The position numbers were made by a program, and so were the translations under genes. 64,000 nt of DNA from Humulus lupulus (taxonomy: Eukaryota > Streptophyta > Magnoliopsida > Rosales > Cannabaceae), in the NCBI RefSeq assembly GCF_963169125.1, contig NC_084802.1, positions 118,238,903 through 118,302,902 on the forward strand. The letters run 5' to 3'. The notes beneath the pieces were generated by a model. That model did not search any database. It worked only from the letters and a program-made list of their open reading frames with translations, and was not told the DNA's origin. Numbering within the stretch: the stretch's first letter is position 1; each line of letters opens with the position of its first letter. This document shows positions 1 through 64,000 of this stretch, in pieces.

Positions 1-278
1 TACTGATCCCAGCCCTCCCTCAATATGGTTAAGTTTGGAACAATGATGAGTTTCGAGCCTGAGAATTAAGTCATATAGGATGATTTGAAAAGACTTAGTT
101 AATAATAGAGATGGCTTATTTTTCTAAGTTTAGATACACACCCTAATTATAAAGAAGGCTTATAAAACTTTTCATAAGAAATCATAATTTATAGGTCTGA
201 GTTATGTTTGCTTAGATTAAGTTTTTCCTTAAAGCCTATTAGGGTAAGTTCTAATATGTTTCCTCGACTATTAGAACT

Positions 279-805
279 TTGCGGAAGTTGCCGCCCAGAG
301 GGTCTGCTCGTACCATTACCAATGTCGATGACTCCAACGCCGCTCATGAGACTAATGAAGTCCTTCTAGTTCATAGAAGAGAAGCGCGTGCTACCACTAC
401 TGTTGCTACTCAGAGTGCATCGCCGCCACCACCGGTTAACATCACTGTAGAAATTGTCTGGCTACGACAACAAGTGGAAGAGCTGCGACAATGACAAAGA
501 CTCAGCTGCAGCCATAACATAGCAATAATAATAGGCAGAAGAGAAAGCATCCCGATAGTAAACAGGCCAATGGTGGCAAAAGAATGCAAGCAAGTGATAG
601 GCCAGGGTATGTAGAATACTCGCAGTGCTCCAAATGCCAAAAGAAACATCTTGAGGAATGTCGTGCAAATACCAAGGAATGCTACATTTGTGTCCAGGAA
701 AGTCATCGAAAGAGGGAATGTCCACAACTCAAACAAAAGGAGAAGAGGGATAATACGATGGTTCTAGACCAAAGTCTTTGCCTTGACCTAGGGAGAAGCC
801 CATGA
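279..805 (+). pseudogene. gag remnant with zinc knuckle (Tekay-like)
   Basis: An N-terminal piece (279-494) is basic then Pro-rich and ends in a stop at 492-494. A second piece (about 520-805) carries a CCHC knuckle, CYICVQESHRKREC, with the expected C-x2-C-x4-H-x4-C spacing, preceded by a Cys-rich CSKCQKKH segment. The capsid core of about 200 residues that normally lies between them is absent, so an internal deletion has joined the ends of gag. The knuckle normally binds retrotransposon RNA. The frame breaks before protease. Confidence 0.75.
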
Positions 806-3027
806 TAGTAACAAAGCAGCTACAGGTCAGATCCCTATCCTCGATAGTATATGTTCTAGTATTGTTTGATTCAGGAACAACATACTCGTATATCTCGTTA
901 GGAATAATAGAGAAATTAGACAAACCTTGTAGAACTAGGTTTGTAACATAGTTGCCTTCAGGTGAAGTAGTCCTATCATCACGGATAGTACGAAGCGTAC
1001 CGATCAAAATTGAGGACGTAGAACTAGAAGGAAACCTGATAGAGTTAGAGATCAAAGACTTCGACGTAATATTAGGCATGGACTGGCTAGCAAGGCATAG
1101 CGCAACCATCGACTGCAGACGTAAGCAAGTGATGCTCGAGACTCCTTACAGTCAGAAATTATGCTATATGGGAAAATTTTTAGAACTACGAACACCACTT
1201 ATTTCATCTCTCAAAGCTCAAAGGATGATAGAAAAAGGATGTCACGCATTCTTAGCTAGTGTCACGAATGTGGTAAAGGAAACACCACTAAGGGTTGGAG
1301 ACGTCCGCATTATAAAGGAATTCCCAGAGGTATTTCCTGACGACCACTAGGATTGCCACCGACACGGGAGATAGACTTCACAATCAAACTAGTACAGGGT
1401 ACCGAGCCTATTTCAAAGGCACCATATCGGATGGCACCGACCGAACTCAAGGAGTTAAAGACACAGCTACAAGAACTCTTAGACTTCGGTTTCATTAGAC
1501 TGAGCCATTCGCCATGGGGAGCACCGGTTCTATTTGTGAAGAAAAAGGACGGAAGCATGCAGATGTGCATAGATTACCGCGAGCTGAATAAGGTGACGAT
1601 TAAGAATAAGTACCCGCTACCCCGAATTGACGACTTGTTTTATCAACTTCGAGGGGCAACCGTGTTTTCAAAGATTGATCTACGGTCCGGGTATCACCAG
1701 CTCAAGGTACGGGAAGAGGATATTCCCAAGACAGCTTTTAGAACTCGTTATGGACATTATGAGTTTCTAGTTATGTCTTTTGGTCTTACCAACACTCCAG
1801 TCGCATTTATGGATTAATGAATAGGGTCTTTTGGACAAATTCATCGTAGTGTTCATCGACGATATTTTGGTGTACTCAAAGGACGAAGACGAGCGCGAGG
1901 AACATTTAAGGATGACCTTGTTACAACTAAAGGAGCATCAATTTTACGCCAATTTCAAGAAGTGCAAATTTTGGCTGTCATAAGTAGCGTTCCTCGGGCA
2001 CATAGTATTCAAGGAAGGAGTTGTTGTAGACCCATCTAAAGTAGAGGCTGTGAAGAATTGGCCAAGACCAAAGAATGTGTCAGAAGTAAGAAGTTTTCTG
2101 GGATTAGCAGGTTATTATCGGAGGTTTGTAGAGGGTTTTTCTAAGATAGCCACTCCACTTACCAACCTTGCCCAGAAGCAGCAAAGGTTCAACTGGACTG
2201 ATAAGTGTGAAGAGAGTTTCCAGTTGCGTAAGGATAAGCTATGATTAGCACCAGTACTTTATATACCGGAACCCAATGACAAGTCTGTAGTCTACTGTGA
2301 TGCGTCGAAGCAAGGATTGGGTTGTGTGCTGATGCAGAATGACAAGGTGATAGCCTACGCCTCAAGGCAATTGAAGGAATACAAGCAACGCTATCCAACA
2401 CACGATATGGAGTTGGCAGCGGTAGTCTTTGCATTAAAAATTTGGTGCCACTATCTTTATGGAGAACGATGTGAGATTTATACGGACCATAAAAGTTTAA
2501 AGTATTTCTTCACGCAAAAAGAGCTCAACATGAGGCAGCGCAGGTGGTTAGACCTAGTAAAAGATTATGACTGCTAAATTTTATACGACCTGGGAAAGGC
2601 AAACGTGGTTGCTGATGCGCTAAGTAGGATGAATTATGGAAATCTAGCAGCGTTAGCTGGAATAGAAAAGCCGCTACTGCATGAGCTGATCAATGCTGGA
2701 ATAGAAGTAGTCACTGGTAAATTGGCTAACTTGTCCATCCAGTCAAATCTATTAGACGATATACGGATTGGGCAAGGGCATGATGACACGTTAGTAGTAC
2801 ATATGGATGCAGTTAGAGAAGGGAAGGCCACATATTTCTCAATATCAGTTCAAGGGTTATTGAGATATAAGGATTGGGTATGCGTTCCAAATGGTCAAAG
2901 GATTAAGATGGCGATTTTAGAAGAAGCGCACAGTACCCCGTACTCAGTTCACCCAGGGTCAACCAAGATGACTCACGACATCAAAACAATATATTGGTGT
3001 CCAGGAATGAAGAAGGATATAGCAGAG
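801..3027 (+). pseudogene. pol: protease, reverse transcriptase, RNase H, integrase N-terminus (Tekay-like)
   Basis: Domains in order: aspartic protease with LFDSGTT (Asp near 868); reverse transcriptase from about 1410 with CIDYRELNK, the fingers/palm motif [12 protein letters not shown] and the catalytic FIDDIL near 1855; RNase H from about 2285 with [10 protein letters not shown] and [10 protein letters not shown]; then the zinc-binding start of integrase with H-H-C residues near 2930-3000. In-frame stops or shifts break it near 1350, 1815, 1980, 2243 and 2575, so it cannot make a polyprotein. The reading stops at 3027, where the solo LTR enters. Codons resume exactly at 4479, which proves that the LTR is a later insertion. 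Confidence 0.9.
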
Positions 3028-4473
3028 TGTTGACTGTATTTTTAGCCAACGATGTGAGAACGTCAAAAACGATATAGCCTTCAAGAGAAATAAAACAACA
3101 CAGACAGTTTATGAACAAAAGTAAATAACATGAGATTTTATAGTGGTTCAGCCTCGATAGTCGGTAATAGCCTAATCCACTTAGAGATTTTATTACTGTA
3201 TTCACACTCAAGATCAGATGAACCAGTGTCAACTGAGTTTCTTAGTGTAAATATTCCAGAATACAAAAAAGGGGTTCTCTCAAGAAAAACACACTTTCTC
3301 TCTCTAGAACACAGATTAACTCTCAATTTGCCAAAAGTCCTCTTACGATCCCACCAATCCTCTATTTATAGGCCTGGGATCCTCAACTGATATCCCCTTT
3401 TGATAGGGATATTTTATTATTTATATTATATTTAAATTACAAAAAATACTTAAGATACAACCGATTCCTCAATTTGAGTGAGGAATGAGAGATTCCCGGG
3501 TGCCTAGACCGATTCTTGCTAAAGTCGTTCCGGGGATTTTGACGTAGTCTCCTGGTCCAACACATGCATGTTGATTACATGCAAGTATTGGTCAAATATA
3601 CTCCTCCAAGCTTTCCTTGGCTCAAGGTGATGTATGAATGGCTCTCCTCGGACCAAGGTCATGCATGCTTGGCTCTCCTCGGACCAAGGTGGTCCGAGCC
3701 AACTCCCTTGGCCTCTTACCTCGGGTAGGTCCGAGCCTACCTCCTCCAATCAAGGTCCGATCAAACCTTGTGGCCTTCTCCTCGGACCAAGGTGGTCCGA
3801 GCCAAGCTCCTCTTGCCTTCTCCTCGAACCAAGGAGGTCTGAGCCAAGCTCCTCTTACCTTCTCCTCGGACCAAGGTGGTCCGAGCCAAGCTCTTTGACA
3901 TCTCACCTCGGACAAGTCCGAGGCAACCTCCTTTAGCATCTCCTAACTATGTCTAATCGGACATTGTGTAGCCTTCCCTTGGCCAAAATCTAAGTCTCAA
4001 TTCTTGGCTTGCATGGGACTTCTTTTCCTTAGCTTCTTACCTCGGACACACCCGAGCCAAATACTTAGAAAACCTTGGGAGGCTTACCTCGGACACACCC
4101 GAGCCAAATACTTAGAGAACCTTGGGAGGCTTACCTCGAGCACACCCGAGCCAAATACCTGAGAGGCTCCTCAAGCTAAGGTCCGATCGGACCTTCTGCT
4201 TTTGTCCCTCGAGCCAAAGTCCAAACCCCTCTTTTATGCTCCTTGGACTTGGGTTTGAAACAAACACTTGGGCTCTTCGAACTGGGGTCTGAGCCAAGCA
4301 CACCTTAGCCCAAATATTCTCCTCGGGTGTATTTGACTTGACCATGGCATCTCTCAAGCAGTCCAAATTCTTAACTGATGCATTGGGCTATTGCTAAGCC
4401 AGATCACCCAACTAATTCATGTCACGTGTCAATTTTATTGCCACATCATCCTTTTCAAATTTTTGGGATAACA
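3028..4473 (-). repeat. solo LTR ('LTR2' family) with target duplication CAGAG
   Basis: On the plus strand the block starts TGTTGACTG and ends GGATAACA and is flanked on both sides by CAGAG (3023-3027 and 4474-4478). Removing it restores the integrase frame of the host element. It matches the 3' LTR at 24610-25883 in reverse orientation. A minus-strand TATA box (plus-strand reading CTATTTATAG) lies near 3361-3370. Bases 3610-4200 are a minisatellite of GGTCCGAG/CTCGGACC units, many of them self-complementary. Long open frames across it on both strands encode only this repeat and are not genes. A solo LTR is what LTR-LTR recombination leaves after deleting the internal region. Confidence 0.93.
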
Positions 4474-4478
4474 CAGAG

Positions 4479-5630
4479 TATGTGTTTAAATGCTTAATAT
4501 GCCAACAAGTGAAAGTAGAACATCAGCGGCCTGCGGGCTTATTGCAACCACTTAGCATTCCAGAATGGAAATGGGACGACATAGCCATGGCTTTCGTGAT
4601 GGGTTTGCCTAGAACAAATAAACAACATGACTCGGTTTGGGTAGTAATAGATAGATTAACCAAGTCAACTCATTTTCTGCCTATCAAGACTTCATATACA
4701 GTAGAACAATACGCAGCCGCTTATGTTCAAGAGATAGTAAGCCTGCATTGAATTCCTAAGACACTAGTGTCTGGTAGAGGATCGGTGTTTACATTGAGAT
4801 TTTGGGGAAGCTTGCAGCAAGCCATGGGTACCAAGTTAAGTCTTAGTATGGCATTTCATCCACAGACCGATGGTCAATCCGAGCGTACCATACAAATTTA
4901 AGAATATATGTTGCGCGCTTGTGTACTTGAATTCAGAGGACCATGGAGTAAGTATTTTCCACTGATAGAATTCTCCTACAACAATAGCTACCAATCAACA
5001 ATCGGGATGGCACCTTATGAATTGCTTTATGGAAGAAGATGTCGATCGCCGCTACATTGGGATGAGGTAGGAGAAAGGAAACTACTTGGACCTGAAGCTG
5101 TTAGAGAAGCTCAGAATGCAGTAGCGCTGATTAGAAAATGTATGCTCGCTGCTTAGAGTCATCAGAAAAGTTATGCGGATGCCAAGTGGCGTGATGTGGA
5201 ATTCAAAGTCGGAGATCAAGTCTTCTTAAGGATATCTCCTATGAAAGGTGTGAAGCGGTTCAGGAAGAAAGGCAAGCTTAGTCCCAGGTTTATAGGTCCT
5301 TTTGAGATATTGGACAAAGTGGGAGCAGTTGCATATAGATAAGCCTTACCGCTAGCTCTAGCAGATAGTCACAATGTGTTCCACATCTTGATGCTATGTA
5401 GATATGTGTCAGACCCATCTCACGTCCTCAAGAATGATACGATAGCACTTCAGAAAGACTTGAGTTATGAGGAACGACCGGTTAGCATCCTAGATAGAAG
5501 GATGAAAGAATTGCGGTCTAAGAGTATTCCGATAGTCAAAGTCCTATGGAGTAATAGTTCTGAACGGGAGGCAACATGGGAGTTGGAGGAGGACATGTTA
5601 GCCCGAGATCCGGAATTGTTTGATAAGTAA
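4479..5630 (+). pseudogene. pol continued: integrase core and C-terminal chromodomain (Tekay-like)
   Basis: After the solo LTR the zinc-finger half resumes (CLICQQVKVEHQRP), followed by the DDE core: the first Asp in WDDIAMAF, the middle motif degraded near 4770 (SGRGSVFT where SDRGS.FT is expected, so the catalytic Asp is changed), and the last Glu in the GQSERTIQ context near 4880. The chromodomain is at about 5470-5630 (PVSILDRRMK, KVLWSN, ATWELEEDM). In chromoviruses this module reads histone methylation and directs insertion into heterochromatin. Stops occur near 4751, 4900, 5156 and 5341. The frame ends at 5628-5630, just before the polypurine tract. Confidence 0.88.
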
Positions 5631-5654
5631 ATTTCGGGGACGAAATTCTTTGTA

Positions 5655-5666
5655 GTAGGGGAGAAT
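5655..5666 (+). other. polypurine tract of Tekay-like element
   Basis: A purine-rich run (GTAGGGGAGAAT) lies directly before the 3' LTR start TGTAGAG. This is the usual plus-strand priming site. Confidence 0.75.
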
Positions 5667-7490
5667 TGTAGAGTCCCATAATTTACTTAGCTAGTTAGAT
5701 AGTAGTAGTAGTAATAGCTAGTAGTAGTTATAGTATGTTCATTACTGTGGATTTTGGTTCAAGCCGGGACTTAGTTGAACACTCGTAGCAACACTTATAG
5801 ATTTTATAAGTTTAACCTATAGTTTAAGAATATTAATTATAACATAAGGTTTGATTAATATTGCTGGTCCTAGATATATTATTTAATTATAACCTAAGGT
5901 TTAGTTAGAGCCAATAAGAATATGACACTTGTCATAAGCATGATTATTAAGAAATTAAGTATTTTGATGATAAAATAAAGAAATATAAGCTTTAGTATTC
6001 ACCGGAAACTGTTAAGGTCGTAATATGACTCAGTCAAAGTGGTTATCCCATTCAAATTATGCTGAAAAAGTGCAATTACGTGTTTAAAATATTCACGTAT
6101 GCCGATATATCGCAGCTAGGAGCCGATATATCGCCTAACGAAGGATACGAAAAACACGTTGGCATTGCACGAACGTACGAACGAAGGCTCGGGACTAGGG
6201 CAGAGCCGATATATTGCCATATAGGGGCAATATATCGACCTTAGTGGGTTATTTTTTCAAAAATTTGTTTTTAATTTTGAAAATAAGGCTTATCTACTTA
6301 GACATACCTCTTAACATTTTTGACCGAGTCTTAAGCCTCTAATTGATGAATATTCAAATATTTTCAATTATATTCATTATTTTTATTCAAATCAAAATGG
6401 GGTTAGTTTCACTCCTTACCTCTATAAATAGGACCTAGTACCCAGCCCTTCCCCTCATTCTTCAAGCTGTGATCAGAGATTCCAAGGTGATAGTGCTACC
6501 ATAGAGTGATAAACACTTGGGTTGGGAAAAATCTTTGTCATTCTTAAGCTTTATAAAATACTTGGGAAGTGAGGATTAGTGTATTTCGATATTGAAGTTA
6601 GACCAATCCATAAGGTCAACTAAGGTTCTTAAAATTTAAAGATCTTTCTTGGAGTGTTCCAAGTCCCGCATTTGTTCTCAAATATCCCGGTTTTGGTAAG
6701 GAAAATAGGATAGATTTTGTATGCTTTTATGTTTTGATATATGTTTATGTTATATGTATGATATGTTTTTAGTTGTTTTAGTATATGAATTGTTTAGATA
6801 ACAATCACATAATTTGTTTAGATAACAAATATAGAACTTGTTTAGATAACAAGACCCAATAGTAGATTCCTTGGGCATATGATTGTTTAGATAACGAGCC
6901 CCATAAATTTATATGACTTGTTTAGATAACTAGCCCCGTAAATTTATGGGCATATGATTGCCTAGCTAGAAAGTCCCAAGAAGTATGATAGCCATTGTAA
7001 TAGATGTTGTTTTTATATGTTTTATAGCATACGATTATGATATGGCCTCATGTTTATGATTTATGTTGTATGTTGTTAGATTTTCCTTGCTGGGCATTAG
7101 GCTCATTCCTTTATTTTTTAGTGTGATGCAGGAAACTAGATACGGAGGTAGGAGGATTCTTGGTGGCTTGACTTGTGTATTGAGGATGAATGGAATGAAT
7201 GGGCTGCGAGTCGATCGAGGATGACGTTATCTTTAGTTTTTTTTTTAAATTATGTTTCTATGTATTTTCCGCATTTAGTTTTGTAAATAATTTTATTTAG
7301 TTTTAAATTATGTTTTATGTTTTAAATAATGGGTACCCATACAAAAATTCTATTTTTCTTTGTATTTTCACATTATTATGTTGAGGTTTTAATAAAGTTC
7401 TTATTATTTCTTATGTATATGTTCTTCAAAGTAATAGCTATGTTTAGTAGTTCTAATGGTCCAAGGTCTTAGAATAGTTGGGTCATTACA
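5667..7490 (+). repeat. 3' LTR of Tekay-like element
   Basis: It starts TGTAGAGTCCC and ends GGGTCATTACA (1824 bp). Both ends match the solo LTR at 42223-44288. Inside are four copies of a CGATATATCG-type palindrome (6103-6112, 6124-6133, 6207-6216, 6228-6237), the last two forming a hairpin with GGC/GCC clamps. A TATA box, TATAAATA, lies at 6423-6430. Between about 6780 and 6965 is a short degenerate tandem repeat of TTGTTTAGATAAC. Confidence 0.9.
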
Positions 7491-7828
7491 AATCCTTATT
7501 GTTCTTTTCTCTTATTCTCTTTGTATCTATCTCATGTGTTGAGAATCGACCACTCTAGTCTAGGTGATCCTAAGGATACTTTGGAAGGCTGTGAAGAAAA
7601 TTGAAGATCGGTTCAGTTTCTTGGTAATACTCTGCGACATAAAGGATACAAGGGTTAGAGAAACTGAAGGAGTGACTCATTCATTCCGCTGCGTATAATG
7701 TAAGTATTCTTATCATTATTTCTCTTTGAATTCAATTTGAGAAACATGTTCTAGGTTGTCTAATATTAACTTGTTTAATATTAGATCTACATGAAAATAA
7801 ATAAAGATCATGTATTTGTTTCCTAACA
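7491..7828 (+). repeat. 3' remnant of the copia-1 5' LTR
   Basis: The sequence from CCTTATTGTTCTTTTCTC to TTTCCTAACA matches the last 338 bp of the 3' LTR (from about 16649 to 16986) with scattered mismatches. The missing upstream part lies beyond the Tekay-like insertion and outside the window. A primer-binding-like stretch follows at 7829-7843 (TGGCCTCAGAGTC against the common TGGTATCAGAGC), a degraded initiator-tRNA-Met site. Confidence 0.85.
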
Positions 7829-10041
7829 ACTGGCCTCAGAGTCTTTGGTAATCTTTATTTTCATGCATGAACATGTTAAAAATTGAATTATTTGATGTGT
7901 TGAGTAATTGGATGGATTTCATGATTATATGAAGCATATTGAATTCTATGTGATTATTAGCAATTTTAGGCTATTTTTTTGTGTTTTCTATGCCATTAAT
8001 TTTTATATATATTTTATTTTGTGTAAAACATGTGAAAAATTAATTAGAAAATTGTTTTGGTTTGAAAAATTACACCAAAAAAATTTCAGAAATTTTTTGG
8101 CTTGGATGCCATTGCGTGCACGCATCCGCGCGCACACCAACGCGTGCTCCTGTGCGAGTCACCCAGTGTTCCTTGCATGCGACCCTCGGCAACCAGTGCA
8201 AACCTGCGCATGCGCACCTGCGTGCACACCAGGCACCGTGAACAATACCCAACACGGGTATTGTTCGTCAAAAAAAAATATTTTTTTTTTAAATTAAAGA
8301 AATTAAAATGTGAAAATTAATGATTTATAATCAAAGCCAAAAATATCATATTTGTTTTATCATTTAAAAATATTTTTTAAAATAAGATATTTTTGTTGGT
8401 TGAGATTTAAATAATTAGATACTTTTACAAAGATTCAAATTCAAATTTAAAAATATACTAACAACTTATTTTAAATATTTTAATGTATTAAAATATTATA
8501 ATTAAGATATCAGATATATAAGATACTTTCTTTTAAATACTTGTTATTTCTATTAAATCTTTATTTGAAAATTTAAATATCTATTTATTCTATAGTTTTT
8601 AATATTTAAATTATTTGAAATTTAAAATTTGTTAGTTAGATATTTTCATGAATATTTGAATTTGTTTAACTGTTTTGAGATATTTTAGGGTCGTTATAAC
8701 TATTAATATTTTATTTTTTAAAATGTTTAAAATATTAGCTTATAATTGTAACAACACAAGATATTTTTTGAAAAACAGTTTACATAATGATTTTAAAGTT
8801 TAAAATTGATTAAATTTTGAAAAATATCATTTTTTTCAACCAATTATCAAAATATTTTTTTAATGGGATTTAAATTAACTTTTAGACTTGCTCATATAGT
8901 AACATGATTAGGCCCATCCAATTATAACATGTATGTCTGCACTATATGTGGTATTTTTGCAATTGGGCTTAGATGCATATAGTGGCTCATATGTTTGCTA
9001 GATATATGGACTTTGCCAAATAAAATATTCATAAAATGATAGGTTTTATTTGGGCCCATTAGAAAATGTAAAGTTTAAATTCCTATCTTGTGGGTGATTC
9101 CACTTGTGAAGGCCCATTTGTTTTGCATGACTATAGTGGGCCTAATCAATTAATAACAATTAATAAAACGAAGGTTTAAATTCCTGTTTTTTGGACCTTG
9201 TATGGAAGTTTGGGGGCCTTAGTAGTGGGAACGACATACTGAGCCCAACCCTCCTCCACACAAGCCCAATTGTTAAGGCCCATTTACTTGAGTTGGACTT
9301 AATTGTATAGGTTCATTATATTAGTTAAACCTAAATATTTATTAGCAACAAATTAATTGAATTTGTTTCAATGTGACACTTTAGAATTAATAGAAGATTA
9401 TAGAACTTTGGTTTTAAAATTTTAATTTTTTCAATTTTTTGGTGAACCATAGTCATTGATTTTCTAAAAATAAATAATAAAAATACTATTTTAATTTTAT
9501 AATGAGCTCATTTTAAGAATTATATTCGATCTCCACCGTTGGTTTAACAATGTCAATAGCTTAATGGGGCCTCGAGACGCTTTGATTCGTCCCCCTACGA
9601 AAGGTGTTCATTAGTTATTTTGACAACATTAGATTTCGAAAGATAGATAATTATAGGTCAAATTCTACTAGACTCACATCTATGGTGACTACTAGGACTA
9701 GATCTATTGATTATCGAAACCGTGGGTCTAGCTCATAAAATAAGAGATTTTGTTTTCTTATTTTGATCGAATAATAGATTGTTAATAATGGTGTCAATTA
9801 TTAAATAAGTTTACAACTTTATTTAACTAGTGGTATTTTTTACTCTCGCCAACCAAGACAAAGATATCATAGATTAGTTAAAATCCTAAAGAAATAGAGA
9901 TATGATTATTTTGGAATTTTCTCTCATATCTTACATATTTTTGGTATATGTTGTGCTATTTCTTGAAATTTGTGTGAATAGGAGTTTTATTGAGCAAATG
10001 TGATTGATTTCTATTTTATTGATAAATTTTTAGTTTTAAGT
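7829..10041 (+). other. long untranslated leader of copia-1 with a GC-rich island
   Basis: About 2.2 kb between the primer site and gag have no credible gene and are mostly AT-rich. The exception is 8100-8265, a GC-rich island with many CpG and alternating purine-pyrimidine runs (GCGTGCACGC, CGCGCGCACAC, TGCGCATGCGCA), followed by a perfect hairpin with 10-bp arms AACAATACCC (8241-8250) and GGGTATTGTT (8256-8265) and a 5-base loop. An open frame at 7908-8297 crosses the island but has no recognisable domain. Confidence 0.6.
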
Positions 10042-10890
10042 ATGGTTGTGTCTACTCCCATCCTTTCTCAACTTTCGATGGAGAAACTCACTGGAGAAAA
10101 CTTCCTTAAATGGAAGCAAAACATCAACATTGTGTTGATTAGTGACAACTCCAAGTCCGTCATGACTGAGGAATCCCCGGAAGTTCCAGCTGAAGGAGCT
10201 ACCAAGTCTGTGAGGGATAAGTATGAGTGTTGGCAGGCGGCTAACAACATGGCGCGGTACTGCATGTTGACTAGTATGGTCAACAATCTCAAGACAAAGA
10301 TTGAGAATGTCGAGATGACCTACGAAATCCTAGACCAGCTCCAAGACATGTTTGGTGCCAAGTCAGCGCAGACTCATTTTGAGGCCACCAAGAAATATGC
10401 CAATGCTTGAATGGCACCTTCTCAACATGTCTGCAATCATCTGATCAAAATGACAAACTACTTTCAAGAAGCTGAACTGCATGGAGCAACAATAGATGAG
10501 GAAACTCAAGTTGGCTTAATCCTCGATAGTCTCTTTCCAGCTTTCCTGACGTTCACCACCAACTATGTGTTGAATACACTCAACTATGGTCTGACATAGC
10601 TCATGGGTGGACCAAGTAAGGGAGGAGAAAATAAGACAATGACTACTACTACTGCTGATCTAGCTAAGGCTAAATCTAACCAAGCTTCGTCTTCGAAAGT
10701 TGGAAACAAGAGGAAAGGTGGACAAAGCTACAACCCCAAGCCTGCAATGATGAGTGCACAACCAAACACATAGATGCCTAAGGGGAAGAACAAGAAAAAC
10801 AAGAAAGGTAAAGGTAAGTGTTTTCATTGCAAAGAGAAGGGGCATTGGAAATAGGATTGCCCCAAGTTTCTAGCAGCGAAAAACAAAGGT
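10042..10890 (+). pseudogene. copia-1 gag with zinc knuckle
   Basis: The start at 10042 (MVVSTPILSQ) is preferred over 10000 because the homologous part begins there. The sequence LTGENFLKWK and the following helical region are typical of the copia gag (UBN2/gag-polypeptide) family, which forms the particle shell. The frame is interrupted by TGA at 10408-10410, TAG near 10598 and 10771, and TAG within the knuckle at about 10852. The knuckle is CFHCKEKGHWK-stop-DC. The remaining coding is in one frame (10000, 10411 and 11005 share phase), so the damage is nonsense rather than frameshift. Confidence 0.82.
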
Positions 10891-12660
10891 AACGATTATA
10901 GTTCATTTATCTTAGAAATATGTGTTTTAGAGAATGATAAATTCGTTTGGATTATTGATTCTGGATCTACTAACCATGTTTGTAACTCTTTACAGGTTCT
11001 TGAATTGTGGGAGGAAGTGGACGAAGGCTGCTTAAAGCTTCGAGTTGGGAACAGAGCGTTCGTTGCGGTCCAAGCTAGAGGAAGAGCTCGTCTGAAGTTC
11101 AAAAATAAATTTGTAATTTTAAATAATGTATTTTTTATTCTGGATTTTAGTAGAAATTTAATTTCAGTTTCCATGTTGCAATTAGAACAATTTGTTATGA
11201 CTTTCACAAGTTCAAATATATCTATTTCTTTCAATGGATCACAATTGTGTATTGGATGTTTGGAAAACTGGCTTTATATTCTGTGACCTAACAAACCCCT
11301 CACTCTTAACAATGATTTATTCAAAGTAGCTAAACCTAGGACCAATAAACGTCAATAGACTGGTAACGATAATATGACATATTTATGGCACTTGAGACTA
11401 GGTCACATTGGCTATGATAGGATTCAAAGACTTACAAAGGACGGGCCTTTGAGGGAACTCACCTTAGCTGAATTACCTATCTGTGAATCTTGTCTAGAAG
11501 GCAAACTGACCAAGCATCCATTCTCTGCAAAGGGTGATAGGGCCAAAGAACCACTTGGACTTGTGCATTCAGATGTTTGTGGACCTTTGAATGTACAAGC
11601 CAGGGGTGATTTTGAGTATTTCGTCACATTCATTGACGATTACTCTAGATACTCATGTCTTTACCTAATGCATAGGAAATCAGAAACATTTTCAAAGTTT
11701 CATGAATTCCTAGCAATGGCTCAGAACCAATTAGGTAAAACGTTAAAGATCTTGTGATCTGATAAGGATGGAGGATATTTGGATATGCAATTCCAAGATC
11801 ATTTTACTGAACTTGGGATTTTATCACAACTTACTGCCCCAGGTACTCGCAACAAAATGGTGTAGCAGAACGCTGGAACAGAACTTTATTGGAAATGGTT
11901 AGATGCATGCTTAGTTACTCAACTCTACCAACTTCGTTATGGAGGCACGCAATTGAAACCACGAATGACATTCTCAATGTCGTGTCGTCTAAATCAATCC
12001 CCAAAACACATTTAGAACGCAAGAATGGTCGTGAACCTAGTTTATGCCATTATAGAATCTGGGGGTGTCCCGTCCACGTCCTGAGGAAAAAGGAAGGAAA
12101 GATAGAACTGCGAACTGAAGTTCGCATGTTTGTTGGCTATCCGAAAGGTACTCGGGGTGGAATTTTCTATAGTCATTCAGAAAAGAAAGTGTTTACTTCT
12201 ACGAATGCTACTTTTATGGAAAATGACTATGTCCAAGACTTCAAACCACGCAACAAAGTAGTTTTAGAGGAGATGGTTAAAGAATTGAATCCAACCAATG
12301 TTCCATCATTATCAACTCGAGTTGATGATGAAATCCACACTCTTCATGTCCAACCGACGTACGTCGATTTAAATGAAGAAAGTACCACTGTTCCTGAGCA
12401 AACAGTCATGGAGCCTCGTCGTAGTGGGAGGGTTTCTAGGAACCCAATTCGCTATGTTTTGGATGGTGAAACCAATATAGTTGTTGTTGACACTGGTGAT
12501 GATGATCCGTTGTCTTTCAAACAGGCAATGGCAAGCCCTGAAAAGGAAATATGGCTCGAAGCCATGAAACAAGAAATGGAGTCCATGTACTCAAATTTCG
12601 TCTGGGATCTTGTCGAAGCACCTAGTGACTTTAGTGTTAGGAAAAATTGTTTTGCCTCAA
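10891..12660 (+). pseudogene. copia-1 pol part 1: protease, integrase, start of reverse transcriptase
   Basis: The protease motif IIDSGSTNHV is near 10950. The integrase zinc finger is WHLRLGHIG...CESCLEGK (11380-11510), and the catalytic core starts at LVHSDVCGP (first Asp near 11570). The second Asp lies in the SDKDGGY context after a TGA at 11755-11757. A 1-2 base deletion near 11840 shifts the frame and damages the codons around the NGVAER Glu motif, which reads on in the next frame from 11850. The open frame 11889-12650 carries the integrase C-terminus and the linker. The reverse transcriptase opening (FKQAMASPEKEIW...AMKQEMESM) is present and is cut at about 12660 by an inserted LTR. 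Confidence 0.85.
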
Positions 12661-13677
12661 TGGAAATGATAATAATATTACAACTCTATGCAATAATATT
12701 ACAAATAAATATAAATTGATTAAATAAGGTTACAACTCTATAACTAAAAATTACAAATAAACAAAGAAAATGAAGAAGATGATGATAAAGAAGAGAATAG
12801 TGAGAATACAACTCTAAGCAAAAGATTACAAGTAAAATAAAGTGTTTAGACCAAAAGAAAAGATTACAACTCTTAAACAAAATATACAAGTAAATAGAAC
12901 AAGAGAATAAGAATAAAACAAAAAAATAGAAAGAAGAACAGAAATACAAGAAACTCTCACTTACACAACCTAAGTGAAGAGGGTTGGGGATCACCAACTT
13001 GAACAAGGTTTAAAACCTTTGTCCAAAAGCTTATTTCCCCCTAACTCAAACACTAAGGGATCTCTCTCAGATATTGGAAAAGCTTTCTGGAATTATCAAG
13101 CCTCAAGGTGTTTCTAGCCAAGTGCTCTAATGGATAGAAATGTTGTGTCTTACAAGTGAGCTATAGGCTCCTATTTATAGAGTTTAGAGACACCCTTTGA
13201 ATTTCAAATTCCACCAACCCCCATGGCTGTTACCAATGTTTAATTGGATTAATATGGAATTAAAAAAGAGATTTGGGAGTTATTAGGGTTTTTTGAGCTG
13301 TTCAACAAAGATTGAAAAAACTGAAAATTTGGTCAGTTTTGGCCTGTGGCCGCGGCCACTGACCAAATTCAGCACAAAAAATGTGCTGTTTTTCCAAACG
13401 GTTCCAAACCCTCCCAAATGATTTTGTAACTCCCAAAACACATTATTGGGGTTAAAATCATATCTCTAACAACCATATCAAATATGGCTTTAAGAAATTC
13501 ATCTCAATATTGTGTAACAACAATTTACACAATAAAGGGTAATATTTGGAAGTTACAAATTTGTAACACCAAATATGTTACATTATTTGGATATATCTCA
13601 TATATCTAAATATTGTAACTCTCTATTATATGTTACAATATGTGACACACTTTGTCACATTTATTTAATCTAAAACA
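12661..13677 (-). repeat. inserted LTR-like block (probable solo LTR) in copia-1 reverse transcriptase
   Basis: About 1 kb without coding capacity interrupts reverse transcriptase. The plus-strand limits TGGAAATG...CTAAAACA read TG...CA. On the minus strand there is a TATA box (plus-strand CTATTTATAG at 13171-13180) and, about 165 bp upstream of it, a 14-bp perfect palindrome GTGGCCGCGGCCAC (13346-13359) inside 12-bp inverted arms. Four spaced copies of TACAACTCT lie between 12675 and 12880. I could not find a matching target duplication, so the exact ends and the solo-LTR call are tentative. Confidence 0.6.
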
Positions 13678-15114
13678 TTATATTATAAAGTGGATCTACA
13701 AGAAGAAACGAGGTGTTGATGGAAATATTGAGACTTATAAAGCTCGATTAATGAGAAAGGGTTATACCCAAAGAGAAGGCGTGGACTATGAGGAAACTTT
13801 TAGTCCGATAGCCATGCTCAAATCCATTCGCATCCTCCTATCCATAGCAGCCGCTCTCGACTATGAGATCTAGCAAATGGATGTCAAGACAACTTTTCTT
13901 AATGGAAAGCTTGGCGAAGTCATTTATATGGATCAGCCATAAAGTTTTAAAGTAGCTGGACAAGAAGGAAAAGTTTGCATGTTGAATATGTCCATTTGTG
14001 GACTTAAGCAAGCTTCTCATTCCTGGAATCTTAGGTTTGATGAAATAATCAAAACCTATGACTTTGAATAAAATATTGATGAGCCTTGTGTTTACCAACT
14101 GAAGGCAAATCAAATAGTGGTATTCCTGGTTCTTTATGTAGATGATATCTTACTCATTGGAAACAATGTTAAGAAATTGTCAGATGTGAAGAATTGGTTG
14201 AGCACTCAATTCCAGATGAAGGATTTGGGTGAAGCAAGTTATGTTCTAGGTGTCCAGATCATTAGGGATAGAATGAATAGACTTTTAGCTCTATCTCAAG
14301 CAGCTTACATAGATAAAGTGCTTGAACGTTTCTCAATGACAAATTCCAAGAAAGGATATTTACCGTCCCGCCATGGAATTCATCTTAAAAGAAGCAGTCT
14401 CCCCACACTCCTGAAGAGGAAGATGCAATGAGAAAAGTTTCTTACGCATCTGGAGTTGGAAGTCTGATGTATGCCATGTTGTGTACTAGACCAGATATCT
14501 GCTATGCAGTGGGAATAGTGAACAAGTATCAGTCAAACCCAGGACCAAAACATTGGATAGCAGTTAAGCATGTCCTGAAGTATTTAAGGCGGACTAGGGA
14601 TTATATGTTAGTCTAAAAGGGTGGTCTTCTGAACCCTGTAGGCTACACCGATTCAGATTTTCAGACTGATGTCGATGACAGGAAGTCTACTTCTGGAATA
14701 GTCTTTACTCTTGGGGGTGGAGATGTGATATGGAGAAACGTAAAGCAGTCTGCAATCTCAGATTCCACCATGGAGGCTGAGTACATAGCCACGTCAGAAG
14801 TAGCTAAGGAAATAGTCTGGCTAAAGAAGTTGTATTCGGATCTTGGTGTTATTGCAGAAATGGATAAACCGCTTGTGTTGTTTTGTGAAAATACAGGAGC
14901 GATAGCCAACTCGAAAGAACCTTGTAGTCACAAGAGGAGTAAGCATATAGAAAGGAAGTATCAAATTATTCGAGAATATGTGGCTAGGGAAGATGTGAAG
15001 GTTATGAAGATTGCATCTGAAGACAATCTTGCAAATTCGTTTACAAAGACATTACCAGAAGCTACATTTGATAAGCATATCAAGGAAATGGGATTAGTAG
15101 AATCAAGGCATTAG
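13678..15114 (+). pseudogene. copia-1 pol part 2: reverse transcriptase and RNase H
   Basis: Reverse transcriptase resumes with KWIYKKKRG and [12 protein letters not shown], followed by MDVKTTFLNG and the catalytic YVDDILLIGN near 14137-14166. Stops lie at 13871-13873 and 13940-13942 and near 14068, with a frameshift near 14420. RNase H runs from about 14640 to 15114, with YTDSDF (first Asp), a Glu in MEAEYIA, and the late NLANSFTKTLP motif typical of copia RNase H. The frame ends at 15114, 24 bp before the 3' LTR. Confidence 0.88.
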
Positions 15115-15138
15115 TTTTAATTAGTGCAACTAGGAGTT

Positions 15139-16986
15139 TGTTGGGGCTTTATGTCCTAATTAAAACCCAATTTCTTTGTAATCTCATGTATTATCAATAA
15201 AAGAATAGAAATCATTTTTTGACTTGGTCAATCACTTTGCTCACATGTTTTATTTTCATGGTTATTTGTTTAATATAAACTTCTATTAAATCCCAAATAT
15301 ATAGCAAATCGTATTTATAGTGACGTAATTACAGTGGAATATAAATATGATTATATGTTCAAATATAAGTTAGTCATAAGATTAGTCAGTGCACAAGATT
15401 TACACTGACTTTCCAATCTACGATATGTTCTACTTACACATTACAGTGTTATGTTCTTTCTAGAACATTAGGAACGTAGATAAGATCGGATGTATTTGTT
15501 ACATCGGACAAGACCGATATTGATAGTTGATAGGATAAGTAAACATACCGTTATTATATATTCTAGTCATATCATATAGTTGACCATAGGTCAATTCAAT
15601 CTCAATTCTGAGTGGTTAGTATTCTAAATGATTGTATTATTTGAGTTCTTTGACTTGTTCGTTACCAGCTTACCCTACGGACTAGCCCATACTTACATCT
15701 TGGGAACTCGGTAGTATAATTGAGTGGGAGTGTTAACCATAGATATGAACATCTACAGCTTCTGATGAAGAAGTGAAATGATGGTTTCCTTTTAGTTTGG
15801 TTCAAGGTGTTAAATTATAGAGATCTCATTTCAGTAATTAATATTAGTTTACTGAAATATCATTTACAAAGAGCTAAGTGTTTTAAGGATAAAATACAAT
15901 GAGGGGTAAAACGGTATTTTAGTCCCATCTCATTGTAGACCGTCTACAGAGGATTGAGTGACAATTATGGTTGTAACAATGGATAATTAATAACGTATCA
16001 ATATTTATTATAGAGTGTTCTATGAATTCAAGAGTGCAATTCCAAGTCTTTAGTGGAGTCACGAGGAATTAATAAGTTACTAAATTTATTTGTTAGATTT
16101 ATGAAAACTAATTGGAGCTTGATTTCATAGGCACATGGTCCCCACTGTATCTTGGATAAAATCATCTAGATGTTCTCAATTAATGGATTTAATTATCAAT
16201 TAAAATTATCAAAGTTGACCAGGTCAATTTTGGATAGTTTCACAGAGTTATACAATTCAGAGAAGAAAAAAGAAATTAGGGCAGATTTATTAATTAAGAT
16301 AAATTGGTTTCTAAATTAATAAATAATTTTAAGTTAAGGTTCAAATTATAAATAATTAATTTGATAAAGGATTTGAATAATTTTTTAATTAATTAAATCA
16401 ATAGAAAATAATGAAGGCCTTGATTTTAAGTCCAACGAGCTTATAATAAAATGGGAAATTTCATGGGCCTAAAGCCCATGATAATTTCGACCTAATGCTG
16501 ATTATTGGCTATTATTTTTTTGATTTTTTAATTAAATAAATTACCTAATTGATTCTATAAAAGGAATGTTAAGTGAGAGTTGAAATCAGATGATAGACAT
16601 TGGTTTTCTGATAGGTTTTAGATTCTCTCTAAACATAAGTCATTTTCTAAGCCTTATTGTTCTTTTCTCTTCTTCTCTCTATATCTATCTAATGTGTTGA
16701 GAATTGGCCACTCTAGTCTAGGTGATCCTAAGGATACTTTGGAAGGTTGTGAAGAAAATTGAAGATCTGTTCAGTTTCTTGGTAATACTCTGTGACAGAA
16801 AGGATGCAAGGGTTAGAGAAATTGAAGGAATGACTCATTATTTCCGATCCGTATAATGTAAGTATTCTTATCATTATTTCTTTTTGGATTCAATTTTAGA
16901 AACATGTTCTAGGTTGTCTCATATTAACTTGTTTAATATTAGATCTACATGAAAATAAATAAATATTTTGTATAAGTTTCCTAACA
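15139..16986 (+). repeat. 3' LTR of copia-1
   Basis: It starts TGTTGGGGCTTTATG after a short purine-rich run (TAGGAGTT) and ends TTTCCTAACA (1848 bp). The last 338 bp match 7491-7828. The flanking AAAAG (16987-16991) should be one half of the target duplication in copia-2. No open frame of note lies inside. Confidence 0.88.
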
Positions 16987-17463
16987 AAAAGGACCAAGCA
17001 GCTTGGCCTCCAATATTCAAAGTTCCCAAAGATACTTGAAGGATATTCCGATGCGAGTTGGATATCAAGTGTAGGAGATAATCTCTCCACAAGTGGTTGG
17101 GTGTTTATGCTCGGAGGAGAAGCAGTTTCTTGGGGTTCTAAGAAAAAAGCATGTATTTCACACTCAACCAAAGAGGTTGAGTGGCTTAGGAATCTCATGT
17201 TGGAGATCCCAATTTCCGTGGATGAGGTATCAACGATCTAGATACTTTGTGATTGTCAAGCCACATTGGGTAGAGAATATAATGGGAAATCTATACATAT
17301 AAGTCTAAGACATGAGTATGTGAGACAATTGGTTTGTGGAGTAATCATATCGATCTCATATGTTAAGACAAGTCAGAACTTAGCGGATCCATTTACAAAA
17401 CCTCTTGCGAAGAGGTTAGTAAGTTCTTCTTCAAAAGGGATGAAACTAAAACTCCTAGAGTAA
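16987..17463 (+). pseudogene. copia-2 RNase H fragment
   Basis: This is a different copia lineage from copia-1. Readable motifs are GYSDASWISS, STSGWVF, AVSWGSKKKACI, SHSTKEVEWL, then after a stop near 17240 LCDCQATLGR, HISLRHEYVRQL and NLADPFTKPLA. These are the RNase H landmarks of copia elements. The expected Glu of the HSTMESEFIA-type motif is changed (TKEVEW), and a stretch around it is deleted. Only this 3' end of pol is present; the rest lies left of copia-1, outside the window. Confidence 0.82.
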
Positions 17464-18010
17464 TATATTCACCAATGATGGCAACCCAACTCCAAACTTG
17501 TGAACTTAGATTTCAATGGGTAAGAACAAGTTATTGGGTGAAATGTTTCAACACTAACAAAATCACTAGTTCCATCCAAGGATGGTTAGTGTTCGTTGCT
17601 ACCGAGTGAGGGTTAAGCCTAAGGCTTTTAATGAAGTTCAGTTGTGTGAAACAAGCGTCTCTAAAGGTAGCAAATATGTTGTAAGAACTTCACCTGTATG
17701 AACTTATAGGTGGTGCCGCCTCTCATTGGAGTTGGAGTTTCTCCCCGAAAAATTCATGAAATGGATGAGCACATGGCCATATGAGCCCTAAGCGAGAAAA
17801 GTGGGAAAATGAATGGTCAAGTGGAGGTGTGTGTGGTGTTACCGGTTTTATCATTAAGGAGTAATTGGTTCAATCTTTAAGACACCAATGACTTCGATAA
17901 GGCTTCGTAATACTTTCACTAAGATAAAGTTCAAATCGAAAGATATTATATTTTATGCACGAAAATTGTTAAGCAAAGAAGAGAGGATTATATTTTACTA
18001 AGTGGGGGAT
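17464..18010 (+). other. copia-2 3' untranslated region and polypurine tract
   Basis: Between the end of RNase H and the LTR there is no credible gene. It ends in AGTGGGGGAT directly before TGTTGAGATTG, a good polypurine tract. Confidence 0.6.
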
Positions 18011-19006
18011 TGTTGAGATTGATTAAATATAATGGTTAATATGTTTACATGTTGAGGTGAAAAAAAACTTAATGGTTTTCACTTAAAGAGAAGTGAAAAC
18101 ATGAGATTGTGTAGAAGGTATCTAAAAGTGACTTGTATGGATCTAAAGTGATACCATGAGGTATCCAAACATTCCCAAACAGTTTGGTAGCATTTGGAGA
18201 AATTGTAGGACCATTGGAGGGGTCCAAAGTCTGCGAGGGTGGCGATGCATTGCCCCCCAAGTGGCGTAGCATTGCCAAAATGTGAAGGGTTTCAAAATCC
18301 CTAGCAGACAATGCATCGCCTGCTAGTAGGTGACGTATCGCCTGGGCAATCTTTTAGGGTCGTACAACTTACGTAAAATGCTCCAAATAATGTTTTATAA
18401 ATGCTCTAATCCTATTGGTTAGACTAATTATGATACCAACACTATATATATGGGTTATTAGAGTTGAAAAGTCTTGATCACACTTTCCAACTCTCTCTAA
18501 CCTCATTCTCTCTCTAGCTTTCTAAGACCAAGGTTTTCTCCAATAAACTCATCAAGCATTGCTTGACTTGCATGAGTTTTAAGGCTTGTTCAATCCCAAA
18601 TCTCATTCTACTTAGTTGAAGCGTCAAGCAATTGGGAAGGGTTGGAATAGAGATTTCGGACAACAATATCATTATTATGTATAAGCCTTAGAAGTTCCCC
18701 AAGTTTGAAGATTCAAGTTGCTAAATATAAAGGTTATATCTCTGTAACCCTAATCTTGTATTGTGTCGTTCTATTATGTTTTTCATTGTTGACATTGAAG
18801 ATTAAACGTATCTAAGTTCATCTTATCATCCTTTAGTTTCTTATATTCAAGATTAACCTCCATATCATGAACATGTTTCTTTGATTATCAAGAATTACAT
18901 TCATACTTTGAATTTGAATCTTGATCAACATCTAGGGTTTGGAATATTGCATTATTATCATTATTCATTGTTGATTTGCAAAGAGTAAAGTCATATATTC
19001 CCAACA
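18011..19006 (+). repeat. 3' LTR of copia-2
   Basis: It starts TGTTGAGATTG and ends TATTCCCAACA (996 bp). Inside, 18241-18254 reads GGCGATGCATTGCC and 18307-18320 is its reverse complement with one mismatch, with related copies at 18263-18276 and 18332-18342. The TATA-like TATATATA follows near 18444. After the LTR come CTCTC and unrelated sequence. Confidence 0.82.
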
Positions 19007-20484
19007 CTCTCTGACTTGAGGCACGTCGCGGCCTTTCAGGGGTTCGCCGCAGTTCTAGTTGGAAAGTTAGCAAAAATGGGTTTTTGAGTGCAAGGACTCA
19101 AACCTAAGGGCTCGGGAAGCGTTCTACTACCCAGTTTAGTAGAATTCGAGGTCCCAAAGGCTAGGACTTGGTCCAGAAGCCTTTATTCACTCGATATTGA
19201 TGGATATATTTTATTATGGTTGTGACTAGGGTACCGCTAGGGGTCGGAAAGAGATCATGCTCGAGGGTCATTTCTATTTATCTAGTGCTTGGACCAGAGG
19301 TAAGAAAACTGCACTCGGTCTGTGTCTAGGGCTTGGCCCAGTTATAGTACATGGTTATCACTATGCTAAGAATGTTTTATTAAACATGTTGATTGCGTTG
19401 TGTTTGCCTGTGTTAAATAATAACTGCTTATCTATATATCTGATTGAAAGGCTCGGCTTATAAGTCAAGGGTTACCTATTAGATCTGATTGGAAGTCTCA
19501 GATTATAAGTCAAGAGCTTATTGATTATATTCGATTGAAAAGCTTGCCTTATAATTCGAGGCTCTATCTATTGTATTTGACTAAAAGCTCGACTTATAAG
19601 TCGAGGATCCATCTATGATATCTAATGAAAAGCTTGGCTTATCAGTCAAGGATATATCTAGTTAAAAGACTCGGCTTATAAGTTGAAAGTTTAAAGGACT
19701 TGATTTATAAGTCAAAGGTTTAAAAGATTCGGCTTATAAGTTGAAAGCTTATAAGGCTCGGCTTATCAATCGAGGGTTTAAAGGCTCGGCTTATGAGTCG
19801 AGGGAAGCAATAGCGTGTTGAACACCGACCGATGTGGTTAAGCTAACCAGGAAGTGTGATATACGCTTGAACGGCCCTAAGGCCACCTGAAATAATAAGT
19901 GCCAAGTACGCTTGGCCAGCTTTAAGGCTTGATATACGAGGAATTGGGAAATAGACCCTGGTGTGGCTTTATAGTCACTTATCTAGATTAATCGCATGCA
20001 TGAGTAGGGTTATTACTGCTGGGCATGCTAATTATGATTCTGTGATCTAATGATTTACTGCTTATGAGCATGATTATGTTTTCTTGCTGAGCCTTGGCTC
20101 ACAGGTGCTAAATGGTGCAGGTAAAGGAAAGGAAAAACTGGACCAGCCATGAGTTGGAGAGCTTCGGAGGCAAAGTGTACATATGCGGCTTTCTCGTCCG
20201 CCACGACCGAGGTTATCAGTGGGAACTAGGGTTGGACCATAATTTTGCTGTCTTGGTCAGCTTTGGTATACATTTTGAGTTTGTAATAGTTTTAAACTAT
20301 GTTGGGGTCCCATGTATTGAAATCAAACTCTTTTAATGAAATGGTTGACTTTTGACCAAAATTTTTAGTACTTAAACATGTGGTTAGTTTCAATTACACG
20401 TTTTAAGTCCAAATGACTCGTTTATCAAGTTAAGCATTATTTAATTACATAGTGTAATGGTCCTGGATTAGGAGGACGTTACTT
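19007..20484 (+). repeat. 3' part of an older LTR ('LTR-X'), target of copia-2
   Basis: The sequence ends GGTCCTGGATTAGGAGGACGTTAC, a terminus style common in plant gypsy LTRs, and has no coding capacity. Its 5' part must lie left of copia-2, outside the window. The central third is the palindromic minisatellite listed separately. An open frame at 20112-20336 has no recognisable domain. Confidence 0.6.
19447..19805 (+). repeat. palindromic minisatellite in LTR-X
   Basis: About ten degenerate units of roughly 25-60 bp contain a CTCGGCTTATAAGTCGAGG-like core. One unit, CTCGACTTATAAGTCGAG at 19588-19605, is an 18-bp perfect palindrome, and most others are imperfect ones centred on CTTATAAG. Unit length falls toward the right end of the array. 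Confidence 0.75.
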
Positions 20485-20486
20485 CA

Positions 20487-22195
20487 ACCCCTCATGCATC
20501 TTCTCTCCCCTCTTCAAAAAGTGAATTCTTCGAGGCTGGTCATTACCCGAGCTCTGTCACGTCCTCAAAGCACGTTTTGGACATCCTATCTTGTCATGGT
20601 TTAAAAGTGTCCATAGAGCTAGTCTGTCAAGCTCCCAATCCTAACGAGGGGAGCAGCAATGCTCTGGGTGAAGGCAACTTGGAGCGAAAATATAAGCTCG
20701 CGGCCTGGATTTGCAACATATGCGAGCTGGGGCTCTTTTGTACTTAAGATATTACTTCAAGAAGTTTACCGACTGGGTCGGTATAGATACCTTCCAATTA
20801 CAGTCCAATTCCTATAGATTCCTAACATCCCTGAGGTCACTATATCAAGAGATGAGGTGGGAGGGGCCCTCGGCATATGAGATTCTCTATCTTTTTTGCC
20901 TCAAGAGTAACCCCACGCGAGTCAACGACGCAGATGGATTCTATTTTCTATCAAGCTAGCCCAGAGAGAGAAGTCTCTTTGAAGATATTCTCAACCATCC
21001 TCCCAACTTTAAGAAGCAGTTCTTTTGTACCAATGGTCTTGACCCCTCCAAATTATACTCATTCCAACACATACATAAGTTCTTGTCTCAGTATTTTTAA
21101 GACTCAATTTTTATCATTTTTGCGCTCGAATGCTTATCCACATTATTGTGTAGCCAACTTTGACCGCTTGATTCCATCCAAGGATATGGTGGATCATCGA
21201 GAAGAAATCTTGAAGCTTCCATATGGCAAGTGGTCCCTCCATTACCTACTTCACAAGCGCAAGCTCTGTCTGTGTGGTCTCCTTGGCGAAGGAGAGTCTA
21301 CAAATGACATTGGGACTCGTAAATATCAAAGATGGGAAGACGTCCATGTCCCTACTCCTTCCAAACCTCTTCCAAGGAAGAAAAAAATGGGTTTGAGCTC
21401 GATACCCTCTACTCTCTCTCCCCCGACGAACCCTCTTACTCAGGGAATGAAGCTCAAGATGAAGCCTCCTTGGGCTCATCTGATGGAGGTAAAGTTATCC
21501 TCAATATGTATGGTTGGTCTCACACTCTTTTTGAACAGAGCCGAATGTCTTAGTTTCTTTTAAGAACCCCGAGAATAACTTTATGAACTGGTCAAGGGTA
21601 GATTATATAGTCCATAGGGATGATAGTTGGCTGGCCAAATCCCAAACAATGTATAGAATTAATGAAGTATGGGAAGGCATATGATTACAATATGGCTTGA
21701 ATGATTGGTGAGATCTCTCTGAGTTACCTCCCACATTGTGAGGTGAGGAACTAGGCCCATCTAAGGAACCCACTCAAGTTATCGAGATATCCTCAGATGA
21801 CTTAGATATTTCTTGGACTTTGAGTTCTTTCAGTTAGGTTTCCCTTCTAATGCTGTACTTTTGTTTCAACTAACTATGAATGAATACTTATGTTGTTTTC
21901 ACTATCTCTTACAGGCAAGATGGATTCGGATCTAGAAAACCTCCTCAGCAGACCCCCTCATCGAAAATTTTGAAACAAGGTCGGGTCTTCTCCAAGAATA
22001 ACAAGCCCACCAAAGAGGCCGAGACTGCATCCGCAGTCTCAAGCCCTCCGCCTGCTTTTTCAAGTCTCGTCGTTGTGACCTTGGCTGAGACTTTTCAATT
22101 GGTCCTCTTAACCTAGACTGCTCCTCCTCCTAAGAAAACCCCTTTATCATACAAAGGGAAAAATACTGTCAACGCCTCGAAGACCCAACCCTCCG
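20487..22195 (+). pseudogene. fragment of a retrotransposon accessory gene ('putative gypsy type transposon' domain)
   Basis: Codons at about 20711-20959 give a segment like the plant 'putative gypsy type transposon' domain (Pfam Transposase_28): LLYLRYYFKKFTDWVG, TFQLQSNSYRFL, EILYLFCLKSNPTR, DGFYFLSS. This corresponds to the middle of exon 1 of the Tat1 antisense gene. Downstream pieces at 21163-21550 and 21880-22116 (Pro/Ser-rich) are likely later exons. Frames shift and stops are frequent. At about 22195 it meets, tail to tail, a similar protein gene on the other strand. No start or promoter can be seen, and the left end abuts LTR-X. Confidence 0.65.
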
Positions 22196-23075
22196 ATGTA
22201 AGGAAATATTCTTTATGATACTTCCCGGGGTTCAACTTGTGGGAGATACCACTAAGGTATGTAGTCCCCCTTTGCCTGTGGTAGAGGTGGGAGAAGCCCG
22301 TGTTGTTGTGGGTGGGATTGCTCCTGAAGTCAAATAAGTAGCGCACCTCGTGAGGGGTAGGCTCATCCTAACCATGCAGGAAGTAGAGAATATATAGTGC
22401 AGACAATGCCTGGATACCATTCGGTGCGATCTGGAATGGGGAGACATTGAAATAATCTGCTATAGATCGGAAGTAGGGATGTAATGGGAGTGTCGCTCCT
22501 ACATGGGCATGATGCCTGGACCAAGCACAGTATGCTCCACCAGGCCTATTGGCTCTCTGATGAGAGCCCGGGCATATCACGCTCGCCCCACTCAAACCCA
22601 AAGCCTCGATGTGTTTGTGGAACGACCCGGGATTAAGCTTTGAAGCTTGGGCAGTGAACCAGGAAGGTTCTTCTTCTCTCCCCTTCTGTTGCTTTTGAAT
22701 GGCCAAGTTTTGAATCACGGTGGCAAACTTCTGAGAGGGTTCTCCTGAAGGAGTTGCAGTGCGGGCGTGATTGCGCTCCACCACCTTCTGCACCACTCTG
22801 CGGGCAACTTGTGGATCTTGGTCCTGGGGAAGTCTGTTAGATTTCTTCACCCTCATCGTCGACTGGGAAGCTTGTTGAAGAAACTGTTCGTCATGAAGAA
22901 GGTACAAGGCTGAGCGGGGAAGGATCCGCTTGAAGCGACGAAGGCGATCCTCGGGAGTGCAACTGGTGGAAGAGTGTGATGAGGAATCGCTGTTTTGAGG
23001 AGTCTCTATTGACTGCGGGATGGATGTATCGGAGTCCGTATGGTTGTCACCTCCCCTATAATCAGAGCGATTCAT
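22196..23075 (-). pseudogene. antisense accessory gene of the LTR2 element ('putative gypsy type transposon' domain)
   Basis: A 235-codon frame starts at 23075 with a Ser/Thr-rich, polar N-terminus (MNRSDYRGGDNH). It reaches the conserved part at about residues 190-230 (ATLPLHPYFRSIADYFNVS, PFQIAPNGIQALSALY) and stops near 22368. The domain continues in another frame from 22346 (YLFDFRSNP, GFSHLYHRQ, PGKYHKEYFLTSEG), so one frameshift separates the halves. The gene lies between the 3' LTR and where pol should be, opposite to the LTR's direction, the same place and polarity as the antisense gene in Tat1 and Tat2. It ends at the junction near 22195. The function of these proteins is unknown. 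Confidence 0.7.
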
Positions 23076-24609
23076 CTACAAAAATAAATAAAAAACGGGG
23101 AGGTGAGTAACCATACAGAGAAAATTCAACAAGAACAAAATTTATTTTTATACTTAGAAAAATTTATCTAAGTGGTAAAAATATAGCATGCATGGAAAAA
23201 AGATTTTTAGTACTTAAAGGTACCTAAAAATATTTGAAATTTCCTAAGTGGTTAAAATTTCCTAATGCCAATGAAGGCTTGTCCATCCTACGAGACACAT
23301 ACAGGGCAAGGAGAGGTCCGATCGGACACCAAAGGCTCGAGGAGAGGTGTGCCCATCCGCATGCATACAAGTGTGAACTTGGGCTAAGGGCGTGTCCTAG
23401 GAGACACTTGGCCGGCATATATGCAAAGGGTAATTAGGCATCCGATCGGATGCCATGTGACCGAGGAGAGGCCAAGGGATGCCTAACGTGGAGTGGTGTG
23501 CCTAGTGCCCTACGTCCGAGCGGAAAGATGTCCAAGGAGGTTCGGGAAGTGGCGTGCCTTGCGTCCGAGGAGAAGCACGTTCGAGGAGAGGCGTGCCACG
23601 CCTTGCATTCGAGCTGAATGCGTCCGAGGAGCCCAGCACCAACCGCCCAAGATGTCCGATCGGACATGGGTGTCCGAGGAGGTGAATCCGTGTGGTCCGA
23701 TCGGACCACATTTTTACCCAGAAAATTCAATGGCCGATCGGCCACTTCCCTAAAAATACCCAAAATCTCACCAAAAATTCCCTATTTTCTTTGAGCCAAA
23801 AATAAAACCCAATCCGAAAAGGCAAGTTCTATATTCCCTATCATAAACACATTTTTTCATCCAAACATACAAATACAAGATCAAAACATGGAAGTGGAAA
23901 GGTTTTTTCATGTTCTTGAAAATTTCTATGCTATCAAAAACCCCAAAACCCATACTCATGATTTATATCAAATTAACCTATTTTTCTTGAAATTCCTATG
24001 AAATTAAGGGAAATGTTGGGTTACCCATAGCACAAACATCCTCAAAACCCAACAAACCAACACATTATACAAGCATTCATATGAGATTCATGAACAAACT
24101 CAAGAAAAAAAAAGCTATCAAGGAGGTTTCGGCCATGGCATGGGATTTTCATGAAATTTAAAAAAAAAAAAAACAAGCATGGAGAAGAAAACTTACTCAA
24201 GGTTGAAGAACCTTTGACTTGCTTGGAAATTGCTTGAAGAAATGGAGAGCCTCCCTTGAAGTCCTTGAAGATTCGGCCAAAGAGAAGAGAAGCTTAGGGG
24301 TTCGGCCAAGAAAGAAGAAAGAAAAAGGAGGGTTTTTTTTTAAATGTGATTTGCTTGTGTGAAGAAAAATGTGTAAATGTGGGGTTATTTAAAGGGAAAA
24401 AAGTGGGAGTTATTATTTATTTTTGGACCCTTGGCATTCCGGGGCTATTTTTTCTCCCCACGATCATGGACAGTTTTTTGCAGTGATCATGGCCTATAAG
24501 TTGTGCTGCATAGCGGGAAGATGAACAGTTATTTTTTGTATAATGCCGTCAACTGTGGAGAAAAAAGTTTATTATGTGAGAGTATCATATAATAAACTTG
24601 GGGGGCAAA
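23076..24609 (-). other. upstream region of the LTR2 antisense gene, with palindrome cluster and polypurine tract
   Basis: There is no credible coding. Bases 23310-23750 are a GC-rich palindrome cluster listed separately. From 23760 to 24440 the sequence is AT-rich with a weak TATA-like TTTAAATAAC on the minus strand near 24387, possibly the promoter of the antisense gene. The right edge, CTTGGGGGGCAAA (24597-24609), is a polypurine tract for the + oriented LTR that follows. Confidence 0.55.
23316..23744. repeat. cluster of perfect palindromes with a CCGATCGG core
   Basis: Perfect palindromes: GTCCGATCGGAC (23316-23327), GGCATCCGATCGGATGCC (23438-23455), ATGTCCGATCGGACAT (23652-23667), TGTGGTCCGATCGGACCACA (23691-23710) and TGGCCGATCGGCCA (23731-23744). 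They share the 8-bp core but have different arms, each arm complementary to its partner. Related dyads are GCGTGCCACGC (near 23591) and GCATTC-N5-GAATGC (23604-23620). GTCCGAGGAG-like direct repeats lie between them. Confidence 0.9.
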
Positions 24610-25883
24610 TGTTATCCCAAAATTTGAAAATGATGATGTGGCAATAGAATTGACAAGTGGCATGGAATAGTTGGGTGATCTGGCTTAGCAGTAGCCCAGT
24701 ACATCAGTGAAGAGTTTGGACTGCTTAGAGATGTCATAACCAAGCTAAGTGCACCCGAGGAGAATACTTGGGCTAAGGTGTGCCCGGTCGAACCTTGGTC
24801 CAAGGATAGCATTCCAAGAGGTCCGGTCGGACCTTAATCCGAGGAGTCCAAGTGATGGGCTCGGACCCTAGTCCGAGGAGAGGCCACAAGAGGTCCGGTC
24901 GGACCTTGATCCGAGGAGGGGGACAAGTGATGTGCTCGGACCTTGGTCCGAGGAAGGCACTCCAAGAGGTCCGGTCGGACCATGTCCGAGGAGAAGCCCC
25001 ATGCATGTGTTCGGACCTTGATCCGAGGAGAGCCAAGGAGGGTGGCTCGGACCATGTCCGAGGAGAAGCCCCATGAAGTGTGGCTCGGACCTTAGTCCGA
25101 GGAGAGCCAAGAGAGGTGTTCGGACCTTGGTCTGAGGAGAGACTAGAGGTGTGCTCGGACCTTTGTTCGAGGAGACCCCAAGGCTGTGGTCCGAGGTGAG
25201 CCCAAAAAGTGACTGGTCGGACCTTGGTCCGAGGAGCAGTCCAAGGAGTATGGTCCATATGCATGTGTCCAGCATGCATATGTCCGACCAGCACTTGTGT
25301 GTGTCCAGCATGCATGTGTTCGACCAGAAGAAGATATTCATCAAACAAATGGACCAGACTACGTCAAATTCCCAGAAACGGCTTCAGCAAGAATCAGTCT
25401 GGGCATCGCGGGAATCTCTCATTCCTCACTCGAATTGAGGAATCTGTTGTATTTTGAATATTTTGTGTAATTTAAATATAATATGAGTAATAAAATATCC
25501 CGATCCTAGGGGGATATTAGTTTAGGATCCCAAGCCTATAAATAGAGGGTTGATGGGATCAGAAAAGGACTTTTGGCAATTTGAGATTTGGTCTGAGTTC
25601 TAGAGAGAGAAAGTGTGTTTTCCTTGAGAGAGAACCCTTTTTGTATTCCTAAAAATTTACACTGAAGAAACTCAGTTGACACTGGTTCATCTGATCTTGA
25701 GTGTAGATAAAGTAATAAAATCTCTAAGTGGATTAGGCTATTACCGATTGAACAAGGCTGAACCACTATAAAATCTTGTGTGTTATTTATTTTTCTTGAT
25801 TAAACTGTCTGTGTCGTTTAAATTCTCTTGAAGGTTTGTCGTTATTGACGTTCTCACGTCGTTGGCTAAAAACACAGTCAACA
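24610..25883 (+). repeat. 3' LTR of the LTR2 element
   Basis: It starts TGTTATCCC after a polypurine tract and ends CACAGTCAACA (1274 bp). It matches the solo LTR 3028-4473 in reverse orientation. Bases 24790-25260 are a minisatellite of 25-45 bp units (CTCGGACCTTGGTCCGAGGA), with perfect or near-perfect dyads such as GGTCCGGTCGGACC (24820-24833). A TATA box TATAAATA lies at 25537-25544. Long open frames on either strand here are repeat-encoded and not genes. Confidence 0.88.
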
Positions 25884-27154
25884 CTTTGGTTACAATTTTG
25901 TAACTACACAGAAAAATATTACTATAAACTTTATATAATTTAAATATTTTTACAAGGAAGAGTTACTAATATTATAACAATGAGTTATGAGGTCGTAAAA
26001 ATAAGTTCCAAATTAATAACAATGAGTTTCCAATTTCGTAACAATTAAGTGTAAGTTTGTAACAATGAGTTATCAATTTGGTAACAATGAGTTAAACTTG
26101 TAATGATGAATTACCAAATGATTACTAAAATGTTAATTATGATTAGATTAGTTGCTAACAATTTTGTAAACATGAGTTATTAATAATTTTAAAGGGTTAT
26201 TGAAGTAATCACTAATTATTTTGTGACATGTGTTATAAATATATTGTTCAATTACAAGATTAATTACTAGCAATTTTGTAAATTTAGGTTAGTAATACTT
26301 TCAAAATTTTGTAGGATTTATTATCAACAATTATGTTATTGCTTTTTCATATTTTTGTAACTACTTATTTATAATTTGATTTTCCATTCATTTTGTTATA
26401 TTTATTTTTTGTTACAACTTATTTCCATTTTAATGATTTTTTTTATTTATTATCTTACAAAGTTTTTAGTACTTTATATATAAGAAAATATTTATTATCA
26501 TTAAATGGTTTTTTTTTAAATATAACTAATTTCATAAAAAATTATTTAATTAATATATTTAAATTCATATCATTATATATTTACAATTTTTTTTATTAAT
26601 GTTAGTAATTATATTTTATTGAAAAACAAAAATACATTTTTTTGTTTTTATTTTGTGTAGCAAGCTTGGAGTATATAGTCGATTAATGTAGAATTATTTT
26701 TCAGCTGAGTTACTTTTTCGGATTAATATCTCTCCTGTGTATACAACTTTCTACCGTATGTATGTAAATATTTTCATTAACCGTATTTTTTGAATTTTTT
26801 CCCGTATTAAGTATATAGTTGTAAGTTTCCCAATGTAATTTACTCTTATAAAATTCCAGGGTATAGGGTCTTTGGGCTTGTTGTAAATGAGTAAGATTCC
26901 GGGCCTAGACCAACCCAAATACGAAAGCCCGCATTAAAAGGAGGTCGTGGCTTGACGATATGTGTCCGCCTCTACACATTTGTGCTCTATTTTTACATCT
27001 CACGACATTGATGAAATACAATGCCAACTTTGCCTTTTAATACTCGCTACTGTAGAAATACAAATAATATTATAAATAAAAATATGGGTAAGTTCCAAAA
27101 TTAATGCTGAACATTTATTCTAGTGAAAAGGGAAGGAAAAACAAATACAGAATT
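25884..27154. other. AT-rich spacer with a ~21-bp motif repeat
   Basis: I see no gene. Between 25975 and 26110 the motif TAACAATGAGTT recurs at 25975, 26017, 26039 (degenerate), 26060, 26082 and 26101 (degenerate), close to multiples of 21 bp. The rest is AT-rich; a 68-codon frame at 26393-26599 consists of Phe, Tyr, Asn and Ile and reflects composition only. Its right edge, ATACAGAATT (27145-27154), is the MULE target duplication. Confidence 0.6.
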
Positions 27155-27305
27155 GAATTTTTACACTACATACCTTATGACATAGCTAATTTTTTTAAAA
27201 TGCTAACATAACTTACTCTCTCAAACATATGTCATTTATAATTTTTTTTGACAAAAACACCACTATCATTAAACACTCCAATCCTAGCCGTATTTTCTCA
27301 TTTTT
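27155..27305 (+). repeat. left terminal inverted repeat of the MULE
   Basis: It begins GAATTTTTACACTACATACC. Read from the other end, the right TIR begins GGGTAATTTTACACTATATG, and similarity continues through the TATG-ACATAG/TAATG-TAG stretch, the T-run and a GACAAAAA motif near 27250. Confidence 0.75.
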
Positions 27306-27599
27306 CTCTCAGTGGAATTTTCTCTTAGACTTCACATTCTCACTATCTCTCAGGCAAAACTCTCTCAAGCTACATCTTCTCAATTACCGGCAACGGTAAG
27401 GGTGGTTTTTATATTTTTTTTTTAAAAAAACAATTATATTGTAATGTATAAAATCGATGAAATGGGTTTGATTTTAATCCTAATATAGGATTTTATTCTC
27501 TATTTTTAAAAAATGTAGCTTTAAATGGGTTTGATTCTATGTGCATCGTTTTGGAAGATCGGGTTTAAGTTATGCAAAAATTTTGTGTCGGTGTTCATT

Positions 27600-28350
27600 T
27601 GATCCCACATCGATGCCATTTCGATGCTTAATCGATGGTAATTCGATGAAATTCAGTGCATGTGTATATCTTTAAATAATTGAAATGTTGTGTCATCGAT
27701 ACTCAACAGATGCTCCATCAATTGTTTTTCGATGACCATTAAATGAAGACGATATTCATTCGATGCGCAATCGATGTCATTTCGATGCTTGCATGGTTCT
27801 CAGTTTTGTTTTTGTATAAAATCGATGATATGTAGATGCTGATTTCGATGCAATTTCGATTCTAGTTTGATGGTATTTCGATGCTTTCTTGGTTTTAGTT
27901 ATATTTTGATAAATCTATTAATTCTGATGGTTTGTCGATGCTATTTCGATGCCATTTCGATGGTTGTTCGAGGACATTAATTTAATGGTGATGCATCAAT
28001 GTTCAATCGATGCTATGTCAATGCGATGTCGATGGCTTTTATATGTTATCTACTTGAAAGATATTCAATGCATAATCGATGCTATTTCGATGGTATATCG
28101 ATACATTGTTTGTTGATTTTATGCAATTTCGATGTTATTTCGATGCTGATTCGAGGGTGGCTTAGTCAGTTGTTATTTGTTAAATATATTTCGATGCCAT
28201 TTCGATGACATATCGATAATTTGTTTGTTTATTTGTAAAATCGGTTTCAATGTTGTTTTGATGCATACTTGTATATGTTGATTTTTGCTTTTTGCTTTGA
28301 TACCAAATCGATGATAATTCAATGACATTTCGATGACAACAACAGGCTAG
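27600..28350 (+). repeat. 11-bp-period TCGAT array in the first intron of the Ulp1-like gene
   Basis: TCGAT or one-mismatch forms fall at exact 11-bp steps in blocks: 27610, 27621, 27632, 27643; then 27760, 27771, 27782; 27845, 27856, 27867, 27878; 27935, 27946, 27957, 27968. The unit is roughly TCGATGNNATT. Only the TCGATG core is held; the rest of the unit drifts. The array sits in a probable intron from about 27396 (AACGGTAAGG) to 28412 (TTTTGTAG). Confidence 0.88.
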
Positions 28351-28921
28351 GTATTTTTTTTTAGTAAATTCAACTAATTATCTCTCTCTTTTTGTGTGTG
28401 GATATTTTGTAGATGCCACCCAAACATACCCCACCACTTGAGATCCCCATAGAGGATCATTATGTCGATCGTATGACCCCTGTTTGGTTTCTGAAGTTGA
28501 ATGTTGCAAAATAATGATTGGCAGAAATTGTAAGTCTTTTATATTTGCAGTCAACACATTCATCTTATTTTAACAATACTCTATTTTAACGATACTCTAT
28601 TTATTTACAGCATCTCGACGCTGCGAATTATCTTATACGGAGACGTTTTTGAGTTGCTGAAGACATACCCCGTGAAAGCCACCATACTTGATTCATCATT
28701 TGCACAATATATTCTTGCTAGATATGAGGACTTCGAACAAGAGCAAGACATACCAATGGGATGAGGACATTCTTAATTTCACGAAAGGAGATGCTAAAAA
28801 ATTCAAGAAGCCTTGGGGTGATTACAATGAGTTCTACTTCCACTGATTCTTGGAAAATCATCATTGGGTCCCTTGCGAGATAAATTTCACTGATTGGATG
28901 ATCACTGTATTTGACTCAGAT

Positions 28922-28926
28922 CATTC
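28922..28926 (+). repeat. target duplication of Tat1 (CATTC)
   Basis: CATTC at 28922-28926 is repeated at 40960-40964, directly outside the two LTRs. Confidence 0.95.
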
Positions 28927-29684
28927 TGTTGACGCGGTTATTCACCAACAGGTAATTTAAGAAAAGAAGAGAAAGGGATTAGTGCTAATAATGAACCGAA
29001 ACAGATATGTGATCATGGAAAATGAAATGGTGACTCAAGACACAGTTTTTAAGTGGTTCAAAGGTTAAAATCCTTCTACTCCACTAGTCAATATTATTGC
29101 TCTATTCTGGGTATATGATTACAGGATATTTCTTACAAGAGATAATCAAACCTTTATCAACTCCTAGGGTCTCCATATTTATAGGAGAAGGCACCTGGGA
29201 GTTGGTAAGAAGATCATCCCGTGTCCTTCTTACCTATCGTATCAAATCTGTGACATTCATGATTAATTCCTAAACCTGACACATAAGTGGGGTCAAATCA
29301 ATAGGTAAGGAGATAATGGGCCTCACGGCCCAACCCAGTCGTGGGTGTCTGAATACGCACGTTCCTGCTGCGTGTCCGAGAAGTCAGGGGCATATCAGAC
29401 ACATGATGTCTGATATGTGCACGTTTACCTTGCGTGTGTTGACTTTACAAAGGGTCATAGTCCCCAGGTCCAGCTCGGACCACGATCTGGATACCTAACC
29501 CAACCTTCTGCCTACAGAGTCCGGACTCAGTCTTAGGCAATCTCGGCGAACCCTTGGGGTTACCCCGAGCTAAGGAGGTACGACCTTATGACGGAAGCTC
29601 CGGTTTTGGGGATGCCCATGAGATAATCATGATTAGGCCGCAGCTCAGCTCGCTAATCAGCCCGTGGGAAAATCAGGGCGTACA
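28927..29684 (-). repeat. Tat1 3' LTR
   Basis: On the plus strand it starts TGTTGACGCGG and ends GGGCGTACA. The dyad ATATCAGACA...TGTCTGATAT near 29393-29417 has lost its CACGTG core here (CACATG). The element's polypurine tract lies next to it at 29685-29704. Confidence 0.95.
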
Positions 29685-29704
29685 TCTGCCCCCCAAGCCC
29701 CTGC
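29685..29704 (-). other. Tat1 polypurine tract
   Basis: On the minus strand it reads GCAGGGGCTTGGGGGGCAGA directly before the 3' LTR. The same 20 bases precede the Tat2 3' LTR. Confidence 0.85.
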
Positions 29705-29917
29705 TCGTGGTATACCACGTCATATAAGGCCACAGTAGGGGCTTTTAGGCTTCCCCATGAACTCTTCACATTCCACCTCTTACGCAGGCGCCTGATACGT
29801 GGAACATCGTGGTTGGTGACGGTACGTCTTACGAGAACCGCATTTAATGGCCTAGCCTATGCCCAGTCGTCGTTTCGTATTTCGAGTGGAGGGCCTCGGA
29901 TCCCTCATCAGGGCCAT

Positions 29918-29985
29918 CCAATGGCCCTCTATACGTGACCCTTCACGTATATAAAAGGGGTGGCCACCCTACGCATGGGCCACCC
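29918..29985 (+). promoter_or_regulatory. promoter of the Tat1 antisense gene
   Basis: A CCAAT box (29918-29922), a dyad ATACGTGA-ccc-TTCACGTAT (29931-29950) carrying two ACGT cores, a strong TATA box TATATAAAAG (29948-29957) and a 12-bp palindrome GGGTGGCCACCC (29958-29969) lie in a row. Transcription would start near 29980. The dyad, TATA and palindrome recur in Tat2 (57519-57556, minus strand). ACGT-core dyads are typical bZIP-factor sites in plants, so stress or hormone control is possible but only inferred. An ATG at 29935 lies upstream of the expected start of transcription. Confidence 0.75.
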
Positions 29986-30679
29986 TTTCATTTGAAATTT
30001 CTCAGAACTTCTTTCCTTCTTCTCTCTTCATCTCAGAAGAAAAAGAAACCCTCTTCTCCGCGACCGCCATTCTCAGTGTTCAAGAAGTTCAGGCGTGAGG
30101 ATTCCTTCGAATCTTTGGAGACAGCAACTCCTACGAAGCTCCAATCTAGGCGACACCTTCACTCACCTCCCAAACAAACACTGTAAGTCTCCTGACCATG
30201 CGTGTTTTGAAAATATTTTTCACTGTAGCTTAGGTAAATATTTACTGTAGCGACATGCAAGGGTTTACTGGTTTTTGTGGGTATGAAGGGTGAAAGCCTT
30301 TTAGGTTAGGGTATTTTGCTGTAGGAAATCGTTTAGGAGTATGGTTTATAGGATGCATTTTCTGGGGAAAATTTATGGGTAGGAGTTTTGGAATTTTGGG
30401 TGCAAAACCAGGTAGCTTAGGGGACACGCTTCACAGGTGGTTTTGCAATTTTTGCCTACCGAAACTTTCCCCCCAAGGAAAATTCTATCCTGACCCTCCT
30501 GACACATGAATTCTGAGTAATCGGGGATCTGTTGGGAGCACAGGCGCGTGTTCATTGAACCGCGTGGTCCCACTCTCCACGGGCTGGGCTTACCTCAGCT
30601 CGTGCAAATAACATTTGATTTTTCCTCATGCTTAGATCGCCTTTTCTGAAATATTTTCTTTTGTTCGCTAGGCGACCAG
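29980..30679 (+). other. 5' untranslated region and intron of the Tat1 antisense gene
   Basis: A pyrimidine-rich leader (about 29990-30040) is followed by a likely donor CACT|GTAAGTCTCC at 30182/30183 and an acceptor TTTGTTCGCTAG at 30670, nine bases before the start codon. The implied intron is about 488 bp. Joining the exons leaves ATG 30680 as the first start in its frame. Confidence 0.65.
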
Positions 30680-33249
30680 ATGGCACCGAAGTGGAACGCT
30701 TCCAAGCACACCATCAGCAGCTCGGCCTCCCAGAAAGACAAAGGAAAAGCGGTGATGCCAGACTCCCCGATCCCCAACTTTGGTCCGGCAGTGGAGCAGG
30801 AGCTCGAGGTGGCTCCTGATGCGTTCTTCGAGGCAGAGAAGATCGTCTCAAAGATCACCGACCAGACGAAGATCAATAAGATATTCCTCTCCCACAACAT
30901 CGCGCTGGGGAGGATGTCAGTGATTGCCCGACCTCCCGCGGAAGGCGAGCGGAGCTGCGCGCCGCTCGACGAGGCATTCGCGGCCTGGAGCGGCGAGCAT
31001 TTCAAGGCGGGGGCATTCCTCCCGCTGGACCAGTACTTCGCTAACTTCCTAAATTATGTGAAGTTGTCCCCATTCCAACTCCCCCCCAACTCTTATCGAT
31101 TGTTGGCGAGGTTGAGACATTTATTTTTGAAGCACGAGTGGGAGGTCCCCACTCCAGCGGACATTTTGTACTTCTTCTGCCTCAAGGCCAGCCCGGATCA
31201 GCGGGGGCGAGGCGACGGGTTTTACTACTTAACCCGATTTCCCAATACGGCTGCGGTCATCAAGCTGTCCAGCCATCCCAACGACTTCAAGGATCAATTC
31301 TTCATGTCGACGGGGTTCAGGAACTTCGAGCTCCACTACTTCAATCGTCCTCGTAAGTTTTTTTCATCCTTAGCTCGTAAGTTAAGTGTTGTTTCAGCTC
31401 CTCCCGTATCCCTTTCTGACTTAGACTAATTCTTCAGCCATCTTCGCAAGGACAGAGAAATCTGTGACCCTCGGGGCCCAATACGAGAAGCTGGCGGGCT
31501 TGCCCCCCAGCGAGAAAGATTATCGCGTGCTTGTAACAGATGAGACGATGGTAGCCTGCAAGCTGATTTTCCCAAATCAGACTTTGAACCTCAGGAGGCC
31601 CCGGGGGCTTCCCCCAGATCGCGACACCAGATCCATCATCGTGGAGGAGGTCGCGGGAGATGAAGATGAGGAGGATGAGGGCGACGAAGTTCCCCTCGTG
31701 AGGAATAGGAAGCGGGCTTTGGAGGTCGTCCGGAGGACGGGCGAGGAGAGGATCCAATCCGGAGCAGCCGCGGGTCCTTCTGGCCAAGGTAACCCTTACA
31801 TGTTTAGGAGTCTAGATAGGGCCATAGCAGACCCCCGGCTGGCTAGGTTCAATCCTAGGCAGCTCGTCCACCGTCACCGAAGTGATCCGGACCTGAACAC
31901 AACCCTGCTCCACTATGTCGACCGGCTCGTGCTGGACTACCAAGATAGCCGGCCTAGGGGTATCGTAGTAGTAGATAACACCCCTGCCTTTAGGTCGATC
32001 CTATTCGAGGAGTATGGGACCAACCTTCGGTCATGGCCATCACTCCGAAGGGGCGCCGTAGCTCCGGGGCTTAGGCAATATGTAGAGGAATCTAGCCCTG
32101 AGTTAGACTCGGACCCCGAACTTGCGCCAGCTCGGGAAGTAATCTACTTAGATTCTTCTTCTAGTCCGGGGGGTAGGATTCCCTTTAGTATACACATACT
32201 TGAATTTTCTTTTTCCCCCCTTGTTTTCGTTTGTGTGATTGCTAACTTGTACTAATCATGTCTTTGCTTTGACAGAAGAGATGTCTCAGCCCGAGGAGAG
32301 CCTGCAAGGTGCGTTCTTCGGGGGGACGTCCAAGCACGCCGTTGGGACCCCCACCAAGTCTCCTGCAAAGGAGAAGGAACAAGCCCCAGCTGCTCAGGGC
32401 GTGGGAGCGGTCCCTCCTGCTGCAGGGGGAAGCAACATGCCTCCACCTCCTCCGCGAGCTCCGGCCACCGTCCGGGACACAGGAGCGGAGCTTGGGACCT
32501 CGGCGATTGTACCCTCCGAGGTACGCATCCCAGTCAATCCCCAGGATCTGGAGAAGATCCCAGAGGCCTTCCGGGGAACGGTGTATGAGTCGGCGAACTA
32601 CGCCGTCAGCCACATCTACAAGTTCAACGAGAAGGAGCTTCAGTCCATCGAGACAATGAGCCCGGTGGGCGTGCTAGAGTCTTCACTGGGCATGACCCTA
32701 ATGGTAAGCTGACTTTACCCTTTCATGGCTTTTTATTACTGCACTTTGCCTTGTTTTTTCTCTCTTTTTTCTAAGGCAATTGTATTTTCAACTTCGCAGA
32801 GCTTTGTTGCCCTTCATCGGAGCATCGCCAGGACCAAAACTCAGCTTAAGGACATGAGGAGCAAGCACCAGACTACCCTGCAGGTGGCTAAGGATGCCTT
32901 GGCGGCCTCGCAGGCCAAGTTGGAAAAAACCCGCTCGAAGGTCCAAGAGCTCGAGACTTCCCTCGCCACCTCGCGGATAGACCTAGATGTCGCGAAGGCT
33001 GAGGCTCAGGCCGCCCTAAAGGCCGAGCAGACAACTTCGGAAAAGTCCCTGGAAGACCTTTTCTACCATTGTTGGGCCTACAATCTAGACGCTGACTTCT
33101 CCTTCCTATCAGCGAGCCTCTGGGAGCGCTTGCTGGTGAAGTTCCAAGCTCGCCTTGATAAGGAAGCGCCCTCCAAGGTCGAGGAAGGCTCTGGCACAGC
33201 TGAGCAAGGCGAGACGGTGACCTCCAAGGGGCCACCTGGCGGAGCCTAG
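30680..33249 (+). CDS. Tat1 antisense gene, 4 coding exons, 761 aa, 'putative gypsy type transposon' domain plus coiled coil
   Basis: Exons are inferred at 30680-31352, 31438-32172, 32276-32703 and 32800-33249. Donors are GTAAGT, GTAGGA and GTAAGC; acceptors are TTCTTCAG, TTTGACAG and TTCGCAG. The pieces sum to 2286 nt, exactly 762 codons with the stop, and no exon holds a stop. Residues about 105-225 match the Transposase_28 type (FLPLDQYFANFLNYVKLS, PFQLPPNSYRLL, DILYFFCLKASP, DGFYYLTRFP). Exon 2 has an acidic run (DEDEEDEGDE), exon 3 is Pro/Ala-rich, and residues about 619-703 (QLKDMRSKHQTT to EKSLEDLF) look like a coiled coil. The gene converges on pol of the same element. A second possible donor at 31376/31377 keeps phase and would add 8 residues. 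The molecular function of this family is unknown. Splicing is inferred from sequence only. Confidence 0.82.
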
Positions 33250-33860
33250 GGCGTTTCTTCTCTTGTGCCCTTCACTATTTTTAAGATTTTTTGTGTAACC
33301 TTTGCATGAGGTGCTTCCACCTCGAGACAATTTGATTCATCGTTTTTAATTGATCCTCTTTCTTGCCCTTACACATTTTGGTTACAATTTTTTGAAAACT
33401 TAGTCCGTGTTAACTTTTATCCATATCTCGAGCTCTTTAGGAAGAACAACGATCAATAGATTTAAATCAACTTCTATGTTTTATGACCCGGTTATGACCA
33501 GGAACTTATTTTGAAAACTTAGTTTGCGTTAACTTTTATCCATATCTCGAGCTCTTTAGGAAGAACAACGATCAATAGATTTAAATCAACTTCTAAGTTT
33601 TATGACCCGGTTATATCCAGGATAGGACTTTGTTAGCGTTTAATCCTTATCAATATCTCGCGTTTTTTAAGAAAAACAACGGTCAATCGATATGAATCAA
33701 CTTCTAAGTCATTAAGAAGACCTGGTTATATCCAGGTACCATATGCCCCCCAAGTAACTAAAGGGTCTTTCGTGGTTACTTTAGAATACACTTGCAAACA
33801 TGTACAAAAGATGATCTTCATTAATACATAAAGAATGGCCTTCCAGGCCTTACAAGTGAA
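33250..33860. repeat. spacer between antisense gene and pol with ~119-bp tandem repeat (about 3 units)
   Basis: From about 33395 to 33745 a unit containing GTTAACTTTTATCCATATCTCG, a CAACGATCAATAG stretch and ATGACCCGGTTAT recurs with starts near 33409, 33528 and 33638. The first two units are nearly identical; the third is diverged. Tat2 has four units in the same place. No gene is seen. It is where the two convergent transcripts would end. Confidence 0.85.
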
Positions 33861-36800
33861 TCATTGATAATATTTCTTTAAGTGGATGGCGTTCCAAGTC
33901 CGCGGGACCGCCCCTCCATCAAGCTGAGCTAACTTATAAGTTCCCTCCTTAATGATTTCGATGACCTGGTACGGTCCTTCCCAATTTGATCCCAAGACTC
34001 CATCTTTGGGATCTTTCCCGGCCAGGAAAACTCTCCTTAGGACCAAGTCGCCAACGGTAAAGGCACGGTTTTTGACTTTGGTGTTGAAGTAGCAAGTGAT
34101 TTTCTGCTGATAATGGGCGAGCTGGAGTTACGAATCCTCTCGCCTTTCGTCAACTAGGTCAAGGGAATTGCACAGGAGCTCGTGGTTGCGGTCCTGGTCG
34201 TAAGATTGGACCTTATGCGAAAGCACCTTAACCTCCACGGGGAGGACTGCCTCACTCCCAAAGGTTAGGGAAAAAGGAGTATGACCCGTAGGAATCCGAT
34301 GCGAGGTCCGGTATACCCATAGGACTAGGGGAGCTATTCTGGCCAGACCCCTTTCGCATCATCTAATCTCTTCTTGAGGCTCGACTTTAGAGTCTTGTTG
34401 ACAGCTTCGACCTGGCCATTCGCCTGAGGATAGGCCACGGAGGAGAAGCTTTTCACAATTCCGTACCTTTCACAAAACTCGGTGAACAGGTCGCTGTCGA
34501 ACTGAGTACCATTTTCAAAGACAATCTTCTTGGGCAGGCCGAATCGACAGACAATGCTTTTAACCACGAAGTCAAGCACTTTTTTGGACGTTATTGTTGC
34601 CAAAGGTTCTGCCTCAGCCCACTTCGTAAAGTAGTCGATGGCTACCACGGCGTAACGGACCCCGCCCTTTCTAGTGGGGAGGGCGCCAACCAAGTCTATC
34701 CCCCAAACGGCAAACGGCCATGGGGACGAGATCATCTTTAGCTCAACTGGAGGAGCTCGGGCAACTGCGGCGAATCGCTGGCACTTGTCGCACTTCTTCA
34801 CGTATGAGATTGAGTCTTTGGATAGAGTTGGCCAGTAATACCCCTGCCTCAGGACCTTTAAGGCCAAGCTCTGCCCCCGAGTGTGGTCTCCGCAAAAACC
34901 TTCGTGCACCTCCTGTAGGATGGCCTTTGCTTCATCTGGAAGAACACATCGTAGGAGAGGCAGGGAGTGCCCACGCCGGTATAACACCCCATCTACTATC
35001 GTATACCTCGGAGCTCGATAGAGTACTCGCCGTGCATCATTACGCCCTTCAGGTAGCTTTCCCTTGACGAGATACTCAAGGATGGGGGTCATCCAGGTCG
35101 GCCTGGCGTCGATCATCTCGACCTCCGTCCTTACTTCTTCTATACTTGGTTTCTCCAAGAATTCCACTGGTACTAACCCCAAGGTCTCTGTCTCCCCAGA
35201 GGTGGCGAGCTTGGCAAGAGCATCTGCATTAGCGTTCTACTCCCGAGGTATCTGTTCGTTCGAGCCTCGCTCAAACGCGGACAGCTCAGATTTTACCTTT
35301 GCCAGATAGGCGGCCATCTTGGGTCCCCGTGCTTGATATTCGCCCAGAACCTGGTTTACCAAGAGCTGGGAGTCACTGAAGCACTGGACGGAGCCCGCCT
35401 TCAACTCCTGGGCTATCCTCAGCCCGGCCAACAAAGCTTCGTATTCGGCCTCGTTGTTGGAGGCCTTGAACCCGAATCTCAGTGCCGAGTGGAATCTATG
35501 TCCCTCGGGGGATATCGAAATGATTCCAGCTCCGGAGCCGTTCTCGTTGGATGAACCATCCACAAAGATCCTCCACGACGCCTGGGACAAGGTGACCTGG
35601 GGTGAGTCTTCTGCGGGATCCTCCTGGAATCCCGTGCATTCTACCATAAAATCGGCCAGGGCCTGACCTTTTATAGCAGTTAGCGGAGTGTACAGAATCT
35701 CGAACTGACTGAGTTCGATGGCCCACTTTAACAAACGTCCCGATGCTTCAAGTTTTTGCAAAACCTGCCTTAAAGTCTGATCGGTCATGACGTGTATCGA
35801 GTGGGACTGGAAGTATGGCCTGAGCTTTCGCGAGGCCATGATAAGGCAGAACGCCAATTTCTCCATCAACGGGTATCGGGATTCAGCTCCGAGAAGTCTC
35901 TTGCTGATGTAGTAGACTGGTCTATGAACTCGGTCTTCTTCACGTACCAACACGACACTAGCTACATCCTTAGTGACAGCCAGGTAGAGAAAAAGAGGCT
36001 CTCCTGCTTTGGGTTTGGATAATACGGGTGGCTCAGCCAGATGTGCCTTCAGGTCGAGGAATGCGCTTTCGCACTCTTCTGTCCATTCGAACTTCTTGCT
36101 TCCTCGGAGCAGGTTGTAGAATGGAAAACACTTATCGGTGGACTTGGAAATAGACCGATTGAGGGCTGCCACTCTTCCTGTCAGGCCTTGGACATCTTTT
36201 CGCAACCTGGGCGAGGGAAGCTTGAGCAGTGATCGGATCTTGTCGGGGTTTGCTTCGACTCCAAAAGTGCACTTCTGCGGATTAAGTCTCATGCCATACT
36301 CCCGTAGTATCTTAAAACATTCTTCCAGGTCAAAAACATGGTCGTCGGTAGTCTTTGACTTGACTAGCATGTCATCAACGTATACTTCCATGTTTTTTCC
36401 GATCTGGTCCGCGAACATTCTATTGACTAACCTTTGGTAGGTAGCTCCGGCGTTCTTTAGCCCGAACGGCATGACCTTGTAACAATAAACGTTTGTCGGG
36501 GTCATGAAGCTGGTGTGTTCCTGGTCCGCCGGATTCATGGCGATCTGATTGTAGCCTGAGTATGCGTCCATAAAGGACATGAGCTCGTGCCCCGCCGTGG
36601 CATCTACCAGCTGATCAATCCTCGGCAGTGGAAAACAATCCTTGGGGCAAGCTTTATTCAGGTTGGAGAAGTCTATGCAGGTCCACCATTTTCCGTTGGG
36701 CTTCGGGACCAGCACGGGGTTGGCAACCCATATTGGAAACTTGGCTTCACGGATAAAGCCGCATTTCTTGAGCCGGGCCACCTCTTCCTCCAAGGCTTCA

Positions 36801-38311
36801 GCCCGAGCTGTTCCTAGGCGTCTTTGCTTCTGGGACTTGGTGGGAACGCTTTTATCCAGATGAAGTGTATGCATGATGACACTCGGGCTGATTCCCACCA
36901 TGTCCTCATGGGACCAGGCAAACACGTCCAGATTATCCCGCAGAAATTTAGTCAGCTCCGCCTTCCTCTTGCTATAGAGGTTTTTCCCGAGCTTGACCGT
37001 CCATGATGGGTTCTGCGGATCAATGTTCACTTCCTCGAGCTCCTCAATCGCCTGGAGCTCAGATCTGTCCTCGCCTATTCGGGGGTCAATATCTTCACTT
37101 AAGACGACATTTTCCCCTTCGGCGCTTTGAGGTTTTTCAATCTCAGGATTGGCTAAGGGTTCCTGAGATTCCTCTCCACCACCTTGAATGGCCATTGCCA
37201 GCTGCCCGGGTTTAGGTTTTCCCTTCATAGAAATGCTGTAGCATTCCCTGGCAGCGAGCTGATCGCCATGAACAGTGCATATTCCCGTGGAAGTAGGAAA
37301 TTTCATCGCGAGGGGGCGAATGGAAGTGACGGCCTCAAAATCCATGAGCGTAGGTCGCCCCAAGATCGCGTTGTATGCAGCGGAGCAATCGATGACCATG
37401 AATTCGAGGAGCTTGGAGACTATCCGAGATCCTTCTCCTAGGGTGATCACCAGCTCGATCGTCCCTATTGCTGCTGATCCCTCTCCCGAAAAACCATACA
37501 GCATCATGGAGGTCGTCTTTAGCTCAGCGATGGTTAAACCCATCTTTTCTAACTTGGATCGGAACAGGAGGTTCACAGAGCTCCCGTTGTCGATCATCAC
37601 CCTCCTCACTCTTCGATTGGTGAGCTGAACTACCATGACCAAAGGGTCATTGTGAGGGAATTTGACATGGCCCGCATCTTCCTCCGTAAAAATGATCGGT
37701 TGTCTCTCCAACCGCTGCTGTTTTAACTGGCGCTGCTCCGGGACGAACTCTACTCCGTTATGAGCCTTTAGTTCGTTCACGTATCTCTTCAGGGTTCCCC
37801 TGCTCGTGCCGGCCATGTGCGAACCCCCAGAGATGGTGGATATCTCTCCTCCAACCACGGGAGGAGGGACGTCCTGATCTACCCGAGGCCCGGGCTGACT
37901 GGCCGGGACTTCTGGAGCAGGTCGACTTGCTGGAACCCTGTTCCGCGCGTATTGAGCCAAAGGGCCGGCTCGGATGAGAGTCTCGATCTCATCTTTTAGA
38001 TGCCTACAATCGTCGGTATTGTGGCCAACTTCATTATGAAAACGGCAAAACTTGGAGGTGTCTCTCTTCCCCTTATGATGCTTTAATGGCTCCGGCCTTT
38101 TCCAGGGGACTCGAGTAGAGTTGGCTAGGAAGATGTTCTCCCTAGACTGAGTGAGCTCTGTATAAGTCGCGAAGACGGGCTTGAATTTTTCTACGGACTT
38201 ATTCTTCTTTTGGCCGTGTTGACCGTTTTCGCCATTTCCCTTTCTTTTGCCTCCACCGGGCTGGTGGTTCTGTGAGACATTTTGGGTCGCTACCACGACC
38301 TCCGTCCCCAC
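33861..38311 (-). pseudogene. Tat1 pol: protease, reverse transcriptase, two RNase H domains, integrase
   Basis: The first 1024 codons (38311-35237) are open. They carry a degenerate knuckle (CRFHNEVGHNTDDC, residues 89-102), protease MIDNGSSVNLLF (Asp 241), reverse transcriptase (about 515-690, YVDD at 644-647), its own RNase H (about 770-890), and a second, archaeal-type RNase H with FVDGSS (D918), NNEAEYEA (E954) and FSDSQ (D980). A TAG follows at about 35236. Integrase (35182-34334) has HEGF..GDH...CDKC, GIDLVG, and FENGTQF, where the middle catalytic Asp is replaced by Glu (34514-34516), then NGQVEAVNK. Stops near 34333 and 34139, and a 1-base loss, break the C-terminus; its GPYQVIEI module ends at 33861. 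A 48-bp in-frame deletion removes part of the reverse transcriptase thumb after residue 685. Confidence 0.93.
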
Positions 38312-40146
38312 TCTAGCGGTCTGTTCGGGGACCTAGCTGGTCCCTACAGCTGAGGCTTCGGCCTCCTCCAAGTTAATCCATTCTTGGGCCCTGTTAAGGA
38401 ATTCGTTAACCGAGCTGACTCCCTTCCTTTGTATATCCTTCCAGAGATCTCCTCCAACGAGGATTCCAGTTCTCATGGCCATGAGCTTGGAGCTATCTTC
38501 CGCGTCTCTGGTTTGAGCAGCGACGTTCGTAAATCTGCTCAGGTAGGCCTTCAGAGTCTCACCGGGCTGCTGCCTCACGTTAGCCAGGGAGTCGGCCTGA
38601 ACACGGGCGGCCTGGGAGGCTCTGAATGCCCTTTTGAAGTCTGCCGAGAAAGTCTTCCAGAAGCTGATTGACTGTCTTTTACTTTGCTTGAACCACTGCC
38701 TGGCAGGTCCAGTCAGTGTGGAAGGGAATATTAAACATCTCAGCTTGGGGCCAATGTTGTGGGCCATCATTAGGGTGTTGAACATCCCTAGATGGTCCGA
38801 TGGGTCTCCGTCCCCATTGAACTTTGACAAGTGCGGCATACGGAAACCAGATGGGTATGCCGTTGCTGCTATGCTGGGGGCGAAGAGTTCCATCTCGTCC
38901 CCTGAATCATATTCATCTTTTTCTTTTTCTGACAGGAGCTTCCTCATCAGCTCCTCCATCTGAGTCAGGCGATCGAGGGTCTGGTCCTGATGTCCTTGGT
39001 TATTCCGGGGCTGTTCAACAGCTCCGGATCCATTGTACATATTTGGTGGGTTATTGCCCCTCCTTTCTTGAGATAGGTTATTTGGGGCATTCCCTCCTTA
39101 CGTACTTCGGACAGGGCCCCCCCTGAGCGAGCGTGGCCATCTCCTCCTGCTGGTTCCCCCCTATGGGAGTTAAGGCGATCTCGCAGGTCGCCTCCCTGGG
39201 TGGTTTGATGACTTTGTGCCGAACTCAAACGCTGACGCAGGTCTCCCCCAGAGAGATCACTCCGGCGACTGCCGGTCCAGTGGCTTCTGCTAGATAGGCT
39301 TGGAGTCCACCCTTGGTGGGGATGATCTGGGCTTTCCCTTGGCGCCCTGCTACGCCGGGAAGGTCCAGCTGATGGCGGGTTTCTCCTACTACTCCCATGG
39401 GCTGGGATATCTCAGACGGGCCGAGGAGGAGACGAATACCTGATTGGGGAAGGAGGATGCCTGACTGGAGAGGCGATCCTAGTTCCGTCAGGACGGATCA
39501 AGTTTGGTGGCGGCCTTTCGGCCCTGCCAACCTGCTGGTCCCGCGTCTGACGATCTGGACGAGGCGCAGGTCGGTTGTTGGGGACGTGCCGATGCCGCGA
39601 GCCCTCCCCGGATCTCCTTCGGGAATTTCCTCGAGCTCCCCTGGGCGCTCTCGAGGATGGCTGGGAGCTAGGAGTTGACGTTCTGACCGAATGACTGTAT
39701 TGCTATTGCCTGGCTTCAGGAATTTCTTCGAAGCTTGCCTCTCGGTGATGTGATGAAGGAGTGGAATTGGCTGTCGGAAGTTTATCCGACCGGCTATGCC
39801 TGGACCGGTTACCCCGGCGAGACTTAGGAGCCTCGCCTTGCCTCTCTCCGACGTTAACGTCGGTTGTGAGAGGGGGTAGTCGGGCCAGCACATCCTTGAT
39901 CTGCTGGTTAGCTATTGCTAGCTGGCTCCTCAACTGAGCGTTCTCCATCTCCACCGCCGTGTAATAACACGGGTTCGGATTAGGTGGCCGGGGGGTCGAA
40001 CTTCCGGTGTCATCTTGGCCCACCGGCTGCTTTCCTGGCCGCTGCTGGGTCTCAGGAACTTGTTCACCAGGGGTGGCAGTATGATGAGCCTCCTGCCCAT
40101 CATGCTGCTCTGTCTCGTTACCGTGCCTGGATTGAGTAGTCACCAT
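38312..40146 (-). pseudogene. Tat1 gag
   Basis: It starts at 40146 (MVTTQSRHGNET). The N-terminal part is low-complexity, rich in Gln, Pro, Arg and Ser. The capsid-like core at 39040-38333 contains MPHLSKFNGDGDPSDHL, ARQWFKQSK and LKAYLSRF, the 'retrotransposon gag' pattern. A CAG-to-TAG change stops the frame near 39702, a small indel near 39090 shifts it, and another TAG lies at about 38332 just before the 1024-codon pol frame. In Tat2 the corresponding gag and protease share one frame, so gag-pol was probably a single polyprotein. Confidence 0.88.
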
Positions 40147-40180
40147 AATTGGATGTTTGCGATAGCACTAACCAAACTTA

Positions 40181-40201
40181 CTCTCAATGAAAGCACCAAA
40201 C
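40181..40201 (-). other. Tat1 primer-binding-site region
   Basis: Directly inside the 5' LTR the minus strand reads TTTGGTGCTTTCATTGAGAG. The same bases follow the Tat2 5' LTR at 47016-47035. I cannot name the matching tRNA. Confidence 0.5.
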
Positions 40202-40959
40202 TGTTGACGCGGTTCTTCGCCAACAGGTAATTTAAGAAAAGAAGAGAAAGGGATTAGTGCTAATAATGAACCAAAACAGATATGTGATCATGGAAAATGA
40301 AATGGTGACTCAAGACACGGTTTTTAAGTGGTTCAAAGGTTAAAATCCTTCTACTCCACTAGTCAATATTATTGCTCTATTCTGGGTATATGATTACAAG
40401 ATATTTCTTACATGAGATAATCCAACCTTTATCAACTCCCAGGGTCTCCATATTTATAGGAGAAGGCACCTGGGAGTTGGTAAGAAGATCATCCCGTGAC
40501 CTTCTTTCCTATCGTATCAACTCTGTGACATTCATGATTAATTCCTAAACCTGACACATAAGTGTGGTCAAATCAATAGGTAAGGAGATAATGGGCCGCA
40601 CGGCCCAACCCAGTCGTGGGTGTCTGAATACGCACGTTCCTGCTGCGTGTCCGAGAAGTCAGGGGCATATCAGACACGTGATGTCTGATATGTGCACGTT
40701 TACCTTGCGTGTGTTGACTTTACAAAGGGTCATAGTCCCCAGGTCCAGCTCGGACCACGATCTGGATACCTAACCCGACCTTCGGCTTACAGAGTCCAGA
40801 CTCAGTCTTAGGCAATCTCGGCGAACCCTTGGGGTTACCCCGAGCTAAGGAGGTACGACCTTATGACGGAAGCTCCGGTTTTGGGGATGCCCATGAGATA
40901 ATCATTATTAGGCCCCGGCTCAGCTCGCTAATCAGCCCGTGGGAAAATCAAGGCGTACA
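40202..40959 (-). repeat. Tat1 5' LTR with promoter
   Basis: It matches 28927-29684. A minus-strand TATA box (plus-strand TATTTATA, 40451-40458) lies downstream of a dyad ATATCAGACA/TGTCTGATAT near 40668-40692 that includes the G-box CACGTG. The outer end is bounded by CATTC. Confidence 0.93.
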
Positions 40960-42222
40960 CATTCCAACTTTAGCCATGATAAGTTGACTGAGTTGATCGA
41001 GCCTTGGACTAGGATGCTTCCATCTTTACTCAACGCTATTGGTATGTTTAAAGGACACCCCAGGTTGAAAATAGCTAGATCGAAGAATACCGTTCCAAAC
41101 TTTGATTGGCAGCGCATGTCCACTGATATTGTCCAATAGTCTAGAACCAGGTATTTAGACGTACTAACTTCAGGAAAGTAAGCACGGGACCACTTATCAA
41201 AACCCATGCCTTCTAGGTATTGAGAAATAGCTGGGTCTTTTTATTTGATTTTTTTAAAGTGAGTTTGGAACTCAGATTTCCGAAAAGCATATGCCACATT
41301 ATACGTCAACACATGACAATGATTAGTCTTGAATTTAGGAACCACACTCATACTAATATGGTGGTAGCAAGCACCGTGATATGCATCAAGGAAAATAGTT
41401 TCCAAGGCATGTGTAATACTTGCATTCCTGTCAGATACAAATGTCAGGTCCTCAACTTCCATAATCGCTTCCTTTTAGCTTTGACATGAAATACTTCAAA
41501 GAATCATGATTCTTACTATCCACAATACCAACTATAACTGGATATGGATGGTTATTTGCATCCAGCGCGATTGCATATAACTTCTGCTCACCGTATTTTG
41601 TCTTTAAAAAAGTGTCTTCCACACATAACACAAGACGACACGTACAAAACCCTCTTCTACTAACTCCAAGTGAGAAACAGCAATATTTGAACCGATCCTC
41701 CTAAGTGACAAAATCTGTCAACGTCCAGAGATTTTTATGTTGAAACATGAACAGGTACAATGGTAACTTCTGGTAGGATGCTTCCAGTGTCCCTCTGACA
41801 TAAGAAAGAGCCTTCTCTCGACATCTCCAAGCTTTTCCATATGACAACTCAATGCCATAATAATTCTAATTTCTTCTCTTATGCTGTTTGCCATGTACGC
41901 ATTCGATCCAGTCTGATATTTTTTCTTTATGCAATGACCAATAACTCAAGGTGCAGCTTGGCGATGGCCTTTATGTTGGAGGTCAAGTGAGCAAGTATGT
42001 TTATTGGTGAAACAAGTTATCTCGAACATATCAGATTCAGGCATTCTCTTCCCCCTCAATCTCCACTTACAATTAGGATCCTTGCAAGTGATATACCAAA
42101 CTTTAGTACCTGACTTCTTCACCACAAACTCGAAGTTCTGCTTCATTGCATACAAGTGTGCCTTCGTCTTCAACTCTAACTTATTCTCAAAAACCTTCCC
42201 AACTTCTATTACTCCACAACTC

Positions 42223-44288
42223 TGTAGTATCCCATAATTTTACTTAGCTAGATAGTAGTAGTAGTGGTAGTAGTAAGCATAGTTTGTAATATGTTAGTTG
42301 TCCTGGATTTTGGTTCAAGCCGGGACTTAGTTGGAAACCCATAGCAACAGTTATGGATTTTAGAAGTTTAACCTATAGTTTAGAAATATTAATTATAACA
42401 TAAGGTTTGATTAATATTGCTGGTCTTTAAAATATTATTTATTATAACCTAAGGTTTAGAGAATTATTAAGAGCATGACACTTGTCATAATCATGTTTAT
42501 TAAGGATTTAAGTATTTTGATGTATAGTTTAATTAAAAGAAAAATCTAGAAGCTCTAGAATCTTCCAGCAGCTGTTAGGATCACGTTTAGACTCAGTTAA
42601 AGTTGTTTAATCATTTCAAATTATGCTAAAAAAGTGCAAATACATGTTTGATATATCAACGTATGCCGATATATCACAGCTATAAGGGCCGATATATCGC
42701 CTTCGGGAGATACGGAAAACACGCCGACTTTGCACGAACGATCGAACGGGGCTTGGGAATATGGGGGAGGCGATATATCGCCTATAGGGGGCGATATATC
42801 GGCTCCTACTCACATTTTTGGAAGTTTGTGATTTTTAAATTTTAAAATAGCCTTAACCACTTAGACCTGCCTTTGAACGATTTTGACCGAGTTCTGGGTG
42901 TCTGTTGAACGAAAATTCAAATCTTTTTCATTTTATATTCATTTATTTATTCAAATTAAAAGGGGTTAGTTTTACTCCTTGAACTCTATAAATAGGACCT
43001 AGTACTCAGCCATTTTCTTCATTCTTCAAGCATTGTTCAGAGCCTCCAAGTTGCTAAGGTTACTATAGAGAGAAACACTTGGGTTTTGGGTTAAAAGCTT
43101 TATCAATCTAGGCTTTTCTAAACACTTGGGAAGTGAGATATAGTGAGATTTCGGTATCGAGGTTTAGATCAATTCATAAGATCATTCAAGGTATTCTTAT
43201 CCTTAAGTTTAGTTTTTCATAGTTCTTTAGTTTTCTTTTATTTTCTTTCAAATCCCAACTCTGGTTTATGATTCTTGAATAGGTGTTTAAGTTTCTTGAA
43301 ACTTAAGGTTTTTTTCGGTAAGTTTCTACTCGGATGGTTTAGTTTTCTTTTCATCTCTTTTCTTTAGAAACTCACCATTCTTGCTGTTGGTTTTATGAGT
43401 ATTCCAAATCCCGTTCTTGTCTCCATATCCCGATTTTTGGTAAGGAAAATAGGTTAGATTATATATTAATATGTTTATGTTATGATATGTTTTATGCTAT
43501 GATATGCATATGTATAAATATGTTGTAGTCCTTGGGCATATGACTTGCTTAGATAGCAAGCCCCAAGAATATGTTTTGTAGTCGTTTGGGCATATGACTT
43601 GCTTAGATAACAAGCCCCAAGAATTTTTATCATTTTCATGGTTTAGAGTTATGATTTACCCTACTTCGATTAGTAGACAGAGGACCTAGATGGGTTATCA
43701 TATACTACCATGTGATCTAACCTACCTCAATTAGTAGACAGAGGACCTAGATAGTTTTATCACATGCCATGTTAATGAGTTAATGGCCATTAATATTGTA
43801 GTCCTATATGATATATGTTTTTATAGTCATATTTTTTATAGTATATGTATATGATATAATCTTATGTTTATGATTTATGATATATGTTGTTAGTAGATTT
43901 TCCTTGCTGAGCATTAGGATCATTCCTTTATTTTTAGCTTAATGCAGGAAAATGAATATGGAAGGCGGAAAGATTCATGGCAGTTTGGCTTGTGTGTTGA
44001 GGATGAATGGACTGCGTGAACGATCGAGGATGACGTTATTTTTAAGTCTTTTGAATTATGTTTTGATGTATTTTTCACAATTAGTATTTAATTAATTTAA
44101 GTTTGTTTTTATGTATTAAACAATGGGTACCCATACTGTATTTTATATTTCATATTTTACTTTGTATTTTGCACAATATTTATTTTGGGGTTTTAAATAA
44201 AGATATTTCTTATGAATGTTTCCCAAAATAGTAGCTATGTCTAGTAGTTTTAATGGTCCAATGTCTTAGAAATAGTTGGGTCATTACA
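42223..44288 (+). repeat. Tekay-type solo LTR with target duplication AACTC
   Basis: It starts TGTAGTATCCC and ends GGGTCATTACA (2066 bp), and is flanked by AACTC at 42218-42222 and 44289-44293. It is the same family as 5667-7490. It keeps the palindromes CGATATATCG at 42690-42699, 42771-42780 (within GGCGATATATCGCC, 42769-42782) and 42792-42801, a TATA box at 42987-42994, and a tandem GCTTAGATAGCAAGCCCCAAG repeat near 43540-43620. A second tandem motif (TAGTAGACAGAGGACCTAGAT) is duplicated at about 43670-43755. Confidence 0.94.
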
Positions 44289-45129
44289 AACTCACTCCAG
44301 ATAACGTGGGGATAACATAAGAGAGGCATGAGATATCTTCAGCAGTGTATGCCAGAGAGCTCCATCTATTTCTATCGTCTTGTGTAGTTGGACGACTGCT
44401 CTCTGAGCTAGGAGTCCTGCGTCCTTGGCTTTCTTGACGTCTTGGCAATGGTCATACATTTAAATTATCTACTTGCTCCACAGGTAGCATCAACAATTGA
44501 TCCTCAGAGTTATCATCATAACTACTGTACCCCTCAACTCTTTCATCATCATCACAAAAATGGGCAACTGGATCGTCATTGACATAAGGCTCGTACTCAT
44601 ACCCATCATCATGCAAGAAATTTGTTGGGAAAAAAAGTTTCATTTTGACTAGGCACTCCCATGCATACACTTGGCCAAGGAGCTGCTTGTGGAATAGTTG
44701 TGCAGGATTGATTATGATTTTCCATATTAACAATCGCTCTAGGAGATGGATCAAGAAGAGCAATGTTATTTGCAATTGAACTAATGCATAAAGGAACCCG
44801 ATGTCTTAAGGACTTCGAATTTTCAAGAATAAGAACACTAACACCTTCATCATCCGTGATTTCAATGGGATCTAGGCTAAAATCATTGCATGTAAATGAC
44901 ATTTCCAACTTTAAGGCATACAATGACTTATCCCCTTTTAGCTTTGAATACAACTTCTCCAATAATTCTATGTAACTAGCATCAATTGGTACATGTATTA
45001 TAGTGTTCAAACTAGCTTTGAAATTCCATTTCTCTCCTTTCCGTTCCCAAACACCATTGTAAGAAACAATTATATTAACTCTAGAACCTGCAAATTTACA
45101 AAAAAAAAAAGCATAAGAAAATTATAAAA

Positions 45130-45450
45130 ATAAAGTATAATCGATGAAGAATCAATGCAACATCAATGATGAATCGATGCCTATGTAACGCTATCTCTAT
45201 TGTAGTTCAACATCGATGACATTTTGATGCATAATCAATGATGATGGTCGCCATCTGTATGCAATTCCATTTCGATGGTATATCGATGCCATATCAATGC
45301 TAAACCACATCTACATATATGACATCGATTCAACATCGATATTATATCGAAAATAACATCTAAATTATATGTTCGCCCCAGTATCGAAATGCCATCGATG
45401 TACCATCGAAATGCAATTGATGTACCATCAAAATGCCATCGATTCAGCAT
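45130..45450 (-). repeat. 11-bp-period TCGAT array in the first intron of the MULE transposase
   Basis: TCGAT or TCAAT fall at 45141, 45152, 45163, 45174 and again at 45272, 45283, 45294, i.e. exact 11-bp steps, as in the array at 27600-28350. It sits between a likely donor near 45602 and an acceptor near 45088 (minus strand). Confidence 0.85.
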
Positions 45451-45760
45451 TGATTTCGAATGGCACCCACATATTTCCAGATCCGAAGAACAGATCAAAA
45501 AATGTAGAAAAAAATACCACACTCAACACTAGAACAGTTCGAATCTAATATCTAACAATGACATTTCATATTCACAAGTAGATAGAATGAAATGATACTT
45601 ACCCATGATTTTTTCTCTTCAAAAACGCCAAGAATGACAATTTCTTCACTTGAAATGAAACTTCCAGATCCGAGCAGTCCAATTTCTTGACCGATTTCAG
45701 TATATTCGACAATGCTATTTAGGGTGCTGTGAAAATGGCTGTGAATGATGGAGGAGAGAG

Positions 45761-45911
45761 AGAAATGTGTGAAGTGTTAAATTTCTTCTATTTTTAACTG
45801 ATGAGGGTATTTTTGTCCAAAATAGAGGAGGGGCACATTAGTGGGAGAATTTTTATGATGACATGTTAAAAAATTTAACTACATTATGATGCATATAGTG
45901 TAAAATTACCC
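45761..45911 (-). repeat. right terminal inverted repeat of the MULE
   Basis: Read inward on the minus strand it starts GGGTAATTTTACACTATATG and pairs imperfectly with 27155-27305. ATACAGAATT follows at 45912-45921. Confidence 0.75.
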
Positions 45912-46280
45912 ATACAGAATTACTTAAATATGGAAAAGTCAGTCCCAATGAAATTATTGAGCACAATATTGATAGTTTTCTCAACCAATTACGAACTCAA
46001 TACCCCTAAAAAAATTATGAACTCGCTAATAATAATATATATCTACTAGGAAGAAGCGTACAATGCATGTTTCTTTAGTTTTAAAGTTATAAACACCCTT
46101 ATTCAAACATGTATTTATTTTTATTATATTTTTTAATTATCATATAAATAAACAATATCATAAAAATAAATAAAAGTTGTTTAATATAATGTATGACATA
46201 AATGTATTAAAAAAATTAGGGCAAAACATTGTCGATAAATTTAATAAAAATTGGTTCACTTTTTAAAATATATATATATA
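45912..46280. other. AT-rich spacer
   Basis: It begins with the MULE target duplication and ends in an (AT)n run whose last five bases (ATATA, 46276-46280) are the Tat2 target duplication. I see no gene or motif. Confidence 0.6.
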
Positions 46281-47014
46281 TGTACGACCTGATTTTCCCA
46301 CGGGCTGATTAGCGAGCTAAGCTGCGGCCTAATCATGATTATCTCGTGGACATCCCCAAGACCGGAGCTTTCGTCATAAGGTCGTACCTCCTTAGCTCGA
46401 GGCAACCCAAGGGTTCTCCAAGATTGACTAAGACTTGAGTCCGGACTTTGAAGGCCGTACCACGAGCTGGATATGGAGGCTACGACCCCTTTGTAAAGTC
46501 AACACACGCAAGGTAAACGTGCATATATCAGACATCACGTGTCTGATATGCCCCTGACTTCTCGGACACGCAGCAGGAACGTGCATATTCAGACACCCAC
46601 GACTGGGTTGGGCCATGCGGCCCATTATCTCCTTACCTATTGATTTGACCACACTCATGTGTCAGGTTTAGGAATTAATCATGAATGTCACAGAGTTGAT
46701 ACGATAGGTAAGAAGGTCACGGGATGACCTTCTTACCAACTCCCAGGTGCCTTCTCCTATAAATATGGAGACCCTGGGAATAAATAAGGGTTGGATTATC
46801 TCTTGTAAGAAATATCATGTAATCATATACCCAGAATAGAGCAATAATATTGACTAGTGGAGTAGAAGGATTTTAACCTTTGAACCACTTAAAAACCATG
46901 TCTTGAGTCACCATTTCATTTTCCAAGATCACATATCTGTTTCGGTTCATTATTAGCACTAATCCCTTTCTCTTCTTTTCTTAAATTACCTGTTGACGAA
47001 GAACCGCGTCAACA
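46281..47014 (+). repeat. Tat2 5' LTR with promoter
   Basis: It starts TGTACGACC and ends ACCGCGTCAACA. The dyad ATATCAGAC...GTCTGATAT (46525-46549) contains the G-box CACGTG (46536-46541). A TATA box TATAAATA lies at 46758-46765, about 215 bp downstream. A dyad TTGACG-N9-CGTCAA closes the 3' end. Confidence 0.94.
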
Positions 47015-47070
47015 GTTTGGTGCTTTCATTGAGAGCAAAGTTCGATTAGTGTAGTTGCAAACATCCAACT

Positions 47071-48585
47071 ATGGTGACTACTCGATCCAGACACGGTAAC
47101 GAGACAGAACAACATGATGGGCGGGAGGCTCATCATACTGCCGCCCGTGGTGAACAAGTTCCGGAGGCCCAGCAGCGGCCAGGAAAGCAGCCGGTGGGCC
47201 AAGATGACACCGGAAGTTCGGCCCCCTGGCCACCTAATCCAAACCCGTGTTATTACACGGCGGTGGAGATGGAGAACGCTCAGTTGAGGAGCCAGCTAGC
47301 AATAGCTAACCCGCAGATCAAGGATGTGCTGGCCTGACTACCCCCTCTCACAACCGACTTTAACGTTAGAGAGAGGCAAGGCGAGGCTCCTAAGTCTCGC
47401 CGGGGTAACCGGTCCAGGCATAGCCGGTCGGATAGACTTCCGACAGCCAATTCCACTTCTTCATCACATCACCGAGAGGCAAGCTTCGAAGAAATGCCTG
47501 AAGCCAGGCAACAGCAATACAACTGTTCGGTCAGAATGTCAACTCCTAGCTCCCAGCCATTCTCGAGAGCGCCCAGGGGAGCTCGAGGAAATTCCCGAAG
47601 GAGATCCGGGGAGGGCTCGCAGCATCAGCCCGTCCCCAACAACCGACCTGCGCCTTGTCCAGATCCTCAGACGAGGGACCAGCAGGTTGGCAGGGCCGAA
47701 AGGCCGCCACCAAACTTGATCCGTCCTGACGGAACTAGGATCGCCTCTCCAGTCAGGCATCCTCCTTCCCCAATCAAGTATCCGTCTCCTCCTCGGCCCG
47801 TCCGAGATATCCTTGCCTATGGGAGTAGTAGGAGAAACCCGCCATCAGCTGAACCTTCCCGGCGTAGCAGGGCGCCAAGGGAAAGCTCAGATCCTCACCA
47901 CTAGAGACAGACTCCAAACCTATCCAGCAGGAACCACTGGACCAGCAGTCGCTGGAGTGATCTCTCTGGGGGAGACCTGCGTCAGCGTTTGAGTTCGGTA
48001 CAAAGTCATCAAACCATGCAGGGAGGCGACCTGCGAGATCGCCTCAACTCTCATAGAGGGGAACAAGCAGGAGGAGATGGCCATGCTCGCTCAGGGGGGG
48101 CTCTGTCCGAAGTACGTAACGGAGGTAATGTCCCAAATAACCTATCTCAAGATATGAGGGGCAATAACCCACCAAATATGTACAATGGATCCGGAGCTGT
48201 TGAACAGCCCTGGAATAACCAAGGACATCAGGACCAAACCCTCGAGCGCATGACTCAGATGGAGGAGCTGATGAGGAAGCTCCTGTCAGAAAAAGAAAAA
48301 GACAAATATGATTCAGGGGACGAGATGGAACTCTTCGCCCCTAGTATAGCAGCAACGGCGTACCCATCTGGTTTCTGTATGCCTCACTTGTCAAAGTTCA
48401 ATGGGGACGGAGACCCATCGGACCATCTAGGGATGTTCAACACCCTCATGATGGCCCATAACATTGGCCCCGAGCTGAGATGTTTAATCTTCCTTTCCAC
48501 ACTGACTGTACCTGCCAGGTAGTGGTTCAAGCAAAGTAAAAGACAGTCAATCTGCTCCTGGAAGAATTTCTCGGCAGACTTCAAA
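47071..48585 (+). pseudogene. Tat2 gag
   Basis: The start at 47071 (MVTTRSRHGNET) aligns with the Tat1 start. Pieces at 47071, 47494, 47989 and 48526 share one reading frame, broken by TGA at 47335-47337 (CGA in Tat1), TAG near 47902 and TAG at 48523-48525 (CAG in Tat1). The capsid core includes MPHLSKFNGDGDPSDHL. From 48526 the frame runs unbroken into protease. Confidence 0.88.
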
Positions 48586-50142
48586 AGGGCATTCCGAGCC
48601 TCCCAGGTCGCCCGTGTTCAGGCCGACTCCCAGGCTAACGTGAGGCAGCAGCCCGGTGAGACTCTGAAGGCCTACCTGAGCAGATTTCCGAACGTCGCTG
48701 CTCGAGTCAGAGATGCAGATGATAGCTCCAAGCTCATGGCCATGAGAACTAGAATCCTCGTTGGAGGAGATCTCTGGAAGGATATACAAAGGAAGGGAGT
48801 CAGCTCGGTTAACGAATTCCTTAACAGGGCCCAAGAATGGATTAACTTGCAGGAGGCCAAAGCATCAGCTGCGGGAACCAGCCAGGTCCCCGAACAGCTC
48901 ACTGGAGTAGGGACGGAGGTCGTGGCAGCGACCCAAAACGTCACACAGAAGAACCAGCCCGGTGGAGGCAAAAGAAAGGGAAATGGCGAAAACAATCAGC
49001 ACGGCCAAAAGAAGAATAAGTCCGTAGACAAAGTCAAGCCCGTCTTCGCGACTTATACAGAGCTCACCAAGTCTAGGGAGAATATCTTCCTAGCTAACTC
49101 TACTCGAGTCCCCTGGAAGAGGCCGAAGCCATTAAAACACCACAAGGGGAAGAGAGACACCTCCAAGTTTTGTCGTTTTCATAACGATGTTGGCCACAAT
49201 ACCGACGATTATAGGCATTTAAAAGACGAGATCGAGACTCTTATCAGAGCCGGCCCCTTGGCTCAATACGCACGGAACAGGGTTCCAGCAGGCCGACCTG
49301 CTCGAGAAGTCCCGGCCAGTCAACCCGGGCCGCGGGTAGATCAGGACGTCCCCCCTCCCGTGGTTGGAGGAGAGATATCCACCATCTCTGGAGGTCCGCA
49401 TATGGCCGGAACGAGTAGAGGCGCCCAGAAGAGATATGTGAACGAACTAAAGACTCATTACGGAGTAGAGTTCATCCCGGAGCAGCGTCAATCAAAGCAG
49501 CAACGATTGGAGAGGCAACCAATCATTTTTACAGAGGAAGATGCGGGCCATGTCCAGTTCCCTCACAATGACCCTCTGGTCGTGACAGTTCAGCTGGCTA
49601 ATCGAAGGGTGAGGAGGGTGCTGATCGACAACGGGAGCTCGGTGAACCTCCTATTCCGGTCCACCTTAGAAAAGATGGGTTTGACCGTCGCCGAGCTAAA
49701 GGCGACCTCCATGATGTTGTATGGTTTTTCGGGAGAAGGATCAGCAGCAATAGGAATGATCGAGCTAGTGATCACCCTAGGAGAAGGATCTCGGACAGTC
49801 TCCAAACTTCTCGAGTTCATGGTCATTGACTGCTCCGCTGCCTACAACGCCATTTTGGGACGACCGACGCTCATGGCCTTCGAGGCCGTCACTTCCATTC
49901 GCCACCTCGCGATGAAATTCCCTACTTCCACGGGAATCTGCACTGTCCATGGCGATCAGCTCGCTGCCAGGGAATGCTACAACATTTCTATGAAGGGAAA
50001 GTCTAAATCCGGGCAGCTGGCAATGGCCATTCAAGACGGTGAAGAGGAACCTCAGGAACCCTTAGCTGATCCTGAGATTGAAAAACCTCAAAGTGCCGGA
50101 GGGGAAATGTCGTCTAAAGTGAGGACATTGACCCCCGAATAG
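48586..50142 (+). pseudogene. Tat2 gag C-terminus and protease
   Basis: The open stretch 48526-50142 carries LKAYLSRF, the degenerate knuckle CRFHNDVGHNTDDY (last Cys changed to Tyr) and protease LIDNGSSVNLLF near 49621-49656. A short deletion near 50105 (GGGAAATG against GGGGAAAATG in Tat1) shifts the frame and ends it at 50142, before reverse transcriptase. Confidence 0.88.
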
Positions 50143-50156
50143 GCGAGGACAGATCT

Positions 50157-53100
50157 GTGCTCCAGGCAATTGAGGAGCTCGAGGAAGCGAGCATTGATCC
50201 ACAGAATCCATCACGGATGGTCAAACTCGGAAAAAACCTCTGTAGCAAGAGGAAGGCGGAGCTGACTAAGTTTCTGCGGGATAACCTGGACGTGTTTGCA
50301 TGGTCCCATGAGGACATGGTGGGAATCAGCCCGAGTGTCATCATGCATACACTTCATCTGGATAAAAGCATTCCCGCCAAGTCCAAGAAGCAAAGACGCC
50401 TAGGAACAGCTCGAGCTGAAGCCTTGAAGGAAGAGGTGACCCGGCTCAAGAAATGCGGCTTTATCCGTGAAGCCAAGTTTCCAATATGGGTCACCAACCC
50501 CGTGCTAGTTCCAAAGCCTAACAGGAAATGGCGGACCTGCATCGACTTCTCCGACCTGAATAAAGCCTGCCCCAAGGATTGCTTTCCATTGCCAAGGATT
50601 GATCAGTTGGTGGATGCCACTGCAGGGCACGAGCTCATGTCCTTTATGGACGCGTACTCAGGCTACAATCAGATCGTGATGAATCCGGCGGACCAGGAAC
50701 ACACCAGCTTCATGACCCCGACTAACGTTTATTGTTACAAGGTCATGCCGTTCGGTCTGAAGAACGCCGGAGCTACCTACCAAAGGTTAGTAAACAGAAT
50801 GTTCGCAGAACAGATCGGAAAAAACATGGAAGTATATGTTGATGACATGCTAGTCAAGTCAAAGACTGCCGATAACCATGTTTCCGACCTGGAAGAATGT
50901 TTTAAGATACTGCGGGAATATGGCATGAGGCTCAATCCATAGAAGTGCACTTTTGGAGTCGCGTCGGGGAAATTCCTGGGGTTCATAGTCAATACACGAG
51001 GAATCGAGGCAAACCCCGACAAGATCAGATCACTGCTCGAGCTTCCTTCGCCCAGGTCGCGAAAAGATGTCCAAGGCCTGACAGGAAGAGTGGCAGCCCT
51101 CAACCGGTTTATTTCCAAGTCCACCAATAAGTGTTTTCCATTCTACAACCTGCTCTCAGGAAACAAGAAGTTTGAATGGACAGTAGAGTGCGAAAGCGCA
51201 TTCCTCGACCTGAAGGCACATTTGGCCGAGCCGCCCGTACTATCCAAACCCAAGGCAGGAGAGGAGCCTTTTTTTCTCTACCTGGCTACCGAGGACACAG
51301 CTAGTGCCGTATTGGTACGAGAAGAGGAACGAGTTCAGAAGCCAGTCTACTACATCAGCAAGAGACTTCTCGGGGCTGAATCCTGATACCCGCTGATGGA
51401 GAAATTGGTGTTCTGCCTTATCACGGCTTCTCGAAAGCTCAGGCCGTACTTCTAATCCCACTCGATACACGTCATGACCGATCAACCTTTAAGGCAGGTT
51501 TTGCAAAAACCTAAAGCATCAGAACGTTTGTTGAAATGGGCAATCGAACTCAGTCAGTTCGAGATTTTTTACACTCCCCGAACTGCTATAAAAAGTCAGG
51601 CCCTGGCCGATTTTATGGCAGAGTGCACGGGATTCCAGGAGGATCCCGCAGAAGACTCACCCCAGGCTTCGTGGAGGATCTTTGTAGATGGTTCGTCCAA
51701 CGAGAACGGCTCCGGAGATGGAATCATTTTGATATCCCCCGAGGGACATAGATTCCACTCGGCGCTGAGATTCGGATTCAAAGCCTCCAACAACGAGGCT
51801 GAATACGAAGCTTTGCTGGCCGGGCTGAGGGTAGCCCAGGAGTTGAAGGCAAGCTTCGTCCAGTGCTTCAATGACTCCTAGCTCATGGTAAACCAGGTTC
51901 TGGGCGAATATCAAGCACGGGGACCCAAGATGGCCGCCTATCTGGCAAAGGTAAAAGCTGAGCTGTCCGCGTTTGAGCGAGGCTCGATCGAATAGATACC
52001 TCGGGAGCAGAACGCTAACGCAGATGCTCTTGCCAAGCTCGCCACCTCTGGGGAAACGGAGACCTTGGGGTTAGTACCAATAGAATTCTTGGAAAAACCA
52101 AGCATAGAAGATGTCAGGACGGAGGTCAAGATGATCGATGCCAGGCCGACCTGGATGACCCCCATCCTTGAGTATCTCATCGAGGGAAAGCTTCCTGAAG
52201 GGCGTAATGATGCACGACGAGTCCTGTATCAAGCACCAAGGTATACGATGGTGGACGGGATGCTATACCGACATGGGCACTCCCTACCTCTCCTCCGATG
52301 TGTTCTTCCAGATGAAGCAAAGGCCATCTTACAGGAGGTGCACGAGGGATTTTGTGGAGACCACACCGGGGGGCAAAACTTGGCCTCAAAAGTCCTAAGG
52401 CAAGGGTACTACTAGCCAACTCTGTCCAAGGACTCGATTTCATACGTGAAGAAATGCGACAAGTGCCAACGGTTCACCGTAGTTGCCCGAGCTCCTCCAG
52501 TCGTGCTAAAGATGATCTCGTCCCCATGGCCATTTGCCGTTTGGGGGATAGACTTGATTGGTGCCCTCCCCACCGGAAAAGGCGGGGTCCGTTACGCCGT
52601 GGTAGCCATCGACTACTTTACGAAGTGGGCTGAGGCAGAACCCTTGGCAACGATAACGTCCAAAAAAGTACTTGACTTCGTGGTTAAAAGCATTATCTGT
52701 CGATTCGGCCTGCCCAAGAAGTTCGTTTCCGATAACGGCACTCATATCGACAGCGACCTGTTCACCGAATTTTGTGAAAGGAACGGAATTGTGAAAAGTT
52801 TCTCCTCCGTGGCCTATCCTCAGGCTAATGGCCAGGTCGAAGCTGTCAACAAAAATCTAAAGGCGAGCCTCAAGAAGAGGTTAGATGAAGCGAAGGGGGT
52901 CTGGCCAGAACAGCTCCCCTAGGTCCTATGGGCATACCGGACCTCGCATCGGACTCCTACGGGTCATACTCCTTTTTCCCTGACCTTTGGGAGTGAGGCA
53001 GTCCTCCCCGTGGAAATTAAGGTGCTTTCGCATAGGGTCCAATCTTACGACCAGAACCGCAACCACGAGCTCCTGTGCAATTCCCTTGACCTAGTTGATG

Positions 53101-53386
53101 AAAGGCAAGAGGATTCGCAACTCAACTCGCCCATTATCAGCAAAAGATCACTCGTAATTTCAACTCCAAAGTCAAAAAGCGCGCCTTCAGCATTGGCGAC
53201 CTGGTCCTAAGAAGAGTCTTCTTAGCCAGTAAGGACCCCAAAGATGGAGTCTTGGGACCAAACTGGGAAGGACCATATCAAGTCATCGAGGTCATTAAGG
53301 AGGGAACTTATAAGTTAGCTCGGCTTGATGGAGGGGCAGTCCCGCGGACTTGGAACGCCATCCATTTAAAGAAATATTATCAATGA
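50157..53386 (+). pseudogene. Tat2 pol: reverse transcriptase, two RNase H domains, integrase
   Basis: All parts up to about 53110 share one frame. Reverse transcriptase has CIDFSDLNKACPKDC and YVDDMLVKS, and keeps the thumb segment deleted in Tat1. Stops lie at 50941, 51385, 51453, 51879, 51993, 52414 and 52920. Each corresponds to a Gln, Arg or Trp codon in Tat1 or in the family, except the last (52920), which Tat1 also has as a stop. RNase H 2 has FVDGSS, NNEAEYEA and NDS followed by a stop. Integrase keeps GIDLIG, SDNGTHI (middle Asp intact, unlike Tat1) and NGQVEAVNK. A 1-base loss near 53120 shifts the frame of the GPYQVIEV C-terminal module, which ends at 53386. Confidence 0.9.
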
Positions 53387-54137
53387 TTCGCTTGTAAGGC
53401 CTGGAAGGCCAATTTTTATGTATTAATGAGAATCAGCTTTTTATGCATGTTTGCAAGTGTAATCTAAAGTAACCATGAAAGACCCTTTCCTAGTTACTTG
53501 GGGGGGCATATGGTACCTGGATATAACCGGGTCTCCTTAACGACTTAGAAGTTGATTCATATCGATTGACCGTTGTTTTTAAAAAAACGCGAGATGTTGA
53601 TAAGGGTTAACGCTAACTAAGTCCTATCCTGGTCCTAACCGGGTCATAAAACTTAGAAGTTGATTTAAATCTATTGATCGTTGTTCTTCCTAAAGAGCTC
53701 GAGACATGGATAAAAGTTAACGCGAACTAAGTTTTCAAATTAAGTTCCTGGTCCTAACCGGGTCATAAAACTTAGAAGTTGGTTTAAATCTATTGATCGT
53801 TGTTCTTCCTAAAGAGCTCGAGACATGGATAAAAGTTAACGCAAACTAAGTTTTCAAATTAAGTTCCTGGTCCTAACCGAGTCATAAAACTTAGAAGTTG
53901 ATTTAAATCTATTGATCGTTGTTCTTCCTAAAGAGCTGAAGATATGGATAAAGATTAGCGCGAACTAAGTTTTTCAAGAAATTGTAACCAAAATGCGTAA
54001 AGGCAAAAAAGGAGGATCAATTGAAAGCATGGAATCAAATTGTCTCGAGGTGGGAGCACCTCATGCAAGGGTTACATAAAAAATATATATATATAAAAAA
54101 AATAATAATAAGTGAAGGGCACACGAGAAGAAACGCC
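53387..54137. repeat. spacer with four-unit 119-bp tandem repeat (Tat2)
   Basis: Units contain AAAACTTAGAAGTTG, a TTGATCGTTGTTCTTCC stretch and GATAAAAGTTAACGC. Anchors fall at 53648, 53767 and 53886, exactly 119 bp apart, with a diverged unit before them (about 53530-53640). It lies between the ends of pol and the antisense gene. A short AT microsatellite is at 54078-54110. Confidence 0.88.
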
Positions 54138-56781
54138 CTAAGCTCCGCCAAGTGGCCCCTTGGAGGTCACCGTCTCGCCTTGCTCAGCTGCGCCAGAGCC
54201 TTCCCCAGCCTCAGAGGGCGCCTCTTTGTCAAGGCGAGCTTGGAACTTCACCAGCAAGCGCTCCCAGAGGCTCGCAGACATGAAGGAGAAGTCAGCGTCT
54301 GGATTGTAGGCCCAGCAATGGTAGAACAGATCTTCCATGGACTTTTTAGAAGTTTTCCGCTCGGCCTCTAGGGCAGCCTGGGCGACCTGGACCTCAGTCT
54401 TCGCGGCATCTAGGTCTGTCTGCGAGGTGGCGAGAGAGGTCTCGAGCTCTTGGACCTTCGAGCGGGTTTTTTCCAACTCGACCTGCGAGGCCGCCAAGGC
54501 ATCCTTAGCCGCCTGTAGGGTAGTCTGGTGCTCGCTCCTCATGTCCTCGAGCTGAGTTTTGGTCCTGACGATGATCCGGTGAAGGGCAACGGCGCTCTGC
54601 GAAGGTGAAAAGACAATTGCCTTAGAAAAAAGGGAAAGAAAATGCAGGGCAAAGTGTAATGATAAAAACCACAAAAGAGTTAGTTGGCTTACCGTCATGG
54701 CCATGCCCAGTGAAGACTTTAGCACGCCCACCGGGCTCATTGTCTCGATGGCCCGGAGCTCCTTCTCGGTGAACTTGTATATGTGGCTGACGGCGTAGTT
54801 CGCCGACTCATACACCGTTCCCCGGAAGGCCTCGGGGATCTTCTCCAGGTCCTGGGGATTGACTGGGATGCGTACATCGGAGGGTGCGATGTCCGAAGTC
54901 CCAACCTCCGTTCCTGCGTCCCGGGCGGCGGCTGGAGCTCGCGGAGCTGGTGGAGGCATGTTGCTTCCCCCTGCAGCAGGAAGAACCACTCCCGTGACCT
55001 GTGCAGCTGGGGCTTGCTCCTTCTCCTTTGGAGGGGACTTGGTGGGGGTCCCGGAGGTGTTCTTGGACGTCCAGAGCCTTTTCATTCTTGGCCCAGCGGC
55101 CCCAGCTGCGGCGTTCCCCCCGAAGACTGCACCTCGCAGGCTCTCCTCGGGCTGAGACATCTCTTCTGTCAAAACAAAAACATGGTTAGTACGAGTTAGC
55201 AACCATACAGAAACAAAAACAAAGGGGTAAAGAGAAAGTCAAGTATATGTAGACTAAGGGAATCCTACCCCCCGAGCTAGAAGATGAATCTAAGTTGATT
55301 ACTTCCCGAGCTGGCGCAAGTTCTGGGTCCGAGGCTGACTCAGGGCTAGATTCCTCTACAAATTGCCTAAGCCCCGGAGCTACGACACCCCTCCGGAGTG
55401 ATGGCCATGTCCGAAGGTTGGTCCCATACTCCTCGAATAGGATCAACCTAAAGGCTAGGGTATTATCTACTACTACGGTACCCTTAGGCCGGCTATCTTG
55501 GTAATCCAGCACAAGCCGGTCGACACAATGGAGCAGGGTTGTATTCAAGTCCGGATCACTTCGGTGATGATGGACGAGCTGCCTAGGATTGAACCTAGCC
55601 AGCCGGGGGTCTGCTGTGGCCCTTTCTAGATTCCTAAACATGTAAGGGTGACCTTGGCCAGAAGGACCCGCAGCTGCTCCGGATTGGATCCTCTCCTCGC
55701 CCATCCTTTGGGCAACCTCCAAAGCTCACTTTCTGTTCCTCACGAGCGGAACTTCGTTGTCCTCGTCCTCCTCATCTTCATCCCCCGCGACCTCCTCCAC
55801 GATGATGGGTCTGGTGTCGCGAGCTGGGGGAAGCCCCCGAGGCCTTTTTAGGTTCAAAGTCTGATTTGGGAAAATTAGCTTGCAGGCCACCATCGTCTCG
55901 TCCGTTACGAGCACGCGGTAATATTTCTCACTGGGGGGCAAGCCCACCAGTGTCTCGTATTGGGCCCCGAGGGTCACAGATTTCTCTGTCCTCGCGAAGA
56001 TGGCTGCATGATTGGTCTAAGTCAGAAAGGGATACGGGAGGAGCTAAATAGACACTTAATTTACGAGCTAAGGATAAAAAATACTTACGAGGACGATTGA
56101 AGTAGTGGAGCTCGCAGTTTCTGAACCCCGTCGACATGAAGAACTGATCTTTAAAATCGTTGGGGTGGCTGGGCAGCTCGATGACCGAAGCTGTATTGGG
56201 AAATCGGGTTAAGTAGTAAAACCCGTCGCCTCGCCCCCGCTGATCCGGGCTGGCCTTGAGGCAGAAAAAGTATAAAATGTACGCAGGAGTGGGGACCTCC
56301 CACTCGTGCTTCTGAAATAAATATCTCAGCCCCGCCAACAACTGATAAGAGTTGGGGGGGGGGGGGGGGGGGGGGGGGGGAGCTGAAATGGGGCCAACCT
56401 CACGTAATTCAGGAAGTCAGCAAAATACTGATCCAACGAGAGGAAGGCCCCCGCCTTAAAATGCTCGCCGCTCCAGGCCGCGAACGATTCATCGAGCGGC
56501 GCACAACTCCGCTCGCCTTCCGCGGGAGGTCGGGCAATCACTGACGTCCTCCCCAACGCAATGTTGTGGGAGAGGATTATCTTATTGATCTTCGTCTGGT
56601 CGGTAATCTTTTAGACGATCCTCTCCGCCTCAAAAAATGCATCAGGAGCCACCTCGAGCTCCTTCTCCACTGCCGGGCCAAAGCGGGGGATCGGGGAGTC
56701 GGGCATCACCACTTTTCCTTTGTCCCGCTGGGAGGCCGAGCTGCCAACGGTCTTCTGTGGGACATTCCTCTTTGGTTCCAT
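54138..56781 (-). pseudogene. Tat2 antisense gene, inactivated
   Basis: Homologue of the Tat1 gene at 30680-33249. The start aligns at 56781. Exon 1 has a TAA at 56611-56613, and its conserved PFQL-P-NS segment is shifted by a 27-base G run (56354-56380 on plus; Tat1 has 7). Exon 2 starts at about 56003 and has a TGA near 55724. Exons 3 and 4 and the intron between them lie in one open frame of 354 codons (to 54138), so intron 3 could be retained without a stop. Exon 3 has about 20 extra codons (AAAGAAGPRMKRLW) absent from Tat1. The C-terminal coiled coil is kept (QLEDMRSEHQTT, KSMEDLFYHC). Confidence 0.85.
56354..56380 (+). repeat. 27-base G homopolymer in the antisense gene of Tat2
   Basis: A pure G run stands where Tat1 has 7 C on the coding strand. 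It adds 20 bases and breaks the frame. It may be slippage or an assembly artefact. Confidence 0.9.
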
Positions 56782-56834
56782 CTGGTCGCCTAACGAACAA
56801 AAAAAAAGATTTTAGAAAAGGCGACCTAAGCATG

Positions 56835-57528
56835 AGGAAGAATCAAAGTGTTATTTGCACGAGCTGAGGTAAGCCCAGCCTGTGGAGAGTGAGACCACAC
56901 GGTTCTATGAACACGCATCTATGCTCCCAACAGATCCCAGATTACTCGGAATTCGTATGTCAGGAGGGTCAGGATAAAATTTGCCTTGGGGGGAAAGTTT
57001 CAATAGGCAAGGAAGGCAAAACCGCCTGTGAGGCGTGTCCCTTAAGCTACCCGATTTTGCACCTAAATCCTGGATATCTTTGAACTAAAATACCAAAACT
57101 TCTACCCAGAAATTTCCCCCAGAAAATGCATCCTGTAAACCATACTCCCAAACGTTTTCCTATAGCAAAAATATCCTAACCTGAAAGGCTTTCACCCTTC
57201 GTACCCACAAAAACCAGTAAACCCTTGCATGTGGCTACAGTAAATATTTACCTAAGCTACAGTGAAAAATATTTTCAAAACACACAAGGTTAGGAGACTT
57301 ACAGTGTTTGGTTGGGAGGTGGATGAAGGTGTCGCCTAGGTGGGAGCTTCGTCGGAGTGTTTGCTTCCAAAGCTTTGAAGAAATCCTTACGTCTGAGTTT
57401 CTTAAGCAACTGAGAATGGCGGTCGCAAAGAAGAGGGTTTCTTTTTCTTCTGAAATGAAGAGAGAAGAAGGAGAGAAGTTCTGAGAAATTTCAAATGAAA
57501 GGGTGACCCATGCGTAGGGTGGCCACCC
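56835..57528 (-). other. 5' untranslated region and intron of the Tat2 antisense gene
   Basis: It matches 29970-30670 of Tat1 in reverse orientation, including the donor CACT|GTAAGTCTCC near 57296-57306 and a pyrimidine-rich leader. No separate gene is seen. Confidence 0.65.
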
Positions 57529-57556
57529 CTTTTATATACGTGAAGGGTCACGTATA
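57519..57556 (-). promoter_or_regulatory. promoter of the Tat2 antisense gene
   Basis: The minus strand carries the same TATATAAAAG (57529-57538), the ACGT dyad ATACGTGA-ccc-TTCACGTAT just upstream and the GGGTGGCCACCC palindrome just downstream as Tat1. It is kept although the gene is dead. Confidence 0.75.
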
Positions 57557-57801
57557 GAGGGTCGTTGGATGGCCCTGATGTGGGATCCAAGGCCCTCCAC
57601 TCGAAATATGAAATGACGGTTGGGTATAGGCTAGGCCATTAAATGCGGTTCTCGTAAGACGTACCGTCACCAACCACGATGTTCCACGTATCAGGCGCCT
57701 GCGTAAGATGTGGAATGTGAAGAGTTCATGGGGAAGCCTAAAAGCCCCTACTGTGGCCTTATCCGACGTCATATACCACGAGCAGGGGCTTGGGGGGCAG
57801 A

Positions 57802-58535
57802 TGTACGCCCTGATTTTCCCACGGGCTGATTAGCGAGCTGAGCTGCGGCCTAATCATGATTATCTCGTGGACATCCCCAAGACTGGAGCTTCCGTCATAA
57901 GGTCGTACCTCCTTAGCTCGAGGCAACCCAAGGGTTCGCCAAGATTGACTAAGACTTGAGTCCGAACTTTGAAGGCCGTACCACGAGCTAGATATGGAGG
58001 CTACGACCCCTTTGTAAAGTCAACACACGCAAGGTAAACGTGCATATATCAGACACCACGTGTCTGATATGCCCCTGACTTCTCGGACACGCAGCAGGAA
58101 CGTGTGTATTCAGACACCCACGACTGGGTTGGGCCGTGCGGCCCATTATCTCCTTACCTATTGATTTGACCACACTTATGTGTCAGGTTTAGGAATTAAT
58201 CATGAATGTCATAGAGTTGATACGATAGGGAAGAAGGTCACGAGATGACCTTCTTACCAACTCCCAGGTGCCTTCTCCTATAAATATGGAGACCCTGGGA
58301 ATAAATAAGGGTTGGATTATCTCTTGTAAGAAATATCATGTAATCATATACCCAGAATAGAGCAATAATATTGACTAGTGGAGTAGAAGGATTTTAACCT
58401 TTGAACCACTTAAAAACTGTGTCTTGAGTCACCATTTCATTTTCCAAGATCACATATCTATTTCGGTTCATTATTAGCACTAATCCCTTTCTCTTCTTTT
58501 CTTAAATTACCTGTTGGCGAATAACCGCGTCAACA
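57802..58535 (+). repeat. Tat2 3' LTR
   Basis: It starts TGTACGCCC and ends CGCGTCAACA. The G-box dyad is intact (CACGTG near 58059). It is preceded by the 20-base polypurine tract 57782-57801. Confidence 0.94.
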
Positions 58536-59221
58536 ATATATATAATATAATAAATTACCATTCTATATTATATATGAATATTTATATCAACAATTTGTAC
58601 AAATATGATATCCAAACACAACATTGACATAGATATATATTTACATAACTACATAACATTGTTACACCCAAATTCGAAATCGTCATAAATGAGCCTCAAA
58701 ATGTAGGCTCGTAAAGTGTAATCTCAAAAATGTTGAGTGATGGTTCAACACTTGTATCAAGCTCGAAAGGATGGATCTTCTTCGAAGTCTGAGTGCGATT
58801 CGAACCTTCATTGCAAGCTCAAAGAGGTTGATCTCCGATGGGTACACTCGATGAAATCACTGGCTAAGGATGAGGCTAACCAGAATGGCGAGCTCGTAAT
58901 GTTGGTCGATCTCGAAAGTGTATAAATTGTATGTTCGAGGTCGATAGTCCAGTTTGAAAACAATTATTGATAGAAAATCCCTATTCCTTGGGGATTTGTT
59001 GTAATATGATAATAAATCCCGATTATCATGGGATATTACATTATTAATGTATTTAATTATATGTATTTTAAATTTGAATTGTAACTTCCCAAAATAAAAT
59101 GAAATATATTTTGTTAACCAGTCTATAAATAGACCGAAGAATTTCATTTGGAGACACAGACAAGTTGGTACTGAGAATACTCTGCATAATTGTTTTAATC
59201 ACTACTACAAATATAGGTTTT

Positions 59222-59455
59222 CTCTGCGGTTTTTTTCAACAATAAATAAAAAGCGCAGAGAAAAAGTTTGAAAGAGTCAAAAAAATTATATTTAATGTCC
59301 GCACCCTATTTTATTGCGGTTTTAAAAAAAAACGCAGTGAAAGGTTTGAATGAAGGACTTTTCTCCGCGGTTTTGGGTCTAGAACCGCAGAGAAAAGTGT
59401 AGAACTTTTCACCACTTTTCTCTGCAGTTATATACCCAAAACCGCAGAGAAAAGT
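59222..59455 (+). repeat. 5' subterminal repeats of CACTA
   Basis: Copies of TCTC(T/C)GCGGTT or its reverse complement AACCGCAGAGAAA occur about seven times, in both orientations. In En/Spm such repeats bind the TnpA-type protein. Confidence 0.82.
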
Positions 59456-59459
59456 GGTC

Positions 59460-60622
59460 TCCACCTACTTTAGCACAATACCCTATTTTTCCCTCTCATT
59501 TGCACATGTTCTTCTCCTTCACATAGGCACGGCCGAAGCTCTCCCATCACCGTCCCCAGCCACGGGTAAGCCCCACATTGTCCATTTTTTTTGTTTTTGT
59601 TTTTTCCATTTTCTTACATATTAAAGCTTGAAATCATGTAAATATACTTAATCTTGAGTTATTTTGAAGTTTTAGGGTAAAAATGAAGAAATATTGTGTG
59701 GGTTTAATGGTGGTTTCTATGTATGTTTATATGGTTATTTTTTTTAATATTTTTGAAATTTTATATAGGATTGGAAGACATTTTTATTGTTTAAAACGTG
59801 TATTGATCACTAAAACTTGATTTCTTTAATGTATATTTCGGTTTTAGGGTATTTTTGTATTATATTATTTATAATAATGTTGTTTACATAATTTTTTATA
59901 TTAAAAATTATTGCTTGCATAATTTTGTATATTATTTAGGTAATGATTTTTTTAAAGTATATTTTTGTTAATTATATTATTTTAGGATCAATTCAATTAC
60001 GATATATTTACTAATGTTTAACTTTTTATTGTAGGAAATATTTGTTTGAGTGTGAGGTTGAAATTGTTGAATATTAATTTTGAAGGTAAGTAGTAATTAC
60101 TACTTAATTTTTTATTTTTATTTTTTATATTTACAAACTATTGTTAGAGGAGTTTGAATATATTAGATATTCATCCATAGTGAAGTAGGTTCTGAGATAA
60201 AATTGTGTGCTGCGGAGATAACAGAAGGTTGAGAACATGTGTGTCTTAGTGAAGTAGGATCTGTGAATTTTCTGTGTGCTGCGGTGACTTATGGTTGAGA
60301 ACATACATGTTGTTTGTTATATGTTTTGTTTGATGTGAATTTATAGGTAGATAACTTGGGATATGCTATAAATACATAGGAAACTCAGCCCAATTTTTTT
60401 TTGATGATATTAGTTGAACATGTTTTATAAGTTACTATATATAATAATAATGTTTTTGTTTTTGTTGAAATTGTAAATACATATGAATTTTGGATATGTT
60501 ATAGAAATAAATGAAACTCTACCCATTTCATTTTATAATTTAATAATTGAACATAATTTTTTCAATTACTATACTAATTTTCTTTTCATTATCAACTTAG
60601 GAATTAGATAGATATTATCATT
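59460..60622 (+). other. CACTA 5' untranslated region and introns
   Basis: AT-rich non-coding sequence. A possible donor (CACGGGTAAGCC) lies near 59565, a second (GAAGGTAAGTAG) near 60084, and acceptors lie near 60035 and 60600 (CAACTTAG). A direct repeat GTGAAGTAGG(T/A)TCTG, with TGTGCTGCGG, occurs at about 60179 and 60258. No gene is seen before 60623. Confidence 0.5.
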
Positions 60623-61249
60623 ATGGATAAGTCATGGATTCTTGAGAATAAAGAAACACAACAATTTCAAGACGAATTCAACCAATTTTTAGAATTTTGC
60701 CAAACAAATTGTAGTGATCCGAAAAGAATTCATTGTCCATGTATAGATTGTGGTAATGGAACAAAAGGAAATATTACCATGATAAAAAATCATGTATTTT
60801 GTCGGGGATTTGATACAAGTTATCGTACATGGTATTGGCATGGGGAATCATTGAAAAATAATAATCCATATCCATTCGGGAGGCGAGGGGTTGGTGATTT
60901 AGGTTATAGTGATTTTGATGATCATCCTATGGAATTGCTCGATGAAGCACAAGAAGAGTTTGTTGATGATCCTTCAAAATTTGATAAATTGGTTAGAGAT
61001 GCAGATAAACCATTATTCAATGGTTGTCTGAAACAAAGATTACCAACGATGGTAAAATTTTACAACATAAAAGCAGAAAATGGAGTTAGTGATAAATGTT
61101 TTAGTCAATTTTTAGCTGCTTTTAAAGATATTTTGTCGTCAGATAATTGCTTCCCTGAGTCTACGTATGAAGTGAAGAAAACTTTAAATTGCATAGGCTT
61201 GAAGTATGAGAAAATCCATGCATGTCCGAACGATTGTGTTATATCGTAA
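60623..61249 (+). pseudogene. TNP2-type transposase N-terminus (transposase-associated domain)
   Basis: The start is MDKSWI at 60623, the usual opening of plant CACTA transposases. Residues 1-80 form the transposase-associated domain, with CPCIDCGNG, GFDTSYRTWYWHGE and conserved Cys/His. Then follow FDKLVRDADKPLF and KCFSQFLAAFKDIL. The frame ends in a stop at 61247-61249; the homologous continuation (YRKEYADMDTCPEC) is in another frame, so a 1-2 base indel lies near 61240. Confidence 0.88.
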
Positions 61250-62547
61250 AGAGTATGCAGACATGGACACTTGCCCAGAATGTGATTCACCCTGCTACAA
61301 ACCTAACAAGAGTAAGGAGATTAGGAAACTTATTCCTCAGAAAGTGATGTGGTACTTGCCTTTGATTCCGCGGCTTAAGCGATTATATCAAAATGCAGAA
61401 CACTCTGAAAACTTAATATGGCATGAGACTAGGCGAGTGAAAGATGGTAAACTTCGACATCCTGCAGATTCGCAGGCTTGGAAAAAAGTTAATAACTTAA
61501 ATCCAGAATTTAAAACTGAAGCAAGACATCTTCGTCTAGGTCTAGCTGCCGATGGTGTAAATCCACATAAATCTCTAAGTAGTAGGCATAGTTCGTGGCC
61601 TGTCTTCCTTGTTATGTACAATCTTCCTCCGTGGTTAGTGATGAGAAGAAAGTTTTTGATGCTCACGTTAATGATTTCAGGCCCAAAACAATCGGGACAC
61701 GATATAGATGTTTGTTTGGCACCATTAATTGATGATTTGAAAGATTTGTATGAAAATGGTGTTGAGGCATATGACGGTTTTAAGAAAGAAGTCTTTAACT
61801 TAAAAGCTGTTTTGTTGTTGACTGTTAATGATTTCCTAGCTTATGGTAATCTATCAGGGTTAAGCACAAAAGGTTATCAGGGATGTCCAATATGTTGCAC
61901 TAACACAAAGGTTATTCGTCTGTCTAATGGGCACAAAATTTGTTATATGGGTCATAGACGATATTTGCCCCTAAATCATCATTATAGGGACAAAAAAAAA
62001 GCATTTGATGGTGATAAAGAACAAGGTGTTGCTCCTTTGCCACTTTCGAGGCAACAAATTCTTAAAGAAGTAGAGAAAATTGATTTCAAGTATGTAAAAA
62101 GGCAAAAAAATAAGAAAGTAAGTGGATGTTTCCAAAGGAAATCAATTTTTTTTTCGTCTCCCTTACTGGAAAGATTTACTTGTTCGAAATTGTTTGGATG
62201 TCATGCATATAGAAAAAAATGTGTGCGAAAGTATTATAGGTACATTACTTGATATTCCCGGTAAAACTAAGGATGGTTTAACTAGTCGTTTAGATCTTGT
62301 TGAAATGGGTATACGAACTGATTTAGCACCTGAACAGAAAGGTAAACGCACATATTTACCTCCTGCTTGTTTCACGTTGTCCAGAGAAGAGAAAAAAGTT
62401 GTATGTAAATCATTTGCAGAGATGAAAGTGCCTGATGGCTATTCATCCAACATTCGAAACTTGGTATCCATGGGAGATTTGAGGCTGATGGGTATGAAAT
62501 CACATGACTGTCATATGTTTAGCCAAATGGATGATGACTATGGATAG
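61250..62547 (+). pseudogene. TNP2-type transposase core (Transposase_21)
   Basis: Frame 61206-62252 gives CPECDSPCY, VMWYLPLIPRLKRLY, EARHLRLGLAADGVNPH, WPVFLVMYNLPPWL, YGNLSGLSTKGYQGCPIC and HRRYLPLNHHYR, the landmarks of the family. The catalytic Asp in LAADGVNP is present. In a T-run near 62145-62152 a frameshift moves the reading to the next frame: LPYWKDLLVRNCLDVMHIEKNV to SHDCHMFSQMDDDYG, ending at 62547. The last third of the protein is missing, because the sequence jumps from there to a Ulp1-like gene. Confidence 0.88.
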
Positions 62548-62856
62548 ACGAGGCCAAATATATTTCATTCCTTGGATTGTTGAGTAAGAACGAACTACTT
62601 AAACATTATCACTACTATGGTTGAATTTTAATTTTATAATAATCATAATTTATTATTATTTTAGTCGACATTGGATGTTGGTGCTCGTGATGATGCGGAG
62701 GATGCCCATAATTTTGGACCCTTTAAAAAATCATAAATCTCCACCAATAATTACGGAGGTTATGGGAAAGTAAGTTCTTCAATTGTAATGTATGCATTAT
62801 TAATTTTTAAAAGTTGAGAGCATAATATGTATTTAATTAATTTTAATTTTTGTAGA
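62548..62856 (+). other. deletion-junction region within CACTA
   Basis: Short degraded coding pieces only, e.g. TLDVGARDDAEDAHNFGPF at about 62665-62721, plus intron-like AT-rich DNA. An acceptor TTTTTGTAG precedes 62856. Confidence 0.45.
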
Positions 62857-63206
62857 GCATACGCACAAAGTTTGGAAAATGAATACATCGGCACATTTAC
62901 AAAATTGCTGAGAGGTTCTTGTCCAAAACAACCTGAAAGTCATGAATGTGGTTATTATGTACTAAGATACATTTATGATCTTGTAAATGCACCGAATTCG
63001 GCAGAAGTTATCAAGAAGAAAGTATGTTATATTTTAAACTATTTTTTGCTTAAGAAAAACTAGATATAGTATTTAATTATCTAATCTATATTAACTTTTC
63101 AATTTTGCAGTGGTTTGACAAAAAGCAATTCAATGTCAAAGAGGATCTACTACCACTACAAAGTGATTGGTTAGCTAGATTAATGCCATTTGTTTATGAA
63201 ATCTAA
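62857..63206 (+). pseudogene. Ulp1-like protease C-terminal fragment (peptidase C48) in CACTA
   Basis: Exon 62857-63021 encodes RAYAQSLENEYIG and KQPESHECGYYVLRYIYDLV, where the Cys of ECGYYV is the catalytic residue of C48 peptidases. A GTATGT donor at 63022 and TTTTGCAG acceptor near 63111 join in phase to a last exon (WFDKKQFNVKEDLL to FVYEI, stop at 63206). The upstream half with the catalytic His and Asp is deleted. CACTA elements often carry such a gene after the transposase. Confidence 0.78.
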
Positions 63207-63440
63207 ATTTTTGTATGTATGTAAGATTAAAATGCTAACTTATATTGGTTAGAATGATTAAAGTCTTTGATTCATTACTAGCCAATTATTTTGTATTAGA
63301 TATGAAATGTATATATAACAATTTAACAAATTACGTTATACTATTGAAAATAATTATGTATAATTAAAATTAAAATTTAATTTTTTTTATTAAAAATGCT
63401 AGGTTATAATTCAAAATTGATTTTTTTTTTTAATGAGAAG
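63207..63440. other. CACTA 3' untranslated AT-rich stretch
   Basis: No coding capacity or motif is seen between the protease stop and the subterminal repeats. Confidence 0.5.
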
Positions 63441-63720
63441 CACTTTCTCTGCGGTTGTAGTAAGTCAACCGCGGAGAAAAGAGAAACTTTTCTCTGCGGT
63501 TGTAATAAACAAACTGCAGAGAAAGGTCTCTTTTCTCCGCGGTTTGCTTATTACAACCGCAGAGAAAAGTTTCTTTTCTCCGCGGTTGGCTTACTACAAC
63601 CGCAGAGAAACTTTTCTCCGCGGTTTGCGTAACACTTTTCTCTGCGGTTGAATACACTGCGCTTTTCAATACTCTCGAAAACCGCAGTGTATTGAGTAAA
63701 AAAACCTGCAGAGAAAAACC
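63441..63720 (+). repeat. 3' subterminal repeats of CACTA in facing pairs
   Basis: About ten copies of TTTCTC(T/C)GCGGTT and AACCGC(A/G)GAGAAA alternate in orientation. Neighbours pair as hairpins, e.g. 63446-63482, where TTTCTCTGCGGTT faces AACCGCGGAGAAA across about 11 bases. Short open frames here on both strands are repeat-encoded. Confidence 0.88.
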
Positions 63721-63888
63721 TTTTTTGTAGTAGTGAAGAGAATTCCACCACGCAATAATATTGACTCGTGGACTAGACAGATTTTAACTACCAAACCACG
63801 TAAAATCTCGATTGTTCTGATTTATTTTCTTAATTCTGTGTTTAGTGCTCTTCATATTTAAATTGACGAAAAATAGCGTCAAAAAACA

Positions 63889-64000
63889 TATATATATATA
63901 AATTACAATAATATTTAAAAAGAAATTAATAATATAAAAATAGAAAAAGTCAGTGTATAGAGTATACATGCATTAACTTTTTTTAGTTTCTAATGTATCT
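63889..64000. other. AT-rich right edge
   Basis: (TA)n followed by AT-rich sequence with no gene seen. Confidence 0.5.

Follow-up and report, generated by a model that had tools for sequence, protein, structure and literature searches.

A putative spliced antisense accessory gene in a Retand-type LTR retrotransposon of Humulus lupulus

An initial annotation of a 64,000-nucleotide stretch of Humulus lupulus DNA (hereafter the window) placed a complete spliced gene opposite the gag-pol genes of a retrotransposon, and this raises the question of whether such an element carries a genuine accessory gene, whether that gene works through a protein and what the protein would act on. As seen from direct repeats in a self-BLAST, two LTR retrotransposons, related to each other and oppositely oriented, lie in the window:

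28926-40962, minus strand (gag-pol): copy A, a Ty3/gypsy LTR retrotransposon of about 12 kb, with LTRs at 28926-29685 and 40201-40962
about 46280-58535, opposite to copy A: copy B, the second related element, found as a direct repeat by self-BLAST

The LTRs of a pair differ by 2.9% in copy A and 2.7% in copy B, and the LTRs of A differ from those of B by about 6%. Pfam searches of the minus strand of copy A identified gag, reverse transcriptase, two RNase H-type domains and integrase, together with a sub-threshold protease match, and the long gag-pol frame (34334-39097) is interrupted by in-frame stops. Since RT_RNaseH (778-877) and RVT_3 (924-1031) lie in a single frame, a second RNase H domain is present, which is a mark of the Tat group. 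With LTRs of about 760 bp, an internal region of 10515 bp and a distance of 4648 bp from pol to the 3' LTR, copy A lies in all three dimensions inside the ranges given for Retand elements in the accessible part of a 2025 survey (315-1194 bp, 7380-12869 bp and 2933-6566 bp, respectively; PMC11963269). By its dimensions and domain content the host element is assigned to the Retand type of LTR retrotransposons (Tat group).

The predicted antisense gene runs opposite to gag-pol in the stretch of copy A from pol to the 3' LTR and consists of the following features:

29948-29957, plus strand: TATA box, TATATAAAAG, 263 bp inside the inner edge of the 3' LTR and the same in copy B
30183-30671, plus strand: 5'-UTR (leader) intron, the splicing of which removes eight ATGs
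30680-31352, plus strand: coding exon 1, carrying a TRP28-like stretch at residues 106-152
31438-32172, plus strand: coding exon 2, with the end of the first conserved region, an acidic run and the second conserved region, and with a match to Humulus protein P0001
32276-32703, plus strand: coding exon 3, Pro/Ala-rich and least constrained, with a conserved block near residues 561-580
32800-33249, plus strand: coding exon 4, with a long helix (probable coiled coil), a C-terminal conserved motif and the stop codon

The four coding exons add up to exactly 762 codons including the stop, and the coding introns have phases 1, 1 and 0, donors GTAAGT, GTAGGA and GTAAGC and acceptors CTTCAG, TGACAG and TCGCAG. 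As judged from sequence only, a TATA box and a leader intron are in place for a putative promoter on the strand opposite to gag-pol. Once the leader intron is removed, there is no ATG between 29978 and the start codon of the antisense ORF; a single ATG at 29975-29977, no more than 20 bases away from the TATA box, is probably upstream of the transcription start. The TATA box, 5'-UTR intron, four phase-compatible exons and 762 codons of the initial annotation were all confirmed. Its further claim, that chance fragments would not give such a structure, was examined with a simple splice rule (GT[AG][AG]G donors, acceptors with a pyrimidine tract and YAG, introns of 70-130 nt and at most three of them). 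Under this rule 30680-33249 yields an open spliced frame of at most 761 codons on this strand and 143 on the opposite one, whereas 300 dinucleotide shuffles of the same region gave a mean of 149 (sd 40) and a maximum of 350 codons. The claim held, and a chance ORF was rejected. No Rfam family reached its gathering threshold over 29600-34400.

The second element of the window provides the nearest comparison:

54138-56781, minus strand: antisense gene of copy B, which retains the TATA box and splice dinucleotides seen in copy A

The frame of copy B is broken by two nonsense codons and a 20-nt insertion in exon 1. The remaining exon indels between A and B measure 45 and 9 nt; those in the three coding introns measure 1, 1, 2, 1, 1 and 2 nt and those in the leader intron 1, 22 and 1 nt, no intron indel having a length divisible by three. 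Out of 228 coding differences, 111 fall on third positions (null 74, sd 6.5, maximum 95 among 1000). The dN/dS of the antisense gene between A and B is 0.30 (null 0.71, sd 0.10, minimum 0.40 among 1000), a ratio that depends on the yardstick because dS (0.23) exceeds intron divergence (0.09-0.16); it amounts to 0.18, 0.26, 0.65 and 0.38 for exons 1 to 4, and the gag-pol control gives 0.19.

More distant relatives were compared as well. Residues 262-747 align with 49% identity to the H. lupulus protein P0001 (532 aa), without a break across junctions 2 and 3, and P0001 was the sole protein match of the whole query among the 7996 candidates scored, namely those sharing most words. Residues 325-470 likewise returned P0001 alone among 1128 scored, and residues 45-280 returned no match at E up to 1e-3 among 1487 scored. 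Most of the genome matches to P0001 listed break near its residues 223 and 370, which are junctions 2 and 3 of the antisense gene; three of those listed cross the second break point, with internal stops, and the best scored match is 85% identical. Eight loci, the best of a genome search with 253 matches, were taken as a diverged subfamily. Exons 1 to 4 of copy A are identical to these copies at 0.74-0.76, 0.69-0.70, 0.61-0.65 and 0.54-0.61, respectively, and the introns at 0.43-0.57. The overall dN/dS is 0.205-0.237, with dS of about 1.2-1.35 and thus near saturation, and the values for exons 1 to 4 are 0.12-0.16, 0.15-0.20, 0.35-0.51 and 0.24-0.33; codons were compared column by column, also in exon 1 of the at least four of the eight loci (L070, L071, L074 and L075) where it contains a shift.

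As counted from the alignment of the diverged subfamily, the start codon is present in 8/8 copies and the stop in 7/8, the GT of donors 1, 2 and 3 in 7/8, 7/7 (one gap) and 7/8, and the AG of acceptor 3 in 8/8; acceptor 2 is shifted 3 nt upstream, with CAG in 6/8, and acceptor 1 keeps AG in only 4/8. The leader intron, poorly alignable in sequence, has an aligned donor GT in 3/8 and an acceptor AG in 7/8, and the diverged stretches reach about 630 nt above the start codon, ending before any comparison of the TATA box. Two older relatives of exon 1 lie in the window itself:

about 20714-21153, plus strand: decayed exon 1 relative, 43% identity over 20714-21100, with a frame shift where junction 1 falls
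22176-22622, minus strand: decayed exon 1 relative, 30% identity

The first of these remnants has the same split proline codon as junction 1, its donor reads AT and likeness is low past the junction. With this remnant and with an acceptor AG in half of the diverged copies, junction 1 is the least independently supported of the three. Searches of exon 2 against viral contigs (90 pattern matches) and of exon 1 against genome contigs (51 pattern matches) yielded none that was confirmed.

To these comparisons we added the young copies of the family. A search of the 2.48 Gb genome with exon 1, in which the best 40 of 9394 first-look candidates were scored, returned sequences 94-100% identical, one of which is copy A; the other 39 close copies compared here were picked by likeness to exon 1 and are not a random sample. 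The TATA box is exact in 34 of the 39 and the leader-intron GT and AG are kept in all 39. Site by site, splice dinucleotides are retained in 34-39 of 39, which proves little because young copies keep about that anyway. Six copies rearranged in exons or introns (L020, L027, L032, L036, L039 and L046) were left out. Of the remaining 33, 23 have the full set of six coding splice dinucleotides and none has a whole antisense frame, the mean load being 1.0 frameshift and 2.3 nonsense codons; six nonsense variants are common to three or more copies. No intronless version was found among the 39, of which 33 hold introns, as the filter required, and the six dropped were rearranged.

The variants of the 33 copies were divided by the number of copies that share them. 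The ratio of nonsynonymous to synonymous changes (N/S) is 2.20 for variants in a single copy, 1.64 for those in two and 1.05 for those in three or more (single versus three or more, Fisher p 1.1e-7). With CpG transitions removed, it is 2.24 for single and 1.01 for shared variants (p 9.5e-6), and in the unfiltered 39 copies 2.82, 2.70 and 1.23 for one, two and three or more copies. For exon 1 alone the contrast is weak (1.90 single versus 1.56 shared), despite its strongest constraint between subfamilies. Variants found once would mostly represent decay after insertion and those in three or more copies would mostly be inherited. In the initial annotation a dN/dS near 1 across young copies was to count against the gene, a test that has to be read with caution: the single-copy variants do look near-neutral, as expected from decay after insertion, but the shared ones do not. 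Its proposal of an accessory gene agrees with a dN/dS clearly below 1, namely 0.30 against copy B and 0.205-0.237 against the diverged copies, and with the N/S of 1.05 against 2.20. As read from these alignments, purifying selection has acted on the predicted spliced protein in the lineage that multiplied, and the contrast between single-copy and shared variants inside one genome speaks directly for the importance of the protein to the element. Taken together, the data argue that this is almost certainly a real spliced gene.

Conservation across subfamilies is highest at residues about 100-280, which are encoded on both sides of intron 1 and include the TRP28-like stretch. Beyond them, a second conserved region (about 301-460) and a conserved block (about 561-580) alternate with variable parts: an acidic run precedes the former, a Pro/Ala-rich part separates the two, and the coiled coil that comes after them changes fast. 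The Pfam family PF04195 (Transposase_28, TRP28) matches residues 106-152 of copy A with 19 bits (E 0.0017), short of the 26.2 bits set as its gathering cut-off. Among diverged loci, L069 scores 22.6 and L073 13, with no match in L068 or in P0001, which is without exon 1; the remnant frame 22368-23075 reaches 27.3 bits, above the cut-off. Because it scores below the cut-off while an alignable remnant scores above it, the antisense gene is best described as a diverged relative of TRP28 and not as a member. Elsewhere in the genome the PF04195 cut-off was exceeded at 150 of 150 scored places (the best 150 of 37092 first-look candidates). Exon 1 gave three matches among PDB sequences, at E 0.98-0.99. 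The structure prediction proposed in the initial annotation succeeded in part: AlphaFold2 modelled the long helix of P0001 (six alignment rows, mean pLDDT 45, the helix alone confident) at residues 369-491, with a mean pLDDT of about 74-92 over 391-480, but exon 1 (eight rows, mean pLDDT 33) gave no usable model. Fourier analysis of the coiled coil gave no clear periodicity for the copy A protein, and no bZIP match was found in it by Pfam at E up to 1. Basic patches are present. On the whole, the layout of domain, acidic and Pro/Ala-rich middle and coiled coil proposed earlier is supported.

Beyond the stop codon lies a noncoding element:

33390-33740, no strand: noncoding tandem repeat with a 119-bp unit, placed between the facing 3' ends of the antisense gene and of pol, three units, the last degenerate

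Twenty-two arrays (in A, in B and in 20 of the 39 close copies) contain from 2.7 to at least 10.6 units, two of them reaching the end of the fetched stretch. In the diverged subfamily, matches to the unit occur at the equivalent place in seven of eight loci (none in L071), with a 121-bp period in six. Full units from these loci, picked by BLAST and hence biased toward similar ones, are 0.71-0.82 identical to the window unit, compared with about 0.60 for shuffled units, 0.57-0.68 for introns, 0.75-0.77 for exon 1 and 0.57-0.61 for exon 4. Between subfamilies the unit thus appears to be about as conserved as the best-conserved exon. The degenerate last unit still repeats the conserved blocks, and the 119-nt unit is unable to code in repeat. 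Dyad symmetry in the unit is not above chance (the observed arm was equalled or exceeded in a fraction of 0.74 of 300 shuffles). The conserved noncoding repeat offers a concrete candidate target for binding.

We interpret the locus as a genuine accessory gene of a Retand-type retrotransposon, which may encode a regulator of the element itself, and give this explanation a probability of about 0.6. Its own promoter would drive transcription toward pol, the transcript would be spliced and one predicted protein would join the TRP28-like domain to the coiled coil. Because the introns are antisense to the replicating genomic RNA, they would not be removed in retrotransposition, so that an intron-bearing gene could persist in a retroelement. 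Less certainly, the protein may oligomerise through the coiled coil, enter the nucleus and bind the DNA of its own element, with the 119-bp repeats as a possible site, regulating transcription or silencing. The nuclear location and the action on the element's DNA are put forward tentatively, at somewhat less than even odds, by analogy with the nuclear product of maize gene23 (PMC7264820) and the DNA binding predicted for TRP28 (PMC11963269), as given in the accessible parts of both sources. Action through the repeat array is doubtful. An unlikely extension would make the antisense protein and the 119-bp array a self-recognition module, in which the oligomer would bind the repeats of its own family and protect or activate their chromatin as a counterpart of VANC; if so, array length (3-11 units in the 22 arrays) would tune the response of each copy.

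Four other explanations were weighed. The protein might act on RNA or particles, like Rev or a nucleocapsid helper, binding the genomic RNA and exporting or packaging it; retroviral accessory proteins act in this way, according to the accessible text of PMC7264820 and PMC11963269, and the coiled coil and basic patches suit either role. The nuclear gene23 product and the DNA binding predicted for TRP28 speak against it indirectly, and we consider it rather unlikely. Alternatively, the antisense RNA and not a protein might be functional, pairing with genomic RNA and feeding or tuning small-RNA silencing. This possibility is listed for such elements in PMC7264820, as far as accessible, and would suit the lack of a whole frame in the 33 close copies, the window's own copy excepted. 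However, the constraint tracks the amino-acid code and exons are more alike than introns, neither of which a pairing RNA needs; we therefore consider an RNA function improbable and it very likely that the gene works through its protein. A host gene that the element had captured as a passenger would have brought introns and a promoter of its own, yet it is very improbable given that two subfamilies and two decayed remnants have relatives in the same kind of place or as loose pieces and that selection goes on after capture; likewise, no likeness of such genes outside transposable elements is reported in the accessible parts of PMC7264820 and PMC11963269, our own check being the protein searches above. 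Open fragments joined by chance through arbitrary GT-AG pairs, for which nothing was found beyond the freedom of a simple splice rule, can be dismissed in view of the shuffles, the selection and the intron positions kept between subfamilies.

The reading of a spliced accessory gene with a nuclear product can be set beside known systems. HBZ of HTLV-1 is spliced, has its promoter in the 3' LTR and is a bZIP protein. It shares with our gene the antisense position in a retroelement, splicing (predicted in copy A) and a coiled-coil end, whereas the TATA box of copy A is internal and its protein is without a bZIP match. HBZ is also named in PMC11963269. VANC, an anti-silencing protein family of VANDAL DNA transposons, is likewise encoded by an intron-bearing accessory gene in elements with noncoding tandem repeats of changing copy number (PMC5735166, by description in its accessible part). 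VANC belongs to another element class, and its targets vary considerably between related elements, whereas the unit of copy A is conserved; VANC binds repeated motifs of its own element and lowers DNA methylation; copy A has a conserved array as a candidate target.

The closest precedents come from plants. In maize Grande, gene23 lies antisense in the stretch from pol to the 3' LTR, as our gene does, and is driven by its own promoter, for which the TATA box of copy A is a candidate counterpart, a likeness drawn from the description in the accessible part of PMC7264820; its product is reported to be nuclear, whereas that of copy A is a predicted sequence with basic patches only. Antisense TRP28 ORFs occur in 97% of Retand clusters and agree with our gene in position between pol and the 3' LTR, the dimensions of the element, tandem repeats in that region and, with a sub-threshold match in copy A, a TRP28-type domain (PMC11963269, accessible part). 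With these precedents the suggestion of an undescribed system in the initial annotation could not be upheld. Two differences stand out. Tandem repeats between pol and the 3' LTR are called highly variable in the same source, and the unit of copy A is conserved between two subfamilies. Furthermore, the survey was limited to unspliced ORFs with a minimum length of 600 bp, and the word "intron" is absent from its accessible text, whereas in copy A the TRP28-like and coiled-coil parts would be exons of one gene; a survey of unspliced ORFs would list them as separate proteins. A 2020 review (PMC7264820, accessible part) asks that antisense and spliced transcripts be considered as a possibility. In the literature covered, mainly titles and the starts of abstracts, with subscription papers mostly outside, such elements were nowhere described as carrying a spliced antisense gene, and because the 2025 survey used unspliced ORFs the spliced model is new within the accessible literature. 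Antisense accessory genes of plant retrotransposons have no known function, and the multi-exon model names a protein to express, tag and fold. Thus the kind of gene is already known, and its spliced structure and the conserved 119-bp repeat look new.

Alignment of the antisense genes of the two retrotransposons in the window showed that exon 3 of copy A lacks, at position 32323, an in-frame block of 45 nt that is carried by copy B, the second, related element. A block of the same length was present in 29 of the 39 close copies (genomic loci 94-100% identical to exon 1), and the 532-aa Humulus lupulus protein P0001 has additional residues at this position, among them a basic KKPR run. A nuclear-localisation-like patch may thus be missing from copy A. 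Exon 1 of copy B contains a run of 27 G bases (56354-56380). The 20-nt insertion in this exon falls at the run and was probably generated by slippage at a C-rich codon stretch.

Shortly after the stop codon of the antisense gene lies a short inverted repeat, GAGG...CCTC (33290-33320). Both copy A and copy B have it, as do most of the eight diverged copies (loci of another subfamily), with a differing loop and stem, and it may be where the antisense transcript ends on its 3' side.

Furthermore, the window harbours two exon remnants, in opposite orientation and separated by approximately 1.1 kb, as well as repeated stretches:

20714-21100, + strand, decayed TRP28-type (PF04195-type) exon remnant of another family
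22176-22622, - strand, decayed TRP28-type exon remnant of another family
3559-4473 and 24610-25888, mutually related repeat-rich stretches, inverted relative to each other, 86-88% alike, with short tandem units containing TCGGAC
5667-6631 and 42223-43199, a further repeated segment, 78% alike
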